Source: Diadema setosum
Lineage: Eukaryota > Echinodermata > Echinoidea > Diadematoida > Diadematidae
DNA length: 64,000 nt
Direction: 5' to 3'
Assembly (NCBI RefSeq): GCF_964275005.1
Contig: NC_092688.1
Coordinates: forward strand, 20,306,403 to 20,370,402
The notes under the pieces were generated by a model. That model was not told the DNA's origin. It ran no database searches and saw nothing but the letters and a program-made list of their open reading frames with translations. A program made the position numbers and the translations under genes. Shown here in pieces: positions 1 through 64,000 of this stretch (position 1 is the first letter of the stretch; each line of letters starts with the position of its first letter).

Positions 1-239
1 GTTTAACATTTTCTAACAGAATGCCCAAAATATATAATAGAAAGAGCTATGTTAATGTTATTAATAACAATTAATTTGTGTAATCATAAGATTTGTATGG
101 TTGGAAATAAAAAGTATACATATTATAATAAAATTTGAAATTGTTAATAAATATTGATAATTAAATCATAGGGAAAAAATAGAGATTATATAGTCTGGCA
201 AAAATAGTCAAAAATTATGACTGATTGCCATTAAACCCA

Positions 240-270
<31 letters not shown>

Positions 271-275
271 TCGAC
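1..275. other. AT-rich sequence with AAC microsatellite
   Basis: (AAC)n at about 241-270. No gene-like signal is seen. Confidence 0.6.
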
Positions 276-1751
276 GCCATGTCGTTGCCCAGCGTATTAC
301 GCGTTAGAGGGTTAGCGTGTACGCTCATACGTAATAATGAAACCCTACCAAATAAGGGGTAGTGAACAATGGGCACTGCGTATGAGCCATAGAGCTGTAT
401 TTACATATCGCTCTATTAGTCAGGTCGCTTAACGTCAAATTTTGAGATTACCGTTACACGGCGGATAAAAGCACCAAATTTGGAGAGATGACTCCTCAGG
501 ACCTACTCATTGACATTTGAGCAGGAGCCCTCTGCAAAATTTTTATTTTCATGGTATAAATGCTGAATTTCATTTTGCAGAAAATTTCGCGGAAATGAAA
601 CTTTCGCAAATTTCGCGAGGAGCTGATATCGCAAAATCAAAATGCGCGCGATTCTAAACAATGCATTTGATGCCAGTGGCAATTTGCGGAAGTTTCATGC
701 TGCGAAAAAGACCGTCGGCTCCAAGTCACGAACATTTCATGTCGGGAAAATAACACCGTATTTATGTATCTGAGAGAGTAAAGTAACGAAAACGAGGTTC
801 ACATTTGTGGTACTTTTTTCATTTTTCATGGAGCTGGAAAACATGAACCCAATCTTGAATTCCATGATCAGCAAAGCATTTGAAACATTGAGGTGGTTGA
901 ATTAATTACCGATTTATGAAGAGAATAATGCTGTCGAGGTGTCACAGTGCACATGTAATGTACATTTGCCAGTTCAGAGTTATGTACATAAAGCATAGAC
1001 CCGATATTAAAGGGGCTGCAGATCGTTTTCTAATGTTTTTTTTTTTTTTTTTGGGGGGGGGGGAGGGAAGGAGGGGGCTGCGGACCGTTGACGGGAGTGT
1101 TCAAGGGTCAGTGATCTCCCCCTCCCCTTACCATTAGAAAACGTTCTAAGCCCCTTTTATAAAGTAACTAAACTGGGAATAGGGACCTACACCACAATGT
1201 TACAACTCAACAGCATTTTCTCTTCATAAATCGGTAATTAATTCACCAACCTCCATGTTTCTAATGCTTTGTTGATTATGGAATTCAAGATAGAGTTCAT
1301 GTTTTCCAGTTCCATGAAAATGAAAAAAGTACCACAAATGTGAACCTCGTTTTCGTTACTTTACTCTCTCAGATACATAAAAACGGTGTTATTTTTCCTG
1401 ACATGAAATGTTCGTGACTTGGAGCCGACGACCTTTTTTCGCAGCATGAAACTTCCGCAAATTGCCACTGGCATCAAATGCATTGTTTAGAATCGCGCGC
1501 ATTTTGATTTTGCGATATTAGCTCCTCTCGAAATTTACGAAAGTTTCATTCCCGCTAAATTTTCTGCAAAATGAAATTCAGCATTTATACCATGAAAATA
1601 AAAAATTTGCAGAGGGCTCCTACTCAAATATCAATGAGTAGGTCCTGAGGAGTCATCTCTCCAAATTTGGTGCTTTTATCCGCCGTGTAACGGTAATTTC
1701 ACTAAGCGACCTGACTATTATGGTATGAGCGCACTTTGGTAACGACATGGC
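276..1751. repeat. 1.5 kb foldback: two 0.6 kb arms around a short centre
   Basis: The left arm (276-1033; core 412-1033) is repeated inverted at about 1131-1751. Matching landmarks include GTCAGGTCGCTTA, GATGACTCCTCAGGACCTAC, TCGTGACTTGGAGCCGAC-type sequence, TAAATCGGTAATTAATTCA and CATTAGAAAACG. The outer left arm carries roughly 100 bp absent from the right. The 100-bp centre holds a poly-T/poly-G tract. No open frame is convincing. Confidence 0.9.
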
Positions 1752-2039
1752 TCCGCAAATATCACGGGACCACTTTTGACCAATCACAGGCTTCAAAACG
1801 CGTAAGCCGAAAACCGAGTTGGCCAGACTCTCTTTATATACGGCACTGGCCGTTTACTTACGGCTCTGCCCTGCATGTATTGTCTTGAGATCAATGCAAA
1901 TGAAAACGTATGTACCTGGTACCTCGTGTACCAGGTATGTACCTCAAATGGTTGCAGTTTTTGTGTGTATGTGTGTGTGTGTGTGTTTTCTAAAATGAGG
2001 CCCGACGCCGTGATGGGAACAATGACGTTGGTTCATTTT
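1752..2039. other. Sequence without gene, TG microsatellite
   Basis: (TG)n at about 1966-1987. Nothing else is recognised. Confidence 0.5.
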
Positions 2040-2500
2040 CAGGATGGGTGGGGGGGGGGGGGGCCTTTTATTGCCACTTCTCTACCAAAATGGGCTTAAA
2101 AGCAAAAACAATCAAACAAAAAACAAAAACAAAAAAGTCTTCACATTCTTGACAGTTTTGGCTGCCACTTCCCTCCCAAATTCGCCTGACAAGCAAAAAA
2201 ACGAAATCAAACAGACAAACAAACAAGCAAACAAAAAGGGGCAACACAACAACAATACAAAAACACACAACCTCCCCCCCCCCCCAACAAACAAGCAATA
2301 CCAGGGTCTTCACAGTTTTGGGTTCCATACACTTTTCTACCAAATCGGATTACAAATTAAACACACAAACAAACAAACAAATAAGTCATTTTCTGCAAAA
2401 AATGAGGGCGAGGCCCAAAAGGAAGACCCTATATTTTCTACAGAAGGGGGTGGGGGAGGGGCGGGCCCCCCGTGTGCCCCGGCCCTGCAGCAGTTTACTC
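2040..2500. repeat. Low-complexity repeat with GCCACTTC words, related to the 20465 MITE family
   Basis: A long G run (about 2049-2062), GCCACTTC...CAAA...GCTTAAAAGC, GCCACTTCCC...CTGACAAGC and AAACAAACAAAC tracts resemble the interior of 20465-20793. The right side has GCGGGCCCCCCGTG. Open frames over it are low-complexity artefacts. Confidence 0.45.
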
Positions 2501-4600
2501 TACATGTGAAAAATGTCATCATTCTTACTGATCAGACATCATCATCATCATCATCATCACCACCATCATCATCATCATCATCTTCTTTTTTCTTCTTTCC
2601 AACTCTCCTCCGCCCTAAAATATAATACTTTGATAGCATTTATACACTCGTCGCAGCAATAGTTATTGCTATCCGTGGCATTTCAAATATGTAAAAAAGA
2701 GCATTGGATAATAAAATATAAACATACCGATACAATATGTTACAAAATGAAAAATAATGAGACTATCATTGCGTCGAGTTTCTACTTACTTATGATTCAC
2801 GTAATTGCATTCCAACACTCGTCACAACAATATTATTCAATAATGGAATTAATTATTACTGAATTATTGGTAAAGGGTCAAGCAAAATGCATTACATTTT
2901 GTATACCCATGGATACAAAATGCAAAGAATGCGGAACAAAGAAAAAATATGCTAGTACTTACATACAGTCTATTAGACATAATCAATGTCTGTACATAAG
3001 CCATACCTATAGAACATTACCCCCCCCCCCCCTCCCACCCAATCCTGTTTGGCACATGCTTCAAAATTTTTGAGCGGCGGGTTCGATCATCTAGCAAAGG
3101 AAATAAGACGGTTGTGACTCCATTCTCTTGAACCTCCTTGACCTCACTCAAGCACAGATACACAACAATGTCTGATTCGATACATTTTTTCATCAAAACA
3201 TCATTATTAATTTTCTTTTTTGTTTTCGTTTTTATTTAGTGTTATCATTATTACTATTTATCGATTTTTCATCTCCCAGAAGATTTCATTTTCCTCTTTA
3301 CGAAACGATTTTTGCGAAGAACACATTCATACTGGCCAACTTGTTGGAATTCTTTGAATTATGATATAGAATATGATTTAAACTGATATCAAAGTCCTAA
3401 TTTCTATTGCAATTTTATGATCCTCTTTGCTTATTTTGTTACCCTTTCGAAGAACATGCGTACAGAATTCGGAATATATACTGTCACGTATTTTCTCATT
3501 TCTGTTGTCCTAAAACACTTACAGGGCTAGGACCGACTTTATTTATATCATTCTGCATCTGTTTTCTTATTCCCGTGTCCTTTAAACGCGTCCCATTATT
3601 TTTTCGATATACTTCTGTCGAAGATCGCTAGATCTGCTGTGCCTTTTTGTCCGTTGTGCTGTCTTCCTGTCATGTGAGTCTTGTTTCAATCTGTCTTGTC
3701 TCTTAGGTTTCCTTTATTAGTTTCATTTTTGTTCCAGTCTCGTTTAGTGATCATTTGCGCGTGCGTGTTTGTCTGTTTGTCACTCTGTCTTAGTGGGCTT
3801 TCAGACCTTTTTTTTTTCTTCAGATTTTTTTTGTTTTTTTTTTGTGCATTAACATTATTTCACTATTAACATTCTGTACCTGAGCGGCGCACATTCTACA
3901 AGCCTTGCCTTTTTGATAGTGGTTCCCTCCATTTTTTCGAAGTTATTAGCGTGTTGTTATTTCATATTTATTGCTTCAGTTTCGTGGTAACGCATAATTA
4001 CTGCAAGATTCCACAGTTGTTTTACACTCCTCTCAGTTTACATTGTTTTACTTATGAAACCTTATTTTCTGTTACCAAAGAAAGTGAAATGTCTATGTTC
4101 TTTTCGAACGATGAAATAAAATTTGATTTGAATCTAATTGAACTGAAATATAGAGTGCGTGACAAAAAGTATTTTCTTGAAATTGAAGAATGAAAACTGC
4201 GTTAAGGTAATCAAACATGATTATAGAAGAAGAGAATTCGGACAAAGTAGCATTTTTCATTATTTCTACCTGCATTTAGTATCAAATAGGGGGAGATAAT
4301 ACGTTTCTGCTGGCATGCCAGTTACATTCAAAGCCTTAAAATCCTGAGTCCAGACTGACCTCCGTCAACCAGAATTCTGCATATACACGAAATAAGTATA
4401 AAAAGTAACAAACAACAAGCAAAGCCCTCATTTTTTTTTTTCACTGACGCGTATAACTGTGCACACATACTCACGAACTCCTGCGTTCTAAACGTTCACA
4501 TGCACACACACATACACAAACTATCTGACCATACTCCAGTACTAACTGTAATCATCGAATAGATAATTTATTCTTTATTACTGCAACAATAAAGAATACA
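2501..4600. other. AT-rich intergenic sequence, no gene recognised
   Basis: (ATC)n microsatellite at 2538-2582, a C run at about 3020-3031, and T-rich tracts around 3810-3843. Open frames at 2666-3073 and elsewhere lack domains, codon bias and splice support. Confidence 0.5.
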
Positions 4601-4639
4601 CAATCTATTCGATAATTACAGTTAGTAATATAAGAGATA

Positions 4640-4811
4640 TAACGTGTGTGTGTGTGTGTGTGTGGTGTGTGTGTGTGTGTGTGGTATTTGCGTATACTCT
4701 CATTGAGAAAATGTACTTAAATGAATATATATATATATATTGAAAGGGAAAAGTGATAGAAAAGAATGATTCATGATTGACAACTTTGAGCAAAGAAAAG
4801 ATATATTTATG

Positions 4812-4867
<56 letters not shown>

Positions 4868-4910
4868 TTGTATATATATATATATATATACATTATATAT
4901 ATATGCCTTG
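4640..4910. repeat. GT and AT microsatellites
   Basis: (GT)n at 4645-4683 with one interruption. (AT)n at 4820-4862 and 4871-4905. Confidence 0.95.
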
Positions 4911-5019
4911 TAAGTATACATATCAATTCATGTTTCTATCTTTGTTATTCATTATAATTATATCGACAATATAGACCTAGTATTAATAATATCATAAGGT
5001 TATAATGTTTCCTCATTAC

Positions 5020-5182
5020 ATATAAACCTGTGCTGGACGCATGCGCGTTTACAAGGATTGTCGGGAGATGCGGGTTTGTGAGTGCCAAATAAGAATATTA
5101 GACGTCTCTGAGTACTTATTTTAATTCGAGACTCCGTGCGGTGAAGTTTACGAGTTTTACGCTGTCCATCAGTCGCGGTGAA
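5020..5182 (+). promoter_or_regulatory. Putative promoter / 5' leader of the nuclear receptor, with an NRF1-like site
   Basis: The sequence GACGCATGCGCGT at about 5037-5049 matches the palindromic NRF-1 consensus (GCGCATGCGC core). It lies roughly 140 bp upstream of the chosen ATG, in a locally CpG-containing island within AT-rich surroundings. No TATA box is seen at a fitting distance. The transcription start is not determinable, and placing the promoter here is inference. Confidence 0.35.
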
Positions 5183-5607
5183 ATGGAAGCATCGGGAAAT
5201 GGCAATGTTAATGAGGATTTGAGAGGAAGGGAAGTCAATGAAGATGCTGGCGGTTGCTCGATTTTAGGCAAGGATCATGAGGATGTCTCGATCCTTTCTG
5301 GCGCTGCACTGCCGCCAGTGCCGAATGTCGTTTCATCCGCAGGTAGTTCAGCCCAAGCCGCTGATGGCGGTCAGCATTGCCAGCCGTGTCTCGTATGCGG
5401 CGATCACGGCACGGGATTTCACTACAAAGCATTTTCCTGCGAGGCTTGCAAAGGTTTCTTCAAGAGAACCGTGCAAAAGAGTCTCACGTACACTTGCAAA
5501 GGATCGCCAAGTTCTGGCGAATCCTGTCTGGTCAATAAAGCGAACAGAAACAACTGTCAATTCTGACCGATTCCAGAAGTGCCTGTCCGTGGGCATGAGA
5601 ACAGATG
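5183..5607 (+). CDS. Nuclear receptor exon 1: N-terminal region and both zinc fingers
   Basis: The ATG at 5183 is chosen because it has a good start context (gaaATGg) and opens the frame leading into the fingers; an earlier in-frame GTG at 5141 is not needed. Finger 1 uses Cys69, Cys72, Cys86 and Cys89 with P-box CEACKG. Finger 2 begins at Cys105, and its next cysteine is Cys115, giving C-x9-C instead of the usual C-x5-C. It continues with Cys125, then meets TGA at 5564-5566. Skipping the A at 5566 gives Cys128 and the expected [11 protein letters not shown], up to a donor GATG|GTAAGG at 5607/5608. The exon then ends in phase 1. Confidence 0.92.
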
Positions 5608-8600
5608 GTAAGGCATTGTCACTTTTTTATATTGTAGACTAAAATAAGAAAAAAAAATCAAACTCGGGATACTGTTATAAAGCTTACGTAACGAAAATTT
5701 TAGTTGCCCAAAAAGTTTAGTTCAATGCATTTCATAAATCGTCGAGGTTGTCCGTGGTCTGAGCCTGATGAAATCATGTAACGATTACTCAAACGCTCAA
5801 GTGTTTCATCAGTAGATTATAAAAGGCATTACAAACTAAGATATCGACAAAAGATGATCGAGATAAATGCAGGCGCCAAACATGAACTGAAAACAACCTT
5901 GACAAAGGACTATTTTAGATGGTAGAAATGTTAGTGCATTTTTTTAGCGAGATGACTTTTCCGTTATCTTGGTACAAATTTCCATCTTGTAAATGACAAA
6001 ACACAGGATTGGATTATGACAGAATTTTTGATATTAAAAGAAAAACGCCAAATGATTTCTTGGACTAAACGAAATATTACGGTTTTTGAAAGAGTAACAG
6101 CTGTAAAATCATTACTGTTGCCACAGTTCAATCATATTTTTATAGCAATACTAGCTTTTTCAGCAAAGGTAAAGGAAATCCTATAAACTAAGTTTTCTTT
6201 CCAGTTTATATGGGAGAATAAGCCAGATAAAATTAGTAGAAACCAAGCCGGTTAGTACACGCGAGGGGGGGGGGGGGGTCTTAGGATGCAGATGTTGAGT
6301 ATTTGAATAAGGGGTTAATATTTTTCAACTCATCCCATGAAATTGTAAATCCATTTTTGAAGTCCAATTCTGACTGGGCCTATGATATATTCATATCTAG
6401 GTTAACGGATTTATATGAGAAAATATACCGTTAGCCCTCACAAAAACAAATAGAAAAATTGAAAACCTTTGGTAACCAAAGGTATAACACAATCCATAAA
6501 AACTCGTAATAGATTATATAAATTAGCTTTGAAGAGTAAATCAGAATCTCAATATTCAAAATATCGTTTTATTGAAATAAGCTTACCTCAGTGATACGAT
6601 TTCCAGAAATCTTTATTACTCACGGAAACTTGAACCACATTGATATAAATGCGCTTCGGAATGCAGTAAATATTTTATTAGGGAAAATTATCATAACGAT
6701 AAAAGTAATTTATATGTTGATGATGAGCTGGTAAAAGATCCACTCAAAATCGCAGAAGAATTTAACACGTATTTTGTTGAGATGGGTCCTCCTCTTGCCT
6801 CTACCACAGATTCGGGAAATTATCTTTTTATTCGATACTTACCGTCAAATTCTCTCTTTCTTACGCCTACAAATCGTTATGAAATTACCAAAACAATCAA
6901 GGGACTTAAGACTAACCATTCTAAATGCTATGATGGGTTTAGTGTTAACCATGTTAAGCGGATAATAAACCACATAGCCGACCCATAATCTCATATTTTT
7001 AATTCATCGCTTTCTTCTGGTCAATTCCCAAACTCATTAAGGTTATGGCATTAAGTCAAGGTTATACCAATTCATAAGAAAGATGACTCATCTCAAATGA
7101 AGAATTCTTTGCTTCCTTCCCTATCAAAAGTTTTAGAAAAAATTGTATATACATAAAGACTTTATGGGTTTCTGAATGATAATGCATTATTAGTTCCTAA
7201 TCACTTTGGTTTAGAAAAAGACATTCTACTGATTATGCAATTATTCAATTACATGATCAAATTATTGAATCGTTTTATGAAAAAAGGACATGCTATCGGG
7301 ATTTTCATGGATCTGAGCAAGGTATTTGATACCATATAGATTATAATATTTATTGTACAAAATGCAGAAGTACGGTATAGGTGGCCAAGCTCTAAACTGC
7401 ATGGTTTAAAGATTATTTACACAAGACAGCATATGTGTTTTATCAATCGACTGAATCCAACAAACAAAACGTCCTCTTGGTGTCCCACAAGGATCGATTT
7501 TAGGACCTTTGTTGTTTTTGGTATATATAAATTATTTAGTGCATTCATCTTCGTTTTTTTAACTTTATTTTGTTCGCAGATGACACGAGCATCTTCTTTT
7601 CTCATAAAAACCTAACACACACTGACTACATTTGTCAATTCAGAATTAATTAAATGTTTCAACAAATTATCACTGAATATTGAAAAAACGAATTCTGTTT
7701 TCTTTAGAAATAGCCATACACCAATGGATATGTTACACAGTTACACATTGATGATGAGCAATGTGGAATTGGATCAAAAGTCTTGTGTAAAATTTTTTTG
7801 GGTAACTATCGATTCTCACCTACCATGGTCCGATCATGGACACCGAGTTCATTCAACAATATCAACAAATATCGGGATCCTCTGGAAAGTAAGAAAATAT
7901 CTTACCAACATACCCTGCAAATTCTTTATAATGCACTCATAATACCCCATATCACCTACTGTAATATTGTGTGGGGAAATTGCGGTGTTAACAAAATAAA
8001 ATCGATATTGTTATTACAGAAACGTGCTGTAAGGCTAATTACCGGGTTCACACTACTTAGCACACACAGTAACTTTGTTTTATGATTTAAAGACTTGTAG
8101 AATTTCTGATATACATACATGGCAAACAGCAATATTTATGTATAGATATATTAATAATCAGCTCCCAGAATTGTTTAAAGACATGTATATTTCAAATTAT
8201 AGTATTCATTCATATCCTACCCGTCATGCAAAAGATTATCATTTGGAAAACATAAACTCATTATAGCTCAAAATTCCATAAGACATCATGGTCCAGATGT
8301 ATGGAACTCATTGAATGATCACCTTAAACTCAGTTCTTCTTTACAACGCTTTAAACCATCCTTGGCTGAAAGTGTTCTTCTCGCTATGTACCACTCGAAT
8401 TAGAAATACGCTTTTGTTAGCTCCCAACTCCTGAACATTGTATCTCATCGTTTTCTTCTCTTCTCCTCTCTTCTCTTTTCTCTCTACTCTTCCTATTCGG
8501 GTCTCTTATTCTCGTTTTTTTTTCTTTTCGTCTTTATACATTCCACCTTGTGTTGTCCTTTTTGGTCAGAAGATCTATTGTTCTGCGTGTGTGTATTCCT

Positions 8601-11600
8601 TTCCTTTAGATTAAAAAAAAACAAACAAACAAAAAAACAAATTGCTACAAGCGCATGTATGTTCCGAGGCCGTTGTCCAAGTCAAGCGATTTGCTTATAG
8701 ATAACGCTCTCCCCCCACTTCTACACTTAAAGATTAGTATAATGAGATTCATATATTATTTCACACGATAATATACGTGTAATGTTAAATCTTGTTTATA
8801 TTTTCATGACTAGTCAAAAATATGTTTGATATTGTTATACTTATTTTCTGTTATGTACAAGCGGAGAAATAAAGCTTACTGGAACTGAAACTGAAAGATG
8901 TATTTTATGCCATGCCCCTGTTTTGTCGTGCAGAAGGATCTAATTCTGAGTTGTACTATGTTGACATTGAGACAATAAATATAATATTCCATGGAGGGCT
9001 AAAACATTTGGAAAGGAAAACCTTGATATGACACAGAGCTCAAAGGTCAATGTGGAAAGTCTTCGCATTTGAAATATACCTTATTTACAGGTATCCAATG
9101 AATGACATGGACGTGAAAGAAAATACTGTGATTGCATCTGACCTCGAAAAAATAACTTTTAGCAACGAGGAGGGAAATTTTAAGAGCCAATGGGATTTTC
9201 AGAAGCTTTTACATTGTCGATATTTTGAGCAAAATGTGGTCCACCAACTTCATCCTATTTGAAATCCCAATATAGATATAGACCATGTTCAGTGATGTTT
9301 TATATGTGTTTTCCTCATTTAGTCGGCATTGCTCAGTTATACTTACGAAAGAGCGTTACTTTGTTCAGAAAAGGATACAGTTTCCTTTTTTATTTATATG
9401 CCAAATCGCGGTAGAAATTACCGTTTCATGTTTCCAGCTGAATAATCAATACATTTTCTCGACAGATATGTTCATACCGTATCGTATTCGACTAATGTTG
9501 TTACTTTGATATCGGGGGGGGGGGGGAGGTGTTCAAAGTCTCTTTTAGATCGATTTTCTTTTCTTTTGCAAAACCGTGCAATTCGTTTGATTAGTAATAG
9601 ACGTATCTTTCAGACATACAAGTCCAAACGTATACGTTTTGACTAATTTTGATGATGTGGACACACTTTTTTTTTTCCCTCGCTAGTTTTATATATTTAT
9701 ATATAAATAATATTTTGCCAAAGTTTCATGATATGCCCTACTTTCAAAATAAGAATGATACAATACAAAACAGATGTATAAATTGTATGTTTCCTAACTT
9801 TAAATCTCATCAGTGTTATGGAATGACATGCTGAATTAGATACAATATTGCCTAGAAGACTCTCAATATATACAAAAGGAACTATAGCTTCTTTCTTGTC
9901 CATAAGAAATGTATATCATAAATTTTCAGCTCCATTCAATGTAGGCCTGATATGTACCTTACTTCGACAACCCTCCTCCCTTCTTATAAGTCTTTTGTTC
10001 ATTTTGCAGTTTTCTATCATTTGTATTCTATTAATGTAAAATGTAATGTAAATTTTTAGTTGTAAAGCTCGGGATCGGCTCAAGAAAGACGAACAGATAA
10101 TCTCCCATGCACATACCACATACTAAAATTATTATTGTCATGATGTGTTTTGTCGCTTTTCAAAATGTTATAGTACTTTTGTCTCTATTGTTCCTATGTT
10201 TTATACCTGCTTTATAGTTCTGAAATTCTGTGTTTTATTATGATATATTTTTTTTAAATCAGATGTGCACATGAAATGAAATGAGATATTTCAACTAAGT
10301 CATGGTGTAGCTATGAGATTGCAAGCTTTGGTTCTCTCTGGTGATGTGTGTGGAGCGGAATCCTGGTCATTTGTAGCCGTTCATTATTTTATGCCTAAAT
10401 CCCGACACGGGCAAAGAACAATTTACAAGATGAGATTACCAAAAATTCAAAAAGTAACGTCAAAACAAATATCCATTTTATTTTTTTATATTTTTTTTTT
10501 TATCTTGACAGTTGTTGATGACGCTTTTCTCTCCTTAATTTATTGACCTCCGTCCTCTGATGTTAAATTTTCATGCTAACATCATGAGTGAATTTCCGCC
10601 ATTCATGTCTGTTATCAACATGGTCTCTCTAGTTGTGAAGGACATCAGCTCTCCTCAGAATGTCTTTGATTGTATCTTTGTATCTCAGATGAGGGCGTCC
10701 TGTACTGCGTGAGCCACCTTCAAGCTCTCCAAAAAAGAGTTCCTTGACAGGTCTGGCAGCTTCCATTCGCACAACATGACTAACCCATCGCAGTCGATTT
10801 TTAACGAGGGTGGTTTCAATGTCTAGTGTTTTGCCTGTTCCAATACTTCATCATTACTTTTTGTGACAAAGTGATCCCACTTGATGTGGAGAATAGACCT
10901 AATGTGACGTTGTTGAATGGTCCTGAGTTGCTTTATATGACGCCGATAAAGTGTCCATGTTTCACTCCCATATAGCAGTAAAGGGGTCACACACTGGTTA
11001 TACACTTTAAGTTTTGTTTCGGAAGTCAAATCCCGGCACTGAAATACTCTCTGCCTTAATCTCCCCATTGCACATGATGCGGCTTGAATGCGTGCTTTGA
11101 GTTCTTCATCAACAAGCCAGAACAAATTGAATAGAGTCGGCAAAAAAGTTCACAAAAATTGTATACTACCATGGACTATGACCTCTGGAATAATTCCATC
11201 TGGGCCCGGACTCTTTCTCAGTTTTGTGTTCTTGAGTGCTGTTTCAAGTTCATCCATTGAAATAGGATCATCAAACTCATCAATGGTTGGAAGTTGATCT
11301 AACTTCACTGAGAATCTCCCAGTCGACATTTGTCGGTTGATTAAGTAGCTCGTCAAAGTGTTCAACCCATCTATCTTTGATGTCTTCAGGTGCAGACAGT
11401 AGCTCACCCTGCTTTGACTTGACCGGATGAACATTCTTCGATTTGGGACCATACACAGCATTAAGAGTTGCGTGAAACTCTCTGTGATTCTTTTCCTGAA
11501 CATATCTCTCAGCCTCCTCTGCTTTCTGTTGAAACCACTTATTTTTCATTTTTCGAATTTCTTCTCTTAGTCCTTTTATGTCACCAGTTTTCCGTTTTCC

Positions 11601-14600
11601 TTTAAGAGTTTCTGATTCTCTTGCTCTTGATCATCAAACCAGTATTCACTCTTCCTCTTTTTCTTTTCAAAGATGCTATCTGCAGCATTCTGAAGTAGTA
11701 ATTCTTTCAAATCATTCCAGGATGATTCACAGTCAGGGATTTTTTTCCTCTAAGAAGCTTTCTAACATAGATTTCTTTTTGTTATTTAGCTGGGTATCAG
11801 GTTTGCAGGAGGGTCTTGCATATTTCTTCCTTGACTTAATCACTATACTGCATTTACACAGCAATAGCCTGTGGTCTGTAAAGCAGTCTGCAGAAGGATT
11901 GACTTTGTCATCTGACACAGTCGTCTGACACCCGTTGTCCTGCAGAGCATTTGCACTGCAGACTAGTACTTCTGTGTGCACGTCTCTGGCTGTACACGTC
12001 TACGGCATTACGGTAGCAGTCTGCATGCATTAGGATCTTAGGAATACCTACGAAGCTTTCTAAGGGCCATTTTTGACAACCTAAAAAAGAAAAAAAAAAT
12101 CCACGTACGTACGTAATAATACTGCGTATTATACGTAGTATTTATTACGTACGTACGCAGTATTATTAGGTACGTACGTATTATTTATTTTCCTGGAGAA
12201 GACCCAATGGATACACTCACATCCTGCGTTTTTTTTTTTTAACCAGAATACATTTTGTAGTTACTTTTCAATGTGAACTAGCCAAGCGAGTGAGCCCCCG
12301 CCCCCCAAGAATGCATTTCTTTCCTTTTCTATTTTTGTTTTCCTTCCCTTCCTTTTTTTTCTTTTTCTTATCCCTTCCCCCCCCCCTTTTTTGGGGGGGG
12401 GGGGGAGTAGAGGTTGAAGCATTTGCCGACAATTTTGAGGGGGAGCTACGTGGTGGTACCCCCTCTATAGCCACACCCCGATAAACAAGATTCCCGGGTT
12501 AGAACAATCCTGTTACTCGTCTTCATGAACGCGGATGCCCTATCGATACAGGCCTCATGTGATGAGACATACTCCTTCCCACCCCCGGGGGAGGGGGGGG
12601 GGGGTATTCATATATTACATGAAATGTATACACCAGAGCATATTTCATGAAGTCACAAGTTGAGACTGCTCTCAAAATATTACGGTTTCCAGGGGCGTAA
12701 ACAGCGGGGGGATGGGTGCATCCCCCAAGAATTTCAGGTGTAAGGGGGGGGGGGGGTGGTGTGTACAATCATCCTCCAGGGTTTCACAATAGTTGGAATA
12801 ATAATTGTTATATTTGATCATAATGAATTTGAATTCATTTTCCTGTAATTGTTATTCCTTATTCTCGTTCCTATTTGAATAAATCGTCACCTCATTATGA
12901 TAATAAATACATATGCCCATTTTGTAATGTAACAGATCTATTTTAGGTGCGAAAGTGTTGCATAGTTTCTTTCCTGTATTTTCTGCTACGAAGATGTAAG
13001 TGGTAATCTCATTATCAATTATTGTATTTGGTAGTGTTTCCCGGAATATGCATTGGTTTCTAGATCCCAAGATGATGACTGGGAGGGGGATCACAATCAT
13101 CATGCATCCCTTCACAATTTAAAAATACAATGGAAAATATTTTGCCGTTTCGGGGCGACAATATAAAGAATAGATCGATGTTTTAGCGAAAACTGTATTT
13201 ATTTAGGAATAGCTGAAGTGTAAAAAGAGTCATACAAGAGTGTAAACCTATATATGGCAAAACGAATCGGTTATAACGAGTTCGGTTATAACGAGATTCC
13301 GGTTATAACGAGGACATTTTCGATGCATCAAGATAAAGAAAAACATAAGCAATTTAATCGGATACGACGAGATTCCATTTCTTGACCTGCCGCTTTCAAA
13401 CACGCGACGAACGAAACATTGAAAAGTGAATTTACGCTATTCCCGTTTTACATTAGTCTGTGTATAGAACGCAGTAACACACTGCACAAGTGCCCGTCCT
13501 GCCTCGATCTCTACATAATCATGTACATCGTACCATCTGAAGCGGGAAGACTTGGAAACAAACGTGTTTCAGTCCCGCCGTTATCCTTCTTTACCGGCCA
13601 TTATTAGTGACGAATAACGGGAGTACCGTTCCTTCCATGTTTCTTCTAAACCACATAACATAATCATAATCATTCCATCACTTCGCGAAGTTCCATTTCT
13701 TGACTTGGCGCTTTCAAACACGCGACAAACGGAACATTGAAAACCAAATTCACGCTATCCATGTCCCTCCCGTTTTGCAGAGAAGTTCATGTTTTCTTCT
13801 AAATCACGCGATAAGACACAGAAATAGGCCCTATACCATCCGATGTTCCTATTTAGTTATTGAATAAAATCATTTGATTTTGTTTTTCGCGAGATACGCG
13901 TGCGTGATATAAGGTCCGACCACAGGCTGCGCAACGAGAGAAAAAAAAAATACAACGCATTCAAGAACTTTTCATGTAGCGACACTCGTGGCCAAAATGG
14001 AAAATAATATTGGAATGCGTGTGCAACTCATCATTATAATTATCCTTTCCATTTTTAGTTCCGACTTCCAGTTGCTTTGCTGGCTAGTAACTATGAGTGT
14101 TGAAGATTAAAGCCGAAATTAGTAATGCAATCATAGCGATCTCCCCGGTTACAGTAGCGTAAAAATAGTTGAATAACGCATGTTAATCTACTTGAATCGG
14201 TGTATAGAAAAAGAAACAAACGCATTTAACAGTTTGAATAGATCTGGGATTGTTCATTATCATTGTAACAAAACATAATATAAATATGAGTGTGCATGAT
14301 TAATGCCGAAATAATTAATGAAATCATCGCGATCCCGCCGGGTGACAGTATATAGCGTATAAAAATAGTTGAATAGCGCATGTTAATCGACTTAAATGAG
14401 TTGGTGTTCAGAGAAAGAAATAAACGCATTTAACAGTTTGAATAGATCTGGGTTTATTCATTATCATTTTCCACTGCATTTCACAATGAAGATTTTTCTT
14501 TCTTTCAGAATGGTCGACGAGGTACAGACTTGCTTAAAAGGATCACAACCTTCCAAATTCAACATTGTCGCATATTTTTCAAGAACGGTGTACAAAACGC

Positions 14601-17600
14601 GAAGAGATTTTCGGAAGAAAATAAAGAACGCATTTTGTAATCCCTTCGGGAGCAACGATCATACATTGTATTAATAGGATTGCAGCCGAAATGATTCATG
14701 AAATCATCCTATTCCCGCTGGGCACCAACAGCGTAACATACCTCGCAAGTTACGATAAACAACGCATGTATGTTACTCTATTTGCGCTGGTGTTTAGAAA
14801 AACTTAACAAGCGCATTTTTGATTATACAATCTGATTTTGTTCATTGTCAGTTTACACTGTACACTGTATTTCACAAACGAAAAAGCATTCATCTTGTGG
14901 AATGGTTCGATACAAGAGGAAGAGATAGGTGTAGAAAGAATCACGAATATGATCCTGCCGAGTAGACCTTCTTCTCAGGAACATAATGTGCAACTAGTAT
15001 TATGCGAAGAGATTTTTGGAAGAAGAATAAAGAATTAAAGCATTTCAACACCTACTTTTTTCCGTCTTTTTTATGTATCAATTCACAAACAATTTCCCTT
15101 TATTGTCTCAATAATTACGATCCATAAACATAACAACGCAAAGGATGTTCTTGAGTTATGCGTACGGTTATAACGAGATACCGGTTATAACGAGGTAATA
15201 TCGCCGGTCCCACGGACCTCGTTATAACGGTGTTTCACTGTATAATATTTTATTTTGGCTGAAACCTATATCGAAGTACAAACGTACTAGTCTGTCTCTC
15301 TCTGCTCTGTCTGCCGCCATTACTTAAATACTGCGTACGTACGTAATAAACAATAGGTACGTACGTAATGAACAATACGTACGTACGTAATAAATACTGC
15401 GTACGTACGTAATAAATACTACGTACGTACGTAATAATACTGCGTACGTACGCAATAAATACTACGTACTTACGTAATAATAATAGGTACGTACGTAATA
15501 ATACTGCGTACGTACGCAATAATACTACGTACGTACGCAGTATTATTAGGTACGTACGTAGTATTTTTTTTTCTTTTTTTTTTTAGGTTGTCAAAAATGG
15601 CCCTTAGAAAGCTTCGTAGTATACAGACTGGCCTGATATAATTATATGCAGTATCTATATAACACGCACACACGTTGCTAAGGTAATCAGGGTTGTCTCC
15701 TCAAGAGTTGTGTTGATTTCCCATTTGATTGCTACCCACAATATCGAAGAGACGTGATCTTAAGTTACGCATCAAAAAAAAAAATAATAATATTGTCCTT
15801 GGACACAAGAAGATCGAGCGAAACCATTCAGTATGGTGAAATACTGCATTCACTTCAACAAAGCAGACAACAGATTCAAGAGGAATCCCTATAGAGCAAG
15901 GTCCGATGGACCAAAGATTTTAATGAATTTCATAGAACATGACATTGAGGATATTTGTGACAAAGACAAAACACCCAACATATCCAACACACACACACGC
16001 ACGCGCGCGCGGGAGCATGGGCTCAAAATCTCAAAAGAATGTATTCTACGTCATGAGTAATTTGCCTCTGCGACAAGCGTACAAAGTTTAAAAAGCCCGT
16101 GTCGGGAAGTTGAGATGTTGTCCAGACGTAGTTGATGATAAGAACAAAATTAAAGCCCATACATGATTTGAAATAACATGTTAACAGTGTAGGCGCACTC
16201 GACTTCTGTATAATATACCAAAATACTAGTGCGCCTGCATATTATTTGTAATTATATCAGTAATGTAAGCGTGGAAGCAGTGTTATTTAGAAAGATATCT
16301 GCTTTGAACATGAAAGCTACGAATTTTGGGATGAACACCAAATACACAAAGAAACAGTATGCAAGCGGATTGGAGTAAGTCAACTTGAAAGTGAGCTGAT
16401 AATTATTCCGGAATATAGTTGCAATCAATTTCTCATAAGCCATAATGACAGCCCCTTATACATAACCATTGCATAATTATAGGTACCAAGTAGACGACGT
16501 ATTTCCGAGAAGTCGTATTGCGACGAATTTTCTGACTCCTGACACCATTGCGACGAATTTTCTGGGTGCGTTCGTGATGAGAGTTGTGGATGCATGTCAT
16601 GGATGGCGAGAGTTCAAATTATGTTTTCACCCACACGCATATCTAATAGAATTCGTCGTAGAGGAGAGAAAATCAATTATTTTTAAGAGAAGAATCGAGT
16701 TCACTTTATTCGTATTTTTATTAAAAGAAGACATCACGTACTGATAAGACGAGCGTCAATACAACATCACACATGTAACTGCGAAACATTAAAAGGGCTA
16801 ACACATCATGCGGTCTCGATCTACTAGCTCTTAGTCCAGTCAAGGAGGTACTAGGCGCCTAGTACCTCCTTGGTCCAATCTCGTAAAAGCAGAGCGTGAA
16901 GGGAATCCCTTTTCTCCTCTCGTAATTACAAAAACAGACGTTTATATACGATCTGGGATGTCGCGTGCCATAAAGCTGGGCGATCCAGTTATCATGCGAA
17001 CGATGTGTAACTGGGTCATCCAGTTTCTCAAAGAAGGCAGAGGCGCGTGGATGTATAACTGGGTCATGACCGATATCTTTCTGAGATCAAGTCGGCCTGG
17101 TCTACATTCAAGCTTGGTAAAAGGAGGGCAATTTTAGAATCAAGGCGGACCGATCTAGTGAGTATGCAACTGGACCAGCTATTTGGTATCGGGCCGAACT
17201 AGTTCTATGGATAGAGAATCAGATCAGGGATGCATTATTAGATGAAACTGTAACAGTTCGAAACATGATGGTGCCAGCATTTAACAATCAAATCGAAGAG
17301 GTCAAACAGGGTTCGTAAATATACATGACGAAATATTCTAGGTGAATAGTGGTACACAACATACATTGTATGCAGCATTATTCTTCTTTCAAAAACCGTC
17401 ACAATGCTTCCCTCTACAAAAAAAAAAAAAAAAATGATGGTCCCGATCATGGACAAAAATGAAAGAAATATCAAAGATAACTTTCGAACAGTTTTTTTTT
17501 TTCGTTGGATGTAGGTTCTGTGTTGAAAACTAAATAATATTAACATATTATTGACAATTAAGATGACCATGTCTGAATCGCAATTCGAGGTATGACTAGA

Positions 17601-20600
17601 ATATCACAGAGGAATTTTTTTTTTCGACTTTTCGTTGACAATGCTGTAAGTTTTGTACACGCAAGGAGTACTTGCCTACCTAAATCAGTTCTCTCGAAAC
17701 CAGCAACGAATCAATTGAGATCGGAAATAACATCATGGGGACTTAGCATGTTGTTATAAGATCCAAATCCTTGGGTAAAGAACTCACTCATTCTAGTATG
17801 AAATGCATGTGCTCTCCCTGTGGGCAGTTCATAATCTTGTAATAACTTAAGTCAAACCTGTCTTAGCGACTACCTGTCTATAGCGACCACTTGTCGTATA
17901 CGACCACTAAAAACAATTCCCTCCGAGAGAAAAAGCATGTTAAAAAACTGTCTATAGCGGCCACTTGTCTATAATGGCCGCTTTTTCCCGTTTCTCTTGG
18001 GGTGGCCGCTATAGACGGATTTGACCTTATTACGATATATCTTAATACAGTTGTAAGGCCAGACAGAAGGCCCGGAGGCCAGAGAAAGACCAAGGAGCTT
18101 CACGTGGAGACACCATGTCCCGAAAAACCCTCCGCAAGCTCCTCTTGGCGCCAGCCCCGACCGGACGTGGAGCAGCCAGAAGTCGATACTGGCTCCAAGG
18201 GCGTTCTTTACTACCAGTCCCTGGATGCAGACGCGGCCGAGCCCTGGAAGCTTGCCATCCGCGAACTCATCCAAACGAGACCCGATTCCATTCCACAAGT
18301 CGGTAAAGGTATGTTTTGATACACAGGATGGTTTCGCTCGATTCTTTGGCAGTGGAGCTTTAGGGACTTTATACAGACGTTTAATGACGGCTTGTGCATA
18401 GCGTGGGGAGAATTAATGGCAAACGATTATAAAACAAATCCCTCGTTTTTCAGAGAAATCAAAACACAAGACTTCGTTATTGTATATGCTGTTGTTTGTT
18501 GTTTGTTTCTTTATTTTCTCATGATTTGCTTTGAAAGAAGAAACAAGAATCGAAAACGGATTCCCTTAAACTAAAACAAATCCCCCCAAGATTGGCATAT
18601 GCATGATCATATATTTGGCTACGTGATTCGATGTCAGAACATATCGCAAACTAATTAGCTGAGAAGCGAAACATGAAGACCTCCTTACAACTGCAAGTTA
18701 TAATTATGAATAAATTCTATTTCTCTCCATGTCTTCCATTGTTTTCCAATATGATTGTCATCAGGGATAAGTCTTTGTCTGCCCCATCTGGCTTTTGTTT
18801 TTGTTTTTGTTTTCATTTCTCATATTAAAGAAAAGAACATGTAGTACATTGTACTTTGCTTTGTGATTTACATCAAAGCTCGGGGTGGTTCTTGAAATCT
18901 TAAAACATATGCTTTTTGTGAGGAATTCAGTTCTTCATTATAGACGTGATGTGCCCATTACGTTTTCTCTTGGATCTCTCTGTGGCTAATGGAGCCTGGT
19001 TGGTCCTGCACAGTATGTTAAGTCAATGAAAATGTGAACATGTATAAAATGCATTGATTTTATATGTGCTGGCCACTTTTTTAATAGCTTAACTTAACTC
19101 TTAGCTTTACTCAGCTTACGAGATATTTCTCAGTAATCCACCCAAACTTGACCCAGTTGTACATTAGCAAGACCAATCAGGGTTAGCAATGTACCTCCGT
19201 AAAAAAAAAAAGAAAAAAGAAAAAAAAAAAGAAGTGGTGTCACGATAGGCAATGATATGGATTAGCGAGACTGGGTAATCTCTATTCATTGATAACTAGT
19301 GTCCAGGGCCCTGTTTCATACAGCTGTACGTAAAGTTACACATGACTTTACGAACAACTGGAATATGAAGTGCCAGTATGTGTGCCCATTTCGTTTTTCC
19401 TTACGTTTTAACAAAGTATGACTGTATGTCATTATTTCATCTACATTGGGGCGCAAATACACTTTCAACTAAAAATGTGTGTTAACATGTAAAGAATAAT
19501 CATTACCATCTGCAAATTTCAACTTTAGCTATTGAAATTAACAATAATTAGTACACCCACTTGGCCTGCCATATTCAAGTCGTTAATAAAGTCGTAAAGT
19601 CGTGCGCAACGGCTTTATGAAACAGGGCCCAGGAATCTGTGCCAATCAACGTGGGGAAAAATAGCATGTGTGCCAATCGGCGAACAAAATACGGGAAAAA
19701 CGTTAAGCTCGTTACTAGAAGCAAGCGTGTAAAATTACGGTTAACCATGACATTTGCTCCTGCGACAATTGCTCCCGTGAAATATCTGTAGGCTAAGCCC
19801 AACATAAAACCTACTCAAACACATAACCCTCACCCTAATCCTAATCCTCACATCAAAATAAACCGGAAACCCTATCACAACCCTAACCCTAACCCTAAGT
19901 CCTTGGAGAAAATAAGACCGGAGCAATTGTCGCAGGAGCAAATGTCGTGTCACCAAAATGACATATTTTTTTTTTTTTGTTAGAATAAAACATTTATGAA
20001 TTGCAATTCGCCATGATCGAACCTAATTAGGCGCATATAATTAATTCTTAAATGTCGGATGAAAAGAGAGTAATGTGCAAGCGTATGACAAGGCACTACA
20101 CTTGATGTGAACATCAGACACGTATTGCACGTTATACGTGTTATAGGTTCTATTCATTCGCTCTTTTGTAAATGCATTTTATGTGATTTACAAGTGGAGG
20201 GGATGTAACATAGGTCGACAATGTGCATTGTTATCCACTATTTTCTTCTTTATTTGGCGCAATATGTTTTGTACAGCGTCTGAGAACTAAAAATAGAAAC
20301 GGCTTGATGCAAAACCTTTGCTTTACTGTCGGCGTCATAAAATGGTCGAAAAATTCCCTATGCCTTCTTTTTGCTTGCCGGTAAAGTATGCTGGCAGTGT
20401 CGATAACCAGCATCAATTATTTATGCAATGATATTTTTATGTGAATGGACCAGGGCTATGATCTCAGGGGCGGATCCAGGAATTCCGTATAAAAGGAGGG
20501 GGCACAAAAATAAATATTTCTGGTGCCACTTCCGGGATTAATCAGCTGACAACCCCAAAATAAAAAAAAAAAAAAATAAAAAGGCTCCCATTATTATCTT

Positions 20601-23600
20601 TTTTTTTTTTCATTTTCGTGCCATTTTCGGGTTTCATCGGCTGACAAGCAAAATGTTTTCTGGTGTCACTACAATCTTATATTATAGAGGAAGGGGCGCA
20701 CGCGCGTCCTTTCATTTTTTTTTCTTTTTGTTTCTTTTATTTCTCAGAAAACTTAAAGGTGGGCGCACCCGGTGCGCCCCCGATCCGCCACTGTGATCTG
20801 GCATGCACGAGATCCTCAAGTGGCACATTCGTTGATTTTTTCTTTGTTGTTGTTCCTTTACTCGATCATATTTCTAACTTAGATATTGCACATCCTTTCA
20901 AAAAGTAAGTAGGCCTATGACGTTTTCAGTGTGACTTGCCTTAAGGCTCCGTCACAAACGCCTTTCCGAACTGCTAAGAACGCCGTGAGAACGATTTTTA
21001 GACTATTTCGTCAGATCTTCCGAATAAGGGTCTGTAGGAGACCAGCGTTCGTAGACCTTTCTTAAATCGTTCGTAAGTTCTTAGCCTGGTCGACGTTCAT
21101 ACGAACGACTCATAGCCTTCATTAAGAGGTTCGTAATCTGGTCGTAAGGAGTACGTATACAATTATTACAATTGTTGGCTATTAAGATAGGGAGCATGAA
21201 GCCAAACGCGCAAATTTCTAATCCTCATTCTGTTCATAGTGTAGGACGAAAGAAATATGGGACTTTCAACAGTCATACAACTGTCGACAGTACAAGGCAG
21301 TGCTGTTTTTTTCAATCGAAGAAAATATACAAAAAAAGTCGTAGGATCTTCTCACTAATGACCTGAGAAAGCCGTGAGCTGCACGCAATCTTGCGACAAC
21401 AACAACAACAACAACAACGACAAAATCGTAAGATGGCCGCAAGCTTGACGTTATGACAACTCGAGGTATTCTTGTGAAAAAAAAACCTGTACGAACTCTA
21501 AGCCTTATGAATAACCAAAATCACTTCGTTTCTCAACTCCAGGTAAGTTGTTCTTACGAATTAAATGGTGTTAGTAGGCCTACGAACTTCTATGAACTCC
21601 TAAATTCGTACGAACAGGGAGATTTGTATACGAACCTTTGTGACCGTAGATTTAGTTACATAGATGTGTGGAAAGCGAGGAGAGGTCATCATAGCATTAC
21701 ATAGATCTTTTTGAAAGCGAGAATCGAGAGGTGAGCATTCATGCTAATTACAACTGCGCTTTTCCTCACTCTGTATGTAAGATCTTATTTCCAACCGAAC
21801 ACCCCTAATTCTCTTGCTTTGTGTTGTTTTTCATGTGTCTTGAGTTTTTTTCTTTATCATTACATAATTGTGATTCCTGTGTATAGTAATGTGATTGTGT
21901 GAGTATCAAAATCAGCATTAGTATACATGGCTGTCACTGTGATGTTTCATAGTACAAACAGTTGTATGTTTCAGTTGTTCCTGCGTGAAACTCGTGATTA
22001 CACATTAGTCATAATGTTTGTTTGGGAAATTTTTGGTTGTGACAAAACGCACTTCCAGTGAAAGAGGTAGGATGCAAACGATGACACAACTTAAAACGAT
22101 GATATAACTTGCTGGTACTATACTATTCACTTGCTTGCTTGTGAACACGTAATTGACCTCTTTAGATGACCCCGAAGCGTTGATATCCCGTACGTCGTCC
22201 GTAGCTGGAGCGGAGGAAGACTTCTTGGGCCCATCGACGGAACGCGCCGGCAGCCCGATGAAGTCCATCCGCGGTTTAAGTCAGCAGGACGTGATTCAGG
22301 CTGGATACAATGAGCTGATACTGATCATCGAGTGGGCTAAGGGCATCGGGAGGTTCCGCAGCCTCCTTCTGGAAGACCAAATGTGTCTACTAAAGTCCTC
22401 CTTCATGGACCTCCAGGTCATGAGGGTGGCATACAGGTACTACCGGGGTCGTTACGTCACAATGGAATAAAAGCAAATCAAAGTAGAGCACATTTTGTGA
22501 AAGTGTGTTCTTTGTTTTGCTTTGGTTTTTTTTTTCTTTTATAACGGACAATCAGTTGATTTGGTGGTGTTTTTTTTTTCTGGTTTGTTTTTGGATTTTT
22601 TTTCCGGTTTTGGTGCCACCATCGCTTGATGAGAAGATAACTTCACTTTGTAACGACACATGGAAAACGGCACAAGAAAATAATAAATTATAAGGACAGG
22701 TCAACAAAATTTCATTTTTTTTTTCAAAGGGGAAGTACATGACTTTGTTTCCTCGACTTCTAACTGACACACAGTATATTGCTAGTGTAAGAAAATAGCA
22801 TAGTATTTTCGTTCTCTGCTTTCTGAAAGAGGTAAGTTGAATGTTCTTTTATTATACAACAAAAGTGAAGATATAATATGTTCGATTTTCTTTACTGATG
22901 TATTCTTGAAACTCACGTTACTTACGAAGTGGCATTTAATGCAATACATTATATAGCCTATATCATGAAATCCTTTCCCATTGTCTTGTGTGAAAGCTAA
23001 ATTATTGAACGCATGGGCATTTTGAATTAACCTAATTTTGACTGTTTAACATGTATACAAATGCATATTCGCAGGCGTATAATGCCACGCCGAATTCTTC
23101 CTAACCACAATCTGAAACACTGTACATTCACATTGACAGAACATTACAATATCATATTATTCAAATACTCACCATTTGAGAACATGTGTATGTTATAGTT
23201 TTGTACACATATGCCTATTAGTAATAACATCGTTGCTGTGGTTTGAATTTTGTTTAATTTGTCTCCCGCTAACAAATGAAATTTGTAAGATCGCAACTGC
23301 TGATTTGTAATTTAACAAACATGTCGAAAAAAAAAAGAACCACGAAACTCGAACCTGTCATCTGCTGCTTTCTGGGCAGCGACACTACCACCTGGCTATA
23401 TCCCTGGTTGCCGGCAGTGACACGATGAAATTGGAACATGTAACCACGCTCCAAAGACCGAGGAAAATTAAAGAAAATTCAAACCTCAATCTTCACCCCT
23501 CTACTTATTCCGTTTGTTTTGTTATCATTGTTATTTTTTTTTGGAGGGGCATCATCCAAATCAATGCCTCTCTATCCCTTTACTTATGACTGCAAAATGT

Positions 23601-24826
23601 AATGGTGACGATGTTGCGGAAAAGACTACACTATATATGGATTACTGATTGATCAAGGTCTACGTGTTTCCACACTTTGCATTGCCATGCACTTGTCGTT
23701 TGTTTTTTTCTTACTGCACCTACAGAAAACAGTGAACATATGCACCTATACATTACTGAGCAATGATTATCTCATGGAAAAAAAAGACAACTACAAGCTT
23801 AGAATGTTTACTCGAATGCGTTTTTGGGAATATTGCTTATTCTATATTATGCTGTACTTATGTAAACACATGATCCACTCTACAGTATGTTCTCCCCCCC
23901 CCCCCCAAAAAAAAAAAAATACAATCTGATTTTCACATTGCTAACACCCAATATGATTAAGCTGTCTAAACGCTACTTCAGGGTCTTGAAATATAACGTC
24001 TTAGCTCTATTTTGCAGAAAACCCTATCCAATTTGGTTAAGCGGACACAGAGTAATGTGAATTGTTGTAAAGCATGTCATAAGTCTGATTCTTTCAAGTT
24101 TAGCACTTGGATGCTCTTGGAAGTGCATATTAATGTGTGAACACAATAGAGAGAACTTGGAGAGAAGAGATTCTTGACATGCTCTAGAAAATTCCTCATT
24201 TCTCTTTGACTACTGAAGCAAATCGAATGGGGTTTTTTGTAAGATGTGGGCAATGATTTATAGTTTCATACCCTGAAATTGTATTTGGATTGATTCCCTA
24301 TTTATAAAGTTATCGTTGAGGAGGGTACCGTTGTAATTTTTTTTTTCTGGGGGGGGGGGGACATACGGTACTGTCATTGCATGGAACGTAAGTTTAAACT
24401 TGAAGAGGAAAAATAAGCACACTAGATATTCGAGATATGATATCAGAACACTGATGATAATTTCAATATCTTTTCTACGTAACACCTGAAAATGAAAATA
24501 AAACATTGCTATCATAGTCGCAAAAAGCCTCCTTCCCTCTAAATTTCTCGTAAAGGTCAATAGACACATACCCGCTCATCCACTACACTGAGAAGTACAC
24601 GCTGTCAGAGGCTGAAAGCAAGGAGCTGGGGTGGGGCGAGGCTTGCGAGGAAACCATCAGATTCTGCAGCACCCTCGTGGAACTGAAATTGGATCTTGTT
24701 GAATTCAGCATTTTGCAGGCATTGGTTCTCTGCTTTCCTGGTAAATGGATTTAAGTATCTCTATCATCCATGATCATCCGATATGAGAGGTTCAACTGTA
24801 TATATATATATATATATATATATATG

Positions 24827-24872
<46 letters not shown>

Positions 24873-24933
24873 TATGTGTGTATATATATATATATATATG
24901 AATATGTATATATATGAATATGTATATATATGA

Positions 24934-24964
<31 letters not shown>

Positions 24965-25859
24965 CACAGATCAGAACTATACTATAAAGTCTCTTGTGCC
25001 TACAATATCGATCCGTCACATATCGAAAGCGACGACATTGGCAGTGTTCTAAAATAATTATAAGTATTGATACACTATGATTTGGTTGTGTTTGGTACGT
25101 CAACATTACAGATTAAGTGGGCATTCTTGAAATGTGTGGACAGTGATGGATTCCTTGTATTAGTATGTTGTAAGCTAGATATATTATCAAAACATCATAT
25201 GGAGCTAAAGATTTCTGCGACTGGGACGTTCAGAGGAAACAAATAAGCAAATAAACAAACCCCTGATCTGAGCATGAGCAAATTTGCTTATCAAAAGTGA
25301 TCTATTTATATCTCGCGTCGTCTGAGTTTTCACTACGCGTTTTGGGCTATTTTTCAAAGAGCCGTGAGGAGGAGGAGAAAAAAGTCTGGCTATTTTTACG
25401 TCCGCTCATAAATCACGACGCAGAGAGCTACTTACTATTAATGCACTTATCATTTGAGGGCGCCATTTTATTTTTTTAAATGTTGCGTCCTCGCGTAATC
25501 TAAAGCTACTTTTTCAGCTCGACCCAGGGAAAAAGGAGAACGTCCAGCGCAATGGCATACGTCTTAAACGTCCGCGTCGTAAATCTAAAGCTCCCTAATA
25601 ATGTTATGTCGACCGGTGTGTGGGGCTTTGCAAAGTATGCGAGTGTTTCATGCAGTGCTTGGCATTTTTTCAACGTTTAGTAGCTACTGGTCCTTTACTA
25701 ACGTCTTTAGCGTAAGCTCAGGTCAAAGCTATGGCGACAGCTCATCATCAACTATGTGCAACAATATTGTTTGTATGCTCTTTCGCATTTCTGTTTGTGT
25801 ATGTGCGTTTGGTAATAATAATAATAATAATAATGATAATAATAATAACGATAATAATG

Positions 25860-25909
<50 letters not shown>

Positions 25910-28900
25910 GAGAGAGGTGAAGCTATTGCCATCAAGCTGACTGAGCTGGTACAGCAGTTCTGGGAAGAAGGGTCAGTGCCGCATCACTTCAAGAATGTCA
26001 ACATTGTGCATCTGTACCAGAACAAAGGGGACAGAGCTTTATGTGACAACCACAGTCAGAGGCATCTCACTGCTGAGCATCGCAGGAAATATCATGGCCC
26101 GTGTTGTTCTGAATCGCATTACACACCAACTGCTGGATGACGTGGTCTCTGAGAGCCAATGTGGATTTAGGAGCAACAGGGGACAATAGAGATGGTCTTC
26201 GCAGTATGGCAGCTACAAGAGAAGTGCCAAGAACAAAACCAGAGCCTCTACATCCTCTTCTTGGATCTGACGAAGGCTTTTTAACACTGTCAGCCGAGAG
26301 GGCCTGTGGGCTATCTTGGCCAAGGTAGGCTGCCCACCAAAGCTCGTCAGGATCATCCAGTCATTTCATGATATCCTTTCATGATGGCATGATGGCTCGC
26401 ATTGTGGAAAACGGAGATCTCTCTGACCCATTCCCGGTCTCTAATGGCGTGAAGCACGGTTGTGTGATGGCTCCCACACTCTTCAGCCTTATGTTTGCTA
26501 CCATGCTCTTCTGCGCCCTGTGCAGGTGTGACGCTAGTGTCACTATTCGCTACAGATTGCCGATTCTTTGACCTTCGACGTCTGAAGGCAAAAACGAAAG
26601 TCCTGAAGGCCCTTGTGAGACACTTCCTGTTTGCAGATGATTGTGCGCTTGCAGCACTGAATGAACCAGACCTGCAAGAACTTGCCACTTGTTTTGCAGA
26701 AGCAGCAAAAGCCTTCGGACTGACCATTAGCCTGCGAAAATCAGATGTGATGCTTCAGCCTGTACCTGGCCTGACACCTCCTGAGCCTCAGATCGAGATT
26801 GAGGGCACAACACTGAACGACGTGGAGAGCTTCACATACCTGGGAAGCTGCCTGTCTTCAAACTGTAGCGTGGAAAAGGAAGTCTCCAACAGGCTTGCAA
26901 AGCAGGAGCTTCGTTTGGCAGACTTTGGACACGTGTGTGGGGTGATCGAACTAGGCATCAGACTCTCTACCAAGCTGGCAGTCTACAAGGTAGTCGTCGT
27001 CACCTCTCTGCTCTGTGGCTGTGAGACGTGGACGCTGTACAGGAGGCAAATCCGTGCACTTGACCAGTTCTACCTCCGCTGCCTCCGACGAATCATGGGA
27101 ATTTCCTGGCAGGACAGAGTCTCCAAAACCGAGGTGCTTCGCAGAGCCAAAAACGCCTGGGATCGAAGCCGTCATCATGAAGACCCAACTCCGGTGGTCG
27201 GACATGTAGTCCGAATGGATGATACGCGCCTACCAAAGACGATCTTCTTCTCCGAGCTGGCTTTTGGAGTAAGAAACCTTGAGAGGCCTCTGAAGCGGTA
27301 CAAGGACAGCCTGAAAACTTCCCTTGATGCCTGCGGCATCTCCGCCCGTGGCTGGCAATCGCTTGCTTCCGACCGCACTGCCTGGCGTCCAGCTGTCCAA
27401 AAGGGTGTTAGCCTGTTCGAGAAAAAGCGCCTCAAGGGCCTGGACCAGAAGCGAAAAGCCCGTAAAGAGAGGATCCCGGACCCTACTTCTGCCGTGGCTT
27501 GCCCAACATGTGGCCGCGTCTGCGCGTCCGCCTTTGGGCTCCGTTCCCACCTCCGGCGTCACTGACGTCATTGTCAAACCCGACAGACTTCCATTATTAT
27601 TATTATTATTATATGTTTGTGTATATGTGTTTGGTGATATACCTACCCTAGAGCATTGCAACCGTTAGGGACTTCAGAGCCACAAAGTGTCTCTTGAAGA
27701 GGCCTACCTATTGATGATATTTGGCAGCGACAACCGAGAAACATGCAGGTCTGTAATTATATCTGTTTTGAGGCAGGGAAACGTAGATAATGATTCTACT
27801 CATAACGTAAATATTTCGACTACAAAAATGTGATATTTAAGAAGTTTATTCACAGGGATGGAAGGTTGCGAATGCAGAGAAACGGCAAAATACAGGAAGC
27901 AAGTTATACTGTGAGCTTTGAAAATGACATTAATCAAGAACCTCAGTTACCACTGGTCCAGATCTCTTCTTGCTTCATGGCATGCTTATGTTAGCCTCGG
28001 ATCCTTGTCAAAAATATGATGCCCGCAGATAAGCTTCACATGTAACCATGGCTGCTTACCATACACAAACCGTAGAATGATCCTTCCCCCGTTCGCACGA
28101 TTCTTGGTTGACCTCGCCTTGTCTCGACTCATAGGCCTGAATTCACGAAGGTGGTACAAATGAAACCATGGTTTAAACCATGGACAAAAACCATGGAGCG
28201 CCAAGTGTCGCACGGAATATTTCGTTACGAAATTGGTCATTTTCGTCGACAAAATGACCGTTTCCTCAACGAAATTATCATTTCGTGGACGAAATGTTCA
28301 TTTAGTTACAAAATGTTGTCATTTCGTTACAAAATAATCATTTCATCGACGAAATGACTGATTTCGTAACGAAATATTTCATGCGATACTTGGCGCTCCA
28401 TGGTTTTTGTCCTTGGTTTAAACCATGGTTTCATTTTGTACCACCTTCGTGAATTCGGGCCATATAAAAGCAGTGTCGAGGCATGCGGGTTGCAAGTCCA
28501 AACTGATGGCATAAACAATCCAGAGGAGCAGCACTTTCAGGGACCTCGATTCAATACTTGGTTCCCACTGTAATGAATTGTGTGTGTGTGTTTAATTATA
28601 GAAATACGCTTGAAAATTGCAACAACGCGTTGCCGTGTAAGCTTGGAAAAACATGTTCATGAATGATGAATATCAACACACTGATGTTCATTTGTCATAA
28701 GTTTATGAATTCTCTTATTTGTTTCTTTATTCATGTAATTATTATTTTCATCTCTCTTTCATTCAGATGCCAACGGCCTAAAGGAGGTAGATCGCGTGAG
28801 GGCGCTGCAGAAATTTTACTTGGAATGCCTTCATAAGCATGAGCAATGTGCCTTCCCCGGGGATAACACGAGGTACGGCAAGCTGCTCATGCGCCTCCCA

Positions 28901-29011
28901 AGTCTCCGTAGAGTTAGCGCCAGATCCGTAGAGCAGTTCTTCCGCTTGAAGCTAGAAGGGAAGATCGACGTTTACGATTTGGTGAAGGAAATGATGAATT
29001 TTGGCATATAG
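5183..29011 (+). CDS. Orphan nuclear receptor, five exons, frameshifted in the DNA-binding domain (whole gene)
   Basis: This is a ligand-regulated or orphan transcription factor expected to act on DNA in the nucleus. Exons are 5183-5607, 18051-18302, 22166-22436, 24556-24740 and 28767-29011. With one surplus base at 5566 discounted, the total is 1377 nt (458 residues plus stop), and every GT-AG junction is in phase. The order is a 68-residue N-terminal region, two zinc fingers, a hinge with VRPDRRPGG, and a ligand-binding domain with the signature WAKGIGRF...[11 protein letters not shown] and a C-terminal AF-2 helix LVKEMM. The P-box is CEACKG. The last exon resembles NR2 (RLPSLRRVS), while KLEGK and the post-finger VRPDRR resemble NR3B/NR5. 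I infer an orphan of NR2/NR3 grade and cannot assign a subfamily; the invertebrate NR7 group is one possibility. As written, the frame stops after 127 residues, so this is either a pseudogene or a base error. Confidence 0.88.
5990..6500 (+). pseudogene. Degenerate LINE fragment, L1/Tx1-like
   Basis: Broken translations read like the C-terminal part of an L1/Tx1-type reverse transcriptase: a stretch resembling [19 protein letters not shown], followed after a frame change by [14 protein letters not shown], a motif typical of that region. A 13-bp G run (about 6266-6278) interrupts it. There are many stops and frameshifts. It lies in receptor intron 1 in the same orientation as the gene. Confidence 0.55.
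6640..8900 (+). pseudogene. Degenerate CR1/L2-like non-LTR retrotransposon
   Basis: Frame-broken translations give reverse transcriptase blocks in the correct order: [18 protein letters not shown], a block like [23 protein letters not shown] (about 7300), [17 protein letters not shown] (about 7470), FADDTSIF (about 7575), [12 protein letters not shown] (about 7800), a block around [15 protein letters not shown] (about 7940) and [13 protein letters not shown] (about 8020). A C-terminal part with YPTRH and GPDVWNSL runs to about 8400. A 3' untranslated part follows and ends near 8896 with short GAAACTG-type repeats, the usual LINE tail. Stops and frameshifts occur throughout, so it is dead. It lies in receptor intron 1. 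Confidence 0.85.
8901..9539. other. Intronic sequence without a recognisable feature
   Basis: AT-rich sequence between two LINE remnants in receptor intron 1. A 70-codon open stretch at 9050-9262 has no recognisable motif and no splice context I would trust. A G run sits at about 9514-9525. Confidence 0.5.
9540..10290 (+). pseudogene. CR1-like LINE 3' fragment
   Basis: The translation near 9560 begins with [13 protein letters not shown], followed after a frame change by [16 protein letters not shown]. These correspond to the LLQKRAIR...FMYKYINNQLP region near the end of CR1/L2 reverse transcriptases. A degenerate 3' untranslated part ends around 10285 in repeated GAAAT units, like the tails of the other LINE copies in this window. 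Confidence 0.65.
10545..11990 (-). pseudogene. Internally deleted LINE (endonuclease end plus RT ends, catalytic core missing)
   Basis: On the minus strand, 11990 to 11733 encodes the end of an APE-type endonuclease ([14 protein letters not shown]). The stretch 11549-11150 encodes the RT entry region ([18 protein letters not shown], then [15 protein letters not shown]). At about 11145 the sequence jumps straight to the RT C-terminal part ([34 protein letters not shown]), then [17 protein letters not shown] residues down to about 10560. The palm with the catalytic DD is therefore missing. It is related to the LINE at 25908-27615 and lies antisense in receptor intron 1. Confidence 0.8.
12099..12184. 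repeat. Left TACGTACGTA palindrome array
   Basis: Three palindromic TACGTACGTA-type units are separated by AATAATACTGC-like spacers, and the middle spacer is itself an inverted repeat. This is the inner part of the left arm of the 12048-15619 element. Confidence 0.8.
13262..13330. repeat. GGTTATAACGAG triple repeat, pogo/Tigger-like terminal motif
   Basis: Three direct copies of GGTTATAACGAG sit at about 13268-13313. The same motif occurs at 15167-15230 next to a CACTGTA end, and in the TA-flanked MITE at 53572-53768. It looks like an internal part of a pogo/Tigger-type terminal region. The matching outer end is not visible here. Confidence 0.55.
13370..13780. repeat. Tandem duplication, period about 317 bp
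   Basis: The stretch starting CCATTTCTTGAC at 13374 (then CGCTTTCAAACACGCGAC and AACATTGAAAA) recurs diverged at 13691. Short open frames inside it carry no recognisable domain. Confidence 0.65.
14080..15040. repeat. Three diverged tandem units, about 190-380 bp
   Basis: The words GCCGAAAT...AATCAT, GATC, AACGCATGT and AGAAA...CGCATTT recur in the same order starting near 14108, 14300 and 14682. The last two units also share a 3' part containing GCGAAGAGATTTT and AAGAA...AAAGAA. The first unit is truncated. This is satellite-like structure inside the composite element. A 92-codon open frame (14396-14674) falls inside and has no recognisable domain. Confidence 0.65.
15163..15239. repeat. pogo/Tigger-like terminal inverted repeat end
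   Basis: Two direct GGTTATAACGAG motifs are followed by an inverted CTCGTTATAACG and the end GTTTCACTG|TA at 15239. The CACTG end next to a TA fits a Tc1/mariner (pogo) terminus. The partner end is not identified. Confidence 0.55.
15325..15570. repeat. Array of about ten TACGTACGTA palindromes, roughly 22-26 bp period
   Basis: Units of (R)TACGTACGTA separated by AATAATACTGC, AATAAATACT and similar spacers run from about 15330 to 15563. Units alternate GCGTACGTACGC and TACGTACGTA. This is the right arm of the composite element. Minus-strand open frames over it are low-complexity shadows. Confidence 0.85.
15620..16840. other. Intron 1 sequence without a recognisable gene
   Basis: I see only a short AC/CG microsatellite (about 15988-16010). 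Short open frames at 15833-16060 and 16469-16744 show no domain, conserved motif or splice support. Confidence 0.5.
16841..16872. repeat. Perfect 32-bp palindrome
   Basis: CAAGGAGGTACTAGGC (16841-16856) is followed directly by its exact reverse complement (16857-16872), with no spacer. It is in receptor intron 1 with no related copy seen nearby. Confidence 0.95.
16873..17850. other. Intron 1 sequence, mostly featureless
   Basis: Short near-tandem words TAACTGGGTCAT occur at about 17009 and 17057, and poly-A/T tracts at about 17420 and 17490. No gene-like signal is seen. Confidence 0.5.
17851..18025. mobile_element. 175-bp MITE with GTCAAACCTGTCT ends, abutting exon 2
   Basis: The left end GTCAAACCTGTCTTAGCGAC and the right end (inverted GTCAAATCCGTCTATAGCGG) are terminal inverted repeats. 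The body repeats CTGTCTATAGCGACC / GGCCGC. It ends 25 bp before the splice acceptor of receptor exon 2, so the branch-point region of that intron lies at or within the element's edge. Confidence 0.7.
18051..18302 (+). CDS. Nuclear receptor exon 2: hinge
   Basis: The acceptor CTTAATACAG|TT completes the split Val codon from exon 1. The sequence continues [15 protein letters not shown], the basic extension after the second finger (resembling NR3B/NR5 receptors), and then an acidic, proline-rich hinge. Two in-phase donors exist: TCG|GTAAAG after 18302 and AAG|GTATGT after 18308. They would give proteins differing by two residues. Confidence 0.85.
18303..19305. other. Intron 2, first part, no feature
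   Basis: AT-rich sequence with a poly-A tract at 19201-19233. No mobile element or gene-like signal is recognised. Confidence 0.5.
19306..19630. mobile_element. 325-bp MITE with GGGCCCTGTTTCATA ends
   Basis: Terminal inverted repeats GGGCCCTGTTTCATA and TATGAAACAGGGCCC bound the element. The subterminal sequence repeats ACTTTACG / CGTAAAGT in both orientations. It lies in receptor intron 2. Confidence 0.75.
19749..19946. mobile_element. 198-bp MITE with GACATTTGCTCCTGCGACAA ends and telomere-like interior
   Basis: Inverted repeats GACATTTGCTCCTGCGACAA... and ...TTGTCGCAGGAGCAAATGTC bound a body containing CCTAAT and three CCCTAA units (about 19880-19898). A diverged relative lies at 58228-58350. 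Confidence 0.8.
20465..20793. mobile_element. 329-bp MITE with CAGGGGCGGATCC / GATCCGCCACTG ends
   Basis: Imperfect terminal inverted repeats of the CAGNGGCGGATCC type (often seen in hAT-like MITEs) are flanked by a 6-bp direct repeat TGATCT. The body repeats words such as GGTGCCACTTCCGG and GCTGACAA. Near the right end is the palindrome GGCGCACCCGGTGCGCC. Confidence 0.7.
20945..21655. repeat. Diverged inverted-repeat element rich in TTCGTACGAA-type words
   Basis: CGTCACAAACG near 20950 and the inverted CTTTGTGACC near 21640 look like old termini. The body is full of TTCGTA / TACGAA words. It contains a CAA microsatellite (21398-21419). Boundaries are uncertain. Confidence 0.4.
21656..22165. 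other. Intron 2, end, no feature
   Basis: T-rich intronic sequence leading to the acceptor ACCTCTTTAG at 22165. Nothing else is recognised. Confidence 0.5.
22166..22436 (+). CDS. Nuclear receptor exon 3: ligand-binding domain helices 1-5
   Basis: The acceptor CCTCTTTAG|AT supplies the rest of a split Asp codon. After a Ser-rich linker come the helix 3-5 region with [22 protein letters not shown] and VMRVAYR, the standard ligand-binding-domain signature. The donor ATACAG|GTACTA at 22436 splits an Arg codon, a placement that joins perfectly to SIDTYPL in exon 4. Confidence 0.93.
22685..22960. repeat. Fragment of the TTAA-flanked MITE family seen at 61542-62105
   Basis: Words such as TCGACTT...ACTGACA, CTTTCTGAAAGAG, GTTCTTTT and AAAAGTGAA occur in the same order as at about 61795-61875. 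No terminal repeats are retained here. It is in receptor intron 3. Confidence 0.55.
23255..23520 (-). mobile_element. tRNA-derived SINE-like remnant
   Basis: On the minus strand there is an A-box-like TAGCCAGGTGGTAGTG (about 23400-23385) and a B-box GGTTCGAGTTTC (23355-23344), spaced like a tRNA promoter, followed by a T-rich stretch. The sequence beside it (GATCGCAACTGCTGAT, CTTCACCCCTCT) matches the foldback at 62902-63024. It cannot be a real tRNA gene because no full cloverleaf is apparent. Confidence 0.55.
23521..24555. other. Intron 3, remainder
   Basis: AT-rich sequence with a C run (about 23896-23908) and a G run (about 24350-24360). A good polypyrimidine tract (CCTCCTTCCCTCT) leads to the exon 4 acceptor. 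Nothing else is recognised. Confidence 0.5.
24556..24740 (+). CDS. Nuclear receptor exon 4: ligand-binding domain, middle helices
   Basis: The acceptor TCGTAAAG|G completes the Arg codon from exon 3 and reads [14 protein letters not shown], then [18 protein letters not shown], equivalent to helices 6-9. The donor TTTCCTG|GTAAAT at 24740 leaves phase 1. An alternative acceptor eight bases downstream (CAATAG) would put the frame out. Confidence 0.9.
24798..24964. repeat. AT microsatellite
   Basis: Long (TA)n with GAATATGTG interruptions. Open frames reading YIYI are artefacts of the repeat. Confidence 0.95.
25262..25597. mobile_element. MITE copy A with GGAGCTTTAGATTT-type end
   Basis: It matches the inverted copy at 48782-49128 along its length. 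Shared words include GCGTCGTCTGAG/AAG, CACTACGCGTT and AGAGAGCTACTT, with the terminal AAATCTAAAGCTCC. It is in receptor intron 4. Confidence 0.7.
25815..25907. repeat. TAA/GATAAT microsatellite at the 5' edge of a LINE
   Basis: (TAA)n with GATAATAACGA interruptions ends directly where LINE coding sequence starts (AAAGAGAGAGGTGAAGC). Open frames reading NNNN or LLLL are artefacts of it. Confidence 0.95.
25908..27615 (+). pseudogene. LINE retrotransposon with 356-codon open RT end and C-terminal zinc finger
   Basis: This is a 5'-truncated non-LTR element. The region 25915-26490 holds frame-broken RT segments ([56 protein letters not shown]). From 26495 to 27565 one frame stays open: FADDCAL (catalytic Asp pair, 26630-26641), [47 protein letters not shown] and a last-21-residue finger CPTCGRVC...HLRRH. 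It ends in (ATT)n at 27591-27612, a LINE-type tail. Because the palm is split by frameshifts, it is not autonomous. It lies sense-oriented in receptor intron 4 and is related to 10545-11990. Confidence 0.88.
27616..28133. other. Intron 4 sequence without a recognisable feature
   Basis: Unremarkable AT-rich sequence between the LINE and the MITE. A minus open frame (27986-28252) has no recognisable motif and partly overlaps the MITE. Confidence 0.5.
28134..28461. mobile_element. 328-bp foldback MITE with GGCCYGAATTCACGAAGGTG ends
   Basis: Terminal inverted repeats of about 90 bp run from GGCCTGAATTCACGAAGG through ACCATGGTTTAAACCATGG to GCGCCAAGTGTCGC, and the other arm is nearly identical. 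The loop is a chain of small TTTCGTNNACGAAAT palindromes. The flanks on both sides read ATA, consistent with a 3-bp target duplication as in Harbinger-type elements. It is in receptor intron 4. Confidence 0.85.
28767..29011 (+). CDS. Nuclear receptor exon 5: end of ligand-binding domain and AF-2
   Basis: The acceptor TCTTTCATTCAG|AT completes an Asp codon and reads [18 protein letters not shown]. It continues with [28 protein letters not shown] and the AF-2 core LVKEMM, ending NFGI-TAG at 29009-29011. The AF-2 fits the phi-phi-x-E-phi-phi pattern needed for coactivator binding, so the domain itself looks intact. No AATAAA was found within 300 bp after the stop. Confidence 0.95.
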
Positions 29012-29315
29012 ATCAAGAAAAGGATTCCGCAATGCGAACTCCTGCTCGAATTGAATTTATTTGGCGTTCTAAATTTTTTTTTTTTTTTTTTTTCGGATTG
29101 CAAACATTATTTTGATCATGCGCAAAGTCACCTCAGATATCTTTTCGTAAAGTATGGCCCCACAATAATTCAAATTTCATGTCATTGCAAGACTTTACAT
29201 CCAAACGTGTGTCATAAATGTAAAAATAATCATTCGTACAAAAAGAAACATTTAATGATAGAATTTTATGTCCGGGAAATGATTGGTATTCAGACTCTGA
29301 AATGTTTCTATTAAT

Positions 29316-29366
<51 letters not shown>

Positions 29367-29440
29367 TATTGAAATGCACGTTATTTGGCTACATAGTCTT
29401 ACTTTAATTTACCTTTTGATCATTATGAACCCTTTATATG

Positions 29441-29484
<44 letters not shown>

Positions 29485-29649
29485 GTATATATATAGATGT
29501 ATATATATATATATATATATATCCGAGAACCCTCGCGTAATTCTTGGTGTTGACTTTTTGTCTGTTTTTGTGTGGCATTGTAATTTAGCTTCATGTTATT
29601 TCCCTTGGAATTTGCATACCTGTACATGAATATGGCGTCATGACTAAAC
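29012..29649. other. Possible 3' UTR and AT microsatellites
   Basis: A poly-T tract (about 29072-29093) is followed by (TA)n at about 29318-29368 and (TA)n with GTATATATATAT variants at 29441-29522. No gene-like signal is seen. Confidence 0.6.
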
Positions 29650-29930
29650 TTAGTTGAATTAAATTGAATTGAATTGAATTGAGTTTATTTCCACATGAAG
29701 CATTAAAACAACAGCATTATTCATAAAAAAGGAAATGCCGAACACACAAATGTAATGATAGTGGAGGCAAATCACAGAAAGCACACAATAGTCAATGAAA
29801 TTCAAATAAAAACATAAAAAATATGAAGAGTACAGTAAAAGGAAAGGAAGGAAATATCTAACATCAATTTCATAGATTAAACTAAGTTTCAATTTCATCA
29901 AAAAATTGTGGTTTTTTTTAAATAAAGTCT
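29650..29930 (-). repeat. LINE 3' end, minus strand, (CAATT)n tail
   Basis: GAATTGAATTGAATTGAGTTTATTTCC read on the minus strand is an end GGAAATAAACTCAATTC... with repeated CAATT. The same arrangement occurs at 47272-47400 (also TTTATTTCCACAT), 36150-36430 and 57745-57960. I infer 3' ends of CR1/L2-like LINEs. Confidence 0.55.
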
Positions 29931-30211
29931 CTTGAATTGATTTAAAGACTTACTACACATTATTACAAAGGAATGGACCATAAGAATAGAAAATTGGGAC
30001 ATTTTAATACGATTGAATGTGGCGGATGGATATAAAGGGCATTTTTAGTATTGCAATTATGAAATGATCAATTCCACACATGTACTCGTTAAATCAGGCA
30101 AACAATTATTGTTACATAATCTAATTTAGAAAGTAAGACCACTGGCAAATATTTGTACATATACACATGTGTATTATATATATTGAGTAGGTTGTCCACG
30201 TGTTGGCAAGA

Positions 30212-30261
<50 letters not shown>

Positions 30262-30595
30262 TATATACATATTATGTGTGTGTATTTTTTTTTTTGGTTG
30301 TTTTTTGCAAGTTGCTTTTTCCAGTGTCTAATTAGGTTGATAATTTCACTTTATTTGTTAGTTTGTATCTGTCTCTGTTCTGTAGCTTACCTTTTTAAAA
30401 AGAAAAAGAAAGTATTCCATAAGAGCTTTATTATTTCATTTATAGTTTTGTGGCTAAATACTGTTATGTCTTTTCTTTCTATTTACACCTTATGATTATA
30501 TCTTTGATCATACCACTGTCGTAATCGCATACTTTTAGTTTGCACAAACATGAGATATTCGTTTTCTTTCATTTTGATCACCTTTTTAATAATCT
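29931..30595. other. Intergenic sequence with AT microsatellite
   Basis: (TA)n at about 30211-30260. Nothing else is recognised. Confidence 0.5.
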
Positions 30596-30599
30596 GAAA

Positions 30600-31350
30600 C
30601 GATAATGGACTACGATTTTAGCACTGGTATCAAAATGCTAGAAAACGGGTAATCAAATGATTAATGTCTTAGGCTGTTCAGATCTGTATCATTATGTTGT
30701 ATGAGATAAGAATATCTGGATATCAAGTATGTAACACAATATGTGACTCGGATATTCATCGATCGCTATATTTGGACAAGTTTGAATCTTAATACATGTA
30801 TTGTTGTCGTGTTTTTTTTAATTTGCTGATCCCCAACTGATCCGATTTAATTTGTATAAAGTGACCTATGAATTCACCGATTGTGAAACTATGACCTTGG
30901 CACTGATATTAAAATGTTAGGAAAACGGATAATCAAAAGAAGATGTCTTGAGCTGTTCAGTTCTTTATAATGATGCTATATGAGAGAAGAATATATGGAT
31001 ATTATCTTAACGTATAAACCACGACATGTGACACGGACATTCATGATCGCTAGTTGGACAAGTTTGAGTTCTAAACAGGATATTGATTTTTACTGCTCTT
31101 CAGTTGATCGAATATACCAGAGCTACCAAGTCTCCCTGATTCTGCAGGAGTCTCCATGAAAATGTCAAAATCTGTTCATGTCTAAATAAGAGAATATTAA
31201 AATCTCCCTGACTTTGGAATTATTTTCACCCATTGTAATACGTGTAACACACAGATATCTCCCTGATTGCTGTGTGGAATCTCCCTGATTTGGATGTTGG
31301 AATGTTGGCAGACCTGAATATATAGTGACACATAAATTCACCGATTGTGA
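30600..31350. repeat. Diverged tandem duplication, offset about 283 bp
   Basis: The block beginning TTTTAGCACTGGTATCAAAATGCTAG (30617) recurs as CTTGGCACTGATATTAAAATGTTAG (30897). The shared order then continues with CTGTTCAG, ATGAGA, GAATAT, GGATAT, ATGTGAC and TTGGACAAGTTTGA. A third partial copy of the linker TAAATTCACCGATTGTGAA is at 31333. The stretch 31116-31316 inside contains five CTCCCTGA words, a separate short repeat. Confidence 0.7.
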
Positions 31351-32133
31351 ACTCTGCAGCAAGATGTAATTCGATATGATTCCTGCACAGGAAATGGCAA
31401 AACAAAGTAATGCAGCAAGGTCGTTTGAAATTAGCACATTTAATTGAAAAAAGAAGAAAAAAAGATCTAAAGCGCTTTGGACAGGTTAACCTGTAGATCT
31501 GTTCAAAATATCAGCGAGATCAACTGAAACGAGCTTTTTTACACATTCTGTTGCAATTAATTATTTTGACTAGATACCTGATGATTTTCGGAAAGTAGTG
31601 ATAACGATGTAAAAAACAACAGGTAAGACACTTGGAACGGGTGATACTTACGCTAAGAAATAAAAATAAAATGTTAATGTTGCTGTTATAATATACATAT
31701 TGTGTATAATTTGTGGTTTTTGTGGTAAATGCAACTTCTGTCTCAGTGTCCATTCTGTATGTCCTGAACCTTTTGCGTTTGATGTGGGTGTACATCATTG
31801 TTCACATGAAGCTTACCATTTCATATTAGCGCTATTAATTACCCCCCCCCCCATGTCTTCGACTACATTCTGCAATCCGCAACACAGATGATGGCCAGGA
31901 GATAATTACTCCAAAGGCTAGTCTTTCTTTAGCGAAATTGCCTCTTGTCTATACGAAAGTAAGAGTGATGTAATATTATGCAACACGGACTCATTAACGT
32001 ACATTTGCAAAAATAGGGCCTATCCTGCTGTGACCATCCATAAAGCCTGGGGTCTGAAAAGCATTACTGTCCATCAAATCTGGGAGTATTGTTCTGAGAA
32101 GAATCACCGGAAACAATTTGTACAAAACCTTAA
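31351..32133. other. Intergenic sequence, no feature
   Basis: AT-rich, with a C run at about 31842-31851. No gene or element is recognised. Confidence 0.5.
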
Positions 32134-32504
32134 AGGAACAGTTTACCATTGGGAGCAGTGATTTTAAAAATGATCAAGTTATCACATTTGATGCATGATT
32201 ATGTGTAGGTCAGTTGTATCACAAAACATCATACCATATAAAAATTTCGCAATAAAACCTAAAATATAAGGAGATATTACTATTTTTCTCACTAAACCAT
32301 AACTGTAGACGGTTCAGTCTAGAAAAACTGTTTTTTTTTTCAACAATAATAGTTCACATTTTGTATATTTGGCGATACTTAACTTTCATTATTCTGATTA
32401 CTATTTTTACATTTGGTTGTTTCTACCCCTAACCCATATTTTAGAACTATTTTGAAGCACTAAAGCTGGGTTTTTGTTTCATCTGCAAATGGTAAATAGT
32501 GCCT
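32134..32504. mobile_element. 371-bp MITE flanked by TTAA
   Basis: TTAA occurs on both sides (32130-32133 and 32505-32508). The ends are AGGAACAGTTTACCATT and the inverted AGGCACTATTTACCATT. The TTAA target and AGG-type ends match the larger MITE at 61542-62105, which suggests a shared family mobilised by a TTAA-targeting transposase. Confidence 0.75.
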
Positions 32505-32830
32505 TTAAGCGGCGTGATGCAGATAAAGTTTAAGAAGAAAAAAAATCTCTACTACGCTATGTGTAAAAGGAAAACAAGATAACACCTTGAAATAAATTTG
32601 CACAATGTCATGTGCGCACTCGATTGTCGTACGTGATTTTGTTCCACTGGCTTTTGATATTACCGAAGTTATCAGAGTTGAGACGTTATGGTAGATGTTA
32701 GTCAGGTATATAATCTATAACGTTGTGGGTAATATGAAAGTGAGTGAGCATCAATAAGGCGGGTGTAATGTGGATTTGAATAAAAATTTTTTTTAATGCA
32801 ATTTACACAAAGGTTACCATAACGTTTAAA
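32505..32830. other. Intergenic sequence, no feature
   Basis: AT-rich. Nothing recognised. Confidence 0.5.
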
Positions 32831-34017
32831 CTAGAAATGTCGCTATGGCGACTGGTATGCCTCCGCCATAATGCATGATTCTCCTAATAGGTCTGCAGTA
32901 CATGTGGACAATGTGTGATTACATTTTCACAAAATTGGAAAAATATCAAAATGACATGTCTGTCACAAATGTGTTGAATGTTCACCTTCCTTGACCTCGG
33001 CTTAATTGGATGAATGGGAGAGCATGTATTTGGGGACTTTAGGACTTTTACTTGACTTTGACCCTTTCATAAGTTTATGCATTGAGCAATTTTCAAGGTA
33101 CGGAGAAAAAGTGCAATTTCTGTATTGAAATGGTAAATTGTTACTATTTTCATCCTTTGAGCCTAAAATTCTTAAGAGAATCACTGCCAGGCAGAACATG
33201 CATTAATATGTACTAAGTTTCAAGATAACTTGAGCCACTTCCGAGATAAGGAGGAAGAAGTAAAGTTCAGCACTTTCACTTGATCTTTGACCTTCGACCT
33301 TTTTGGCAAAAAACCAAAAACAAAACAAAAAAACAAAAAACACCATCCCAGAGAATCTCTGTTGGGTTATACATGCATACACCAAGTTAAAAAAAAAAAA
33401 TAATCCTGCAGGCAGTGCATAAATATGAGAGAAATAGTAAAATTTTAAAGTGTAGCCCTTGACCTTTGACCCCTGACCTTTGACCCCATGAACCCAAAAT
33501 TTCCTAGATAATCACTGCCAGTCAGTACATGCATATATAGTATGTTCCATGAAGATACCTTGAACCATTTCCAAGATATGGAGAAAAAAGTAAAATTTTA
33601 ACATTTTTACTTGACCTTTTGACCTTTCACCTTTGACTTCAGGACCCTAAACTTTCACCAGAGAATCTTAATTGGGTAATACATGTATACACGAAGTTTC
33701 AAGAAAATATCTTCAGGCATTGCATAGATACAGGGGAAATAGTGAAATTTTGAGCATTTGACCTTGACCTTTTGACCTTTGACCTTGAGCATGTGCACCC
33801 AAAAGTTGATAGGCACAACTTCACCCCCTCATACATATACATGCCCAGTTTCATGAGGATACCTCCAAAGGTTTTTTAGTTACGCTGTCCACAAAATTCA
33901 TTACGGACGGAAGGACGGACGGAAGGACGGACGGACGGACGGACGGACGGACGGACGGAAGGACGGACAACCCGAAAACATAATGCCTCCGGCACCACTT
34001 CGTGGCGGAGGCATAAA
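32831..34017. repeat. 1.2 kb element with TATGCCTCCGCC ends, nuclear-receptor-like sites and (GGAC)n
   Basis: The left end contains TATGCCTCCGCCATA (32856). The right end contains a hairpin AATGCCTCCGGCACC...GGCGGAGGCATAA (33981-34016). The interior has about five diverged units of roughly 170 bp, each with TGACCTTTGACC, ATACATGTATACACNAAGTTTCA and a GAGAAANAGTAAAATTTT word. A CGGA/GGAC microsatellite occupies 33902-33968. Confidence 0.75.
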
Positions 34018-36145
34018 AAGATGAATGCAATCATCACTTTACGCATGTTCATGATTTTCACTCACCCTCCACCACAAACGCACACACACGTGAACACACA
34101 CACATAGATATTCATTTGTATCATGACTGGATAGGCCCTATCTGATGATAAGATGATGCAACGAAGTATTGCCAACGTAAATACACACTCAAAAGCCGTG
34201 CTTTGGAAAAAAAGCAATAGTTCAGTGGTAATACACATCTTTCAATTAAAAATATAAAGCAAAACCAGCCTACGTCGTTTCATTGCTAATTTCCTTTCCT
34301 CTCCTCGACTTTTCAACATTTTTTCCTTTATTTCCCTTATCAATCGTATGTGGGCATGTTCTTTTTTCTTCAAAAATACAAATATCGTTCATTTGATCAA
34401 TATTACCCAATGGTTTATTAGTTGTTCTTTTCCAATATCCTGTATTTTGATATATGTGAACAGATTGCCAATCTTAATAATTGTGCATTTGAAGTTAAAC
34501 AAAAACTTGACAAGGCAAATTCCAAAGATTATTAACTTTTTCGCAAGAAAAAAATGTTCATAAGTTTACACCTCTAAAACGTAGTGACAAAACTTACATT
34601 GATTTTCTCCTGTAAACCAAAGAGAAATAACTTATCTTTTGTGTATATTAAATCATAAAATATTTTATATTGAAATTCGTGACGTAACTTGCAATCGACA
34701 GTAGACTTCCGCGGCCTAAGAAAAATCAATCTTATGTCTATTTCCTTTAAGTTATATTTAAAAAAAAAAAAACTTTTTTTTTTAAAAATGCTGATGTTTC
34801 AATTCAATCCGTCATCATGCGTTATACAACAGTTTTGAAGATATACCCTTTATATGATATTCTGCAAAGAAAATGTGTTGTTCTTTAATTGCGTTATCCC
34901 ATATTCAGGTTTCGTTTCTTATTTGGCTGATCGACTGACGTGATTGTTAACAATGAATTATTGATTGATTGGCTGAAAAGGGAATGTAATGCCCACAAGT
35001 GTACAGTACAAGTCACGTGACAGTAGTGCATTAGTATGGTCATAAAAGTCTCATGTAGTGAATCACGTTAACAAGTCTTAATGTCCAACTTCCTAATGTA
35101 CATGGCAGAAAAGAGTCCGAAAACGTACGTGTACATACATAACTGATACACAAGGCCGGCTGAGGGTTTCCTTTTTAAATCTATCTGGGAAGTAGTTCAG
35201 TAAGGTGTATCAATCTTTCTTGTCACAGCCGGAATCTCCCTTTACATTCTTCGTAAACTAAAAAAAATAAACACTGGGAAAAACCATATAATCACAAGAT
35301 TCGAATTTGAGTCGCAAAAACTATCCTCGTATTGATACGCGCAGTGTCAGAGAAGAAACATCGGTTACCGGTTACTGTCACTGACTGTTAGGCCATCGTT
35401 GTTGTTTGACAGTTAAAACGGTCTATATTATGAATGAATACATCTATCTATTTATTCAACTATCTATATATACGATATTGTTTACACACCTCACAAAAAG
35501 TAATTAACCACATTGTCTTTTGATCATAGCTGAAATATGGGATGTTGTATTGAAAACTTTGAACAGAGTTTGGAAGAAAATTTAATTTCAAACATTTTAA
35601 CACTTATTTATTGAAATCGAATAAAGAATGTGAACATACAGTAATGTAGATTCATATGCAAACACCCGAAAATAAAAGTTTCAGCAATGCCTTTAAGCTA
35701 CTCACGTGCTCAGTGGTAGAAGTTAATGGCCTTTCTTTTTGTTCTCAGTTGGTTAAACACTTTACTCGTTTTCAAAGCGACATTTATACTAACGTTCACC
35801 TGAACTAATTGTAAATTGGCTTTTAGGGCTCGCTGCAACTTTTCTTTTTGGGGTATTTGTATACAAATCGCCATTTTTCTTCGATATGATAGCGCGCACA
35901 CACAGACGTACACACATATATTTATATCGTTTGTCAAAAAGGGGTGACAACAAGACATGATCGCACTTTGTATAGTCTAATTGATATGAAAATACCGCTT
36001 ATTGAAATACCGTTTACACATTTTATTTTGCTCGCAGTCGACTACATTATCATACATGACTGTGTGTAGGCCTATATCAGTTACAATGAATGTATCTTTT
36101 CGTGCACGTACCGTGTATGCGTTGATATGTAAACGCATTCAATGC
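34018..36145. other. Intergenic sequence, no gene recognised
   Basis: AT-rich sequence with short microsatellites. CACGTGA occurs at about 35023. No supported coding exon or element was found. Confidence 0.5.
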
Positions 36146-36430
36146 GATTAAATTCAATTCTACTTTATTACCATCCAACAAAAGGTACATGGGATTACAT
36201 GATACAAAGTGAGTACACATAACAATTCATATTGTTTAACAATATTTTTAAGAAGCACAATTTATAAAGTACTATACAAGATATTAATATGGTTATAGTT
36301 AAAGTTAGTTATATACAACTCTAATGAGAGAAACAATGCATACTTAGCAATACCATATACATGCAAGATTTATCTACAGTAGTAAATGGTAAGATTATTT
36401 GATAACTATACAAATGAAATAAAAGCCTAT
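36146..36430 (-). repeat. LINE-like 3' end, minus strand
   Basis: TTAAATTCAATTCTACTTTATTACCATCCAACA-type sequence resembles the minus-strand 3' ends at 29650 and 57745 (TTCAAATTTATT...TTCCATC). Similarity is weak beyond the first 40 bp. Confidence 0.4.
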
Positions 36431-36623
36431 GGCAAATAAATTGTAAACACACTGCAAACGTGTTTTTATGATCCACGCGTATATTCCCAAGTCTTTAGAA
36501 GTGTTTACAAGATGAAAGGATGTAAAGGTAGCAATTATGTTCATGGTTGTGTAAAGCATACATGATTATATACCGCATACTTAATGATTGTCATATCTTC
36601 TTTCAAAATATTTAAACTGTTAA

Positions 36624-37405
36624 CCCTAATCAGGCTGGGCTTTTTTGGCTATGCTATATCTGGGGGGGGGGGGGGGCGGATTCCGCCCCCCCCCTTCAGA
36701 TCTCGCCTATGGAATGCGCGATTGCGCCGAAAATCGGCACACGCGACGCCCGCGACGTATTCTATCAAAATGTATGGTTGCTTTCTCCGAAAAATTGTTC
36801 TTGTATTTTATATTTATTAATTATTGTAATTTATGCATAAAATCAGTTTTGGGCTCTAAATCACTTATTCATGCTCCAATTAAGCTAATTTCTTTTTAAA
36901 AAATGTTTCTTGTATCATTCTTCTGAGACATAGGATAAAAAAAAATCTGTATCGAAATTAATTTCTTATGTATTTTATTGTTTTTTGAATTTCTTATGTA
37001 TTTCTCTGTTTTTTGACGTTTTGTTTTTGTTTGTTTTTTGGCCAAAATTTGTCACAGACATTTTTCGAAGCATTATTATGCTAAAATAAATTAATTTAAG
37101 CCATTCTAAGTGAAGATATGAATTTTTATGTGAATTAATTGAAAAAACACAATTTGCATTGGATTTGTACACAAAATCACGTTTTGGAGCACTTTTGGGG
37201 TTGACAAATTTTTTTCGAACGGGCGTCGCGTCAAAACGGTACACGCGGGCGCAACAATTTTGGTCTCAAAAGTTGCGCGATACTTGAAAGAAAAAAGTCA
37301 TGAAACATCGCGGTGGGAGCTTATCGCGTTGCGAAGATATTGCGCGAAACGTCGGGGGGGGGGGGGGGCGGATTCCGCCCCCCCCCCCCCCCAGCCTGAT
37401 TAGGG
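36624..37405. mobile_element. 782-bp piggyBac-type non-autonomous element with GC hairpins at both ends
   Basis: The element is flanked by TTAA on both sides (36620-36623 and 37406-37409). It begins CCCTAATCAGGCTGGG and ends with the inverted CAGCCTGATTAGGG. CCC ends plus TTAA targets are the hallmark of piggyBac transposons. Near each end is a long G run, then CGGATTCCG, then a long C run, able to form a strong hairpin. The 700-bp interior has no transposase, so it is non-autonomous. It is intergenic. Confidence 0.88.
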
Positions 37406-37409
37406 TTAA

Positions 37410-37653
37410 TGCAACATATATCATGCAGATATAAGTATCCAGGCAGTGACGTACCAGATCAAATACATATATATACATATACATACATATAATTATAATG
37501 ATGTTTGTAGTCCGCGTGTTGGTACCAGTACAGAAAAGATGACGAAGTAGGGTAGTAATGCATTTCAGTCCAACAGTGCTATTTATTCAGACCAAATTTT
37601 CGACGCATACATACGTCTCCCTCAGGGTCGACATGAACAATTATATATCTATA

Positions 37654-37691
<38 letters not shown>

Positions 37692-40341
37692 TCTATGAAA
37701 AAAAATGGAAGATGAATATTGATGATGGAATCTATACATGAAATGACGGCACTGTAGTACACTGTGCATGTCTAGAATCACCCAGGAACATTTTACAATA
37801 CCACTATAACAAAATTAGTAACATACTAAATGACTACATTTCCTATGTATATTTCATGATTGATCTGTTCGTGTAATATTTCAGTTCTTCCCAGCAGTAA
37901 CAGTATTGAATTCTATTCACTTTAGATGATAGGAATTACACAAACAATTCAAAACGATATCTTATATTTCTTCATTATTTTGTACACGCTTATTGAAAGT
38001 GCACCTGTATCAAATACTAGTATATTCATAAAACATAATACATTCAAAATGATTTCATTTGCAGGAATGATAGATAAAGTGATGGAAAATACTGAATAAC
38101 AACTATTTGAATAGCGGTTTTTTTTTTTTCGATTTCATATGTTGGTATTGGAAGAAAGAAAGTATTTTCGAATGACTAGTATGCTAGACTTGCCAGAGTT
38201 TAAATGCATCAATGAACACAAACGAGAAAAGTAATAGGGGCTACTGATTAGAAAACTGCAGCTACGTAATTATAGCGATAACAAGCGTCAAGATGAAATA
38301 AGATTATACACAAATCATTAACTACTTTGCATTAATTTTGTGAATAAGTATGAGATCAAAAGATCTTGACATCATACACTATTCAGGCTTTCTCGTATAC
38401 CATCTTACCACCTAGCTAGCTTTAACCGCCTTTACAATTGTTAGAGACCATATTACTTATCACGCAACTCACAAGAAGTCTTGTGCCGCGGACATTGTTT
38501 TCTTTGTCTTTTCTTTTGTCTTTTTTATTCTTCGACGTTTTATTTCCCCAATTCACTAATTGTCATTCCTTCAATTGTATATGTCAAGTAAGAATTGATC
38601 TCACATCCGCATCTGGGAATCTACACCCTACAAGCAATGCTTCTATGTAGATTCCTCATATTTCACATGTTAAATTGTCTTATAAGCTGTATTTGACAAT
38701 TCATCCATGCTTTTGTATTGTTATGTTTATGGTTTATGTATTTGTTGAAATGTGGAATATGGAACAAACAAACAAACTTAGCAATGTTTTCCTCTTCTTG
38801 TGTTCCTATAACAGTACTGGTCCCTTAAAAATCGACTTTGTGATATATTTCTATTATATCTTTCCAGTCATATAAACTCAATTCAGAACACGACACTTAA
38901 TATGTTAATATGTTAGTTCAAATAAAGTCGAAATTTTCAACGAGGCCGAAGATTGTTATATTATAACGTAACACCTGCTGTGCATAATTCAAAAGATTTT
39001 TTTTTTTTTTTTGAAAACAGTATATCTTTATAACACCAAACTACCAGTATAGGAAAATGAAGAATAATACATCCGCGAAAGCCGAAATTAGAATTATAAA
39101 AAAGATTTATACCGTTGCCTAGCTTTCTGTCATGTCTATATGGAGGAAATTTACGGTGCACAATCTTGCGTTTCTTTCCTGTGAATACTAAAATTCCAAG
39201 CATGTCAAGTTATATTGATGACGTCATATCGAACAACTGTATTTCGGAAATCATCCTTTACAATTTCTATTATTCATGTTTTTTTTTAATGAAATACTTA
39301 TAAATGCAAAAAAAATCACAAAGCAGGTGGATAATTGCAGCACAACTATTCAACATCCTTTCAAATTCGTTATACTTGAATGCAGCAAACACCTTGCGAT
39401 TGATTCACTTTGTGATATCCACGTGTAGTTTCCCACAATCATCGCAGATGTCTTTTTTCCTCCGCGCATCAGAGGACTTTTCCATGTGGGGAAAAGCGTT
39501 GATGCGAATGCGGAGAAGTGCACAGAATACTGTAGTAGATGATTAATTTTCACATGAACTTAATAGAATGTGCCGACACCAAGGCACGCTACTAAAGGCC
39601 AGAACGCCCGCCTTGGGGTCAGACAAAGAAAGAAGAAAACCGAAACACCACTACCAACAACAAACTTCCCTAAAATCCGACAAACACAAAACGACGAATT
39701 AATAACACGCTGAATGATAACACTTTCCACGATGCATGGACCTCCCAGTTTAGGGCCGGACAAAGAATGGTTGAAAAGTGGCAGGTTCAGGTTCAGGAAA
39801 CTATGGGGAAATACGAGACAACACCAGTCACATTTTTGGTCCTGTAAAGCATATACAAAATGTATAACTAAAGGATTCTCACAGATTTGCATCTTTTGTC
39901 GCATTCGACGAGATAATTTTAGTGAAGTAGAAGATAAAAGAACATAAGCGCATTGTTAATCGTTTTCAGTAGTTGATAGACGCCTAAAAGCTATATGTAG
40001 GTCTACAGGCTATTAAACAGGGAGGTGAGACTCACCTCTCTGCTATTATATAAGGATACAGACGACCTTCTTGAAAGGAAAGGGTTTATCTGAAGTTCTG
40101 AGACATAATGTGGATTGATGGCTGATGTAGTTTCCACAATGTTAATTCATGATACTGCTACTGTAATTCAAGGGGCAAAGACTGCTTCTTCATCACACAA
40201 ACACATATTTCATTAATCACGATACAGTAATCTAACAAGTTTGTTTACATCAGTTGCTATGTGATAAGAATACCTCACGTCATCTCTACAAATGAGTAGC
40301 GGATGCAAATAAGGATAAAGCACAGTCATGTATGGACTCAC
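37410..40341. other. Intergenic sequence downstream of the oxidoreductase gene
   Basis: An AT microsatellite is at about 37640-37690, and poly-T tracts at 38120 and 38998. The stretch 39540-39960 contains two copies of GGGYCRGACAAAGAA. I looked here for the last oxidoreductase exon and for polyadenylation signals and found none I could support. Confidence 0.5.
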
Positions 40342-40509
40342 CCTCTTGGTGAACTTGTCCTCGCACGCTAGCCTGATTCGTTCCGCTACGGCTGGTGAGT
40401 CGAGCCGGAAATTTCCCGTCAGCCCTTCCTCTGCTCTGGCTGCCTTGATGGCGTCTTTGATGGCGAAAAACACCGTGGATCCCAGGAAGAGAGGCGGCTC
40501 CCCAATGGC
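40342..40509 (-). CDS. XDH/AOX exon 24 (last identified): catalytic glutamate exon
   Basis: The acceptor CTCACCCAAG precedes [17 protein letters not shown], whose Glu is the catalytic base (Glu1261 equivalent). The exon then reads [21 protein letters not shown] strong donor AGG|GTGAGT follows at 40342/40341. Without splicing, the frame runs on to a stop at 40213-40215 with unrelated residues, so a further short exon is expected but was not found. Confidence 0.9.
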
Positions 40510-43500
40510 CTTGGGTGAGATTTTCAATCGTAACATCAAACGATATTTTGAAATATGTCTGTATCATTTTAATCCAAACAATAGGTCACAGGGCCGCCGG
40601 AGTTCAGGTACTTAATTTAGCTTGATTGTTTATCTGTGTTCCTTTGATTTTAAGAAGCACCAATATCAAGAACATCTTTTTTTTTTTTTTTTTTTTGGTG
40701 ATGTCTAATGTTTGGAAGAAATTTAATTTGTATTCGGTTTGTATAACATCACAATAACATGATTGTGTGTTCATTTTGTATTTCCAGAAAAGACGCGTTA
40801 GTTCAATCAATTGCCACTTCTCTCTTTTTTACGATGTCAATTTTGTACAAATTCAGATTTTATTGACTAATGAGGTATTGTCTTACGCTACATTCTCTAT
40901 ATTGAAGGCGTAGGTAAAAAGTTTAGTGTTCCTACGTGATAATTTTTGATTTATCCAATGATTCTTGTAATCGAATGATTGTCAGGCTATTTTCAGTTCT
41001 CGTCTCATTCTCTACTTACCTCTTTCACGTATGCACGTGTCAAGATAGTGATGCAATAAAGAAGTAAAGGAAGCGTGCACATAACATAATATTCCGCCAT
41101 GTTTTCAATAATTATTGAGAGAGAACACATTTAAAAAAAAATTCTTTCAGAATATTATGGTAAAATCGCCAAATTCCAGAGTTACAGCCTTTTCTGTGGT
41201 ACATTGAATTAATACAAGACTTGCAAAATTACAGCCAAAACAAAGCACGTAACTGCAATGAAAACAGCAAATCAGTGTTCAGGATTTTCGCTTATTACCA
41301 AGTTTATGTGCAAACAATGTCAGCAATGCTACAGTAAGTTTGCAAGCCATGCCCTGAGGGCACCCTTACAGTTTCCACATGATAATGCCATGTAGAGATT
41401 GAAACATGCAGGCATCAGTCTACTATTCATGCTAAATGCATATCACATTCTCTTTCCATTAGGTCATTTGACAATGTTTGATGCGAAATCGTGCCGTCGC
41501 AGATTTCCTATAATGGCTTTTGGAATTAACGATTCCACACCCTGGATTGTCAGAGACGAATTGTAAGAAATTCGCTTGAATGACCAGTTTCATTTCAATT
41601 CGACGCTTGTTCGAAATGCAGATCTGGGGGGCACTTCATGAAGCATTGTTTGCTGTCAGCCAATCAGATGCAAGGATTTCAGTAACTTCATTAAATGCCC
41701 CTGAATATTCGGCAAGTTTCAAATTATGAATGTACATTAGAACTGAGAGACCGGTTGAACTCAAGAGTGTAGGAGTTATAAGTTCGACGTCATATGCTTA
41801 CTTTGGAGGAGCAAATATTTGCCGGATTCGGCACGCCCTTGAGGAGTGTCACGTTGAACTCGGCAGGAATACTCCCAAAACCCGGAATCTTGTAATAACC
41901 AGGTCCAGTGGTCAGCAGCTTCCCCTGTGGCGTCCAGCGGAGATCCTCCAGTACGAAGAGACCGTAACCTTGCATAAAGCCACCTTCAATCTGAGAAAAT
42001 ATACCAAAATAATTTCTGGCAGCAACATACAGGCCTGAACAAGGCATGAAGGCATGCTTAGGAGAATATTCATACCAATATAAATTCTCGAATTAATTCT
42101 TGAAGTGAAAGCTGAATGAGAACAAATGCGAAACACATGAATAGATTCATCAATTTACAAAGACAGGGGAAATAACAAACAAAATTTATATTTCATTACC
42201 TGACCGATGTCGACGGCAGGGTTGATGCTCTGTCCAACGTCGAAAACGATGTCGGTCTTCAGCACGCGATGGTCTCCTGTCAGGCAGTCGATCTCGACTT
42301 CCGACACGCCGGCACCGTAGCAGACGTAGAGCCACTTCTTTCCTTTCTGTGTCGACAGGTCGTATGAAACCTCGGGGGTCCTGGTAAAGGAAAGTAATGA
42401 GCCTCTGAATCCATTTATATTGCCCCGTTTCTTATATTCAGTTAAGACTCATAAAACATTATCACTTCAATTATCGTCCACACAATAATGGTATAAGAAG
42501 AAGACAGAGCCAAACAAAGATAAGACCAATTAAAGCAGAAAGGGTTGCCATACATAGCGAATAATATAGTCATCAAAAACTTCATTCCACAATTAGCGGG
42601 GAGGTAGGAGAGTCACTCTCCACCACCTCTCTGGTCAAAGTGACTAAGATGAAAGTGGTATACACATCAGAATGGCCTGATTATATCCTGAATGTCCTAC
42701 AAAAAAAAAAAAAAAAAAAAAAAAACGAATCGAGGATCAGGTCTCCTAAATTTCCCCTTGAAAACGGAAACCAGACAAATACTATAATGATCATCATGAT
42801 GACCATTGTGTTCAAAATAAAGCAATGAAGCGCCATCCAAAGATAAACAAGATAATCAATACGTCAGTCAAGAGTCATCAATAATCAATAATCAATACAA
42901 TGACTAGATAAGGAACTTTAGACAAGGAAAATTGCGAAGAAATCTTTTAAGGCTTCCGTGGCGGTAGAACGTTGGGTGGTAGAAGGCCTACTGATACACC
43001 ACGTATTCTTTCTTGGGTATTTATGTGGCACTAAAAAGGGCCTACCCAGTTCCGACGTTTCGACAAGCATGTCCTCTTGGAAACGGCAGGAACATGCTGC
43101 AATGGAATGAAATTAATGTCTAATATCTATCATAGTCTATGCTTACTGCTGTAACAGTATACGGTTGCATGTTTATAACGTTCAGATCAACATGGTTCCA
43201 CTCACTTGTAATAGCCAGTCGAAGAAAGACTGACTCTGTTAGTGTAAGCCTCAGCAACCTTTAATGACAAACAAAAGACTTGTAGCAATCATGGCAATTG
43301 AGGATTATATAGACAATACAGCCTTTGCGTTCTTATCTCTAAAGTGATTTGCTTAACTATCAAGTCTTGAAGAATTTTCTTCTACTATCATTGTCCTCTT
43401 GTCATCAATATATTTCCACCTTTTGATTTCTTTGCATTTTTTTTTTATACTGGAGACCGCTTCGATGCTTGAGTGATGGTCACTAAATCTGTACAAAGAA

Positions 43501-46500
43501 CAAACTTACATCAACATTTACGAGAGAAAACATGACTGTTATAATATCTTCCAATAACAAATTTAGCAAGCGATCTAGAGTGTATTGACAAATTTGCCAT
43601 GGGAACATAAACAAAAATCATATTTGAACACTTAAGAGCTCAAATGAACATGGATTCCACAAAACACCATCGATGAAAAGCAATTACATTATAGTCATCA
43701 ACAGCACCGCTCCAGATTGACAGAGATACATATTGACCATTCTCCAGGTCTTGGGATTTGATGGACTAAATGTTTTAGACATTGCTCAAAGCTGTGGCCC
43801 AGAGGATCGTTTCGTTTTGCATGCAATAACAAAGAACAGACATATACAATGTGAGAAATGGGTATTAATATATTTCAACAGTAACACCAGAATTATACTT
43901 CAAGTGAGTTTAAACTGAACATATGGAAACATTTTGCTTGTATGCTCATAGAATATTCGCGAGATTATAGTCAAACCCAGACTAAGACTCGTATAATACG
44001 CTCACCCATTCGTCCCATGTTCCTTTTGGGTTAGAATACATGAAAGGTTCCAACCTCTGTCGAAGAATCTGACAGGCATTCTGAAAAAATAGCGAAATAA
44101 AGATCTGAAATTAACTGCCCGATCATTATTGTACCGTCTTCAGACGATGTAGGCACACACATTCTTAATATAAAATCAAATTATATCACACGATACTACT
44201 CTATGGACTGTCCGATCGTTTTAACACGATCGTGACGATAGGTATTTCATCCAAGTTAGGCAGTTTGTTAGGAGAGGAATGTTTAACTAAGTGCCAATAA
44301 GACAACTTGACACCTCATCACACGTTACTATGTCCCGCGAAAACATTTCAGACACGTTGAATGGGTCAAATGATGATCATTCTTTTCATTTTGATAAAGC
44401 GCATCAACATATTTCGAAATATATATCACGCTGTGTGAGAATGATAATGATGAGATAAAGGGTATCAACCAGGGATGGGATTTTCGTCAGATGTAAGAAA
44501 GTTGTCCCGCTCTCTTCGTACTTCCTCCACTTTTCAGTTTCACTTGCGACATCATCATAAAGTTCTATGTCAAAACACTGCAACCTGCAAAGTGTATATC
44601 ACCGCACATGTGTCAGTTATTCCGATTGGGCTTGTGTGTATCAGCAGTTTCCCTTTATTTGGTCGTTTGTCAGCTTGAATATTTATATATCTATGTTTGT
44701 TAGAGTTCGCATTTCTATATAGATTTATATGCTATTACATGATTATCCATGTCTTGGGGCAATTACCCCCCCCCCCCCCAGGGTTCATGGTTACAGAGTT
44801 TGGGTTAGGGTTAGGATTAGGTTCACGATTAGGATTAGGGTTAGGACCAGGGGGTAATTGCCCTAGAACCGATTATCAACACTCACCTGTACGGCGCCAC
44901 CATTGAGATCGGAGCCCAAGCTGCCCGCGGTCGCTAGGGTATTGGGTGTGGTCCCTGTACTGGTCTCCGACAGGTGGATCCGGTTCTCGGGAACGCCCAG
45001 AGTTCTGGCAGCAACCTGGACCATCTTGGTGTGCAGGCCCTGTCCCATCTCCACCCCACCATGGGTCACCAACACTGACCCGTCCGTGTAGATATGCACC
45101 AGGGCTGCTCCCTTCAAACAAAATGTGGGTCATTGTAGTGTACAGTATACTTCATAAATTATTCAGCGCCGGTAGATTTTATATTTTCTGTGATTCTACT
45201 ACTACACAGTTTGAATCTGTTATGATGGCTGTAGAACAGGCTTATGATTTTTTATCATTACATAAATTATTATCATTTCCTTTGGCAGTTGACTTAAACA
45301 TATGGATAGATGAAATGATGAATCTGCGTGCAGATAGAAAAACAAAGACACAATAAAGACACAACAAAGATATGACCAGACAAATCAATCACCAAATCAG
45401 TTTTTTTTTTTTTCAGGCAATCCTTGTTCAATCTGTGGATCAACTGCTGATAAAGTTGAAGAAAAACGAAGTTGTTTTAACGAAGTGGTTTTCTTTTTTC
45501 TTTTTTCTTTTTTTGTGTTAGATTGTTTTTTACTACAGATCTTTTTTTTTTTAAATTTAATTCTATGTTTCCACGAAATCAATGTTTTCATGATTATCCT
45601 ACTAGGCGGTATAATGAGTTTCATCTACTCCTTTTCAGAACCTTATTAGCTCAGAATACATTTACATGTATATACACCGGCCCAAAATATTGGAATTCAT
45701 TAAGTTCTGAAATGAAAAATTCGCCATCGTTATATTCTTTTAAGCATAAACTGAAATCTTTTTTTGTTAAATTCTGGCTGAGATATTTATGTTCATTACC
45801 TATATAGATTACAGCAAACGTAATGTTCATCATCAGTTATTGAATTCATCTTTTCACAATGAAAAACGGCATTACAAAGTAATGAAATTCGGCATTTTAT
45901 ATCCTCAACTTTTCCACAGCTGCGTGCAGTCACCAGCTGTCCGAAATACTTCCACAATCCTCTTTTCCGTTTCTCTGTCCAGCGTGTAGGCACTGTCTCT
46001 ATCTCTTTCTTTCTTTCCCTTCTTCCCTTAAATTTGTTTTTTTGCTCTATTCCTTTCACTCGTATCCCCCTCAGTTTTGTCATGTCATGTGGTTGTGTCT
46101 CTCTTGTTTGTTTCATTTTGTCTTATTTTCTGTATTATGTATTATGTACATGTACTTGTAATTATAATAAGTATTTTTGAATATATTTTAGAGTGGTCCA
46201 CAATCTACAAGCAATGCTTTTTAGTGGACCTCTCAGTTCTCTTTTTTTTATCCTTCAAACATAACTTTGTCATTCCAGTATGTGTGCATATCTTTGTAAG
46301 TTTGTTGATTACCATTGATTGTCATGCTTTGTAATGTATATATGCTTATGATTGAATTTGTGATTTACTTTGTGTTATGTCTTGTTGAAAAAAAAAATGA
46401 AAATGAAAATGAGAATGAAATAAATAAATGAATGAATGAATCTTCATCTTTAATGTTCGAGACTTGTTCATGTCTTGTAAAATACAGATTTTACATATTA

Positions 46501-48583
46501 TTTGCTCTTAAAAGAGACCACAGTACAAGCCAAACGTTACACAATGACGCTTTCATCTGCGTTCTTCAGCTCGGAACATTCATTTCTATCGAGATATAGG
46601 CCTACATTCACTCACATCATTTCATAATTTGAAAATAAACTATACCCTAAAACGTAAAATACCGTAGACGAACAATAACCTAGGTCTTCAAAAACAGAGC
46701 ACAATATCCTACTCGTACCTGATTCATGTGTAGTAGGGGGAATCCCACACCAAACTTTACTGGGATGATTGCTAATCCTCGCTTCTTCCATCGGTTTTCT
46801 CTGTGTTTATTGAGAAGAAGAGGAGACACACTCGATGGTAATATCAACACAGTGTGAGAAACCGAAGTGCTTTGTCACGGCAGTTAATATTCAGTCGTTT
46901 ATGCAGTGACAAACGATCGGAAATATTTTTTGCAAAGATAAACAAGCAAGTCCTTGCTGATCGTCAAGGAGCAATGTGAGCATAATTATATTGCACGTGA
47001 AATGACCGAATGAAATTCGTCACTTCTACTCCATATTATTGTATTTCATATAGCCCTACCGAAAATGATATAAAATGATTATGACAAAAGCAGTTCACTA
47101 CTGTAAAATAAGATTAATGGTGATAAAGTAGTCAGAATAGCATGAAACATCATCAATACTTCATAATTTATGATAGTATCAGTGACGATAAAACACCAAC
47201 GCAAATTAAGGCATATCACATGAATGCCTCAACTTTAATCGTCAGTATCATCGATTACATACTCAAAATTCAATTCAATTCAATTCAAAATGATTTTATT
47301 TCCACATAAAGTAATACAAAGTAATATACATAACGCTTACATGAGTACATAACATCAAAAGGAACTTTGAATCACTTTGAAAATGATAATTTAGATGATA
47401 AACAAGACCACTGCATAAATCTCACCTGTTGAATAAATCCACATTAGCTCTCCGTATGTAAAAGTCGCTGTTCTCAAGACACTGCTCCCAACACTGTCTG
47501 ACGGTGCACTTCTCGATTTTCTGGTTCGCTGGCGTCATGTCGCCATCTTGGTAGAAGTTCAACTCGCGCACCTGGAACGATTTGAATGCCAAGACGTAAT
47601 CACAGTTTAGTCTATACGTTGACCCTTTCTTCAAGAGCATCATAGGGCAATTAAAATCATAATAATCTTTCTCTCTATCTGCTTCTCTTATAGCACTTCA
47701 CCAACTACACTGCACATGCTGAAAACATTGGTAAACGAGAGAATAACAGTGGAAATATTAGCCGCGGTTATCAAACAGGCAAGATTATACACTGTTCGAT
47801 GTGCATTATAACCTTTGCTATGAATAGTTTTTCATTTGGTGTAACGATGAATACATATTTGCCAGGGATTGCGAAACGTTTTTATCATGTTTGAGCATAT
47901 CATATGCGTGGGTGGGTGGGCAGGGGGAGGCTGTCAGAGAAAATAAAAGGGAACCTAAAGGTTGGGTCAAATGGGGAATGGTCACGTGGGGGGGGGGGGG
48001 GGTGCAGAGAGTCCGCCAATGGGAGGGGGCCAGAGAGTTCCGCCCGGAAATAGTCATCATTTTCGTTGGAGTGGGGGAAGGTTGTCTTTTTGTTTTCCTA
48101 TTGCTTTTTCTTAACCAAAGAGACGAAAGTGTGTATATGGGTGTGCGTGGGATGGCGGTTGGGGTGTAGTCCCCTGGTGGGTATGGGTGTGGGTGTGGGT
48201 GGGAAATCCCCCCGTGGGACAAACCTTTTCCTGCGAGATTCCGCACGTGTACGCCACATGGGTTATCATGGACTCCGTTATCAGCATGGCCTGCGGACCA
48301 CCGACGCCCCGGAAGGCTGTGCTCGAAACGAGGTTGGTGCGACAGACATGCCCCTCCACGCGAACCACGGGCATCAAGTAGCAATTGTCGAACAAGTGCA
48401 TCGCCATGTGACAAACCTGACATAAAAGAAATTTCGGTTCAGAAGGATTGCAAATATTCAGGGTAGTTTAACGCTAGAAATTGTATTATTTTGCAACAAA
48501 TCACAAATTGATCACTGGGATAACCAAAATTTTAAAGACTTCGTCACAGCAACATCCAATAGCGTAAACATTTTCATGCAGTC

Positions 48584-48624
<41 letters not shown>

Positions 48625-51600
48625 AACTTACTTTAACCTGAAAATGTTATGGTAGGTCAATTGTGTGAAAGCAGAAACTGATTAGCATTACACATGGAGT
48701 ACATAGATATCTGGGGACAGATCAAATTTTTGCAGCCACGTATCTTTATGAGCCTGTGCGTTTCCTTTGCGGAAATATTACGGAGCTTTAGATTTCAGTG
48801 CAGCGCGGACCTTTGAGACGACGCTTGAGCTGGACGGTTCTCCTCTTCTCTGCGACGTGCGGAAAAGTAGCTTTATTATGGATTACGCTGGGGGTATAAA
48901 AAACATAAATGATGGGTGCATGAAGTAGCTCTCTACGTCGTGAATTGAGCGGAAGTAAAAATAGTCCAGAACGCGTAGTGAAAAACTTAGACGACGCGAG
49001 CTAAAAATAGATCGACTTGATGCGCGCTTTTGCGCATGCTCAGAATTGTTTTTTTTCCCTCTGAACATCCACGTCGCGAAAATCTAAAGCTTCCAAAGAG
49101 ATTTTAAAATCTCTTTGAAAGCTCCCTCGTGTGAGCGTTCCCAGCTCTCATGACCAGAAAACCTTGTGTATGTGTGCGTGTATGGGGGCGTGTGTGTGTG
49201 TGTGTGCGTGCGCGCGCGTGTGTTTGTGTGTGTATGTGTTCATAAAAATAAAACTTTGTCCGTTGCGTCCTGGAATATCCTGATATCCTCTCAATCTGTG
49301 CTACCGTGACTATTTCTTTTATTTACGTGATTACACTCGCTTACACAATTTACGAAAATGGAGTGACTGTGAGCAGGGAGGTGGCCCACCTGCATGCTGT
49401 GAGTGCGTAGTTGTTGTATATTATGCACATTGATTGGAACCTCCAAATTTCACGTCATGTTCAGCTCTGCGAGAGTATAAAAGGAAAAGGTAAACTAGAG
49501 ATTGTAATTTGTCATTACTGACAAATTAAGGTGATCAGGGGGGCGTTTCATCAACGAGTTCGTCGGAGGTTTTCACCGACAAATTTGCTATCAGCCAATC
49601 AGACGCAAGGATTTACACTGACAACTGTTAAAAGCTAATGAAATCCTTGCGTCTGATTGGCTGATAGCAAATTTGTCGGTGAAAACTCCGACGAACTCGT
49701 TGATGAAACGCCCCCCTGGTTTTTTTTAATCAATGATTCGACTGCTGATCGCAATAGGCATGACCATACAGGTTTCATCTGTGTTTAGAGACATTGGCCG
49801 TGTGATGTTTGGATTCTCATTTAGAAAAGGGAGTCATATCTGCCATCTTTGGTACCAAATTCTGTACACACTAAATAACGAAGATACAGCAACAAATATA
49901 TATGACCTTTGACCCACCTTTACACTCCCAAGATGGCATCTGAGGAAAAAGTGGTTATTTTGTGAAATGATTCTTGCGACATCGTTTATACGTGTGCAAA
50001 ATATGGGAAAGATACAACAGGTATTCGACAAGATACACGATGAAACATTTATGACCTTTGACCCTAATTTACATACCCAAGGTGTTGTCCGATCAAGTAG
50101 TTGTTATTTTATGAAATAATGTACCTGACATAAACTAAACATGGGCTAAGTATGGGGGTGATAGGGGCTGTTTTTCTTGATTTATTGCAAAGAAAGTTGC
50201 AGAAAGAAAGAAATATCTCAATACATCGAAGATAAGCTTTAATTTCAACCAAGTTTTTCGATGTGATTTCGACATTGTATGAAATAAGAAAGGGCATTTG
50301 ACGATAGTGCAAAGTCTCAGCTACAACATATTAAAATCTGGGAGAAATTCACCGAAGGGTAAGTGAGCTAGTGCTCGATAAATACAGTCATGTCAATTTT
50401 CACATCTAGAAAAATTCCCTCCCATAGAGATAACACGTCATAACGAAGATAAAGAAAGAAGTACATATGACCTTTGGCATAGTTGCACTGTCTATCGCCA
50501 TTGACGCGCGCGCGGAATTTCAACTTTGACGGGCCCGTATGACGTCATATTGAGTCGGATTGACTTGAAACTTGGTAGAAATATTCCTTGACATTTCAGA
50601 CATCCGATCAAAGTGAAAAAAACGGGACATTTCTATTGCATATGAGCTGTGCGTGCGTATATGCGCGCGCGCGTACGCGTCCGTCCGATTTTTTCAATTT
50701 TTCAAAAAATGCTCGAAATGGTCTGAAACGTGTGCAAAAAATTTTTGAGCTCGCTTGGAGCATACAAATATTTTAACGCGCGCGTACGCGCACGTTTTAA
50801 GGTATAGATGCATTTTGAGAATATGAATAGAATGCGCTTGACTTGAAATATATGTGACGTAAATTTCATTGAAAAATTCCATTTCATTAATGAGATATGA
50901 TTGAGAATGTGTTTTCATATAATGACGTCATAGTGACGTCACGGTCGACTGATCACTATGATTTTACTAGATCTGTCGTCTTTGGGACACGATACATACA
51001 TGGCATAAGTTTGAACTTGATAGGCATAGCACTTTCTGAGCTAACCTCTGCACAACTTTTGGAGAGAAATAAAGAAAGAAGAAAGAAGAAGCAGAAGAAG
51101 AAAGAATCCGTACAGATAAAGAAGGTGATCCGAGATGATACTCGGATCACCTAATAATGGCAGACAAGAATGTACCACTGGGGACATGTCGACGCTAAAG
51201 CCTGCATTCAGGTAGAGTTGAAGGTTGACAGCCTGCAGCTTGCCATCCCCGGTGAAGCCAGCCCGATAACGACCGAGGAAAGGATGCCTAGTTCCCGTAG
51301 TCTGAATGTCGTCTTCTCGCTCCAGCATGAATCGAACTGGTCGCTGCAGTCTGGATAGTCAAACAAATGACGAATAAAGTAACCGTCGGATTGGATGATA
51401 ATAGTCTTTACTCAATCAGTAGGCATATTAGGTCATAAGGAGACTTTAGAATTCAATGCCGTTTATTGTCAATTTGAGTAAAAATTAGAAAAAAAGGCAC
51501 TATGTTTTCCAAGTTGAATGGCGAGAGTTATGACTGAAAGCAAACACTGGACATACTATTTGGCTAAAAGCAGTAAAGTTGAATCTAATATAGTTTTTCC

Positions 51601-54600
51601 TCCATGGCTTTCCTTACTTGAATGTAGGGCGCTTCTATATATCTCTTTCTACAACAAATGTTTTGACTGTACTTTTTAGGATCAGTCAATGATGACAGTG
51701 GCGGCATTACCTTACTGTACGTTCCAAGATTATGTTTCCACTACCCGATATCGACATTGTAATAATCACTGTAATTGGAAGTATAAGTTCTATCATCATC
51801 ATGATCACTGCATTATTTATGATGGAATGATAGCTATGATGATACAAAAAACGAGATATCGATGTATGTAGTCATTGTAGGCATCAGTGCTATCATGATG
51901 ATGATGATTATACATTATCAACGATAGAATACAGCTATCGTCTTCTCTGCTACAGGGCCGGCGCACAGGGGAGGGGGCACTTTTTTTTTTGTAAAATATA
52001 TAGGACTGCACAGGGTCTAACCCCCCTTTCTTTTTTCCTGGGAAGTGGCACCAGAGAAATATGGTTAATTTTTTGCTTTCAAGCCAACTAACCCCGGAAG
52101 TTGTACCATAAAAATTCCGCTGTAGGTCTGTCTTTGTTTTTGTTTTTGTCTTTGTCTTTGCTAAATGCGGGTGAGGCCTTTTTTTTTCTGCTTGTTAGGT
52201 GATGAAACCCGGAAGTGGCACCAGAATGAATATAAACTGGGTGCCGCCAAACCACTTTCACAAACACGGAGCTGGACCTGTCCCATACTTGTTAGCTGCC
52301 ACGGCACAGGCTGACGCGGCGATAGACGCCTTGATTTCTTTGCCCCCGAAGCCGCCTCCTAGTCGCTTCACTCGACAAGTGATGCGATTTCTCGGCACGT
52401 CCAGAACACCAGCCACCATTTTCTGAAGAGACAACGTAAATCATAATGACGTCAAAACCCAGGGCTTGTCACATTCTGCCACTATACGTTCACGTCATGC
52501 TCTTTTTCTTTTTTACATTTGTTGATTAGACATCTTCTACTGTCATGACTGCGAAAACGTCAGGTACGTTGTTTTTTTTGTTTTTTTTTTTTTTTCGAAC
52601 CTGACCCATAACCATGTACATATTGACTGGTGTTTGTATGTTCCAGATCAAATACAGTATGTAGATGAGTGACACAGTTTACCGGTCTGTGCCACATTCA
52701 TTATACTTAGTCATACTTTCAAAGCAGCCTACTTGAACTAAACATTTGAGCTTAAATGATAACGCGTACCTTGTAACTTTGTCTCAAAAAAGGATTGGCT
52801 GCTTGAATAAGCTTCAGTTGCTATCATGAAATTCTGTGCCAGCTCTCAATAGATACGCAAAAAGACCTTCTGTGCTGTTCTCGAGTGTGTTTATGGTTTG
52901 TTTGTTTTGTTTTGTATTTTTCCAGGGAGAAATATTATCAGGCTGTCACCTGTACAAGATGTTAACACACAGATTACCTTAAAACTTGGGTGAATTTAGG
53001 AATGTTGCATTTTATCAAGTAGTTACCCTGCTGGAAAGAACACAGTGTCTCACGGTGTGCTCACAATGTGTTCACACAGTCGACTGTGTGTAAACGCTCG
53101 AATCTAACAGTGTGAAGATGTTTTCACACTGTGGTGTGGTTTTTCACAGAGAGTTAACACAGTATAATGTCCTGTTTTACTTTTACCCTGTGAATTTATG
53201 ATTTACAATGTGTTCACATAATCAAAACGCTCGAAGAGATTTCACACTGTGTTCTATGTTATGCTTCACACTGTGCGACACTGTGTTCTTTCCAGCAGGG
53301 TATGGCCATTTACCTGCACTGCGGTGGGATCTTGGGCTGCCGCGAAGACCTCCAGCTCGCTATCCTCCCCTTTAGGGACGACGAGGGCACACTGTGTCTC
53401 CAGATAGAAATGCTCTTGACCACCGATGCTGAGTTCACCCTCGATCACGTGATCGCAGGTGCTGAGGATCTCATCAGGATCGCCCCGCTGGAGGACGGCT
53501 GCATCGCCGAAGAAGGACTGCTTCTCTATGGCTTCCTGAAACATGAAGTAATGATGGAATCGTGTGATGTACGGTGGACTCTCGTTATAACGAAGTCCTC
53601 GGGACCGGCAGTTTTCTTTCGTTATATCGAAATGTCGTTATAACCGAACAAATAAACAATAATGAAAACAAAACAAAACAAAGAGCGGATAGTGTTGTGG
53701 CCTGAATTTTTACTTTGTTGTTACCGGAATTTCGTCGTAACCGTGTTCGTTATAACGGGAGTGCACTGTAGTATGATTGTTTGGAAATGAAAATAAAAAA
53801 AATAGAGAGAAATGAATGAATGAATGGATGTTGTGTACAATGTTAATTTTCTGTCTTAAATCTTGTTTCTTTATCTCCCAAAGATTTTGTAGAAGGAGAG
53901 TTGGACTTGAGCAAGAATTTAGAAATGAGTCGGGGGGGGGGGGGGGACTTCAGAAAGAAAGAAAACAAGCAAGAAACGTGTGTTTAAGAGGCTATCAAAA
54001 GCATAGCGAGTAGTGATATCATAATGTCACGTGTATAGAAAGCATAAATAGATAATCATCAAACCGAAACAAACAAATAAGAATAAAACTAACAAATGGG
54101 GCAAAATCACACTAAATTCGTCTATTTCATGTGCTTGAAATAAGTAATGGATTCTTCAAGAGGACATGTTAACTCTTTTTATGCCGAATTCTGAAATTCC
54201 CATAGAGTTAATATACAGGCCGCCAGGTTCCCGTAGGGAATGGGTTTACTGTTTACCTGAATTGTGATGATGGATTCGAGGTCTTCGTACTCCACATTGA
54301 CAAGTGTAGCGGCTCTTTGTGCAAGAACCTGAGTCTCAGCGAGAACAACTCCAATCCGCTGTCCAACGTGAAAAACCTAGCAGTCGTTCCAAGATAGATT
54401 GCATTAAATGTAACCGTCTCTTTTATTTTTCAGAGCGAATTCAACAATCATTAGCCCAGGCAAACCAAGATACTTTGAAATTGGACAAAGATATTGTCGA
54501 AGGGTACACGTGGCTAAAGATTGTCTGCAAAAAGCACATAAACTTTGCGACTGATGAGAAAGATTTCCCATAGAAGCAGTCAGAAGAGTACAGACATTCT

Positions 54601-57600
54601 AAAATTAAAACCTCAAAATTGATGGTATGCATTATTAATCATCACGAAACAAGACTCTCAATGCACTGATGCAATTTGCATCTGATAGAGCATTTTCACC
54701 TCTTCAGTGGCAAACAGCTCCTCATCAGCTACTATCGGCCCGCCCACTTTCTTGATACCCGGAATGTCATTGGCTGACACAAAATCAAGGACGCCATCTA
54801 GCGCCAAGGCCGGCGAAGCATCTACAGAGCTGTTGAAACGACAAACCCATGAGAACGAGAATACATTATCTCCTGTATACTTCCATGCGCAGGAAACCAT
54901 CAAGACACGAACACTACAAGCAAAATCCCGAATGCGATAAAGACGTATACCTAGTACCTTGCACAATGCGTGCCTCAGCGTGATATCGTCATTTGATATC
55001 AGTTGGCGTCGCGGTACTGTCACGCGCATTTAAACTCAAAATTATCATAATTGATAATCTATCCCTGAAATCCCCAATCAGTATAAAGTGGGTATGACAC
55101 CCAAAGATTATCACATTGAATGTTATAAATTCACATTCAAACGCGCACAAAGAGAGAATCAACAGTATGCCTCATATTCCTCAAAAACTCTAAATTGTTG
55201 TCATGACAATGAATTGAGTAGTAAACAACGCTAGCTTCCATTAGCGTGTTATCTTTATTCTCAGCAATAAGATTGATACAAAAAGCGCAACAATACCTAT
55301 TGAGTTATTTGTTTTTAGTTTGTACAGACACTTAAGAAGGCGTTTGAACTTTTGACGATGACTAAATCTTAGAGATAGTTCAGACTGGCCTACCCTTGGT
55401 TTTTAAAGTCCCTTTACCCGTCGTATTTACCCCTTCGAAAATGAAGAGTACCTTTCCAAAGACGATATAGCATCAGTGGAGTTTATGTATTTAGATTAAA
55501 ATCACTGTGTTACATTGAAAATGCTCCAAACTGCAGTCGAGAGCATGTCGGTGAGGGTAGGTGGCCATTATGTTGGAAAGCACCAAACGAAGATTATGAA
55601 AGAGGGCAAATAACAGGAACAAATCAAGGAATACTTTTTTTCATAAATGATTTTCTGTAAATAAAGTAGCTTTAGCTTTATGCTCCTCCCCGTAATTTGT
55701 ATATCGTCTTTATCAGAATAAAAGAACCTATAGGTACTTACATTATTTTCGCATGGGCTCGCTGACTCAAGACAAAGGACATGTAGAGTTCCCCTAAAAA
55801 GGGTAAGAGAGTAAAAGAAAATATCGTTATCGAGAATGTTATAAGTGAGTTGCAGGTTGAGAACTTCAGAAAGACCAGTGTCGACAATAGGACTTCCGGT
55901 ACAGTACGGCAAATACACATGCCTTGGTTTGGGCCACAATGTTCATTGGCTACAGGCGTCATACCACCGTATTCAACCTGACTTCAGTAGCCTTGCAGCT
56001 GGTTGATATCAATTTAAGCATCAGTCTTTCTGTCATTGCAATTTCAGCAGATGTATCCATGATACTTTCGTAAAGATAATGGAATTCAATAACGTAAGAG
56101 CACTTGAATTTCAGACGAAATTTCCTTGTTTATTGATGGAGTCAGTCGCATTGTTTAGCCTACCGACCACGCTTGGCATGTCGTCGACATAGACGGCTTC
56201 TCCCGTGGCGTGTTGGAGAGAGGCCTTGTGAGGTATGGGTCGGCCTACTGGGTCTCGGCTCGGTTGACCGGAAGGAACTCTCTAGGTGTGAGAATCATGG
56301 GACACAACACTGTCAAGACATTTCAGTCAACAGGCATGGTCAAAATCAACATTGAAATATTGGTACACTGCAAAAAGTCCGGTGTTAAATAGTGAACACC
56401 GAGCTGGTGTTAAATTTTCGGTGCTCATTTATGGTGTTAAATTAACACCCCCGGGTGTCATTTCCAAATTTTAAACTGTTTTTTGAAGAGTTTCTTAGTA
56501 ACTGCACTTCTTGTTGATTTTTAATTTAAACAAGACGATCAAGAATTTTACATTAAAATACTAGATTTTTGAAAAAATGTGAAAATAATTTTACACCAAA
56601 GTAACACCAGCTGGTGTGGTCCCTTATTGAAGCTGGACGGGTGTTAAACCATTGATATTAACACCAACAAGTATCAAATCAACACCATGTGGTGTCATTT
56701 TTTAATTAACACCAGTACAGTGTCAAAATAACACCAGGTACAGTGTCAAATTAACACCACGAAGTGTCAGGTGAACACTTTTCAACACCATCACAGTGCA
56801 TTTTTAACACCTGTGGGTGTGGTCCTTTATTGAAGTTTGATCGGTGTTAGATTTAACACCCGTGGTGTTAAATCTAACACCCACGTTTTTACAGTGTAGA
56901 GATGGTCGATCGGGACTTTCAAGGCTTTAAGACATACTTTCTTAGATGCTTTCGGTATCATGCAAGGTTATGTGATCATGAAATCGTGCACGAAAAAAAA
57001 AAAGGACGATGAAGAATAAAGGAATTCAATGCCTGATAGTGTGTGAATGTGTTTGTATGTGTGTATGTGTGTGTTTGTGCGAATATGTATGACGTGAGTA
57101 GGATTATTTTCACTTAAAAAGGTGTGGGCATATGAAATTCAGGTAGTCCAATGAGCAGAAGGCATGGACATTTGAAACAGTGTTTGCAAGTTGTTTACTT
57201 TGTGTGCGGAATGTAGGCTCATAAAGTTTTTGCCCGAGGCGGCATTTACAAAATCTGGGCAATGCGCACTTTACAACATCATGTAGCAAAATCGTGTATA
57301 GCTACGAAATGTTGTATATAATTTATACTGACAATAGCATACTCTTCGGTGGTGCAGTGGATAAGACTCTTGATTTTGAAAAGGATGTCTCTAATTCGAA
57401 TCCTGCCAAGCGCTTCATCCTTCAAATTGGGACAGAAGTTTTTATCCTCCCTCCCTCTCGACTCAGATTTAAACATATCTTACTTGCAATGCTGACATTG
57501 ATAAAAGTGGCAGAGCCCTGAAAGCAGGAACAGTGCTACCATTGGTAATTAAGGTCGTGTTATTACAATAATATAAAATATACCTCATACACTTGGGCAC

Positions 57601-60600
57601 CGCGGACAGGCAGAAGTTGATACAAGGAAGCGGCACTCTTTTCGCGAGATGACACAGAAACGTTGAGGTCAGGCTGTTGTGACAAAAAAAGTAATGAAGA
57701 CAACCATTAAAAATTAGGTGTATTAGTATTAGCAAAGCGGTACTATCAAAGTTCAAAGTTCAAATTTATTTTAATTTCCATCAAATAAACAGTGAGAATT
57801 ATATACAATGTATAAGAAGAGCATACTGCAAAAACGTAAATCAACCCCCCAAAAATGTGGTAATGAGTAACAAAATGAAGAAAACATAATTGTATTTTTT
57901 GAAGATACATTGAATTATACATACAAATATATTATATTCATATCACGCAATAATCAAATGACAAAGCAATCCGATGTCCCTACTGAGCGATAGCGGCTGT
58001 TCACTGTCATTTCAATCGGGCCCACCTGACGCATGCTAAGCTGGTCCAAGACCATGAGGTAAAACTTGAAGAAAAAGCTCAGAGTCAGGGACTTTCTGTA
58101 CGTCTCCATTCCCCCTGGGGCGCCCGCTGGGAGAGGTAGATCTCTCTCTAGGCCTGACAGAGCGCTCTCTAGCGTGCTACTGTCCCATGATCTGAAAAAA
58201 AAAATGAATACCTATATGACGACCTGACATTTGCTCGGGTCTTATTTTCTCCTAGGACCTGGGAGAGTGTTAGGGTTGTGATTAGGGTTTTTTGGTCTAC
58301 TTTGATGTGAGGCATCGGAGCAATCGTCGCAAGAGCAAAATGTCATAGAACCATACATATGACAAGAAGAATGTATCAGCTGGAACATTAAGAATTTTAC
58401 AGGACTTTATCTAACACACTTTATTCTGTTAAACTTCACTTACGTCAAAAAATGTGACAATAAAGTCTCACTTATACGATTTCTGTTCTTAAATGTGTAC
58501 AAGAGGGCTCAAATATAAAAACCTGAAATATAAGAATAAGTGGTCACTTGTTCGTTTGCTTCGCCCTATTTCGACATGGTTTGACCATAACAATGTGTGG
58601 AAGCATCGGTCATAGACCAAGAGGAATGAATGTCTATACGAGGAATTAACTCACTTTCCTTTCAAGCTAGCCATAGTCTGGAGAGCCATCACTGTGGTAG
58701 CGGCCATTCCACCGAACGCCAAGGTGACGTCTTCGATGACTGGGGTGTCAGCCTCCACTCCGAAGAGAACCCTCATCCCGGCATTGACCACTGCGATGTC
58801 GTCCTCTCGACGAGGCGACTGCTTGAAGGCGAAGACGTACTCGTTCTGAGAATGGAAGAAAGGAAGGAAGGAAGGAAGGAAAGAAGGAAGGGGCACTTCA
58901 CTCGTTAGATCCTAAAGTATGATCAATTTTGCAGTCACACCACCTGCGAGAACATAAGATTTAATGTTCAATATTCACATCAAAATTAACATCATTTGAA
59001 AACACCTCTGACCATGTGACGCAGCAGAAGGCACAAGAAGCTGGCAATATTGTCTGGATGGGAAAATATTACACTTGTACTACCCATATCTTCAACACTT
59101 TCATATCAATGTTAGATGACCAAACTCCCAAATGATGTGGCAGAAATACCCACATTCTAATTATCTACATTTCTGAAAATTTTCTCGGATCTAATTTGTG
59201 AATCCCCCTCCTAAACTGACAGGAAACCACAATCATATTTCGAGCATAGGGCATAGACCAAGTTAGTAAAGGCTTTATAATGCAGCAGGATTTTGTGGAA
59301 ATAAAGTTGTTGTTGTGTGTGTGCGTTTTAAGTGACCTGAGACCAAGTCACACCTGGCGAGTGAAGGGGATGGTAATGCTCCGGAGAATCTCGTCCGGCA
59401 TCAAGATGTTCTTGCGGTAGCCCGTGAAGAAATCCTCGTCCATCGTCACAAATCGAGAACCTGTCAGAAGAAGTAAAATATCGTATTTATTCCTTTCTTG
59501 ATAAGTCCCTGACATGAACGGAGCTAACAACTCATGGACGTGACCTGTCCGGACGACGGACAATCACCCTGTATAGAGCCGTTGATAGTTCCTTGTGCAA
59601 TTCTTCAGGTTAGCAGTTTGGCTGGATAACTCAACAATCCTCACATTTTCATGTTTCAACACAGAACGTTTACAGCCATATCATTTCGTCATTCTGGCAG
59701 TCTTACATCACACACTATACACATATTGCAGGTGCTATACTCTTCAAACCAGCGATTGGGAGAATTATTCCTTAAAACTCGTCCGACTAAATGTCTGACA
59801 TATTCTCGCTCAGTTATTTGTTTCTTTGTATTGTTTAGTCTGCGCAGTCGTGGGAGCGCGTGTTTCATTTGGTTGCTTAAAAAATCCATTGATTCAATTT
59901 AGCTTGACATGTAACATCATCCTTTATATTATTCCATGTGGGGGTCCCTGGGATTGGGCCCTTTTAAACACACAGATAAGACTTGTACTTCCCAACAACA
60001 ACAACCAAAAAAAATGCATGATGTAATTCATCATAAAACATAAACACAATAAACTTAATAAACTTGTTATTTCGTAGAATGTTTCCCTCAGTATATAAAA
60101 TTGCAAACAATATTTATTATACAGTATCTCGCTTACCTTTATACTTGACAAGAGTGGCGCAGACACGTGTGAGCGTGACTATTGGCTCATAAATTTATGT
60201 TTTCAATGTTTTGCAAAGCAAGTAATACATAATTTACATGAATGAAGCACGCAACAGAACTTTTTCATTCATCACGTGTCTTTCTGGCTTCTCTCCCGAT
60301 ACATGTCACATCTTTCTTACATCTTTCTTACGTCACATGATCTTTCTCACCGTTGGACTGTGATACCAGCTCCACAGTGCACTTTGCAGCCATGAAGATT
60401 GGATTGAGGTCGGACACTGGACTCCCAGTCACAATATTCCCACCGACAGCCTTTCACACAGTAAAACATTTGGATAGAGAACGTGACAACCTTTGAAATG
60501 CTGACAACACTATATTTTGGAGCAATTTAAAAAAGTGGCGTCTTCAAGAGCTATAGCAAGTATCAGGCACGTGCATAGGTAAAAGAGCTGACTTAACATT

Positions 60601-63600
60601 GACCTATCCCTTTTGGCATATTGGGATATAAAACTGTAGCAGGTTTGGGTCCAATTCTGAACTGTTTTCCTCCTCGAAAACACGTCATTGTCTAGAAGGA
60701 ATAATCAAAGGGCAATTTAATCTAAAATTAACCATAGCACCTAAATCTACAAAACATGACTATCATGAAATGACATCATCATAAGCAACAGCAGCAGCAA
60801 CATAAAACAAATAACCCCCTCCCCCCCCCCAAAAAAAAACACCAAACAAAACAAAAACCGGTTGGCCCCACTAACAAAACGTAATGATATAGTATTCATG
60901 TCGAAATCAGCTGCAACATATGACATCTGACAGCATTTAGCGTCTTTATCACTAATATTCAAGGACAAATTATTTTAATGACATTAAGTATTCACGGGTA
61001 AAATATCCTCTGTAGAAATAAAATGTCAATATAATGACTGCGAGATGAAACTCAAACTCACCGCCATGTTTCTGATCTGGGCACCAGCAAACCATCGGAG
61101 CATTTCCACGATAGCTGAGAAAACCCGGGTTTTGTGTTCTACGCAAAGAACTTTACTTTCAAATTGCTGAAGTAACAAATATTTAGGGTATCGGGACCAG
61201 GATTTCAAGAGGGCGTTATTGAAGGACGCATTAGGCATCTGCTATATCCCAAACGTCCGAAGAAACTCGTTTTGTACGCTGAATATTCGAAATTGATCAC
61301 AATAACCTCAATATCAGTTCTTCTCTTGATTCGGCCGTTGTTTCTGTCTGGTTTGAACAGCGTATAGCACATTTGCAATCTTTACAACAGAATGTTCACG
61401 CAATACGCGCCTGCGACCCATATTTGATTCATGATTAACTAGATTCACATTGTCTTATTTTCGTACTGATGATGTTAGACATTATCACGCCATCCAACAG
61501 CGCATATTGAATTCCGGGTCCGTCTGTCCGTGGGTCTTTAAAGAACAAGTCTACCTTCATATACATGTGGACTGAGTGAATGCAACGATATTAGCAGAAA
61601 ACATCAGTGAAAGTTTGGGAAAAATCGGACAATCCGTTCAAAAGTTATACATTTTTAAAGTATCTGCGCAGTCACTGCTGTATGAGAAGACTACATAGTG
61701 TATGATGTTATATGCGTACAACGATATAAAGAAAATAAAAAAAGAGAATTTCACAAAACTTCACTTTTTGAATAAAGTGCACATTTCTTCGACTTGTTAC
61801 TGACATATGTTAAGGGTAATATTCATCCCCCTGCCTTCTGAAAGAGAGAAGTCAAGTGTTCTTTTGTTATGCGAGAAAAGTGAAAATATGTTGAATTTTC
61901 TTCATTCTTTTTTTATATCGTTGCACACAGTCATGTGACATCACAAGCTATAGTAGTCTTCTCATCCAGCCTTGAGTGAGCAGAAACTTCAAAAATTCAT
62001 AACTTTTGAACGGATTGTCCGATTTTCCTCAAACTCTCACTGATGTGTTCTACTAATATTGCTGCATTCACCCAACCCTCATATCTATGAAGGTGAACTT
62101 GTCCTTTAACGCCTGATCAGCTGATAGGCAAACTGCGGGCAAGGCAATTCACGTCGCCACAAAATACCTGTCTGTATAACTACTCCTCTCAGGAACTACT
62201 ACTATCATCATTACTACACTATCGCTATTTGAACACCATTACCGTGCTTACTTTCTTAGGGCCTATTACAGTTTATGTACATTGTATTCTATATATTCAT
62301 ACCTTTTTCTGTCTCCTCTGTCTATAGTAGAACTACTAGTACCAGTTGTTTTTTATGCACTTGTAAAGCTGTTTAGTTTCTTCTGCCACTCTTTGTCAGC
62401 AGATGACGTGTAAGCTGTATTGAAGGCAAAGCGAGTTTATGTTGCGATGCAATCATACATTTGATTTCACACTGATCCTATCCTTAGACTCCCGATGCGA
62501 TTATATAAAGAAACGTACAAGTAGAACAAGGGCAAGAAAGTGTAGGTGAAGGAGACCTTTGCCTATGAGGAATTCACCCCCAAATTTATTGCAAGAACTA
62601 CAAGCTGCAAGTGTTTCAGAAAAATGGTGTCTGAACTATGGTGTCTGTTCAGACACCTCTTCTCTTGATACGTGTGATATGATGGTCTGAATCACGATAT
62701 TTCATTTCCTGTTTTTCAAAATACTTTGTTTGAAACATTATGATGTATCAAGTGAATATATTATGTTTGATGTAGAATAATAAATATCCCAGTGGGAAAA
62801 AAATTGCACCCTACAAACAAAACAAAACAAAAAACAAAACAAGACAAATCAAAACAAAAACAAATCAAAAAACAAAACAAAACGAAACAAAATCCCATTT
62901 TCAGGTGCGAGTTTCTTCACTTTGTCTCCCTCTACAAATTAAATTTGTTAATTTACAGATCAGCAGTTGCGATCTTAACAAGTTTAATTTGTAGAGGGAG
63001 ACAAAGTGAAGAAACTCGCACCTGAACCTTCACCCCTCTGAAAAATATCTTTCTTTCAAAAAATCCCATTTTGTTTGTAGGGAGAATGACTATATCGCAT
63101 AAAGAACCTGGAAGGTCTGAGGTGAGGGTCTTGAGGAATTGCTCCAGCCTAGAAAGGATGACCGACGACCCCACCACGATCCCGTCATCGGTGACCTCCA
63201 TAGCAGTCAGCTCCGGTACGTGGGTCACGCAGATTAGGACTGGGTACAGTTGATTGCCGAACCTCATCTCAATACCTGTCGAAGGAGATTTCAGTAGCAA
63301 CACATGTGCGTCTGCTGCCAGAAAACTGATAGATTCATGGGTAGATTGTTTTGTGCTCACGAATGTAAGATGTAATCGCTGTTATATATGCATACCATAA
63401 TAAATACGTATTGATATGAAATGAGTGAGAACCCCCCCCCCCAGGTTTCTCCATGATGGATGTAACAGATCTGTGTGCATTTTCTCTTCATCTCTTTTTC
63501 TGCAAATACGATGTAACTCCAATCCAGTAGTCTTAGTAATTCTGCTACGAACATGGCCTGTAAAAATCGTGAATATGCCCTAATCCAGTAGTATTCGTAG

Positions 63601-63799
63601 TTAGGCTACCAACATGGTCTATGCAAATTGTGTAACTATATCAAAGTGAAGGGGTACCAATCTCAGTGTTTCCCGCCACAAGACGAGCATCTGGGAACCT
63701 GGCCTTCAAGGCTAGTACTTCGGCGAGGCTGGTTGGTCGGTACCACGTGACGCGCTCACCCCGGAACGTCAGAGATTGCGGAGGTTGGCTCGAAGCGAG
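40342..63799 (-). CDS. Xanthine dehydrogenase / aldehyde oxidase family enzyme, 24 exons, 5' end outside the window
   Basis: This cytosolic molybdo-flavoenzyme family oxidises purines or aldehydes at a molybdenum cofactor and passes electrons through iron-sulfur clusters to FAD. The 24 exons total 3303 nt (1101 codons), equivalent to about residues 228-1310 of the roughly 1330-residue vertebrate XDH. All introns are GT-AG and all phases agree. The FAD domain has [24 protein letters not shown] and RREDDIA, the last being the XDH-type NAD loop. The molybdenum domain has [38 protein letters not shown] and [10 protein letters not shown]. In bovine XDH numbering, Glu802, Phe1009 and Glu1261 are kept, but Arg880 is Met and Phe914 is Val. 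Substrate is therefore uncertain. The iron-sulfur exons should lie beyond 64000. I found no clear C-terminal exon. Confidence 0.97.
41624..41703. mobile_element. Short diverged copy of the GGGGGGCGTTTCATC foldback MITE
   Basis: CTGGGGGGCACTTCATGAAG, GTCAGCCAATCAGATGCAAG and ATGCCCCTG correspond to the ends and middle of the 49536-49718 element. It is 80 bp and ends 98 bp from exon 23. Confidence 0.6.
41802..41990 (-). CDS. XDH/AOX exon 23
   Basis: Reads [33 protein letters not shown] and ends CSSK at donor AAA|GTAAGC. It is phase 0 at both ends and belongs to the molybdenum-cofactor domain. Confidence 0.95.
42200..42380 (-). CDS. XDH/AOX exon 22
   Basis: Completes a Lys codon and reads [18 protein letters not shown] then [14 protein letters not shown], a highly conserved segment near the molybdenum cofactor. 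The donor is CAG|GTAATG. Confidence 0.97.
43206..43258 (-). CDS. XDH/AOX exon 21 (53 bp)
   Basis: The acceptor CATTAAAG precedes [17 protein letters not shown], equivalent to the AYMDTVSLSATGFY stretch of XDH. It ends in phase 2 before GTGAGT. Confidence 0.93.
43259..44005. other. XDH/AOX intron 20, no feature
   Basis: AT-rich, with a short poly-T tract at 43437. A 61-codon open frame on the plus strand (43733-43918) has no recognisable domain. Confidence 0.5.
44006..44080 (-). CDS. XDH/AOX exon 20 (75 bp)
   Basis: TTTTTTCAG is followed by [12 protein letters not shown] and [10 protein letters not shown]. It is phase 0 at both ends, with donor TGG|GTGAGC. Confidence 0.95.
44757..44863. mobile_element. 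107-bp MITE with GGGGCAATTACCCCC ends and telomere-like interior
   Basis: The inverted ends GGGGCAATTACCCCC and GGGGGTAATTGCCC enclose several TTAGGG/TTAGGA units (44806-44846). It ends 23 bp from the splice donor edge of exon 19. Confidence 0.7.
44887..45111 (-). CDS. XDH/AOX exon 19
   Basis: Reads [47 protein letters not shown] and DLNGGAVQ, contacts of the molybdopterin cofactor. It is phase 0 at both ends, with donor CAG|GTGAGT. Confidence 0.98.
45420..46441 (+). pseudogene. CR1/L2-like LINE 3' end, antisense in XDH/AOX intron 18
   Basis: The stretch 45523-45807 translates as the end of a CR1-type RT ([16 protein letters not shown], then [18 protein letters not shown] and FKHKLKSFF). 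An untranslated tail follows and ends in GAAAATGAAAATGAGAATG and (AATG)n at 46397-46441, a typical LINE tail. Confidence 0.82.
46719..46800 (-). CDS. XDH/AOX exon 18 (82 bp)
   Basis: Reads [20 protein letters not shown], in which the last Phe matches Phe1009 of bovine XDH. The Cys of the vertebrate ENCW word (Cys992, part of dehydrogenase-to-oxidase conversion) is Arg here. The donor is CAG|GTACGA. Confidence 0.95.
47272..47400 (-). repeat. LINE 3' end, minus strand, (GAATT)n tail
   Basis: CAATTCAATTCAATTCAAAATG is followed by ATTTTATTTCCACATA. The order is the same as at 29650 in the receptor-side region. It ends 26 bp from exon 17. Confidence 0.55.
47426..47571 (-). CDS. XDH/AOX exon 17
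   Basis: The acceptor CGTTCCAG precedes [18 protein letters not shown] and [15 protein letters not shown]. It ends in phase 2 at NAG|GTGAGA. Confidence 0.95.
48225..48416 (-). CDS. XDH/AOX exon 16: substrate-pocket exon
   Basis: Starts [16 protein letters not shown] and continues [19 protein letters not shown] and CGISQEK. By residue count the Met before AMHL replaces Arg880 of bovine XDH, and the Val in FRGVGG replaces Phe914. The donor is AAG|GTTTGT. Confidence 0.97.
48587..48623. repeat. GT microsatellite
   Basis: Uninterrupted (TG)n. A second GT-rich stretch lies at about 49170-49232. Confidence 0.95.
48782..49128. mobile_element. MITE copy B with GGAGCTTTAGATTT ends
   Basis: GGAGCTTTAGATTT at 48782 and the inverted AAATCTAAAGCTTCC / AAGCTCC near 49086-49124 are terminal repeats. 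The interior matches the copy at 25262-25597 in the opposite orientation. It contains the perfect 24-bp palindrome CAAAGAGATTTT with its reverse complement (49094-49117). Confidence 0.75.
49536..49718. mobile_element. 183-bp near-perfect foldback MITE
   Basis: The arms start CAGGGGGGCGTTTCATCAAC and run about 80 bp through GTTCGTCGGAG, ACCGACAAATTTGCTATC and AGCCAATCAGACGCAAGG to ATTT, leaving a loop of about 25 bp. The arms are almost identical, which implies recent origin or conversion. Confidence 0.9.
49780..51155. repeat. Repeat block with TGACCTTTGACC units and three CRE palindromes
   Basis: Two diverged units of about 145 bp (about 49860-50110) share GATACANNAACAAATATNTATGACCTTTGACCC-like order and a GTGGTTATTTTGTGAAAT word. 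Further on are TGACGTCA at 50540-50547, 50923-50930 and 50934-50941, and CG-rich words CGCGCGCGTACGCG. The right end is the hairpin GGTGATCCGAG...CTCGGATCACC (51124-51151). It lies in the largest XDH/AOX intron. Confidence 0.55.
51176..51350 (-). CDS. XDH/AOX exon 15
   Basis: Completes Lys and reads [31 protein letters not shown] and VDMSPV. The donor is GTG|GTACAT, phase 0. Confidence 0.96.
51351..51954. other. XDH/AOX intron 14, first part, no feature
   Basis: AT-rich with scattered ATGATG/ATCATC words. No gene or element is recognised. Confidence 0.5.
51955..52245. repeat. Repeat related to the GGGGCGGATCC MITE family
   Basis: GGGCCGGCGCACAGGGG at the left, and repeated GGAAGTGGCACCAGA words (52041 and 52210) with poly-T tracts, resemble the interior of the 20465-20793 element. 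Boundaries are uncertain. It ends about 40 bp from exon 14. Confidence 0.45.
52289..52422 (-). CDS. XDH/AOX exon 14
   Basis: Reads [17 protein letters not shown] then [15 protein letters not shown], where GGKE carries the Glu802 equivalent that binds substrate in XDH (Val in vertebrate aldehyde oxidase). It ends in phase 2 at AACAA|GTATGG. Confidence 0.97.
52423..53025. other. XDH/AOX intron 13, part, no feature
   Basis: AT-rich with poly-T at about 52569-52597. Nothing else is recognised. Confidence 0.5.
53026..53300. mobile_element. 275-bp TA-flanked MITE, 13 bp from exon 13
   Basis: The ends CCCTGCTGGAAAGAACACAG and CTGTGTTCTTTCCAGCAGGG are perfect inverted repeats flanked by TA on both sides. 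The interior repeats CACACTGTG / CACAGTGT words. The right end lies 13 bp beyond the splice donor edge of exon 13. Confidence 0.9.
53314..53535 (-). CDS. XDH/AOX exon 13
   Basis: The acceptor CATGTTTCAG precedes [11 protein letters not shown], then [19 protein letters not shown] (the Gln is the Gln767 equivalent next to the molybdenum) and [12 protein letters not shown]. The donor is CAG|GTAAAT. Confidence 0.97.
53572..53768. mobile_element. 197-bp pogo/Tigger-like MITE, TA-flanked
   Basis: CGGTGGACTCTCGTTATAAC and the inverted end CAGTGCACTCCCGTTATAAC are bounded by TA on both sides. The motif CGTTATAACG/CGAA repeats subterminally, as in the copies inside 12048-15619. Confidence 0.8.
53769..54256. 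other. XDH/AOX intron 12, no further feature
   Basis: AT-rich with a G run at about 53933-53946. No gene or element is recognised. Confidence 0.5.
54257..54376 (-). CDS. XDH/AOX exon 12
   Basis: Reads [16 protein letters not shown] and [18 protein letters not shown], a conserved part of the molybdenum domain. It is phase 0 at both ends. Confidence 0.96.
54700..54829 (-). CDS. XDH/AOX exon 11
   Basis: Completes Ile and reads [31 protein letters not shown] and DEELFATEE. The donor is GAG|GTGAAA. Confidence 0.95.
54830..55741. other. XDH/AOX intron 10, no feature
   Basis: AT-rich. Minus open frames here are extensions of exon 11 or chance. Confidence 0.5.
55742..55793 (-). CDS. XDH/AOX exon 10 (52 bp)
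   Basis: CCTTTTTAG is followed by the rest of a Gly codon, then [16 protein letters not shown]. It ends in phase 2 at AAT|GTAAGT. Confidence 0.95.
56164..56281 (-). CDS. XDH/AOX exon 9: start of molybdenum-cofactor domain
   Basis: The acceptor CTCACACCTAG precedes [19 protein letters not shown] and [13 protein letters not shown]. It ends in phase 1 at GTCG|GTAGGC. Confidence 0.95.
56366..56896. mobile_element. 531-bp TA-flanked MITE filled with GGTGTTAAATTAACACC-type repeats
   Basis: CACTGCAAAAAG and the inverted CACTGTAAAAACG are the ends, with TA on both sides. The interior contains over a dozen GGTGTTAA / TTAACACC words in both orientations. It starts 84 bp upstream (gene sense) of exon 9. 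Confidence 0.85.
56897..57337. other. XDH/AOX intron 8, part, no feature
   Basis: GT-rich stretch at 57037-57080. Nothing else is recognised. Confidence 0.5.
57338..57535 (+). mobile_element. tRNA-derived SINE
   Basis: A-box-like TTCGGTGGTGCAGTGG (57345-57360) and B-box AATTCGAATCC (about 57393-57403) lie at tRNA-like spacing. A non-tRNA tail with CAAGCGCTTCATCC and CTCCCTCCCTCTCGACTC follows. It is antisense in the XDH/AOX intron and ends close to exon 8. Confidence 0.7.
57584..57673 (-). CDS. XDH/AOX exon 8: linker between FAD and molybdenum domains
   Basis: Reads [19 protein letters not shown] and VRGAQVYE. This linker is poorly conserved but fits by phase, position and the [12 protein letters not shown] word. 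The vertebrate conversion Cys of the linker (Cys535) has no counterpart here. Confidence 0.85.
57745..57960 (-). repeat. LINE-like 3' end, minus strand, (AAAGTTC)n tail
   Basis: CAAAGTTCAAAGTTCAAATT is followed by TATTTTAATTTCCATC, like the other minus-strand tails. It lies in XDH/AOX intron 7. Confidence 0.5.
58026..58191 (-). CDS. XDH/AOX exon 7: end of FAD domain
   Basis: TTTTTTTTTCAG precedes [38 protein letters not shown] and [12 protein letters not shown]. The donor is CAG|GTGGGC, phase 0. Confidence 0.96.
58228..58350. repeat. Diverged copy of the GACATTTGCTC MITE
   Basis: TGACATTTGCTCGGG and the inverted GGAGCAATCGTCGCAAGAGC...ATGTCA match the ends of the element at 19749-19946. The interior has TTAGGG at 58270 and 58283. 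Confidence 0.65.
58655..58845 (-). CDS. XDH/AOX exon 6: FAD domain with NAD loop
   Basis: Reads [28 protein letters not shown] and [13 protein letters not shown]. The RREDDIA word is the loop typical of NAD-using xanthine dehydrogenases. It ends in phase 2 at GGAAA|GTGAGT. A GGAA microsatellite lies just upstream (58858-58881). Confidence 0.96.
58846..59353. other. XDH/AOX intron 5, no feature apart from a GGAA microsatellite
   Basis: (GGAA)n at 58858-58881; otherwise unremarkable. Confidence 0.5.
59354..59460 (-). CDS. XDH/AOX exon 5
   Basis: Completes Gly and reads [19 protein letters not shown] and [16 protein letters not shown]. The donor is CAG|GTGTGA, phase 0. Confidence 0.96.
59461..60350. 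other. XDH/AOX intron 4, no feature
   Basis: AT-rich. Small open frames show no recognisable motif. Confidence 0.5.
60351..60450 (-). CDS. XDH/AOX exon 4: FAD-binding GGN motif
   Basis: Reads [19 protein letters not shown] and [11 protein letters not shown], the conserved flavin-contacting loop. It ends in phase 1 at AACG|GTGAGA. Confidence 0.97.
60451..61061. other. XDH/AOX intron 3, no feature
   Basis: AT-rich with a C run followed by an A run at about 60821-60839. Nothing else is recognised. Confidence 0.5.
61062..61138 (-). CDS. XDH/AOX exon 3 (77 bp)
   Basis: Completes Glu and reads [18 protein letters not shown] then AQIRNMA, the conserved LRWFAG helix. The donor is GCG|GTGAGT. Confidence 0.97.
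61542..62105. mobile_element. 564-bp TTAA-flanked MITE with about 170-bp terminal inverted repeats
   Basis: The ends AGAACAAGTCTACCTTCATA and the inverted AGGACAAGTTCACCTTCATA are flanked by TTAA (61538-61541, 62106-62109). The arms continue over GAATGCA, CATCAGTGA, AATCGGACAATCCGTTCAAA and GAGAAGACTAC. A fragment is at 22685-22960. Confidence 0.88.
62106..62901. other. XDH/AOX intron 2, part
   Basis: AT-rich; ends in an AACAA/AAAC microsatellite (62815-62892). No gene-like signal is seen. Confidence 0.5.
62902..63024. mobile_element. 123-bp foldback, 50-bp arms
   Basis: CAGGTGCGAGTTTCTTCACT to TTTGTTAA (62902-62951) is repeated inverted up to 63024 with one or two mismatches. The loop carries GATCAGCAGTTGCGATC. 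Related sequence flanks the SINE-like remnant at 23255-23520. It ends 84 bp from exon 2. Confidence 0.85.
63108..63275 (-). CDS. XDH/AOX exon 2 (within this window)
   Basis: Completes Gly of NTEIG and reads [37 protein letters not shown] and LSRLEQFL. It ends in phase 1 at CCAG|GTTCTT. Confidence 0.96.
63658..63799 (-). CDS. XDH/AOX exon 1 of those visible: start of FAD domain
   Basis: The acceptor GTCTTTTCAG precedes [35 protein letters not shown] and [11 protein letters not shown], the FAD-binding entry motif. It ends in phase 1. At least one upstream exon, encoding the two 2Fe-2S domains, must lie beyond the right edge. Confidence 0.96.
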
Positions 63800-64000
63800 C
63801 TGAAAAGACAAAATCATCCCGGACCAATATTGATTATACTAAATTTGGGAAGCACCTAGTAATATTCAATGGGTATTCATGTCAACAGTACCACAGCTTT
63901 CCCTTAAACGTTTTCCCTTCAAATTGATATTTTTGTCTGCTTTATATATGAAAGGATGTCGATATTTCTGTTAAAATTGATGGATTCAAAATACTCAATT
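63800..64000. other. XDH/AOX intron running off the window
   Basis: Intronic sequence with the polypyrimidine tract and acceptor of exon 63799-63658 at its inner end. Nothing else is recognised. Confidence 0.6.

What the first reader, a model, noticed from the sequence alone, without database searches (positions are those of the whole stretch)
46719..52422. Active-site mosaic between xanthine dehydrogenase and aldehyde oxidase
In bovine XDH numbering the enzyme keeps Glu802 (GGKE), Phe1009, Gln767 and Glu1261. It has Met for Arg880, as in vertebrate aldehyde oxidase, and Val for Phe914 (FRGVGG). The residue counts between these positions match XDH exactly, so the assignments are firm. The FAD domain keeps the XDH loop RREDDIA. 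Such a protein may have lost purine binding while still using NAD, possibly an independently evolving aldehyde-oxidase-like paralogue.
Basis: partly seen in the sequence, partly recalled or inferred. Interest (0 to 1): 0.8.

Follow-up and report, generated by a model that had tools for sequence, protein, structure and literature searches.

The report
Urchin xanthine dehydrogenase paralogue, altered pocket
This is an intact sea-urchin copy of the purine-breakdown enzyme xanthine dehydrogenase whose substrate pocket has been rebuilt, so it probably oxidises something other than xanthine; it belongs to an urchin-only set of copies whose pockets differ from one another.

Summary
A minus-strand gene (25 exons in the window, 63799-39753; seven more upstream) encodes an unbroken 1339-residue XDH-type protein with Q767, E802, M880, V914, F1009, P1010, G1079 and E1261 in bovine numbering. 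The genome is Diadema setosum, which also holds a canonical XDH (E802/R880/F914/F1009). The window gene belongs to an echinoid-only sister clade of that XDH (bootstrap 100), apart from vertebrate aldehyde oxidase (AU p 0.0009). The clade members read all lack R880. Beyond that the branches differ: this gene lost F914, its Diadema sisters lost F1009, camarodont urchins have Gln802. Met880 is not a stable trait (Leu in D. antillarum). Pocket sites changed more than the rest; the catalytic Glu and the redox sites are largely kept; gene-wide dN/dS is 0.1-0.2. Sister copies show 6-7-fold pocket enrichment, but pocket dN/dS is about 1, so relaxation is not excluded. Best reading: a working, probably NAD-linked molybdenum hydroxylase that no longer favours xanthine; Arg-to-Met mutants of human and bacterial XDH lost purine activity and gained aldehyde activity. 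The substrate is unknown and no activity was tested.

The parts
39753..63799 (-). Gene as far as it lies in the window: 25 exons of the XDH paralogue (FAD domain to C-terminus). Seven further exons with the 2Fe-2S domains lie upstream, outside the window, up to window-scale position 71506.
   Evidence: one open frame, GT-AG junctions, 1339 residues in all, no stop.
58655..58845 (-). Exon with the FAD/NAD-side loop RREDDIA (58812-58792)
   Evidence: KREDD at bovine 422, 427-430 as in the XDH rows; RQENA/RQQNA in the vertebrate AOX rows that cover it.
53314..53535 (-). Exon with Gln767 (53334-53332)
52289..52422 (-). Exon with Glu802 of GGKE (52338-52336)
51176..51350 (-). Exon with positions 820-876; Met873, Pro875, Val876
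48225..48416 (-). Exon with Met880 (48407-48405) and Val914 of FRGVGG (48305-48303)
   Evidence: same residues in the C4:21.11 Mb copy
46719..46800 (-). Exon with Phe1009 (46742-46740) and Pro1010 (46739-46737)
44887..45111 (-). Exon with Gly1079 (44925-44923)
40342..40509 (-). Exon with the catalytic base Glu1261 of GEPPL (40500-40498)
39753..39800 (-). Last coding exon, FPEPEPATFQPFFVRP

Best explanation
The gene is a working paralogue of xanthine dehydrogenase, one branch of an echinoid-specific duplicate clade, in Diadema setosum. Shown by sequence: intact frame; the seven Pfam domains of XDH; the iron-sulphur cysteines, the XDH-type FAD/NAD loop, Gln767, Glu802 and Glu1261 kept; Arg880, His884, Phe914 and Thr1010 replaced; purifying selection on the gene as a whole; a separate canonical XDH in the same genome. 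Inferred: Glu1261 still deprotonates Mo-OH, the oxo group attacks an activated carbon of the substrate, and electrons pass through the 2Fe-2S centres to FAD and on to NAD+. Without Arg880, and with one wall of the Phe914/Phe1009 sandwich replaced by Val, xanthine should be a poor substrate, and aldehydes or other-shaped N-heterocycles should fit better. The physiological substrate is not known.
For: Intact 1339-residue frame; seven Pfam domains over cut-off. Residues. Canonical XDH in the same genome. Echinoid clade, sister to canonical urchin XDH. Gene-wide dN/dS 0.19 (window gene against the C4:21.11 Mb copy) and 0.10 (between the two Diadema branches, where dS is near saturation at about 1.65). 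Pocket sites changed more than others, FAD/NAD sites not. Human R881M and E803V mutants: purine activity down, significant AO activity (passages); R. capsulatus R310M: purine turnover drastically down, benzaldehyde kcat 33 to 211 per min (passages); A. nidulans changes at this Arg cannot use xanthine (passages).
Against: No activity, expression or structure was examined. Glu802 is kept, and in one A. nidulans Arg mutant hypoxanthine activity remained. R. capsulatus R310M had no detectable phthalazine activity, and putting Glu and Arg into mouse AOX1 did not create purine activity, so these residues alone do not set specificity. Pocket dN over gene-wide dS is about 1 in the sister copies, which relaxation would also give. 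Between the window gene and its D. antillarum orthologue the pocket shows no excess (2 of 30 against 62 of 1309). A related L. variegatus copy (P0008) has lost Asp429 of the FAD site.
Confidence: 0.62

Rival explanations
1. It still oxidises hypoxanthine, xanthine or pterins in the animal; other pocket changes compensate for the loss of Arg880 and Phe914.
For: Glu802, Phe1009 and Glu1261 are kept; an A. nidulans Arg mutant kept hypoxanthine activity; by family it is XDH-like.
Against: Arg880 was needed for xanthine in the human, R. capsulatus and A. nidulans enzymes; a canonical XDH is present to do that job.
Confidence: 0.18
2. The pocket has simply lost constraint: a weakly active or inactive enzyme kept for another role, or early decay.
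For: Pocket dN over gene-wide dS about 1 in three sister pairs; repeated turnover at 880, 1009 and 1010.
Against: Catalytic Glu1261 and Gln767 unchanged on the 22-row tree; gene-wide dN/dS 0.10-0.23; rest of the sister genes 0.21; no stops in the five clade copies modelled in this genome.
Confidence: 0.15
3. It is a true orthologue of vertebrate aldehyde oxidase.
For: Met880 as in some AOX, Pro1010 as P1015 of mouse AOX3.
Against: AU test p 0.0009 against one clade with AOX; Glu802 and the XDH FAD loop kept; below the TIGR02969 cut-off, 1476.7 against 1912.3.
Confidence: 0.01
4. The odd residues come from wrong splicing, assembly error or a pseudogene.
For: Residue 880 is the fourth of its exon, near a junction.
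Against: No stop in 1339 codons; the second genomic copy has the same M880 and V914; the D. antillarum protein has V914 and Leu880.
Confidence: 0.02

Closest known systems
Canonical animal xanthine dehydrogenase (bovine XDH; urchin P0007, P0009)
   Same: Domain order, iron-sulphur cysteines, FAD/NAD loop, Gln767, Glu802, Phe1009, Glu1261; direct sister by descent
   Different: Arg880 to Met, Phe914 to Val, Thr1010 to Pro, His884 to Leu, Ala1079 to Gly
Human XOR R881M and R. capsulatus XDH R310M (laboratory mutants)
   Same: The same Arg-to-Met change with the pocket Glu kept; works like these is the main inference
   Different: The natural gene has many more pocket changes, Val914 among them; its own activity is unmeasured
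Vertebrate aldehyde oxidase (AOX1, AOX3)
   Same: Arg880 replaced; Pro at 1010 as in mouse AOX3 P1015
   Different: Separate origin; Glu802 and the XDH FAD/NAD loop kept; Val at 914, where PMC3864932 says Phe is highly conserved in all vertebrate AOX and XOR
Aspergillus HxnS nicotinate hydroxylase
   Same: An XDH paralogue with a new substrate beside a kept XDH
   Different: HxnS keeps Arg880, Glu802 and both Phe and inserts an Ala after Phe1009; the urchin gene does none of the first and last

Membership tests
Xanthine dehydrogenase (XDH) | Seven-domain architecture of eukaryotic XDH | tested here: met
   all seven over their cut-offs
Xanthine dehydrogenase (XDH) | Eight iron-sulphur cysteines (identity of the eight recalled) | tested here: met
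   Cys 49, 54, 57, 78, 118, 121, 153, 155 of the model; their exons lie upstream of the window
Xanthine dehydrogenase (XDH) | XDH-type FAD/NAD loop | tested here: met
   RREDDIA; 22 of 26 FAD/NAD sites as in canonical urchin XDH
Xanthine dehydrogenase (XDH) | Glu802 and Glu1261 | tested here: met
Xanthine dehydrogenase (XDH) | Arg880 | tested here: not met
   Met880
Xanthine dehydrogenase (XDH) | Phe914/Phe1009 sandwich | tested here: not met
   Val914, Phe1009
Xanthine dehydrogenase (XDH) | Descent from within animal XDH | tested here: met
Xanthine dehydrogenase (XDH) | NCBIfam XDH subunit models (made for bacterial and archaeal annotation) | tested here: inconclusive
   xdhA 521 over 467, xdhB 808 under 849.5
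Xanthine dehydrogenase (XDH) | Oxidises hypoxanthine and xanthine with NAD+ | not testable with these tools
Vertebrate-type aldehyde oxidase (AOX) | Glu802 replaced | tested here: not met
   Glu kept; [quoted passage not shown]
Vertebrate-type aldehyde oxidase (AOX) | Arg880 replaced | tested here: met
Vertebrate-type aldehyde oxidase (AOX) | AOX-type FAD loop | tested here: not met
Vertebrate-type aldehyde oxidase (AOX) | Descent with vertebrate AOX | tested here: not met
   AU test; only fused ovine and tupaia AOX models stood for AOX
Vertebrate-type aldehyde oxidase (AOX) | TIGR02969 cut-off | tested here: not met
   1476.7 under 1912.3
HxnS-type nicotinate hydroxylase | Ala inserted between Phe1009 and Thr1010, with Arg880 kept | tested here: not met
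   GVGFPLL without insertion, Met880; feature

The most novel reading that the evidence does not exclude
Echinoids carry a rapidly diversifying family of NAD-linked molybdenum hydroxylases derived from XDH, in which each copy's pocket is tuned to a different non-purine substrate (for example dietary, defensive or pigment-pathway aldehydes or heterocycles), with selection acting on the pocket while the redox chain is held fixed. The window gene is a natural member that does without Phe914.
Probability: 0.33. Interest if true: 0.66.

Novelty: new variant of a known kind. Interest (0 to 1): 0.46.

Why it matters
In eukaryotes the AO gene is said to have evolved by duplication of XDH (passage of PMC10385300, citing Rodriguez-Trelles 2003, which I did not read). 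The urchin clade is a further case with the ancestral type still present and with intermediate states: Arg880 lost with Glu802 kept in Diadema, Glu802 changed as well in camarodont urchins. It offers natural counterparts of the classical XOR mutants, and a set of close relatives in which substrate choice could be mapped to single pocket residues. [quoted passage not shown] this gene and its Diadema sisters are exceptions.

Tried and rejected
Orthology with vertebrate AOX: tested by tree and AU test, rejected. Splice artefact and pseudogene: tested by two models, a second genomic copy and dN/dS, rejected. Positive selection on the pocket: pocket dN over gene-wide dS 0.99, 1.17 and 0.98 in the three sister pairs, bootstrap ranges 0.46-1.96 in all, so neither shown nor excluded. 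Pocket excess between the window gene and its D. antillarum orthologue: none (2 of 30 against 62 of 1309, p 0.42), and none between the window gene and the C4:21.11 Mb copy (0 of 30 against 12 of 1309). Of three camarodont pairs two show an excess (p 0.023, 0.0009) and one does not (p 0.44). Of 14 comparison proteins outside the clade, one starfish paralogue (P0032) passed p 0.05 and two (P0013, P0019) leaned the same way. Structure prediction was not run: the full-length orthologues exceed the 1200 residues stated for a single protein, and the spliced window protein is not contiguous DNA.

Whether the copy at C4:21.11 Mb is a true duplicate or the other haplotype left in the assembly was followed but not settled: the three pieces compared match window-scale coordinates 2556-8533, 28949-40038 and 68752-73598 colinearly at 94.5-98.8%. 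I therefore treat the two as possibly one gene. Paper searches for urchin or echinoderm XDH/AOX duplicates: no paper held all terms; searches listed nothing on the subject as far as titles and abstract starts show. That library lacks most subscription journals, so this is no proof that nothing is in print.
Full report
What is there. The window lies at C4:20306403-20370402 of a 912.7 Mb assembly of 102 contigs. The assembly is Diadema setosum: its contig C1 has 52,426,318 bases, the contig length listed for the D. setosum protein P0004, and a gene model read from C1 is almost identical to P0004 (end branches 0 and 0.0008). On the minus strand a 24-exon GT-AG model gives one open frame of 1101 residues. 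A splice-aware alignment against the D. antillarum orthologue reproduces these exons, adds the last exon (39800-39753) and seven exons upstream of the window, and gives 1339 residues without a stop. The seven Pfam domains of XDH all score over their cut-offs. By sequence it is closer to bovine XDH (1261 bits) than to mouse AOX3 (1126) or human AOX1 (1073).

The residues. It also has A771, M873, V876, L884, P1010, M1014, A1076 and G1079 where the two canonical urchin XDHs have E, L, A, H, T, L, P and A. In the 181 proteins listed by three searches (120 listed each, of 7834, 7087 and 7719 that passed), R880 is kept in 161, F914 in 179, R912 in 181; V914 occurs once, in P0001, the D. antillarum orthologue (1058 of 1101 residues identical); the other non-Phe914 is Tyr in a fused aldehyde oxidase model, P0012. 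F1009 is neither Phe nor Tyr in three, all Diadema (P0003, P0004, P0010). Of the 20 proteins without R880, seven are members of the urchin clade (P0010 counted with it by identity; it was left out of the trees), three are aldehyde oxidase models, and ten are other animal copies (five echinoderm copies from starfish and a crinoid, one sea cucumber, three amphioxus, one mussel). Loss of R880 by itself is therefore recurrent and not special to this gene.

The family in the same genome. PF20256 gave 27 exon matches at nine places, the window gene included. Copies read (802/880/914/1009/1010): canonical XDH at C1:23.66 Mb E/R/F/F/T (394 residues read); window gene E/M/V/F/P; C4:21.11 Mb copy E/M/V/F/P; C1:16.60, 16.65 and 16.89 Mb E/V/F/C/S, E/V/F/L/T and E/A/F/R/S. 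So the five D. setosum copies of the window gene's clade all lack R880 and each lacks exactly one sandwich Phe, F914 in one Diadema branch and F1009 in the other; the three camarodont members keep both Phe and have Gln802. Two more loci were read in part: C4:4.35 Mb has Ala802, Gln880, Phe914, Met1009, and C4:29.66 Mb has Asp802, Asn880, Phe914, Tyr1009, by eye from the aligned pieces; both stand outside the XDH rows in a 30-row tree, on long branches whose place is unsure. The single-exon match at C4:11.44 Mb was not read.

Descent. In trees of 60, 31 and 22 rows the window gene joins P0001, then the other Diadema copies, then the camarodont copies P0005, P0006 and P0008; this clade is sister to canonical urchin XDH (P0007, P0009). 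Support for the clade: 99 (SH-aLRT), 100/99, 100/100. Holding seven clade members together with two vertebrate AOX rows is rejected, p-AU 0.0009. L. variegatus and both Diadema species each have both kinds, so the duplication precedes their split. On the 22-row tree site 880 changed 6 times, 1010 6 times, 1009 3 times, 802, 914 and 1079 once each, 767 and 1261 never. Met at 880 is one of several replacements, not a link to vertebrate AOX.

Constraint. With the two canonical urchin XDHs as baseline, 14 of 28 pocket sites of the window gene differ against 220 of 842 other sites (odds ratio 2.8, p 0.007); the other six clade members give 2.1-3.3 (p 0.002-0.054). Of 14 comparison proteins 11 give 0.6-1.2 and three starfish paralogues 1.6-2.2. 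FAD/NAD sites show no excess in the clade (0.26-0.69). Among the three C1 copies the pocket differs at 10, 12 and 11 of 30 sites against 7-9% elsewhere (odds ratios 6.1-7.0, p 4e-5 to 6e-6); canonical L. variegatus and D. antillarum XDH differ at 2 of 30 against 20%. The list of 30 pocket sites is mine, from recalled structural knowledge, and was written after the first site table had been seen; no correction for multiple tests was made. Gene-wide dN/dS is 0.10 between the Diadema branches (dS near saturation), 0.19 between the window gene and its C4:21.11 copy, and 0.23 between two C1 copies. Pocket dN over gene-wide dS is 0.98-1.17 (bootstrap ranges 0.46-1.96) against 0.21 elsewhere, so relaxed constraint and diversifying selection are both open. 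Not every redox site in the clade is fixed: P0008 has Met at 429.

What it most likely does. The kept Glu1261, Gln767, Arg912, iron-sulphur cysteines and XDH-type loop imply a hydroxylase that can pass electrons to NAD+ (inferred). In print, human XOR E803V and R881M fall in purine hydroxylation and show significant AO activity (passages of PMC3509653, reporting Yamaguchi 2007, not read). R. capsulatus XDH R310M falls drastically with purines and its benzaldehyde kcat rises from 33 to 211 per min, though phthalazine activity was not detectable (passages of PMC2671166). A. nidulans HxA changes at this Arg cannot use xanthine (passage of PMC5746545), and an Arg-to-Glu change kept hypoxanthine activity (passage of PMC3624778). 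Against a simple two-residue switch, the reverse changes in mouse AOX1 gave no purine activity. [quoted passage not shown] Loss of one aromatic wall should weaken stacking of a flat purine and leave room for another shape (inference). No substrate is shown.

Compared with what is known. By descent and architecture it is of the XDH lineage, but it fails two residue tests of a canonical XDH (Arg880, Phe914). It should work more like an Arg880 mutant of XDH than like an aldehyde oxidase, because Glu802 and the NAD side are kept. AOX membership fails on descent, Glu802, FAD loop and TIGR02969. HxnS is the best parallel for a new-specificity paralogue beside a kept XDH, but used a different change.

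Verdict. In kind this is ordinary duplication and pocket change in the XDH family; unusual are Val914, the split loss of the two Phe and the number of close pocket variants in one genome.

Noticed in passing
L027, L028, L029 (G000:C4 4.338-4.354 Mb and 29.661-29.669 Mb): Two deep XDH/AOX-family genes of D. setosum, at most 49% identical to the rows compared and outside all XDH rows in a tree with long branches; they lack Glu802 and Arg880.
   Followed up: partly
window 2556-64000 and on to window-scale 73598; copy around C4:21.070-21.144 Mb: A segment of at least about 71 kb that holds the gene has a colinear copy about 760 kb away at 94.5-98.8% DNA identity in the three pieces compared: segmental duplicate or leftover haplotype.
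   Followed up: partly
window 5102-5563, 22153-22467, 28739-29008 (+): Exons of a nuclear hormone receptor: zf-C4 zinc finger and two parts of the ligand-binding domain.
   Followed up: no
window 26468-27562 (+): Open frame of 365 residues with a weak match to the reverse transcriptase family RVT_1 (24.7 bits, under the 29.6 cut-off), probably retroelement remains.
   Followed up: no
P0013, P0015, P0019, P0032 (starfish proteins): Starfish XDH paralogues with other pocket changes: Cys802/Lys880, Ile802 with Arg880 kept (two), Ala802/Lys880. They fall among starfish copies in the tree, so pocket remodelling recurs in echinoderms.
   Followed up: partly
P0020, P0028, P0029 (amphioxus), P0156 (sea cucumber), P0157 (mussel): XDH-like proteins outside the urchin clade in which residue 880 is Ser or Gln.
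   Followed up: no
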